64,000 nucleotides of DNA from Halisarca cf. caerulea (taxonomy: Eukaryota; Porifera; Demospongiae; Chondrillida; Halisarcidae): the NCBI GenBank assembly GCA_963170055.1, contig CAUJGJ010000001.1, positions 2,118,501 to 2,182,500 of the forward strand. The letters are read 5' to 3'. The position numbers were made by a program, and so were the translations under genes. This document shows, one piece after another, positions 1 to 64,000 of the stretch. Within the stretch, counting starts at the first letter, position 1. The number at the start of each line of letters is the position of its first letter. The notes under the pieces were generated by a model. It did no database searches. It was given only the letters and a program-made list of their open reading frames with translations, and was not told where the DNA came from.

Positions 1-11362
<11,362 letters not shown>

Positions 11363-12986
11363 GGTGGTCTACCACATTCGCTGACTCGTTAGCGGCAACT
11401 ATCCTTCCAACTGTATCTGAATCTCAATTAATGCAATTTGAGTATGCATTCATAGCAATTATTTAATAGGTGTTTAATATCATTGTTATGTAGCTAAGCT
11501 ATAGTTATATATTCTTTATACATGGGATGAATAGGAATGTCATCGATTGTTCTTTATGCGTTCTCAATGTACATTACTGTATGTGTTGCAAAGTACGTAT
11601 GTTTATTGCAAACAAGTACTGTACATACTGTATCTACTGTACATCTACTGTATGTACTGTATGTACTGTATGTACCGTATGTACTGTGTGTACTGTATGT
11701 ATGGGTTTTCTGATCTATATACATATATATATACATATATAATATTATATTTAATATTATAGACGACCATTTCCATGATCTAACTAGCTTATAATTATAC
11801 ATACTCAGTGAAACCTCTCTGATCCACAATTACATGGGAATGTCAGTTTTATAGTGGATTAGCGGGGGTTGGCGGATTAATGAGGTTATAATTTGCACTC
11901 GATGCATTCATCTTAATTTGTTTTTCAGAAACTATAGTGCAGATTGTAGCAGGTTGGATGATTACAGCTAGGAGGGCCGATTAGAGAGGTTTCAGTGTAA
12001 ATTCTACGCACAGTCAAACCTGGTTAACATGAAATATCTTAACATCATGCAAGTGCTAGCCAAATCCAAGTGCATGCACAGGTCCATTAAGTATAACATG
12101 TAGAACAGTTTGCATGAAATACTTCTTAACATGAAATTTTCGGGGGGGGGGGGCTGGTGGTCCACAGAGTTTCGTGATAAGGAGACTTGACTACTACTGT
12201 ATTGTAAATGGTAGTTTCATGCACAGCTAGCTAGTAAACTGCATGTCTTTAAGACCATGTGAAGGACCAAGCACCTGCATGTCTATAGAGACCACTAGCT
12301 GTATGTGTCACGCTTCGGAGCTCTTGGAAAGCTGTTCGTGCACATAGTGAAAACACAAGACATTTGAACAGACAACTCAACCATCAATCAAGATCATAGG
12401 AAACAAAATAGACCAGACTACACATGTTCCCGATCCAGTTACTAGGTCACACACATGTGAATTCATGACATAAAATGACATAATGAAACATACGTACATG
12501 TAGGCTGGTTAAAATTCTCAAACCACTGAAGCAAAACTATATTAATTGCACGTGCACCTCTACATAAGGACCACCTGTCTACAATTACACATGCAATATA
12601 CACATTAAAAAAATAAAAATAAAAAAAATTACACAATGCAATTATACGTACCTGTACCTTGCAATTGCAAGTACATATGGTCTTTATATATATATACAGG
12701 TTTCGAACACTGCACGTATAATATGACAGTATATGTATTACATACAGCAATCAATTCTATATACATGCAAAGTAAATTAATAATGCGTTATGCATGCAAT
12801 AATGTATTTTAATAATACTGTAGCTGTGCATAGCAACAAACAAAATATAAGTTGCAGTATTGCAAATAAAAACATGGTCATGCATTCAATACAACAGAGT
12901 AACAATCACATGCACACATTATACATGATAATAATGATAATAGTATTATTATGTAGAATTCTGTACACATTGTTATAATATAAAAT
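11363..12986. other. Intergenic region between convergent HSPA4 and Fat-like genes
   Basis: Holds the 3' flanks of two tail-to-tail genes. Contains a CTGTATGTA-type short tandem repeat (11630-11700), an AT-rich stretch (11710-11765), one MITE (11805-11998) and a poly-G run near 12144. No further gene was recognised. Confidence 0.7.
11805..11998. mobile_element. MITE, CAGTGAAACCTCTCT family
   Basis: Left end TCAGTGAAACCTCTCTGATC; right end GATTAGAGAGGTTTCAGTGT is its inverted match. Length is about 190 bp, non-coding. Confidence 0.7.
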
Positions 12987-15156
12987 CTATACTTCGCGCA
13001 CTGTTACTGATGATGAAGAATGGAATTTTTCTGGGATTGGAGGTGGACGGGAGATGGAAGAGGAGGCTGGAGTCTTGCCGTTGGATGGAAGGTAGCTGCT
13101 GTCAAGAGTGGCTACACTGCTCTCATCATCGTCTGTGATGTCCAGGTGACGTAAAAGAGCCTGGAGTTGGGCAAACTGTGGTTTGGTGTAATTTGTCGTC
13201 GTAGTGTCAGAAACTTCATTTGCTGCATCGTTAATTTGGTACAGAGATTCTAGTGATTCATTGCCAAGTGGAGTCTGACTCCCCTCTTCTTTGTACAAAT
13301 GTGTTTCGTCAAAGTTACTGTCTAAGAATAGCATTCTGTCTGCGGCCTTTTTCCGCTTCCAAATACGTTCAATTTTCGGATTTATTGTCGGTTTCGGTTT
13401 CATTTTTGCCAGTACAACTGGTTTGGGAGCTGTCTTTGGTGGCACATTTATTGGTTTCTTAGGCGATTCCTCAACTGCAAATCCTCTGGCCTGTTCAGTC
13501 CTTTGAGGGATCTGAGGCAGGGCTGTAGCAATGGGTGTTTGTGTGTGCTCAATCTGTTGCGTCTGTTCTTTTTCAGGGACTGCAGTCAACATGGCCAGCA
13601 TACTTGTGGGTGCATTGGCAACAACACTTGTGGACAACTCTGAGGGACTTCTTGATGGCTGAGAGATGAAGACAGGGTCTGGTGTGGTTGAAGGGTGTGT
13701 TATGCTACTAAGAGTGCTGTTCTCAACCGGGTGTGAAAGGGGTTCAACTGTTATCCTCAGATGATTGGCCATCGCATTGTTGATACTTGTTCCCTGCTCT
13801 GTGGTGACTGTTCTTGTACGCTCGCTGTGAGTGGAGTTGAGGGTCAAGCTTGGACTGCTGATCGATTCCAGCTCTACCTCGTCATGAACGTCTCTCTCCC
13901 CTCCACCCTCCTGGTAGTAATCCCTAATATTGCCAGTCCCCGAATGTGGTCTCTGTGTAGCGGTGAGCTGGGTGGGACGTGACCCAGTTTGTCGAAAGCC
14001 CATAAAGTCCATTTGCCTGAGCTCAAACATTCCAGAGGTGGTCTTGGTGAGTCCGCCATGTCTACACTTGGTAACTATGGCAACTATCACACACAGTATG
14101 AGAGCCAACAGAAACACCCCAACCACAGCCAAGACAATGATCACAATCAAAGGAAGAGGTGATGGCGTCTCAGGCATAATGGGGCCCTTTGGAACCCAGC
14201 AATTAAAGGACATGGAGGAAGACGGAGGGGGAAAGCTGGCTTGAAAGTTTGGATCGATCAAATCTTCTGACATCGGGAGTTCCTTATCATCCAGAACTAC
14301 TCCTCGGATGCACTTACTGAATGGTCCTTGCACACTCCCCCCCACCATCCCAGGAGCACCTCCAAGGAAGATCCCGTCAATGGAGATGTCAAGACTCCTC
14401 TCATCTCCAGGTACAGTTGCCAAGGAAACAAGCTGTCTGTTAACCACGAGCTCAGCAGTTCTTCCCTCTCTCCGCACCTCCACATCATAGAAGCTACCGT
14501 CAGCTACACTCATTGCTGATATCCTGGCCACGGCTGGACCCAGTCCCAGATCAAATCTGAACTGGAGATAACCCTCAACAATCTGGAATGGGAAAAAACA
14601 CACACAAGAAGCAAGTTGTAAAAGTAACAGTATTATAGAACAATACCACAGTTGTATCCCTTTTGAGAGACCATACTCATGAAAGACCATGCCTTTGCAA
14701 AAAGACCCATTTTGCTGGTCAAAAAGTATACATATACATACGTACATATGTGTCCCCTAAGAAATTCCCCCTTGGCTGACAGTTGTACTATCACTACTAC
14801 TGGAACATCATCATTGCATTAGGTTTTGACGTTACGTTATGTTGAGCCTTATTCTGTCATCACGTTAGGTTTCGGTGCTTGTGTTGTTACATGTGCTTAC
14901 CTCTAGATAGGCGTAATCGGTTGGTCCAACCATTGCAAAAAGAGTACCATTTCGTTGTCTGGTGGAGAAGCCGAGGGAAAAGGCCGTCCTCAGAGTCGAG
15001 TAAACTCTTTCTTCCTGTGCTTGTCTCTTCACAGTCTGCCCAGTTGGTCCAGAGGTGAGGATGGTGTACCTGATGGAAGCATCTCCGCCGAACGAAATGG
15101 AAGGGCTGACTGCAGAAGTGGGAAGTGGACGCCATAAGAACAAAGATACTATAGTA

Positions 15157-15230
<74 letters not shown>

Positions 15231-17605
15231 TAAACACATTTTTACTCTAGTCCGACCAGACAACACTGTGTTCTCACACCTTCTAACCAGTGCACACAAG
15301 TAAAACTCCTCAATGTACGTATGTACAGTAAAACCTGTGTATAAAGACCACTCAAGGGACCAAGCAATCATGGTCTTTGTAGACAGGTGGTCCTTATGTA
15401 AAGGTGCAATAGTATTGCATTGGTGGTTCCTGGACCAGTCTACAGTGGTCACTATAGACAGGTGGTCCTTCTATACGGGTGGTCTTCATGACAGATTTCA
15501 CTATACATGCAGAGGAAAAAAGGTTAACGAGAATTTCAGGGTGGCCTTAAATTATTTCTTGCTAAAAGCTCTTCCTATTAAATTCACCCGTTATCATGAC
15601 CTGAAAGTTTATTTCTTCTTGTAACTTGTTCAAAGTTTCTAGTAAAATAATTAATTGTCCTAAACAGTTTCCAGTACTTCTGCACGCACGAGAGGTACAG
15701 TACCAGTACTTCCTGCTACAACCTACAACCCACACAAACCTTTCTCACAGTTGGCCCCAGAGTAAGACGACCCACAGAGACAAGAGTACTCGAAACCATC
15801 TTGCACACACTCCACTTCGTTCTGACAAGGATTGGCAGAGCACGTCCCTCCCTCAAGCTCCAGTGAAGATTGTACCTTCTCCCTTTGTAAGGGATTGGAG
15901 AAATCAACCATTCTCCCTCCCGCTATCACGTTCCTCATGTAACCAACGAAAGGGAACGAATAGCTCTCCCCATAGGTGTAGTTGAACGACTCACGATGGT
16001 ACCCGAGGAGCAATGGACCGCTAACATCCAGTGACCTGAAGGACGACAAGCACCATTGTGAAAATATGAAAGACTACTGAGAAAATTGCTTAGTGCATAC
16101 CTCAAAGGGGACAAAAATCAGTACTAAGTCTTATTATCAGAGGTACGTACTTACTATCAGGATTGGTTTATGTACATGGGGTATACACAGGGACAGAATG
16201 AGGAGTACTTACTATTCAGGAGTATGTACTAAACCAGGTACTTACTATCAGGGTTGGTTTATGTACATGAGGTATACACAGGGACAGAATGAGGAGTACT
16301 TACTATCCAGGAGTATGTACTAAACCAGGTACTTACTATCAGGGTTGGTTTATGTACATGAGGTATACACAGGGACAGAATGAGGAGTACTTACTATCCA
16401 GGAGTATGTACTGAACCAAGTACTTACTATCAGGGCTGGTTGATGTACATGAGATATACACAGGGACAGAATGAGGAGTATTTACTATCCAGGAGTATGT
16501 ACTAAACCAGGTACTTACGTACTAAGCAAGTTCAACCGTATATTGCTATTCATAGCAGGCACGATGCAAATGTTATGTTATTCACGATTGAGCTGGGCAA
16601 TATTGGTTTTAGTCAGCTACAATTATTGTTGCCTGAATCTTATCACAGATTGTTAATGACGAGGTTGATCGCACCACATCAGAATCCTAAAATTATAGAA
16701 TAAACAGAACAGACTCCTGGGAGCAGAGCAGTGATCACCCAAATGGAATGCTGCCATTTGTATGGAAAGGGAACAGCTGAACAGCTCCATACCACAACTA
16801 TCACAGGAATAAGGTCATGACACTTATCACGATGTGACAAAAATCACGGAAGACATAATTCTAGTTTGCGAAATACCATCTCATGAACACATACAGTGAA
16901 CCTCAGTGGACCACAGTGAGCTGTCCTGTACAGTGAAACCTCTGCAATAAGGACACCATTGGGACCACAGTAAGCAGTCCTGTACAGTGAAACCTCTATA
17001 ATAAGGACACCATTGGGACCACAGTAAGCTGTCCAGTACAGTGAAACCTCTATAATAAGGACACCATGGGGACCACAGTAAGCTGTCCTGTATATGGAGA
17101 GGTCTCTATTTCAGAGGGTTTAAATACACACATGACAATGTGAGGGATGTCAAATGGGACAGAGCAGTAGTGTCCGGTTGAAGAGGATGGCTGCATTTCA
17201 GAGGTGTCCTTTAAAAGAGGTTTCACTGTACTGCCTGAGTCCGATTCACAACAGACATCATACAAGTTACTGTAATGATATTCACAGCAGGTGTCATGCA
17301 ATGATAATGAAATTCATGATCAACAGATAGACTTACACATGACTTCCAGCGAGTTGGGTAACAGTCTGGTTGCAAACTAGCTGTTCTAGTGGTCCACGCA
17401 CACGACCGAGTGGTCTGTAGCCAATGTTGGTGTTTATGCAGTCATCAACCGTCAACCACATGTGCTGGAATCACAACGAAGAGCACAACGATCAACAAAG
17501 GTGTATTGTACAGCATGTCTTCTGGCAACTTATGGACATATACTCAATTAACAGAATTATCAATGACGCACACGCGCATGTAGACAAACACACAAAATGT
17601 ACAAA

Positions 17606-17643
<38 letters not shown>

Positions 17644-20600
17644 TACACACACACCTACACACACATATACACACAAGGACTCACTGTAAGATTGTATCCA
17701 GCAACCACCGAATGCCACCTTTTATCTCCCAGATCTCGGTCCGTGAACTCCAAATCTGACCTCTCCCCTCCTCTGGACACAGTGTACTTCAGGATACCCT
17801 GTAACAGCTCCAGCACTATGAAGTCTGAAAACTCATCATCATACCGACCGTTCAAGAAAATCAGCCCATATTTCGATTCCGTTGCAAACTCCAAGTAGAT
17901 GGTATCGTTGAGGGGAGCATTAAGACTGGGAAAGAATGAGTAGCCTCTCAACTGAAAACTGCCCAGGGCTACTTCACATCTTGAACCAAAATAGCCTGAT
18001 TTGCAGTTGCAGGCAAAACCAGGTTTTTGTCTAATACAAGTGCCACTGTTTGAGCAAGGGTTGGGTGAGCAGAAGTCAACACACTTGGCGCTACCACTGA
18101 GATCTATGATACAGTCTTCAGAGCTGCCACAACTCTGAGTGTCACAAGCACTGGGAGCGGGTGCGGTGACACTGTTGTACAAATCCACTTCACAGTCCTT
18201 TCCGGAGTACCCTTCTGCACACACGCACGTGTAGCTGGAGCCACTAATTTCAGGTTGGCACGTACCGCCATACATGCACGGATTGACAGAACAGTCTCTT
18301 ACTCCACTGCTGGGTATCTTCTTGGTACACTGGATGCCTGAAAAACCTGGTACGCAGGTGCAAGTAGTGCCAGCGTGGCTCGCAGTACATGTGCTGTTAT
18401 TTTCACATCCGTAGAAGGTACAAATTGACGAAGGATCCACCTTCCTGATCTGACATTTCGGTCCAACAAAGTCCGGGGTGCACGCACAGGCCAGCCCACC
18501 CTCGACCACAGCACACGAGGCATCGTTCAAACAGCCAAGGTTGGAACAAGACGTCTGATTTACCACACAAATTCCACGTTCGAGGTAGCTCCCGGGAGGG
18601 CACTCACAAGTAGCATGTCCTTCACTTGGTAGACTGACACACACCATTGGCGACATACAGGGAGAGTATGCACAATAGTCCACAGTCCCCTGTTCACAGC
18701 TACGACCACTGGATCCCTGCAGACATGTACACTTGTAATCCCACACGGGGGCCGAGGTGACGATTGTGTGTGGTGGAGAGTGGGATACCACTTGTGGGCT
18801 GATTTCCTTCAACACGTTCTCACATATTCCATTCTGTCCACATGGTTCACTGGCACACAGATCAAGCAGCTCAGTTTCCACTCTGATTCCAACTTCTTGA
18901 GATGAGAATGAGTCCCTGTTTGAATGTACAAGATGACGCAACAGCTCCTGGCTGACAAAAGATCCCCCACCTGTCTCCAAAGAGAAAGACACATCAACAA
19001 GTTCTTCTGCATCAATCACATCTTGTACGCTGACAATGAATGGTTGTAATGATGATTGCACGACAGAACGGAAAACATCAACTGAAGAGAAAGGTGAGAG
19101 TTTGTTCTGGAGGAAGTTTTGAGCAGTAATTTGTGAGATTCGAATGATGATGCTGTTTTCCGCCACGCTCGGGCTTATCTCACTCACATGCACAGCCACG
19201 GTGCACCGAGCCCAGTTCCTATTCTCTGTAACGTTGACGGTGAAGCTATATCTGCCAACCGGTGGGTTATCGGGTGCTTGAATGGATCCATTGCCAAGGT
19301 GGAGGGAGAAGGGCCCCATGTTATTACCAGCCTCACTCAGGAGAGAGTACATATGATTGTTCACAATGTCGGGGTCGTTTGCATTCACCTGACCAACTAT
19401 GATGGAAGAAAAATGGCCGCCTGTAAGATAGATGAAAACGTCAGCATGTCCTGGCTTGGGAACATTGTCGTTGACATCCCCAATGGTGACAGTAACTGTG
19501 GTGGTCCCAGTTTGAGAAGGACTTCCACCATCATCAGCAGTGATGATCAAACGATACAGCGCCACTTCCTCTCGATCGAAGGTAGCCATTGTTTCGAACA
19601 CACCCGTGCGCTCATCTAGACGAAAACGGTTACTATAAGTGGACCTTTGGAGTCTGTAGGTGATGTCAGATGGTTCAGTAACTGTATCACGATCAGTAGC
19701 ACTCACAACTCCAAGGAATGACGGGGGTTGAACGTTCTCTGTCACAAAGTACTCCGCACTAGGAGGACTAAAGATTGGGACTTCATCGTTCACATCTTGT
19801 ACATACACTGTTACAGTTGCAGTGTCTCTCAGCATCTCGTCTCCTTCGTTGTAGGCCCAGATTCTAACCCTGTGTTGGGTCTCCAACTCATAGTCCAATT
19901 CTGCTGCTAGTGTCAACACTCCAGTTTCAGAGTTGACTTGAAACTGTGGGGCTCTGTCTTCTTCAGCTATTTCGTACAACACGGGAGGACCATTGACATC
20001 AATGTCCGTTGCGTGTACTTGTTCTACCATTGACCCGACTGGAGTACCCTCTGGAAAAAAACGAACAAAGGTTTTCTGCCAGAAAACTGGCCTATTGTCA
20101 TTCTCATCCAAAATTTGAATGAGTACGGTTGCAGATCCTTCCATAGACACTAAGCCTCCATCGCGAGCGATTACTGTGAGGTTGAAAAACTGCTCTGTCT
20201 CGAAATCTAACTCTTTTCGCACTGTGATGTTCCCCGATTGAGTGTCCATTGCAAAGTTCTCCCTATTGTTGCCAGACTTGAGTTCGTAGGATATCTGTGC
20301 ATTGGCTCCACTGTCCGCATCTGTGGCTCTGACTGTCAGAACAAGAAAGTTGATATCCACTGATTCGCTCACAGTGGTTGAATAGACAGAGTTGTCAAAA
20401 ACGGGTGGGTGGTCGTTATCATCAGAAACTGTCACATGTACAATACCAGTAGACGACAGAGAAGGGCTGCCCAAGTCACTAGCTCTCACGTAAAGAGTAT
20501 AAAACTCCACTTCTTCACGATTCAGTCTGTCTGTTGTGACGATGAGACCAGATTGTAGCCCAATTTGGAATGGGAGTTGGTTCACGTTGACATTGGTCCT

Positions 20601-23600
20601 GCTACCTGCATCCCCACCAACAATCTCGTACTGCAGCAGACCACCAACACCCGAATCAGTGTCCCTTGCTGACACCTTCACAACGTTCATACCAGCAGCC
20701 CTGTTTTCCAATACACTGCCTTGCAACGTTGCGTTGTCAAACATCGGATAAACATCGTTCTTGTCCACAATCTGGACAGAAACGGGAGCCAGTGTTTCAT
20801 GTACTCCATCACTCGCAGCCACCTGGACGACAAGCTGTTGTGCGGACTCATAGTCCGGAACATAACTGAGAAATACTTCTCCACTGGTGGAATTTATGGT
20901 AAAGTTGTCTCGGCTTGGGCCAGATAAGAGGAAGAATGATACATTTCCAACGAGGTCAACATCAGTGGCAAACACCCTGAGAAGGGGAGAAGAAATGTCT
21001 GAATTCTCTTCAACTGCTGTTGTGTAAATGGTGGCATTGAATGCAGGTGGTTCGTCATTCACATCGGACACACTGATCTGGAGTGAGGTGGAAGCTCGAT
21101 TGGCACCATCGTAACCATCCACTGTTAGGTTGTAAAATGCTTGTCTCTCGTGGTCCAACATGGCCGCCACTCTGACAGCACCTGTCAGTGCATTGATGGC
21201 AAAATCAGAAGACCCGTGAAGCGAATACGTGATCTGAGCATTCTCGTCCAGGTCGTCATCACTTGCCAACACAACTACAACCTCATCATCCACACTAGCC
21301 TCCTCCCTCACACTTGCATGGTACACACTAGCATTGAATACAGGAGGGTTATCATTGAGGTCTGTAATGTCAATGAAAACGATCACTCTTTCTAGACTTG
21401 TCATTGGCGGATTACCTCGATCAGTGGCACTCACAAAAAATTGAAAGCGTGACTGTTCCCCTTCTCTATTCAGCATAACGGTGGTCCTTATTTCTCCGTT
21501 CATGTTAACAGTAAAAGGTACATCATCACCTCCTACAATCATGTAATCAATGGTGCCGTTTTCCCCAAGGTCATTGTCTGTTGCTGTAACATAATTGAGA
21601 CCAAAACTATCTGAGCCCCTTCTAACCACCGTTGTTCCAGGAGGTTGGTTCTCCAACACCTGTCCCGAATAGATCACCTGATCAAAGAACGGTCTCTCGT
21701 CGTTTATGTCCAAAATGGTAACAGTCACAGTAACCAGTGTTCTCAACATTTGACCACTTCCAATAACTGCAAGAGCCTGAACATTAAAATTCAGTACTTC
21801 TTGCATTTCGCGATCGATATCACCGGCCACTAAAATCTCACCAGTGGTCATTGAAATTGAAAAATACATCCTAACCACTGAGGTAACAATACTATAAAAT
21901 ATCATTGTATTGGAACCAGGGATAGCTGCAGTGACTGTTCCCACTGGTTCTCCCATACTACTTCCCTCGATCATTGTAAACGAGTAACTGCTCTGTGTGA
22001 ATGAAGGTGGACTGTCGTCAGCATCAATGATTTCAATCGTGTAGCTCACTGTGATGCTTCGAGGTGGGTTCCCTCCGTCAGCTATCATAACGTTGAACAT
22101 GTAGTGAGGAATAGATTCAAAGTTGAGAGACGCCCGCAGAATCAACTCTCCTGAATTCCCACCAAAGTAAAACGGAAGAGCGGTAGAGCTCAGCCCACTT
22201 GGGATTATTATACTGCCAATGGTGTAAGTGAGTGTACCATTCTCGCCATCATCTGGATCGGTTGCCTCAATCGTTGATACTGTCAAGCCAGTTTCAAGAT
22301 CTTCTGAAATTTGTGGGTTTCTACCACGTATGAAAGATGGGTCGTTGTCATTCAAATCCAACACTTTGACCCTCACAACAGTGTTACTGGTGAACACACC
22401 ATCGCTGACAAAGACATTGAACTCAAAACTGGGATTTTCTTCACGATCAATGGAGGTTGAAGTTGTTGATATCCAACCTGTATTTGTCTCCACTTCAAAA
22501 GGATTCCGATTGTTTTCTTCCAAGTGGTAAGTGAGAGCAGCTCCGCCGCGATCCACATCTGTTGCTGAAACTTGCAGGATACGCACAGGGGATCCTGCAT
22601 TTTCAGACACACTGCCGTTGTAGAGAGAAAATGTGAACATTGGGGGATTGTCATTGATGTCCAGGACTGTGATTCGTAGTGTAGCTGTGCTGCTGAATGT
22701 TCCATCACTGGCAATCACAGTCAGGTTGTAGGCGGGTTCTGTGAGGGCATTCTCAGCCAACACTACAAGTCTAACTTCACCAGTCTGTGCGTCTATGGCA
22801 AACAGACCTTCCCCCTCCTCTTCAGATAGCTTGTAACTGATGGAGTCAGCATCACGATCGTTAGCAGAAACTGAGCCAACAATACTTCCATTGTGAGCTG
22901 TCTCTTGGACTGATAGTTCCAGTAGGTTTGATGAAAACTGTGGTGCATTGTCGTTGACGTTGGTGACGGAGAGACGTACGGTGGCCGTACCTGTCAGCTG
23001 GGGTGAACCCCCGTCCACTGCCACGACAGGGATCTCATAGATGGGGGAGGATTCGTAGTCAGTTTCTCCCTTCACAGAGACAAGTCCGCTGTCTGGGTCA
23101 ATTTCAAAAGTGTCACTGAATGTAAAACCGGCCGCAAATCTGTAGGTTATTTCAGAATTTGGGGAATTTTGTGAGTCGGCATCAGTAGCCATGACAGTTG
23201 TGACTGGAGTGCCAGGATCTGCATCCTCAGGAAGCACTTTGGGGTAAATTCTCGAAGAGAACACAGGGGTGTGGTCATTTTCATCCAAGATGGAGACAAT
23301 GAGTGTGGTCAGGCTGAATGAAGACTGGTCCAAGGTTGGATCTGAGACCTTCAGCTCTAGTCTGTACGTTGATTCATCCTCATAGTCCAACGGCCGTGCT
23401 ACTGTCACCTCACCATTCAAGAAGTCAACAGAGAACTGAATCTGGTCATTTCCAGACTCAATGGTGTACGTTGGAAATCCCGATGCGGAGCGTACGGTAG
23501 CTTTTACTGTGGTAACCAAATCCCCCACCTCTGCCAGTTCACTTACATTTGCTCTGTAAAGTGTCTTCTCAAAACTGGGAGCTCTGGAGTCAACAAGGAA

Positions 23601-26600
23601 TATAGAAACAATTGTAGTGTTGGTAAGAGCTTCCGGTAGACCACGATCTCTAGCCTCCACAGTGAGGTTAATGTTTCTTCCTGTTTGCAGACTGGAGAGA
23701 GGCAGCTGAACAGACAGCTCTCCTGTGATTTCATCGAGTGAGAAGAATCCAAGTCCACCACTGGTGATGTGGTATGTTATCTGACTCCCTTCAAACAAAT
23801 CTGGGTCCCTCGCGCTCACACGCAACACCGGGTCACTAACATTGGCATCGTTGGAGATGTATGCCCTGTAAGGCGTGTTAGTGAAGTAAGGATGGTTGTC
23901 ATTTACATCCTCAACTACAACTTCTACCGACAGATCAGCTATGAGGGAGCCTTCACTGCGATGAGTGGCCTGTATTGCTAGACCGTGTCTGTCAGCAGTC
24001 TCCCGATCCAATGCCGTCTGTAAACTGATATTTCCAGAGTTTTCATCAACTGCAAAAACTCCATCATTGTTTGATATCAAGTGGAATCGAATGTCTGAGT
24101 CAGAGTACCCAGTGTGAATGAGGGTGGGAGTAAGGATGACGGTATTTGTCTCGGCATTTTCAGCCAAGGAGAGCGAAAACTCAGACGGGTCGAATCTAAA
24201 GTTGAGAATAGGACAGTTTCTAACATTGATGTACACATCTGCTGTAGATGAAAGTAAGGGAGTTCCCCTATCCGAGGCAGACACTTGAAGGTGATAGTGC
24301 GAGTGGAGGCGGTAAGGATTGCTTAGCGTGATATCCCCACTAGTGGAGTCGACGTTAAATGTGGTGGTTCCGTTACCGCCAACCAGGCTGAAACCCACGT
24401 CTCCTCCACTACCGCTGTCAGTGTCAGTAGCAGACACATGTGTGACTGAGGTGCCAGATCTAGCAGGAGTCCACAAGATGGCCGAATAACTTTGAGAACT
24501 GAAGACAGGATTTTCATCATTTATCTCCTCCACTGATAGATGGATGTGGTGTATTCCCATCTGAGGGACAGTTCCATCATCGGTGACAGCAATCACAAAG
24601 TCCTGATAACTGAATCCATGTTCGACGTCCAGACTCCCCATCCGCAGTGATCCTCTGCCATTGGCATCAATCTGCAGGTTTCTAGAAGCAAGTGGATCCA
24701 AAATGGCTACTGAGTTTACAACATCGTTTGGGTCATCATCGTTGTCTGTCAGCTGTAGGGTGAACAGGGTGGTGGACAGGGATGAGGATTCGGGGACCGA
24801 CAGTTCAACTTGTCCACTGCTGACAGCAGGACCTGGAGCGTTGTCGTTTACATCGGAAATGGTAACACTGAAACTGACTGAACTTGATGCACCAAAACCG
24901 ACAGCGTAGTGAGCCGTGGCTGTTAGAGTGTACGTAGCATTGGATTCGCGGTCCAACGTTGCACTTGTACGAACAACCCCACTCCGGCTGTCAGCCCAGA
25001 AGTAACCACTCCCACCTGTGAGAGTGTAGAATACAGGAAGAACGTTGTCTGCCTCTACAGAAGTGACAAGTGTGTTGGATGGAAGATTCTCAACAACGCT
25101 GACCCCACTCGGCTGTGAGATGAGGGGAGGTGAGGTGAAATCACTCAGCACTTGTACTGTTACCACAGCTGAGGTACTCATAGTGGGAAGTCCTTCGTCA
25201 GTTGCAACCACGGTTATCTGGTGGAGAGGGTTAGCAGAGAAGCTAAGTTGTTCACTGAGCGAGAGCACACCTGTTGAAGCATTGATGCTAAACACACTAC
25301 TCGGTGGTTGAAGGGAGTACAAGACTTGTCCATTTGTTCCACTGTCAGGATCAGAGGCAGACAGAGCCAGGACTGGTGTTTCAACCGAGGTAGTCTCGTT
25401 CACAGTCACTCGGTAGGAGGACTTCGAGAAGATGGGACGATTGTCATTGATATCACTCACTTTGATTGTGACTCTGCAGTAGGACAGCAAAGAGGGACTC
25501 CCCCCATCTTCACCGGAAATGGTGAGTGTGTGTTTGGATGCAGTCTCTCTATCAAGAGGTTCATTGATCATGACTACACCACTTGCTGAAATGCTGAAAA
25601 CACCCTCTGGTCCAGTTGAATCAATTATCGCCATGGTAACATTACCATTAACTCCCACATCCCTGTCAGATACTGCAACACAACACACACTAGTCATGAT
25701 CCCTTCAATCACAGCAAATGTATAATGAGATAGGGAAAACTTGGGAGAATTGTCATTTACATCCGTTACACTGACCACAAGCTCAAGAGTGTCGGAAGAG
25801 GTGCCGTCCCAAGCTTCAATTCGCAGTGTGTACTCTGTGGTTACTTCACGATCGAGGTGTCCTGCCACGTAGATCGCTCCTGTGTTGGGGTGTATAGTAA
25901 AGTGCTGTTGACTGGTGGTGGAGGGTGAAGATGAGTCCAGGATCCTGTACATGAGGTGAGCACTGTTGCCATCGGTTGCTCTTGAGGTGTACACCACTTC
26001 AGTACCAACCTGTGCACTTTCAGCCACACTGATGGATTCAGGAGACGACGAAAACGCTGGCGCAACGGACGGCCCCGTGGGAGACACAATTGTGATTTGC
26101 ACTGTTCCTGTCCTATCCAACCGTCCCAGACCTTGATCAGACGCTACAATCAGAACAGAATGAGGGCCTGCTGAGGATGAACTCAAGGAGGAGGAGACAG
26201 AGACCTCTCCAGTTGACGAGACACTGAACATTCCACTTGCTCCCGGAGAAGATTCAGAGTAACTCACTTTGCCATTGCTGACAGGTTCATCAAGATCTCG
26301 TGCAAGGACACGCAATACAGAAACAGTTGGTCGCACTTCGTAGAAGTTGTTGAATACTTGAATGGAATATGTGTTTGAGGGCAAGAAAGATGGACGGTGG
26401 TCATTGCTGTCCAAAATCGTAATGGAAACTAAAGAGTGGGAACTGAAATGTGAATTGGACGCAGTGAGTTCAAGTTGATACAAATCATCACTTTCTCTGT
26501 CCACGGAACCAGCAACAGTGATGATACCAGTGGTGGCATTGACTGCAAACACGCTGCCACTGTTCCCACGTACGATGGAAAATCTCACACCGGAATCAAC

Positions 26601-29600
26601 AACATCACCAGTTATAGACACAAAGCCCACATAAGTACCAGCAGGAACCCCTTCGCGAACTGAGTAGTGGTAGATTGGGGCTGTGAAGTAGACAGGTATG
26701 GTTGACATTGGGACATTGACCAGCAGTTGCATGTTGGACAACTGAGGAGAGAGCGAGCTGTCTTCAGCCTCAATGTGGAGTGTCAGCGATGGAAGCAAAG
26801 ATGCTGACAGGTTGCTCGAAACAGTTAGAATGCCCGACACACTGTTGATGTCAAAATACACCACTCCACTACCTCCCTGCAGGGAATACACGACTCTCCC
26901 GTCTCTTTCTAAATCTGAATCCCTAGCAGTAAATCTGGCCACAAACATCCCAGCGTGACTGTCACCAGCGACAGAGGCAGCGAGTGTGCTGTTGGGAAGA
27001 AAGAGTGGAGGACTTGCGTTCTCGTCCACGTCTGCCACCTCGATGGTGACAGTTGCACGATCACTATGTGATGGTGTTTGTGTGTTAGTTGCCACCACTA
27101 CAAAAGAGTGAGATTGAGCGGATTCATAGTCCAATTGCCGTTTCAAATACAAAAATCCAGAATGAGAATGAATACCAAAGATGTTCAGATTCCCAGATTC
27201 AATGGAGTAAGTGCAAGCAGCATTCACTCCAACGTCTGCATCATCAGCCCGTACAATGTAGAATGGGATGTTTAGTGGCTGGTCTTCCATAAGCCTCAAG
27301 GTATATGAACTCTCTAAATCTGGCGAATGATCGTTTTCATCCTCAACGGTAATTTGCACAACAGCTGTGGAAGTCCACCGTGGCAGACCAGCATCCGATG
27401 CCAGCACTTGCAGACTGTACATTGAAACTGTTTCTCTATCGAGTAGATCAGCAGTTTGGATCATTCCAGAGGAGGATATTACAAAATCGCTTGCACCCTT
27501 TCCACGTAAGGCATACGTGATCGTGTTCAAATCTCTGTCTGCATCAGATGCTTCAATTTGGATCACATCTGTTTCCACAGCTGCAGACTCTCTTGCAGTT
27601 GCAAAGTAGACTTGCTGAGAAAACAACGGTGGATTATCATTGGCATCGGTAATGTGAACAGTCAGTTGACATGGTGTTGAAGATTGACTCAGATCGACAA
27701 GATCAACTGCTACCAAAGAGATACGCAGGACAGAGTCAACGTCTTCGTAATCCACTTCCTTCAAAAGCTTCAGTTGCCCTGTTTCCCAGTTAAGGGAGAA
27801 CAATCCATCTTCATTTCCAGAAGTGATCTTGTAGCCAAGATAGGCATTCACCCCCTCATCCTTGTCTGCTCCAGAGACAGTGTGTACAATTGCTCCGGGA
27901 GCAGTGGATTCGATGATACGCAGTAAACCAACTTTTGAGGGGAATCCCGGGGGACTGTCGTTGACGTCTTGAACATCAATGGTGACTGTGGTTCTTCCTG
28001 TAAGGAACCCCAAGTCTGTGGCTACAACTGTCAACACATACTGTGACACACTCTCTCTGTCCAGTGAAGTTGATTCCGAGATATAAATGTCTCCAGTTTG
28101 GGAGTCAATGGTGAAGTGTTGTTGTGCGTTTCCAGACACAAAACTGTAAGTTATCACGTCATTCTCATCAGGGTCGTTTGCTCGAACAGTCACCACGTGT
28201 GCCAGAGGAGGAGCATTTTCACTGACAACAGCCGTGTAGGTGGAAGAACGAAAAGAAGGATTCTCGTTTGCATTCGTGACACTAATGCTTAATGAGGTGG
28301 TGGCATATCTTGTATTAGGACTGGTGTCGTATATGAGGAGTTGAAGTAAAAATGTCCGTCTCGAGCCTTCATAGTTCAGTGACTTGTCAACCATTACATG
28401 TCCGCTGTCAGATATGCTAAATTGGCCGCCAATGTTACCCCTCAAGAAACAGTACTTCAGTTTACCATGTGATCCACTATCACCATCAATAGTGTTGCTG
28501 GATGGCAGAGATACAATAGTATGACGAACATTGGCGTCCTCGGACACAGTCTGTGCTTGTAGGGAAGAGAGAAGTGGGGCAGTATTGCTGAGTGCCAGCA
28601 CCGTGACTGTCACAACAGTTGTCGATGTGAGGGCTGTGCTGAGGCTGTCGGTTGCAACAACGCCAACAGAGAATTCAGTGGACGATTGAGAAGAAAGCAG
28701 TTGTGATAGCTTTAATATTCCCACACTCTCATCCACACTGAACAAGCTTGAGGGAGACTGTAAAGAGTACCTTGTGACTGCGTTAGAACCACTGTCTTTG
28801 TCCACTGCTTGCAGTCGAATGACAGAGCTCCCAATGGGAGCATTATTGTACATCTCAACACTGTACAGTGTACTGGGAAACAGAGGTGCATGGTTGTTGG
28901 TGTCCAGTATCCTCACAGTCATCGCACATCGGAAGAAGGAGGAAGATCCTTGAAAGACGGTCAAAGTGAGATACAATGCGTCCCTTTGTTCCAGGTTCAA
29001 CAGAGAAGCGAATCCGCTGTTCACATCCAAGTTGTTACCATTGATGACAAACACACTTGAATGTAAAGATTGTTCTATCTGATATGATAGGGACTCTCCA
29101 CCTCGTGTCGAATCCAACTGGACCACACTCACACGCGAGTTGTGGGCTTCTTGCACAGTACCACTGTAGTGGCATACATAACTGCCCTGAGGCTGGGTGA
29201 GTGTTGCAGACCCACTGGCAGTGGAAGGGGTGTACACTGTGATCTCGATTGTCTGTTGGGACGAATACGATGCAAAACCACTGATACTGGCATTCACTGT
29301 GAATGTGTACGAAGATGGAACTGCACTGAGTGACTGTGCGAGTGACAGAGTACCTCTTGTGTCGTGGAGATTGAACACAGAAGGCAGGTCTTCGGAGGAG
29401 TACACGATGGAGTTAGTCGAGGCAATTGCATTGTCTAGTGTTGCCGATACGGTCATGACAGTTGAACCCGTTTGAAGGTTCTGAGGAATAGTACGCATTG
29501 CTTTGCGGAGGGAAAACTTTGGAGGAGACAGAGTGGGTGCAGTAATTGTTACAACAACATCAGCTCGAAGGTTTCTTGAGCTCCGTCTGTCCTGTACATG

Positions 29601-32198
29601 TACACGGAATGTGTAAACTACACCTCTAGAGAGGGTACCAACTGCAACCAAGTCACCTGTGTTTGGATCCAGGTAGAGAACAGTTGGGAAGCTCCCACTT
29701 GTGGTGTAGGTGACCAGACCATTGTACCCCACGTCATTGGTTGCAACTGCTAGCGATGCAACTGTGCTGCCCAATTTGCTGTTGGAGGGCACATTAAGAC
29801 GGATAGTACCAGTGGGGTAGGAGATAACGGTGTCATCCTGATCCTGAACAATGATGTCAAGAGTGACATTGTTACTGCTGTGTAGTCCGTCACTTGCCGA
29901 GAGCAAGAGGCTGTAGTGATCGATGATCTCTCGGTCCAGTCTTGCTGCATTCACTGTCGATACCACTCCGGTTTCGGTGTTGATGGTAAAATGGCCTCTC
30001 TCGTTCCCACCAACAATGCGGTATACAATTTGTGTGTTCTCGTCCACATCTCCGTCACTTGCTGACAACTGAACATCGCAGCTCTGTTGATCTGTCGTAC
30101 CTTCCCGCAGGAAACACGGGCACTGGATCTCATCCATGACAGGGGCTAGATCGTTGGCACCAGTGATGTTAATTTGCAAATGAGACTCAGAATGTAAGCG
30201 AAATGGAATTCCGTTGTCAGTTGCTCGGACTGTGACGTAAACAAAATGAAACCTGTCGTAGTCAAGAGCTCCGTCAACCTTGGGATACAAACGTCCTGTG
30301 AACCCATCAATCTGCACTACAGATGGTGATGCGTGTGTGATGGAATAGGTGACATGTCCACCACACCCACTGTCCGGATCGCTGGCTGCAAATGTGTAGA
30401 TTACTTCATCGGATCGTAATGTCTCTGGTACAGAGACAGATTCAGCTGGCTGGTACGTTGTAAGAGGAATACTTGACAATGGGGATGGGTGCTGAAAAGT
30501 CGGTTGATGGAAATTGTACCCTTTAACTTCAACATGAACCGTGACTGTTGCATTGTGCCTGTTAGCACCCTGCCCCATGGCTGTGAGAGAGAGAACATGG
30601 CTTCCAATTGATCCTTTTGGAAGGGTCTGTTTTGTCTGCAACGCACCAGACACACTACTTGCTTCAAAGTACAAGGAGTTTGATAGAGAAAAGAGAGCTT
30701 TTGCATTTTGACCGATATCCCTGTCCGTCACAATCACACTCAAGACATCAACTCCCTCATCAGTGCCCTCGTAAACAGTCACGTAGTATATGGATTGATC
30801 AAAAACTGGTGCATTGTCATCCGTGTCATTCAGAGTAACAAGAAAATCGGTAGAAGTTGTGAAAACCGGGTTTTGACCATCCTTCACTTCAACAATGACT
30901 CTCACGCCATAGTCGTACACCTCTCGGTCCAAATCGCCAGCAACACGCAACTCGTAAACATGACTAAGTTCTGATTCTGAAACAAGATTAGTAGAAAAAA
31001 GCTGAGATGCATATCCCACCAGCTCTACAGTCGGTGTATCCACAGTCTGCGTTAACACTGTGAACGTAGTCACAGCTGTACCACTGGTGGCATGCTCCAC
31101 TATTGAAGCTTCACTGGATGTCAGGTTAACTGAAGGGGGACGCATTGTTGCCTGTTTGGTGAAGATTGTGATGGGGAGTTCGGCTGTTTTCGGTGGTTGC
31201 CCCCTATCCCGTGCTACCACAGTGAGGTTAAACCATGAAGCACTCAGTGAGTTCAGATTGCCGCTAACGAGGACATCCCCACTCAGTGGATTTGTGGTGA
31301 AATATGACTGTGGAGTTTTGATGTAGTATTGGAGCTGACTGTTCAAACCACTGTCGGCATCTGTTGCCTGAACTGTCACGAGAACAGCTCCAATAGAGGC
31401 ATTGCTGTAGACAGTGTACTCAGTTTGTAGGGTGGAGAAAGTAGGGTGGTTGTCATTGACGTCTACCATCTGCACTGTGACATTGGCTGTAGTGCGCACA
31501 TTCTCGTACACCGTGTGAACTGCTTCAACTGTGAGCTCATATAAACTGAGTGATTCTGCATCCAACTTCTGTGTGGTTTTCAAAATGGGTATGGAAACAC
31601 AACCATGCGTTTCTGTGACGATGGTGAAATTGCTGTTTGGTGGGGAAAGTTGATATGAGAATACTGAGAATGTGCTTTCAACGGAGCTGGAGGCCATAAG
31701 TCCGGCCAACCCACCAACAAGGGATCCAACACTCTCCTCCTCCACCAACCCGCTCCAGGTTCGACTGGGGAAGGAGGCACTATCCAGCGATGGCAGGACA
31801 TTGAATACGACAGATTCAGCCTTTAAGATGCCACCCATTCTATACTCTACTATGCACTCATAGGAATGAACCACTATGAGGTTTTGTGAAGCAATACAAC
31901 GAGGAGAACCCTGCAATATTTGCGATGGGATTGTCCCTAGAGCTACCAGATTTCCAGAATTAATGGAGAATAAGTCACTGGGGCAGGTTCGAGGGGACAG
32001 CTGTGCCGATGATGTGTAGTTGATAAGATGGCCACTGCCACCCAGGGCTGGTCCTAGCCTCAAGAGGGTGGTGCTTCCAGACACATTTGAAGAGATCAGA
32101 CTGACCGAGATTGATGAGTGAACAGGTCGCAATACACACAACACAGCAAACAGAACTAGAAGTGTCTTGTAGAGAAGAGTTGACGACTGCACTGCCAT
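12987..32198 (-). CDS. Fat-like atypical cadherin, complete
   Basis: Giant single-pass adhesion receptor; Fat cadherins act at the plasma membrane in cell adhesion, planar polarity and growth control, usually binding Dachsous-type cadherins. Exons on the minus strand: 32198-17685, 17464-17337, 16035-15740, 15109-14901, 14582-12987; phases close, giving about 5580 aa. Residues 1-28 form a signal peptide (LLVLFAVLCVLRPVHS). By eye there are about 40 cadherin repeats up to about residue 4330, most ending in DxNDNxP-type calcium sites. Seven EGF-like modules follow (about 4440-4745), then a laminin-G domain split by introns, an EGF module (CSANPCQNEVECVQDGF) and a second laminin-G. The membrane segment (about 5193-5219, IVIIVLAVVGVFLLALILCV) precedes a 360-aa Ser/Thr/Pro-rich tail. 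This order matches Fat4/Fat-like cadherins, which in vertebrates have 34 repeats; 40 would be more. Some repeats (for example 7, 8, 16, 18, 24) lack the canonical DxND linker. Orthology to one Fat subtype is inferred. Confidence 0.93.
15162..15228. repeat. (CA)n microsatellite in Fat-like intron 3
   Basis: CA on the plus strand, hence TG in the sense of the minus-strand gene, about 50 bp upstream of the exon 4 acceptor. Confidence 0.9.
15322..15509. mobile_element. MITE fragment, ACAGTAAAACCTGTGTATA family
   Basis: Starts GTACAGTAAAACCTGTGTAT and ends GACAGATTTCACTATA, approximately inverted. Internal GACCACTCAAGGGACCAAGC resembles the AGACCACTGTAGGC units at 39349-39689. Confidence 0.55.
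16085..16540. mobile_element. 91-bp tandem repeat element, copy 2 (reverse orientation)
   Basis: About four 91-bp units in the opposite orientation to 5165-5495. Bounded by TTGCTTAGTGCATACCTC on the left and TACTAAGCAAGTTCAACCGT on the right. It lies in Fat-like intron 2. Confidence 0.75.
16922..17233. mobile_element. MITE with 54-bp tandem units, second copy
   Basis: Starts TACAGTGAAACCTCTGCAAT, has three 54-bp units, and ends AGAGGTTTCACTGTACT. Same family as 3633-4268 and also intronic (Fat-like intron 2). Confidence 0.75.
17608..17675. repeat. (CA)n array after Fat-like exon 1 donor
   Basis: Sense-strand TG tract beginning about ten bases after the donor of the 14.5-kb exon (donor at 17684). 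Confidence 0.9.
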
Positions 32199-32514
32199 AT
32201 CACATCCTAAATAGGCGAGAACATGGGAGCTTTTGCTATGAAATGTTCACAACACAGATTACTACTAGTGACTGTACACAGTGTGTGTTGACCAGGAACA
32301 GAATGACCCAACTTAACACGGATAAAGAACAAGAGATGAAAGATATCAAGAGCTGAAGATTTCTGTACATGCACCCCACAATAGCAAGTCAAGTACTGTT
32401 CTCATGCACAGAAGTATGAGGCTGAGAACATCGTACGTATGTAATGTACCTACTTTACGATTATACTGCATGTACAGTACATGTCTAATGAGAGCTGCAT
32501 ATTCGTGTACGTAT

Positions 32515-32765
32515 AGTTGGAACTGTATGTACGTGTACAGTTGGGACTGTGTGTATATGTACAGTTGGGACTGTGTGTACGTACAGTTGGAACTGTATGT
32601 ACGTGTACAGTTGGGACTGTGTGTATATGTACAGTTGGGACTGTGTGTACGTACAGTTGGAACTGTATGTACGTGTACAGTTGGGACTATATACACGTAT
32701 GTGCACAGTTGGGACTGTATGTACACACATGTACAGTTGGGACTGTACGAACTGTACATGTGTAG
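32515..32765. repeat. GTACAGTTGGGACTGT minisatellite
   Basis: About nine units of 25-32 bp built on GTACAGTTGGGACTGTGTGT. Open in several frames but not coding. Confidence 0.9.
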
Positions 32766-33032
32766 TGTGTATTAGAGTACTGAATGATCATGTGTGTGCT
32801 AACGAACAGATGTACGTAGGTATACAGTATTAAAGTACATCATGGTTAACATGCACACATACACAATGTGCGATGTCATAATCCAAAACTTGAAGAATAC
32901 TCGGGATCAAGGAGTTATAACTTCAAATTCCTAACATGCGCAGGCACCCACATAAGCGTCGTGCACAGTACGTATATATGTATACTAACAGAAAATTCTG
33001 GAAATATGTATGCATGCAGTTGAATTGGAGGG

Positions 33033-33300
33033 TACAGTGAAACTGGCTAATGTGTGCACCCTCGATGGGGACACAAAATCAGTACTTATTATCAGAGGCA
33101 CGTACTTGCTTACTATCAGGGCTGGTTTATGTACATGAGGTATACACAGGGACAGAATGAGGAGTACTTTCCTATCCAGGAGTATGTACTAAACCAGGTA
33201 TTTACTATCAGGGTTGGTTTATGTACATGAGGTATACACAGGAACAGAATGAGGAGCACTTACTATCCAGGAGTGTGTACTAAACCAGGTACTTACTAAC
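33033..33300. mobile_element. 91-bp tandem repeat element, copy 3
   Basis: Begins TACAGTGAAACTGGCTAATG and then carries two to three 91-bp units in the same orientation as 16085-16540. The other terminus is not clear. Confidence 0.65.
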
Positions 33301-33492
33301 CAACAACAGGAGATACATACAAACACTAACAGTATGTGCCTACCTTTTCGCCTGTAACAAACACACTGCAACAAGGGTCAAGGAAAACTGTCTAAATCAA
33401 ACAGTATTCACTCTCCCACTGCTTCTGCACTCGAAGTACCTAAACAGTAAGAAGTAGGCAATTTCAGTATCATTACCGCAGTCTGTGCTGTA

Positions 33493-33777
<285 letters not shown>

Positions 33778-34071
33778 AGCATGGGTGTATACCATAGACA
33801 CAAGCTACACACATGCCCATACGTACGTATGTATGTACGTACGTACAGTGTAGAACTGACTTTCAAGGGTGACTTATGTAGCAAGGTATCTGCGTACATG
33901 CATGCACATACGCATAGATATGGACAGATTGAGGGTACATACTATCCATGGGTATTGCTAACCCAGGTATGTACATACATACGTATGTACTGTATGTACA
34001 TACGTACGTACATATGGGGTGCCAAATGGGTCAAAAGTATGGGAGCACATTATAGTCTACTTACTGAGTAG

Positions 34072-34275
34072 GGCAGGTCTACTTGTCAAGTAAAACAGGT
34101 CTACTTGTTAAGTGTGACAGGTCTACTTACTAAGTAGGACAGGTCTACTTACTAAGTAGGACAGGTGTACTTGCTAAGCAGGACAGGTGTACTTGCTAAG
34201 TAGGACAGGTCTACTTGCTAAGTAGGACAGGTCTACTTACTAAGTAGGACAGGTGTACTTGCTAAGTATATAGGA
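34072..34275 (+). repeat. Left subterminal array, 22-bp units
   Basis: About nine units of AGGTCTACTTACTAAGTAGGAC with variants (GTGTAC for GTCTAC; TTGCTAAGC). Each holds the dyad AAGTAG-N7-CTACTT. Reverse complement of the right array. Confidence 0.92.
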
Positions 34276-34378
34276 CATGCAGGTTTACTCATCAAAATGT
34301 CACAATAATGTTATCAAATAAATTGTCAATTCACACATCATTGTGCAAATTCATAATCAATAATCTTGGCCAATTGTA

Positions 34379-34397
34379 CCATGTGGTTCTGAGCATG
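34379..34397 (+). promoter_or_regulatory. Upstream motif shared by both transposon genes (left copy)
   Basis: CCATGTGGTTCTGAGCATG, 27 bp before the HECT start codon. An inverted copy with 16 of 19 matches lies at 38278-38296, 42 bp before the integrase start. Possible common promoter or transposase-binding site (inference). Confidence 0.45.
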
Positions 34398-34424
34398 TGA
34401 TTAGAAGTTGCCACATTCAACCAC

Positions 34425-36645
34425 ATGGTAACTTCAGAAATGGCTGAAGGCAGGTCTGGAGAGCTAAGAGAGCTTGCTAGTTCCTTGGTTTCAGAGCTCA
34501 GAGCTGAATTTCACAGATCCAGGGACAGTCAACAGGCACATTCATCTACTAGTACAAGCAGCACAGTGAGACAAGAAACTAGCACCAGTGGAAAGAGAAC
34601 CTATCGTGCACCATCACTGTTTGCCAATTTGAAGAAAAGCAAGAAAAGTAAGGTTGAAAAGGCTCTTACACGTGATTTCATGCTCTTGCCGCCAGATTGC
34701 AAAGAGGGGAATGGTCGAGTTAGAATTCCTAGAGGTGGCTACAGAAACCAGCTCATTGGAGCCCAGCTCATTGGAAAGGTACAATTAAGACCTTCAATGA
34801 CAGACTTGGAGGTAAGGAGAGAAATATGCACAGTCTTTGCTACTCCAATGGGAATCAGCACCAAGGCTTTTGATGAACTTGATTCTGATGATGCAGGCTT
34901 CTTCGAGTTCGATTATCTACAAAGTTCAGGATCTGGCACCTGCTCCTTGTGTATTTCATCAGTATCCAAGTCATTCTCTTGGACTGGGCAAGAAGTTGCT
35001 CGTCTTAGCAAGCAAGGGAAAATGATCTACCTTCTTGCTCGCAAACCTCTCAATCTGCCAAAATCCAGTCATTCACCACCATCTTCACCAATTTCAGTGG
35101 ATGATGACAATGATGATGATTCACTGCCAGTAGTTCACCTAAGTAGCCAGCATCAAGCCCAACCTAGTGGATACATCGAAATTCTTGATGATTACCCATC
35201 CCCAATTCCTTCGAATTCATCGGATGATCAAGATTTGCAGGTAGTACTAGAGGAAAGCATGAGGGATGTTAACAGAGTTGAAGAAGCTTTAAGGTAAACA
35301 TTATTATAGTTTTCCAATTTAAATGTATTAATTGATTGTAAATTTAAAGTAGATAATCTATATAAGATATTTAAGTGTGGTTCTTTCCAATTATGTAGCA
35401 GTGATGCTAATATCAAAGATATTCTCGTGGAGCACAAGGCAACCATTGTTGGTACTGATGAGGCAAATAAGTTTCGATTGTATGTACGTAGGCGTCATCT
35501 GTTTGATGATAGCATTAAGGGAATGACCCGGTTCACAGATCCCAGCAAGCCCTTTAGAGTGGTTTTTGTCGGTGAACCATGTGTTGATGAAGGCGGACCA
35601 CGACGTGAATTTTTCAATTTATTTTTGTCTGAGCTGAGCAAGCATGGAGGGCTACTTACAGGTTCACCAGGAAAACGCATGCTACTGCACAATGTAATTG
35701 CATTGCAAAAGGGGGTATTTGTTGCTATTGGGAAATTGATTGCCTTATCACTTATCCATGGAGGTCCAGGGCCTCAATTTTTCACTTCCTGCACCGCCAA
35801 GTATCTTTTAGGGTTGAACGTCACCAAAGAAGATTTGTGTGTGGAGGACATAGCAGACAGCAGCATAGTGACATTGGTTAAGAAAGTAAGTGTACACTAT
35901 TATGATTTTTTTTAACTTATTGGAGCTTACTATACATATAATAAAGAAATAAATTTTTTTTGGGCTATATGTATAAATGGACTTCTATTTACCTGCACAG
36001 ATTAAGAAAGTAGATACAAAGGAACAATGGGCTATCAACATCACTTCCAGTGATGTAGAGATACTAGCTGGTTGCGGAATACCTTTCACAAGGCTTGAGG
36101 ATAAGGAAGTTATGGTACAAGCAATTATAAAGCATTCGTGCATCTTTAGTGTCAAAGCTGAATTGGATCAGATTAGAGAAGGCATGGATCTCCTCAGATT
36201 ACTAGGAATTTTCAAAAGATATCCGAAAGCATTTTTGCCACTCTTTTTGCAATGTGATAAGGTAATCACAGCAGTTTTCATGCAAGATCTGTTTCGGATA
36301 CCTTTTTCACCTATGGGATCTAACATCCGAGAAAGGGAAGAGACCACAAGTTTGCATTGGATACAGTTTCTGAATGATGTCGAGGCGGGGTTATTGTCGG
36401 GCACCACTGAAGGTAACCAATTTGATATCAGCTTAGGAGACATACTCTTCTTTACCACAGGATCCACTCAAGTACCACCAATGGGCTTTGATATTCAGCC
36501 ATCCATTGAGTTCCGATTTGAACAGTTGCCAAGGGCATCTACCTGTGCAAATGTACTAGAACTTCCGCTCATTGATTCCTATGAAGACTTCAAGGACACA
36601 ATGTGCTTTGCCATAAGTAATACTGTTGGCTTTGGATGCATCTAG
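34425..36645 (+). CDS. HECT-domain E3 ubiquitin ligase carried by transposon
   Basis: Predicted HECT E3 ligase: it takes ubiquitin from an E2 onto its own cysteine and passes it to a substrate. Exons 34425-35293, 35399-35885, 36001-36645 give 666 aa with closing phases. HECT runs from about residue 310 to the end: RLYVRRRHLFDD, VVFVGEPCVDEGGPRREFF, ALSLIHGGPGPQFF. Catalytic Cys634 sits in LPRASTCANVLELP, the normal position about 32 residues from the C-terminus, so the enzyme looks intact. The N-terminal 300 residues hold a Ser/Thr-rich segment, a basic cluster (KKSKKSK, residues 70-76), an unrecognised globular part and a ubiquitin-interacting-motif-like stretch (DLQVVLEESM, about 270-279). 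Similar HECT proteins in animals are often annotated 'G2/M phase-specific E3 ligase-like'. The gene is tail-to-tail with the transposase. Its substrate and its role in transposition are unknown. Confidence 0.88.
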
Positions 36646-37080
36646 CAACTTTAGTTATACTAGCGCGCGCGCAACTTTTAGAACTTAATTAATAGTTTAT
36701 GGTTTATTATGTAGATTTAGGCCTTTCTTACATGCCAAGCTTTGCCGATACTTTAAATAACTTTGCTGGTAATTGGAATCATGCATGCACCTTATAGTTT
36801 CACACTTGAGCTGCTATACTTTTGCTTAATATAATAATATTATTATACACTTAGTCTATCAATATGTGTTCTGAATCGTAACGTTACATGTAATTATTGT
36901 AGTCCTTATAGGGTAACTGCAGATAACTGTAAAGGTTACTTCTGTATGTATTTATGATCGAATTGTGTTGAGGCAATATTTTCTCTAAATTGTATATGGC
37001 TACTATCATTGTATACAAATCCAAAATAATACTTGATAGAGATATAATAATATTATAAAGTTGGTATATGCAGTTAATTC
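36646..37080. other. Intergenic space between convergent transposon genes
   Basis: AT-rich, with a short GCGCGCGC run near 36665. Presumably holds both 3' ends; nothing else seen. Confidence 0.6.
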
Positions 37081-38235
37081 TCACAACAGACCGTCTTGTT
37101 GCATAAGCCTATTAACTAGTGTAACTGTTTGAATATAAATGTCAACTCCTTGATTTTGACTATGTGCCTCGGGATCTATGTTGGATCTCAAGTTATCCAG
37201 TGAAGACTGACTCAAAGGCAAATTAAGCTCAGGTACCTCAACATTAGAAGTGGATTCATCATCTGATACTGACTCATCAGGATCTATACCATAAGTATTG
37301 ATATCATCTAATACAGTTTCATCCTCTGTTGTAAGAAGTCCAGCAGTGAAGAGTTGCATAGGAGATGCTCCTTCTGCTGTTGAGAGTCCGTGATGATTCC
37401 AAGCAGCAGTAAATGCCTTCAAACTGTTGTTTATTCTTGGAAGGAAAACATAATGTAAGCAAAATAAATCAGCATCATTGGTCGGATCCAATACTTCCTG
37501 CTGCTCTAGCTCAAGAAAGATTCGAACAAAAACTGTAGTGACAGCAGTGTAAACATCTCTCCATAGGCGCTCAATTCTTGTATTGTGAACACTGGATCCA
37601 GCAATATAAGATCCTCGTTCCTCACCCCTTGTAGCTGACATGTACCTCCAAATTTCTATGTTTTCTCCACCCTTGTCTGACCTTATGCGCGAAGGCACAC
37701 CATACACCTCACATGCTTCAAGGAAAGCTGTGAAGACTGTTGTAGATCTGTTGTTGTTGTTGCATCGTAAGTATGTTATTAAGCGTGAGTATCCATCTAT
37801 TCCACCATGTATAACAAGTCTCCATTTAATCATCTTATGATTTCCATCTACATGCCACAAGCTATTTGGCCCTGGAACACTGTATACGCGCCTGTATATT
37901 GTAGGGTGGCGTTGTTGTGGACTTCGTATGGTGTGTATAGATTGCCTAATCCGTTCACGCTGCACTCTCAATCCTAGGCTAGCAATGTGCCCTCGAATTA
38001 ATACTTCTCCTGCATTAGGGGACTGTGTTAAATACTCTTTTACTACAGTAGCCAAGTCAGCATCAGAAATTACAGAGTAACCTTTCTCCAACCCATTTTC
38101 CTGAGCTCTTCTCTTCAGAGTACTTACAGAACTGCCAAGCAGGGTAGAAATCTGATCCCATGTCATGTTCAGATCCATTAGCAAACTCAACTGATCTATG
38201 TCAATTTCACTTCTTGGTCTCCCACAACTAGCCAT
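37081..38235 (-). CDS. DDE integrase-like transposase
   Basis: Intronless 384-aa gene. Residues about 10-60 form a helix-turn-helix-like region (LSLLMDLNMTWDQISTLLGS, then VSTLKRRAQENGL), likely DNA-binding. An RNase-H-fold integrase core follows: D130 in LWHVDGNHKM, D187 in RIRSDKGGEN and E222 in HNTRIERLWRDV, that is D-56-D-34-E. Flanking family motifs are RLVIHGGIDGYSRLITYLRC and NNNNRSTTVF. The last 80 residues are acidic. Proteins of this HVDGNHK / GYSR / RIERLWRDV type occur in fungi and animals as 'integrase core domain' proteins. It should recognise the inverted ends and move the element. All catalytic residues are present and there is no stop or frameshift, so it may be recently active. 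Confidence 0.9.
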   Translation of the reverse strand: MASCGRPRSEIDIDQLSLLMDLNMTWDQISTLLGSSVSTLKRRAQENGLEKGYSVISDADLATVVKEYLTQSPNAGEVLIRGHIASLGLRVQRERIRQSIHTIRSPQQRHPTIYRRVYSVPGPNSLWHVDGNHKMIKWRLVIHGGIDGYSRLITYLRCNNNNRSTTVFTAFLEACEVYGVPSRIRSDKGGENIEIWRYMSATRGEERGSYIAGSSVHNTRIERLWRDVYTAVTTVFVRIFLELEQQEVLDPTNDADLFCLHYVFLPRINNSLKAFTAAWNHHGLSTAEGASPMQLFTAGLLTTEDETVLDDINTYGIDPDESVSDDESTSNVEVPELNLPLSQSSLDNLRSNIDPEAHSQNQGVDIYIQTVTLVNRLMQQDGLL

Positions 38236-38277
38236 CTCCTGTCACATGTACTATACACATGCAGTTCTATCACTGAG

Positions 38278-38296
38278 CATGCTCAATCCCACATGG
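38278..38296 (-). promoter_or_regulatory. Upstream motif shared by both transposon genes (right copy)
   Basis: On the minus strand CCATGTGGGATTGAGCATG, 42 bp upstream of the integrase start; mirror of 34379-34397. Confidence 0.45.
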
Positions 38297-38360
38297 ACAG
38301 CATGGTTGTTTCTAATTAACAACCTGTAGATTGGTCTGCTCCACTTATTAGGTGTGACAT

Positions 38361-38646
38361 TAAGTAGACCTGTCCTACTTAGTAAGTAGACCTGTCCTAC
38401 TTAGTAAGTAGACCTGTCCTACTTAGTAAGTAGACCTGTCCTACTTAGCAAGTACACCTGTCCTACTTAGCAAGTACACCTGTCCTACTTAGTAAGTAGA
38501 CCTGTCCTACTTAGCAAGTACACCTGTCCTACTTAGCAAGTACACCTGTCCTACTTAGTAAGTAGACCTGTCCTACTTAGTAAGTACACCTGTCCTACTT
38601 AGTAAGTACACCTGTCCTACTTAACAAGTAGACCTGTCTTACTCAG
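38361..38646 (-). repeat. Right subterminal array, 13 units of 22 bp
   Basis: TAAGTAGACCTGTCCTACTT plus AG repeated 13 times without indels (13 x 22 = 286 bp). Units alternate between GTAGACC and GTACACC forms, and the array is inverted relative to the left one. Semi-palindromic units suggest multiple protein-binding sites. Confidence 0.93.
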
Positions 38647-38710
38647 TAAGTTGACTAAAATGTGCTTCCATATTTTTGACCTGTTTGGCACCCCATACGT
38701 ACATACGTAT

Positions 38711-38990
38711 TTGCCACCTACTGCATGGCAAAGGGTGAAGAGACAGGACAGGCTGTGCAAGGAGTGTGAGAGTGGAGAGGTGGAAGATGTAGTACACTGC
38801 ATGGCGGCGAGATACCCAAAGGGAGCAAACAAAGACAGACAATGGGGAGGTATGCCCTCCAAGGGAGAAGTGATCATGGGACAACAACGAGAATCTTATT
38901 GAAAGCATGCCAAGATCGCCGAGTGATATTCGAGCTGTGCTTCATGTGGGCTTCTTGGTTCAGAAGCATAAAACTGGTATCAGCTAATGT
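38711..38990 (+). pseudogene. Non-LTR retrotransposon 3' ORF relic
   Basis: The frame reads RQDRLCKECESGEVEDVVHC, the Cys-His pattern found near the C-terminus of many LINE reverse transcriptase ORFs. It is then interrupted by stops and frame changes. It abuts the right end of the HECT transposon, which may have inserted beside or into it. Confidence 0.5.
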
Positions 38991-39348
38991 GCAGTGCTTC
39001 ATTGGACGTATACAGCAGGTCCTAGTGCTGCAAGGCATGACGGACTATAATTATTGACATATTGATTGATTGATATCATGAGAAGAATACCATGTATGCA
39101 CATGAGGTGTGGAGGGGAGGTGACACGGAGAGGATGATTTGCATATTAAACTGATGAGGTACATATACACAAGAATGATCCCAACATACGTGGATGTAAC
39201 GAGACACTGACACGCAAACCAAATATACTGTACACACCAAATGTGTTTGTTGTGTGAGTTAGTAGTGTATACAAATGTACATGCACTTGAAAATGGACGC
39301 TTTGGACTATAGTGAAAATTCTTCATAAGATGTGTCTTAGAATGCAAT

Positions 39349-39689
39349 GCAGTGAAACCTGTCTATAGAGACCACTGTAGGCTGGTCTGTGAACCACTTC
39401 AGCAATATATATACAGTGAAACCTGTCTATAGAGACCACTGTAGGCTGGTCCGTGAACCACTTTAGCAATATATATACAGTGAAACCTGTCTATAGAGAC
39501 CACTGTAGGCTGGTCCGTGAACCACTTCAGCAATATATATACAGTGAAACCTGTCTATAGAGACCACTGTAGGCTGGTCTGTGAACCACTTCAGCAATAC
39601 ATAGCAACCTGGCAATTGAGACCACCTGAGAAGAAGGGACAGTACAGGTAGTCCCCAGGGTGGTCTCAAGTCACAGGTTTCACTGTAGA
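39349..39689. mobile_element. MITE with four 64-bp tandem units
   Basis: Units at exact 64-bp spacing (AGTGAAACCTG at 39351, 39415, 39479, 39543) contain GTCTATAGAGACCACTGTAG. The right end CACAGGTTTCACTGTA is the inverted partner of TACAGTGAAACCTG. Confidence 0.75.
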
Positions 39690-39862
39690 TACAGTGACTT
39701 CTCGTTATGACACCGCTCTATCCATGAAACTCTTATCCACCATAAATTTTGTGCATGAATTGTTCGAAAAGGGTGCACATTGATTAGGATAATCCACCAA
39801 ACTCATTAATCTACCCTAATTTTTCAGAATGAATTGTGGCGCATTAACGAGAATTCACCGTA
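39690..39862. mobile_element. MITE, TACAGTGACTTCTCGTTA family
   Basis: Left end TACAGTGACTTCTCGTTATG; right end TTAACGAGAATTCACCGTA, inverted. Directly abuts the preceding MITE. Length 173 bp. Confidence 0.7.
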
Positions 39863-40783
39863 TGCATACAGTCATCAATGTAGTTCATCCAGACAGCACA
39901 CTACAGTCACCTACGTATGTAGGTAAGATACTTCCCAACACATGTTGATCTCAGCATTTCACAAGAAGAAAAGCAGCAGTAAACAGACAATCATCCTCTT
40001 TGCAGTCTGCTGACCCCAACATTATACCACAAAGACATTCTACTAAGATCTAAGAGATCATCATGCATTTAACACACATCAATAGTCCTGCTCACAAACC
40101 AGCATTCACAACCATCCACAAACTGGACTCAGTTAGATAGCACTACAAAGGGGAGAGTTAATGAGGAAGGAACGTATAGGAATAGGTGTGTACACGAACC
40201 GTCCACATCACATTTTGCATAGCACTATATACCAAAAGCCCAAGTGTGTACAAACATACATACAGTGTGCCCTTGTTCATCCGACCACACGCATCCCCCA
40301 TATAACATGTTCGATAATGTAGGTGTTGCATGATCAGGTGTTTGTTAAATCAGGTCAGATTCTACTCAACTTAATGACGGGGATTCACAGAAGAATGTTG
40401 GATAAACTACGTTTTGGGACAAATCACTGCTGGACAAGTGAGTGACTGTATACGGATTCTGCTACTGCCTGAGGAAAATGCGTATTACTTGGCATTCATC
40501 ATCCTTCCAGTAAAATATTGAGCAAACATCCAAGCATTGAGAAAATGAAGCACAAAGGCAAGATGTCCTTACAGCCCTTCCTACTTCCTTTGATCAGTGA
40601 TTACAAAGGTATTACAATGTTTGAGGGTGAAAATAAATGCAAACATGTAGTTCCGTGATACAAAGGATCACACATACTGAACGGTGGACTTCAGTTGCTG
40701 TCACTTAGAATTAAGGGTAGGTTTTGGTGAAGAGGACTGAATTACTTTCAAACATGATGTAAACTACATACATGACTGTAGCA
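39863..40783. other. Intergenic, nothing recognised
   Basis: Complex sequence with one further MITE-like segment (about 40262-40450: TTCATCCGACCAC... GGATAAAC...). No open frame with a recognisable domain. Confidence 0.5.
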
Positions 40784-40968
40784 TAGTTGAACCTCTCTAT
40801 AATGAACCCTCTATAGATACAATGAACTCCCTCATATATCATATATCTAAAAATGTACACCTATTTTTCTATTGTAAAGTTAATAATCCCTGATATAGTG
40901 AACACCATGACATAGTGAACCTTTTCAGTGGTTCACTGAGAGGGTTCGTTATAGGAGGTTTGACTGCA
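40784..40968. mobile_element. MITE, pogo-like TTGAACCTCTCTATAATGAA ends
   Basis: Left TAGTTGAACCTCTCTATAAT; right GTTATAGGAGGTTTGACTGC, inverted. The 185-bp non-coding element is typical of pogo-like derivatives (inference). Confidence 0.7.
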
Positions 40969-41048
40969 TTATGCCATAACACTACATGCAGATACACAGT
41001 GGTGGTAATCATTATACTTCACACACTTATGCATGCAAACAATCATAC

Positions 41049-41052
<4 letters not shown>

Positions 41053-41145
<93 letters not shown>
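41053..41145. repeat. Compound (TC)n(AC)n microsatellite
   Basis: About 55 bp of TC followed by about 36 bp of AC. Confidence 0.95.
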
Positions 41146-41147
<2 letters not shown>

Positions 41148-41214
41148 GCATTCTTTGTAAAAACAATATCAGGGGATCGACCTTCGTAAAGTAAAGCTAT
41201 ACACAGCCACTTAC

Positions 41215-41295
41215 AGGAAGATTCATCAACACATCTGTCAGGAAAGCTGACCAGCAAAATGGAACACATAACTCAACGAGCACTTTTGTAGCCAT
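41215..41295 (-). other. Possible orphan first coding exon
   Basis: ATG in good context (ACGATGG on the minus strand) opens 27 codons (MATKVLVELCVPFCWSAF...) that end exactly at CCT|GTAAGT. No downstream exon was found, so this is weak. Confidence 0.2.
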
Positions 41296-42379
41296 CGTCT
41301 TGTGTGGCTTCCAGCGATAATAGGGATTAATGAGTTGAATGGGTTTAAATTTCTGAATCTGGCTCACTAGAAACTAGGTTCCCGAATACTGCGAACACAT
41401 ATTTCAGCAAACACTCTCCGCCACACAAGTTGCGTCTGACGAAGAAACACGGGGTATACATTCCAGATGACACGGAACAAAAATGACCGAGAAAGGTATT
41501 CGAAACGGATTGATCGTTCAACAAAAAGAAGGGCAAAACCATAGCTGTGCTTGAAGGAAAATTACTTCACACAAGCTCACCTTCCTTGTTGTTACTCAAG
41601 TATCCTTTAGAAGTTAGCCTGGGCGTTTCTTCTTACTCAGATACGAGCGCCATGTGCAGTGATTTCATCACAGTACAACTACGATTGGTTGTCCCGTATC
41701 TGGAACGTTGCAGAATGATTGGCATTCGACACACGACCGCACGGCTAGGAAGAGTTATCATTTATGACGTCATTGACACCCGTGAATCACAACAAAACAG
41801 ATAAACAACGCAAACACGGTAAACAAAGATAAGAACGTAAACAGTAGTCTTGCGTAGCCAGACCCCAACTTACCTCCCGCGCGACCATTACTGCTGCTGT
41901 ATCTCCTTATTATATACACGGAAGGGTCTCTGTCCAGCCATAGTCTATGGTCCAGCTATACTAAAGCTGCAGCACACACAATCAACTGCTGGTTGGGGCT
42001 GGCTGTAAAGGCTGGTTAGGGAACTTCTGTTAATTTAAAAGCTCTACTATTAAGCGCACCTCTATATAAGGACCACACACCTGTCTATAAAAGTCCTGAT
42101 TGCTTGGATCGGCCCTTGAATGTTTCCCATCTTATGCAGGTTTTACAGTATTGTCTATAATTAATGTCATTAACAACTATCGATCAATTGACCTGCATAC
42201 TATTGTATGGCTCCATATGGCTACGTTGTGACCAATTGAAGTGGTACCCGCATTTGTGGACTGATCAATTAAGTAACCTGGCTAGGAGTGTGGTATGTAG
42301 CATGTTACAATTTAAATACAGCATACATGAGGTCAAAGCAGCCATGCATGAGGTCAAAGCAGCCATGCATGAGGTCTAA
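41296..42379. other. Intergenic, no confident gene
   Basis: Short open frames only. A MITE-like segment lies at about 42052-42150 (CACCTCTATATAAGGACCAC ... GCAGGTTTTACAGTA). A short direct repeat CATGAGGTCAAAGCAGC recurs three times at 42329-42380. Confidence 0.5.
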
Positions 42380-43770
42380 GCAGCCTAGGTTAGGTTAGGT
42401 TAGGTAAGCTTATTTTGACAGGGGAAGCCTTTAGCCAAGTGGCTACTACTCTAGGCACCCTGTAATAACACAGTACACAACAGAAAAGGGAGGAAAACCG
42501 TACAAAAAAGAGAATTGAAATATATGTTAATAATAGGGCATGCAATGTCATTCATTTATTAATCAAAAAGAGAGTCAAGAATTCAAAGTTGATGGAAGAC
42601 ATACTAATATAAGAATCATGCAAGTGTGCTCAAATAGTTAAGAGCGGCTTGAGAGAACACTCTGGTGCTGCTGGAGTTACGGATCGAGGACGGAAGGGAC
42701 CGCCACAGTGAGGCTCCTACAAATGAAAATGCATGTTGACCGAAAGATGTGCGAGTTAATGGAAGGGTAGTTAGGTTGTGTGTACGTGTGTTGTGGCAAT
42801 GGGAGGGACGATGGAAGAGAGATGATAAGTATGAAGGTGCTAGTGAATTGTGACATCTGTAGACGAGTTCGGCCAGATGAAGTTTCCGGCGTGTAAGGAG
42901 ACGGGTGAGGCCAAGATCCTCCCAGAGGGCACAGGAAGATGAGAGACGAGGGCGATGAAGAACAAGATGACAGGCATAGTTGAAAAGTGTCTGGAGGCGA
43001 GAGGAATCTTGCTGGGTGCAGTTGTTCCAAACTATGTCACAGTAGTCCACAGAAGGCAAGATGTAAGATTTGAGATACAAGACCAGAAGAGGGCGAGGAA
43101 GAAACCAGGATAGACGTCTTAAGAGATTGATACTGCGAGAAAGCTTGGAAATAATGTGGTTGATGTGATCCGTCCATGTTAATGTGTCATTAATTACTAC
43201 ACCTAGGAGTTTGAATGTATGGACCTGTTCAATCTGTAGTCCAGACAGCGACAGGTTAAGTGGAGGGGGAACAACCCTGGTCCTACAGGAACGAATCAGC
43301 ATACACTTCGTTTTAGAAAGGTTAAGTTGTAGACCATTTTGTACCATCCAAGTGTTGGCTTTTTGCAGACAAGATTGAAGAGCATCATTGAGAAGTTGAT
43401 GGTTGCTACCAGTGAGAAAGATGGTTGTGTCATCTGCAAAGAGGACAGTACAGTCAGGGGGAAGAACAGAGGGAAGGTCGTTTATAAAAACTGAAAAGAG
43501 AGTGGGTCCAAGCACTGAACCTTGAGGGACACCAGAGGATGTGTAGCCAGGAGAGGAGTAGGAGTCTTCTACACGAGTGACTTGACAACGATCAGAGAGA
43601 TAGGAATGAAACCAAGCGAGGGTGGGAGTGTCAAGACCGAGGGACTGGAGCTTTGCGAGGAGGTGAGGATGGTTCACTGTATCGAAGGCTTTGCATGGAG
43701 ACATCAAGAAAGAGGACACCAACATACTGCTTTCGATCAAGTGCGGTGTACCAAGCATTGGTACAGTGAA
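42380..43770 (-). pseudogene. 5'-truncated non-LTR retrotransposon (reverse transcriptase)
   Basis: The minus-strand frame ending at 42616 encodes the RT palm: KAFDTV (motif A, about 43690), GVPQGSVLGPTLF (motif B), LFADDTTIF (motif C) and the thumb/C-terminal region to NYLSTLA. The first RT motifs and any ORF1/endonuclease are absent, as expected of a 5'-truncated copy. Around 43695, just before motif A, the reading frame shifts relative to RT-like sequence upstream, so the copy is broken. The 3' tail ends in a short TTAGG-type repeat (plus strand 42388-42410). CR1/L2-like clade by appearance; not assigned firmly. Confidence 0.85.
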
Positions 43771-43919
43771 GGCTATTGTATTAGGAATGTATTGTGGTGT
43801 AATTCGGAGTGGTTGGTCAAAACGGTGACAATCACAGGCTGCGCACACTCCACTCCTCATCCGGATCCGTGCTGCATTAGTGCCAGTCTCAGTGATATGG
43901 GAGCTCAGTAGGTATATAG

Positions 43920-45064
43920 GACTTTGCTATAAAAAGAGCACTCTTAAAACAAATTTCTACTTATAGTGTAAACATTTTCTCCAGGCATGCTTGGTTTGCT
44001 GTAGTACTGTACATGTATTACTATATCCTGATTAGTCTGGCCTGCTACGACCACTGTCCCCTAGCGCGTACATGGGACGGTCGTAGCAGGCCAGACTATT
44101 GTATCCTGATACTTAAGATCTTCTGATAATGAGAACTGTAATTTGTTGGTCCTACTTTAACTAGGTCCCACAGTACACACAAGGGTGATCTGACATGCTG
44201 ACTATATAGCAAAGATAACAACCTGTGTGTTCTGCATGTATTGCCCCAGTCTACTCCACTTTGTCGATTTCTTCATGTAGTCGACGTCGTACATCCAATA
44301 TACACAGAACGTACAGATAAAAATCAGCTACACAGTACAGTATATTCTAAATGATTACCAATTAGGCTGGAGCTGAACTACATATTCTATATCTTAACCA
44401 CCACTCCCCATAGATAAATTCAGTGGAACCTCTGCATGAATAAAGGACACTTTGGAGTAGTCTCTTTTGTCCTTTGCACAAAGATTATCCTCTTCAGGAG
44501 GTTACAATGTACTGGAAATGTTGGGAGAGAATATTTTGGGACCCCAAGCAAGCTTTATTGTATCTGCTAGCCCCACACCTCTCCTCACATAGGAGCAGGG
44601 AGAAGTACAGGCTATAGCAGCCAGACTAGCAGGTTTATGTACATGTGGCCATGCATAGTAATCATGCCATTGATGGGACATGCACAATACTATACAGCAA
44701 AAAACAGTCAACACGAGGGACCACTTGGTTGATAGTGACTGCTGTAGGCTGGTCAGCGAATTATCAAAGCAATACTATAACGCACCTCAACGTATGTGCA
44801 CCACCTGTCTACAGAGACTGATCACTTGGACCCTTAATGGTTGCCATAATACACAGGCTTCCCTGTATTGTCTACAAAATGCCATTGCCAACTATACTGT
44901 CCATCTGTATGCTCTGTAATCACATAAATACATACCCACAAGTCGAAAGAAACCTACACTGAGCAAAAATCATTGAATTTCAGAAATGACATTGATAAAT
45001 AAACCCTGATCACTACAGTATTGATGTGAATTCTACATACACAGTCAATGATCATGAAGTTCAC
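43920..45064. other. Region downstream of HARS: hairpin and MITE pieces
   Basis: Holds the 44034-44097 hairpin and MITE-like fragments at 44418-44510 and 44715-44880 (GACTGCTGTAGGCTGGTC, related to the 64-bp units). No gene recognised. Confidence 0.5.
44034..44097. repeat. Perfect 19-bp inverted repeat (hairpin)
   Basis: AGTCTGGCCTGCTACGACC at 44034-44052 and its exact reverse complement at 44079-44097. The inner GTCCC/GGGAC can extend the stem. The loop contains CTAGCGCGTACAT. Confidence 0.9.
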
Positions 45065-54485
<9,421 letters not shown>

Positions 54486-54867
54486 CCTGGTCTGTGACGC
54501 TAAACAGTAGGTATGAGCGATTCGAGGGACCTGACCAAGAAATCTGCCAACGGAGCTGTACATGTGTATATACCATAGATACGTACCCGCACACATGCTT
54601 ATCACGCGCTTGTCCACGAGATCGAGGGATTTTCTGGGGGACCTTTTCTGGTACAATTGCAAACCGCGGGGACGCCACGTGGCTCATTTCCAGCACGTGC
54701 TTCCTTTCTCCGGATACCTCCGGATAGTCACAGTTTACGAACACCTGATCCACTGTCTAAGAGGAATTTTGACTTTTGGAAGGAATAAAGTGTACTAAAC
54801 TCGCTTGAAACTCAAACAAGCTACTTATATTCAGCTTGGGGTTTCGAGTTGCAACTTCTGAAGAAGA
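54486..54867. promoter_or_regulatory. Bidirectional promoter region between HARS and MYCBP2
   Basis: Only 382 bp separate the two divergent start codons. The segment lacks the microsatellites and MITEs found elsewhere and is relatively CpG-containing. No TATA box seen. A shared promoter is inferred from the arrangement. Confidence 0.6.

Positions 54868-64000
<9,133 letters not shown>

Follow-up and report, generated by a model that had tools for sequence, protein, structure and literature searches.

In a 64,000-nucleotide stretch of the genome of Halisarca cf. caerulea (hereafter the window) we find what is almost certainly a genuine transposon that carries a gene for a HECT E3 ubiquitin ligase beside its transposase gene. 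Judged by its ends, its target duplication and its IS481/IS3-like core, the element very probably belongs to the IS3EU/GingerRoot superfamily, with which it was compared through the published description. It has been active fairly recently in its genome, and we are confident that the HECT gene is a selected part of it.

Structure and limits of the element

The whole element occupies 34013-38697 and has TA..TA termini. Beginning from the left target-site duplication (CGTACA, 34007..34012), there follow a terminal inverted repeat that starts TATGGGGTGCC (34013..34070, forward strand); a subterminal array of 9.7 copies of a 22-bp unit (34055..34268, forward); the HECT gene (34425..36645, forward); the transposase gene (37081..38235, reverse); a second subterminal array, with 13.4 copies of a 22-bp unit (38361..38655, reverse); the right terminal inverted repeat, whose last bases are GGCACCCCATA (38640..38697, reverse); and the right CGTACA duplication (38698..38703), neither duplication being assigned a strand. 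The two ends are identical at 52 of their first 58 positions, after which the 22-bp arrays come. A preliminary description made from the sequence alone had recognized the inverted termini (given there as 57 bp) and the subterminal arrays, and both are present. Its limits, 34014..38696, are here moved to 34013-38697, and the identical 8 bp that it saw on both flanks, ACGTACAT, is CGTACA plus one base of the terminal TA on each side.

These limits and the 6-bp length of the duplication were fixed from other copies. The end TATGGGG[CT]G lies upstream of the transposase, in the expected orientation, at 23 of 30 fetched transposase loci (one further locus, L054, has it in the opposite orientation only, and six have none), and alignments within five groups of close copies break off at this point or at most 3 bases from it. 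Among 26 elements picked by an end pattern starting with TA, 17 have an exact 6-bp duplication, three a 7-bp one (with identical flanks in two of the three) and six no exact one; mismatched partners gave 0/650. The window's insertion site is an ACGT-rich tract, so its own duplication is weak evidence taken alone, but it is backed by the other copies. The hAT, MULE and Zisupton superfamilies duplicate 8 bp of target, and an exact duplication of that length occurs in 0/26 copies, which rules them out. Of 20 transposase-side ends checked (from 24 loci having an end), 19 bear arrays of 8-28 units.

The two genes

The transposase (384 aa plus stop; PF24764, rva_4) is encoded by one intact exon and combines a helical N-terminus with an RNase H-like core, in a fold resembling those of retroviral integrase, IstA and TnsB. 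The integrase-fold triad D130/D187/E222 noted in the preliminary description is borne out, being invariant across 33 aligned transposase proteins and kept in 19/19 transposases of paired loci. Against NCBIfam the protein matches IS481 (4.7e-9) and IS3 (7.6e-6), both under those models' own cut-offs. Residues 1-117 contain a single Cys and thus no HHCC zinc motif.

The HECT gene was modelled as three exons (34425-35293, 35399-35885, 36001-36645) separated by two GT-AG introns and encoding 666 aa; its splice sites are predicted, the model being one of 16 open combinations and picked by eye. Of the two uninterrupted convergent genes reported earlier, the convergence and the single-exon transposase therefore stand, while the HECT frame needs two introns. 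Its identification as a HECT E3 with a catalytic cysteine also holds: the protein matches PF00632 (6.4e-13), and alignment to AREL1 places a Cys in the T-C motif of the C-lobe, predicted as catalytic Cys634 (codon 36544-36546). This cysteine is kept in all 18 HECT sequences that reach the position, out of 19 read. A conserved N-terminal domain (approximately residues 78-210; 34656..35054, forward strand) is common to other families of the element. The structure model of exon 1 (pLDDT 70.9, pTM 0.49) has as its best Foldseek match in the PDB the ubiquitin-like domains of USP7, a weak match (E 0.07), and the predicted beta-grasp-like character of the domain is suggestive only. Not all copies are intact: in the HECT most closely related to the window's, at L008, the region matching exon 2 holds about 357 extra bases.

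Copies in the genome and pairing of the genes

Exact ends of the pattern TATGGGGTGCCNTTTG occur 79 times genome-wide, and the reversed control pattern 0 times. Both ends were found for 29 elements, including the window's element, whose ends depart from the pattern and which was therefore entered manually. All 16 of those of at least 4.6 kb carry HECT and transposase matches, supporting the earlier view of a complete cut-and-paste element that includes HECT, here as a regular part. That count drew on all 50 HECT loci and 45 typed transposase loci; a recheck with the remaining transposase loci and some further matches turned up a single additional transposase remnant, which lies in the short element C150:1963311-1965236. 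Of the 16, ten are flanked by exact duplications of 6 bp and another by one of 7 bp; four lack an exact duplication, one of them by a single mismatch, and the last, of 9.5 kb and possibly made of the ends of two copies, is left outside this count. The preliminary description had named boundaries excluding the HECT gene, or two genes never found together, as signs of a chance neighbourhood; no full-length two-ended copy excludes it, and a HECT match is absent from the 13 shorter elements (0/13). Loss of HECT after insertion may account for the short HECT-less elements that have 6-bp duplications, and these are therefore no proof that it acts in trans.

HECT and transposase loci lie within 5 kb of each other in convergent orientation at 39 of the 50 HECT loci (38 by script, plus one mis-scored since two transposases had been merged), where random placement expects 0.2. 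Ten HECT loci are without a transposase inside this distance, and 43 of 82 transposase loci lack a HECT match over the same 5 kb, a label that hinges on the sensitivity of the HECT search, so that some HECT genes may have been missed. At L143 the HECT label rests on a tandem neighbour that is not convergent. Two copies, L040 and L041, share 99.9% identity across 3075 bp and sit at different sites, each with its own duplication; this is recent joint movement of both genes. Transposases of the HECT-keeping families are mostly 39-50% identical to the window's.

A second source yielded relatives of both genes, with 68% identity to the window's for the transposase and 51% for the first exon of HECT (P0003 and P0144, each assigned to a 5120-bp contig, presumably the same one). 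No relatives of the pair were confirmed in viral contigs, and a single-protein scan of genome contigs gave none. A profile scan found the transposase on three contigs assigned to the MAG of a symbiont of a poecilosclerid sponge, contigs which we take to be sponge host DNA; these are only 3.4-4.2 kb long and none has a HECT match (0/3), and two of their three transposases have, by eye, a long N-terminus unlike the window's.

Co-inheritance and selection

For the 19 of 39 pairs with both loci fetched, the HECT and transposase trees are in broad agreement (Mantel r 0.81, with 0 of 9999 permutations as high). HECT appears to have been exchanged once between transposase lineages, an event well supported on both trees after two pairs with truncated HECT were dropped, the groups having been named after the trees were seen. 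In a tree of 48 of the 82 transposase loci, rows without HECT make up the whole of a nine-row branch and the greater part of an eleven-row one, and a single HECT-bearing clade is not supported (AU p 3.8e-4); in a quick tree, 25 of 28 HECT-labelled rows share one branch with 3 unlabelled rows (SH-aLRT 90). The HECT-less branches, together with HECT rows that do not form one clade, indicate that HECT is not universal in the transposase family.

Selection holds HECT about as strictly as the transposase, with pN/pS of 0.27 and 0.28, respectively. Pooled over five HECT comparisons chosen as non-redundant, changes number 71/577 synonymous and 66/2009 non-synonymous (p = 7e-15), significant constraint being absent in one of the five (p 0.29); the four transposase comparisons, chosen likewise, give 83/957 and 82/3369. 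Among the 19 pairs a stop codon interrupts the HECT stretch (C-terminal part only) in two and the transposase stretch in two.

Superfamily placement

IS3EU elements have TA..TA termini, usually a 6-bp target duplication, and an IS3/IS481-like DDE transposase without the HHCC zinc motif (Kojima and Bao 2023, PMC10045372). The present elements agree in each respect: the TA..TA termini are found in the window's element and 26 elements, with one such end at 23 of 30 fetched loci, the duplication is 6 bp in 17/26, and the core lacks HHCC. Rust-fungus IS3EU elements have 6-bp duplications and ends TAYGG..CCRTA (PMC12730594), and the window's terminal repeat, longer than 30 bp (52/58), reads TATGG..CCATA. 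The 6-bp duplication rules out IS481EU, whose duplications are about 4, 15 or 25 bp, and the single Cys in residues 1-117 rules out Ginger1, which has an N-terminal HHCC zinc domain (PMC10045372).

The HECT gene and subterminal arrays set these elements apart from IS3EU/GingerRoot as described in PMC10045372, whose text mentions neither HECT nor ubiquitin. A similar plan is seen in rust and truffle IS3EU elements, in which an accessory enzyme gene also opposes the transposase: TET-bearing fungal elements have an alpha-kinase gene opposite the transposase. Their enzymes are an alpha-kinase and a TET/JBP dioxygenase where here there is a HECT ligase, and the text of PMC12730594 likewise mentions neither HECT nor ubiquitin. 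Transposases or their descendants are joined with ubiquitin-ligase-type domains elsewhere, in RAG1, a recombinase of transposon origin whose RING domain has ubiquitin-ligase activity, and in two subgroups of Chapaev transposases with a RING finger (PMC4411706); unlike HECT here, those domains are of RING type and fused into transposases of the Transib/Chapaev superfamily, and ligase activity is stated for RAG1.

A text search of 5.39 million papers found none that has IS3EU together with HECT, and in broader searches no title or abstract among the matches listed dealt with a DNA transposon carrying a HECT gene. The main text of a coelacanth paper (PMC4255032) does not contain 'hect'; no more than a hint comes from a fish paper whose unclassified repeat candidates include one that matches G2E3 (PMC5638112). 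The preliminary description knew of no named superfamily with this plan; one with similar ends does exist, and a HECT gene within IS3EU/GingerRoot may be unreported.

Role of the HECT gene

That the pairing is a coincidence of assembly or neighbourhood, with inverted ends that are chance repeats, could appeal to the ACGT-rich tract holding the window's duplication, but is refuted by 79 exact ends against 0 in the control, by 17/26 exact 6-bp duplications against 0/650, and by 39 of 50 HECT loci paired where 0.2 were expected. Transposons do capture genes, and HECT might ride along passively, or be a host gene family that became enclosed by the ends, with no role in transposition; annotation in fish and other animals labels its relatives G2/M phase-specific E3 ubiquitin ligase-like, and 10/50 HECT loci stand without a nearby transposase. 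We nevertheless consider this very unlikely, given that HECT is kept in 16/16 full-length elements across transposases so divergent from the window's, is constrained like the transposase, and keeps one orientation relative to it in 39/50 loci.

The reading that we favour, and hold to be probable, is an IS3EU/GingerRoot element with HECT as its regular second gene, most likely acting in trans on the host. The ends, the duplications and the joint movement of both genes are shown, and the catalytic residues are in place; the transposase would, as in its family, bind the terminal repeats and probably also the subterminal arrays, and would use DDE chemistry to move the complete unit, with 6-bp duplications as the result. 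That the HECT protein is made, catalytically competent and needed for spread is suggested, at the level of sequence, by purifying selection and by conservation of the cysteine. Most likely it would work in trans, tagging a host protein involved in silencing, chromatin or repair and thereby allowing transposition to be expressed or to run to completion. The apparent exchange of HECT between transposase lineages points to such a host-directed role rather than a transposase-specific one; taken by itself, this role comes near to an even chance without reaching it. HECT could instead act on its own transposase or the transposase-DNA complex, either keeping the level of transposase down or marking the stable strand-transfer complex to be removed, which would let repair run to its end. 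The stable pairing and largely matching trees speak for this, as do arrays of 8-28 units (19/20 transposase-side ends) that could load many transposase molecules, and the RAG1 and Chapaev precedents (PMC4411706); the one apparent exchange, between groups named afterwards, fits poorly with a partner-specific enzyme, and we regard a transposase-directed role as a real but lesser possibility.

Accessory enzymes are known in some eukaryotic DNA transposons, such as the fungal TET/JBP dioxygenases (PMC12730594), and HECT under selection in IS3EU is not described in the literature searched. Tentatively, IS3EU elements may have a general 'effector slot' on the side opposite the transposase, holding an alpha-kinase in rust fungi and, in animals, HECT, which might be a weapon against host silencing or repair. 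In fishes and a crinoid, G2/M phase-specific E3 ubiquitin-protein ligase-like proteins have a HECT domain related to this one, at 24-33% identity in sequence comparison, and under the same tentative view part of the fish and animal 'G2E3-like' genes might be copies or domesticated remains of this cargo; the element is a possible source of HECT genes annotated as ordinary host genes. Whether a cut-and-paste element manipulates the ubiquitin system of its host can be tested here, and the element's many clear-ended copies and near-identical insertions make an excision or integration assay practical.

The element as a mobile unit

The window's element spans 34013-38697 with TA..TA ends, limits that follow from the position at which other families end: alignments in five groups of close copies stop at, or no more than 3 bases from, TATGGGG, and a TATGGGG-type end occurs in the expected orientation at 23 of 30 fetched transposase loci. 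The inverted termini and subterminal arrays of the preliminary description are confirmed (52 of 58 positions paired, leading into adjoining 22-bp arrays); the 8-bp duplication it proposed is really the 6-bp CGTACA flanked at either end by a single base of a TA. Tandem arrays of 8-28 copies of a 19-22-bp unit were present at 19 of 20 transposase-side ends checked (loci among L037-L066), the exception being locus L042. The unit differs from family to family, and several units are partly palindromic; its length, approximately two helical turns, suggests that the arrays are candidate loading sites for the transposase.

The end pattern TATGGGGTGCCNTTTG occurs 79 times in the genome that contains the window (G000; 194 Mb, 454 contigs), versus 0 for a reversed control. 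Flanks of 26 two-ended elements carry an exact 6-bp duplication in 17 instances, a 7-bp duplication in 3 and no exact one in 6, compared with 0 of 650 mismatched flank partners; an additional copy, at C30:18871-24509, has AAAATG on either side. There are 29 two-ended elements including the window's. Copies whose boundaries exclude the HECT gene, which had been named as the sign of a chance neighbourhood, are absent from the elements of at least 4.6 kb (16 of 16 match both HECT and transposase); in all 13 shorter ones (0.27-3.0 kb) no HECT match was found. Among the long elements the duplication is 6 bp in ten, 7 bp in one and without an exact form in four, the sixteenth (9.5 kb), which may join the ends of two copies, lying outside this count. 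Same-genome copies with shared ends, different flanks and duplications, named earlier as proof of the unit, were found, the duplication being mostly 6 rather than 8 bp. A stretch of 3075 bp is 99.9% identical between two copies that sit on separate contigs in differing flanks, each with its own duplication, so transposase and HECT have moved together fairly recently.

Structure of the two genes

The transposase is a single minus-strand frame of 384 aa (PF24764, E 1.9e-84) in which D130, D187 and E222 are invariant across 33 aligned proteins, in agreement with the uninterrupted integrase-fold transposase first read there. Its AlphaFold2 model (pLDDT 84.5) has helices to residue 103 and an RNase H-like core after, with retroviral intasomes, IstA and TnsB as best PDB matches (E about 1e-5 to 4e-5). 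Among named families its sequence comes closest to IS481 (4.7e-9) and IS3 (7.6e-6), with both scores falling short of the curated cut-offs.

The HECT gene model has three exons encoding 666 aa, with splice sites picked by eye out of 16 open combinations; the gene had been described as uninterrupted, which this model does not bear out, and as retaining its catalytic cysteine, which it does. The C-terminal exon matches PF00632 (6.4e-13) and aligns to AREL1 across that residue, Cys634. Exon 1 contains a domain, at roughly residues 78-210 and also present in other families of the element, with a predicted beta-grasp-like order of strands and helices; Foldseek on the exon-1 model returned USP7 ubiquitin-like and Ras-association domains weakly (best E 0.07).

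G000:C369:8327721-8346800, the element's nearest relative, matches window positions 34241 to 36800, has about 357 extra bases within the second HECT exon and an open third exon 98% identical to the window's; no transposase was found in it, and some 16 kb away there is an end resembling the right end of the window's element. Elsewhere in the window, by eye, a minus-strand open frame of 4863 aa (17655-32246) resembles a giant cadherin of the Fat/protocadherin type that includes EGF and laminin-G parts, and a 436-aa minus-strand frame (42616-43926) resembles a non-LTR retrotransposon reverse transcriptase fragment with a FADDT motif.

Pairing and co-inheritance

Searching the genome gave 60 HECT matches at 50 loci and 109 transposase matches at 82 loci. 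A convergent transposase lies within 5 kb at 39 of the 50 HECT loci (38 by script, plus one where two transposases had been merged), against 0.2 expected by chance, which upholds the original pairing of HECT and integrase; one further HECT locus has a tandem transposase and 10 have none. HECT was not detected at 43 of the 82 transposase loci. On a 48-row transposase tree the HECT-positive rows are clustered, with 5 changes against a shuffled mean of 15.6. One branch unites 25 of the 28 with the window's element and three rows lacking a detected HECT gene (L055, L056, L060; 1.9-2.1 kb elements with both ends present), an eleven-row branch includes three HECT-positive rows, and a nine-row branch has none. 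This patchiness could reflect early gain and loss, multiple gains, or distant HECT genes that were missed. A 499-aa PF24764 frame whose N-terminus is longer is shared by four near-identical copies (L061, L062, L063, L065), which lack a TATGGGG[CT]G end within 4.2 kb and showed no HECT gene in their vicinity; they are a separate lineage, possibly with other ends or cargo.

DDE residues are present in 19 of 19 transposases and the catalytic cysteine in 18 of 18 HECT sequences long enough to include it; in 19 pairs, stop codons in the stretch read occur in 2 transposase genes and 2 HECT genes (C-terminal part only). Five pooled HECT comparisons gave 71 changes per 577 synonymous and 66 per 2009 non-synonymous sites, a ratio of 0.27 (p 7e-15); taken singly, one of the five was not significant. 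The ratio in four transposase comparisons was 0.28. By these measures the lineage maintains a functional HECT gene, even if some individual copies are broken. HECT and transposase protein trees agree overall (Mantel r 0.81; 0 of 9999 permutations as high). The exception is a lineage (C3:1517284, C412:8219051) whose HECT belongs to a different branch (AU p 6.7e-6 and 0.003, for groups named after seeing the trees), an apparent exchange of HECT among transposase lineages.

Relatives and placement

The window's own transposase (P0001) and HECT exon 1 (P0140) are in the database from another assembly (503,437-base contig). A relative, P0003 (68%, transposase) and P0144 (51%, HECT exon), probably occupies one contig, each protein being given with a contig of 5120 bases. 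Where HECT relatives carry a name, it is 'G2/M phase-specific E3 ubiquitin-protein ligase' or '-like' (fishes, a crinoid); the rest, from fishes and a beetle, are unnamed or uncharacterised. Among the 120 listed of 2991 database proteins matching the transposase, species names are given only for two sponges, Amphimedon queenslandica (P0063) and Ephydatia muelleri (P0085), which makes a sponge host likely. Three contigs filed under a Cycloclasticus MAG of a poecilosclerid sponge (L149-L151) encode relatives of the window's transposase, HECT in 0 of 3, and hence look like sponge host DNA within a symbiont MAG.

IS3EU elements, in the accessible portion of one account (PMC10045372), group with GingerRoot, terminate in TA..TA and for the most part make 6-bp duplications; the window's element shares these ends and this duplication length. 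Rust-fungus IS3EU, in the available part of another (PMC12730594), duplicate 6 bp and possess TIRs longer than 30 bp with the termini TAYGG..CCRTA. The IS3EU features tested are present in the window's element, the comparison being with published descriptions rather than a reference-protein tree. In the same portion of that account, TET/JBP in all TET-bearing IS3EU lies between the transposase and an oppositely oriented alpha-kinase gene, whereas the accessory enzyme here is a HECT ligase. IS3EU and HECT together were not found in the literature searched, and a Repbase/Dfam entry may already show the pairing.

Proposed role of the HECT ligase

The transposase step proposed here would follow the family by analogy. 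The ligase could be aimed at the transposase or its complex, a reading we regard as possible but the less probable; it draws on the tight pairing of the two genes and on RAG1, which derives from a transposon and bears a RING ubiquitin-ligase domain, according to the part of PMC4411706 available. Short HECT-less elements that have proper duplications are consistent with a ligase acting in trans, but may have lost HECT after insertion. We tentatively favour, at somewhat under an even chance, a HECT ligase aimed at the host, because HECT seems to be exchanged between lineages and because fungal relatives, as far as the consulted portion of PMC12730594 describes them, have different regulatory enzymes at a comparable position.
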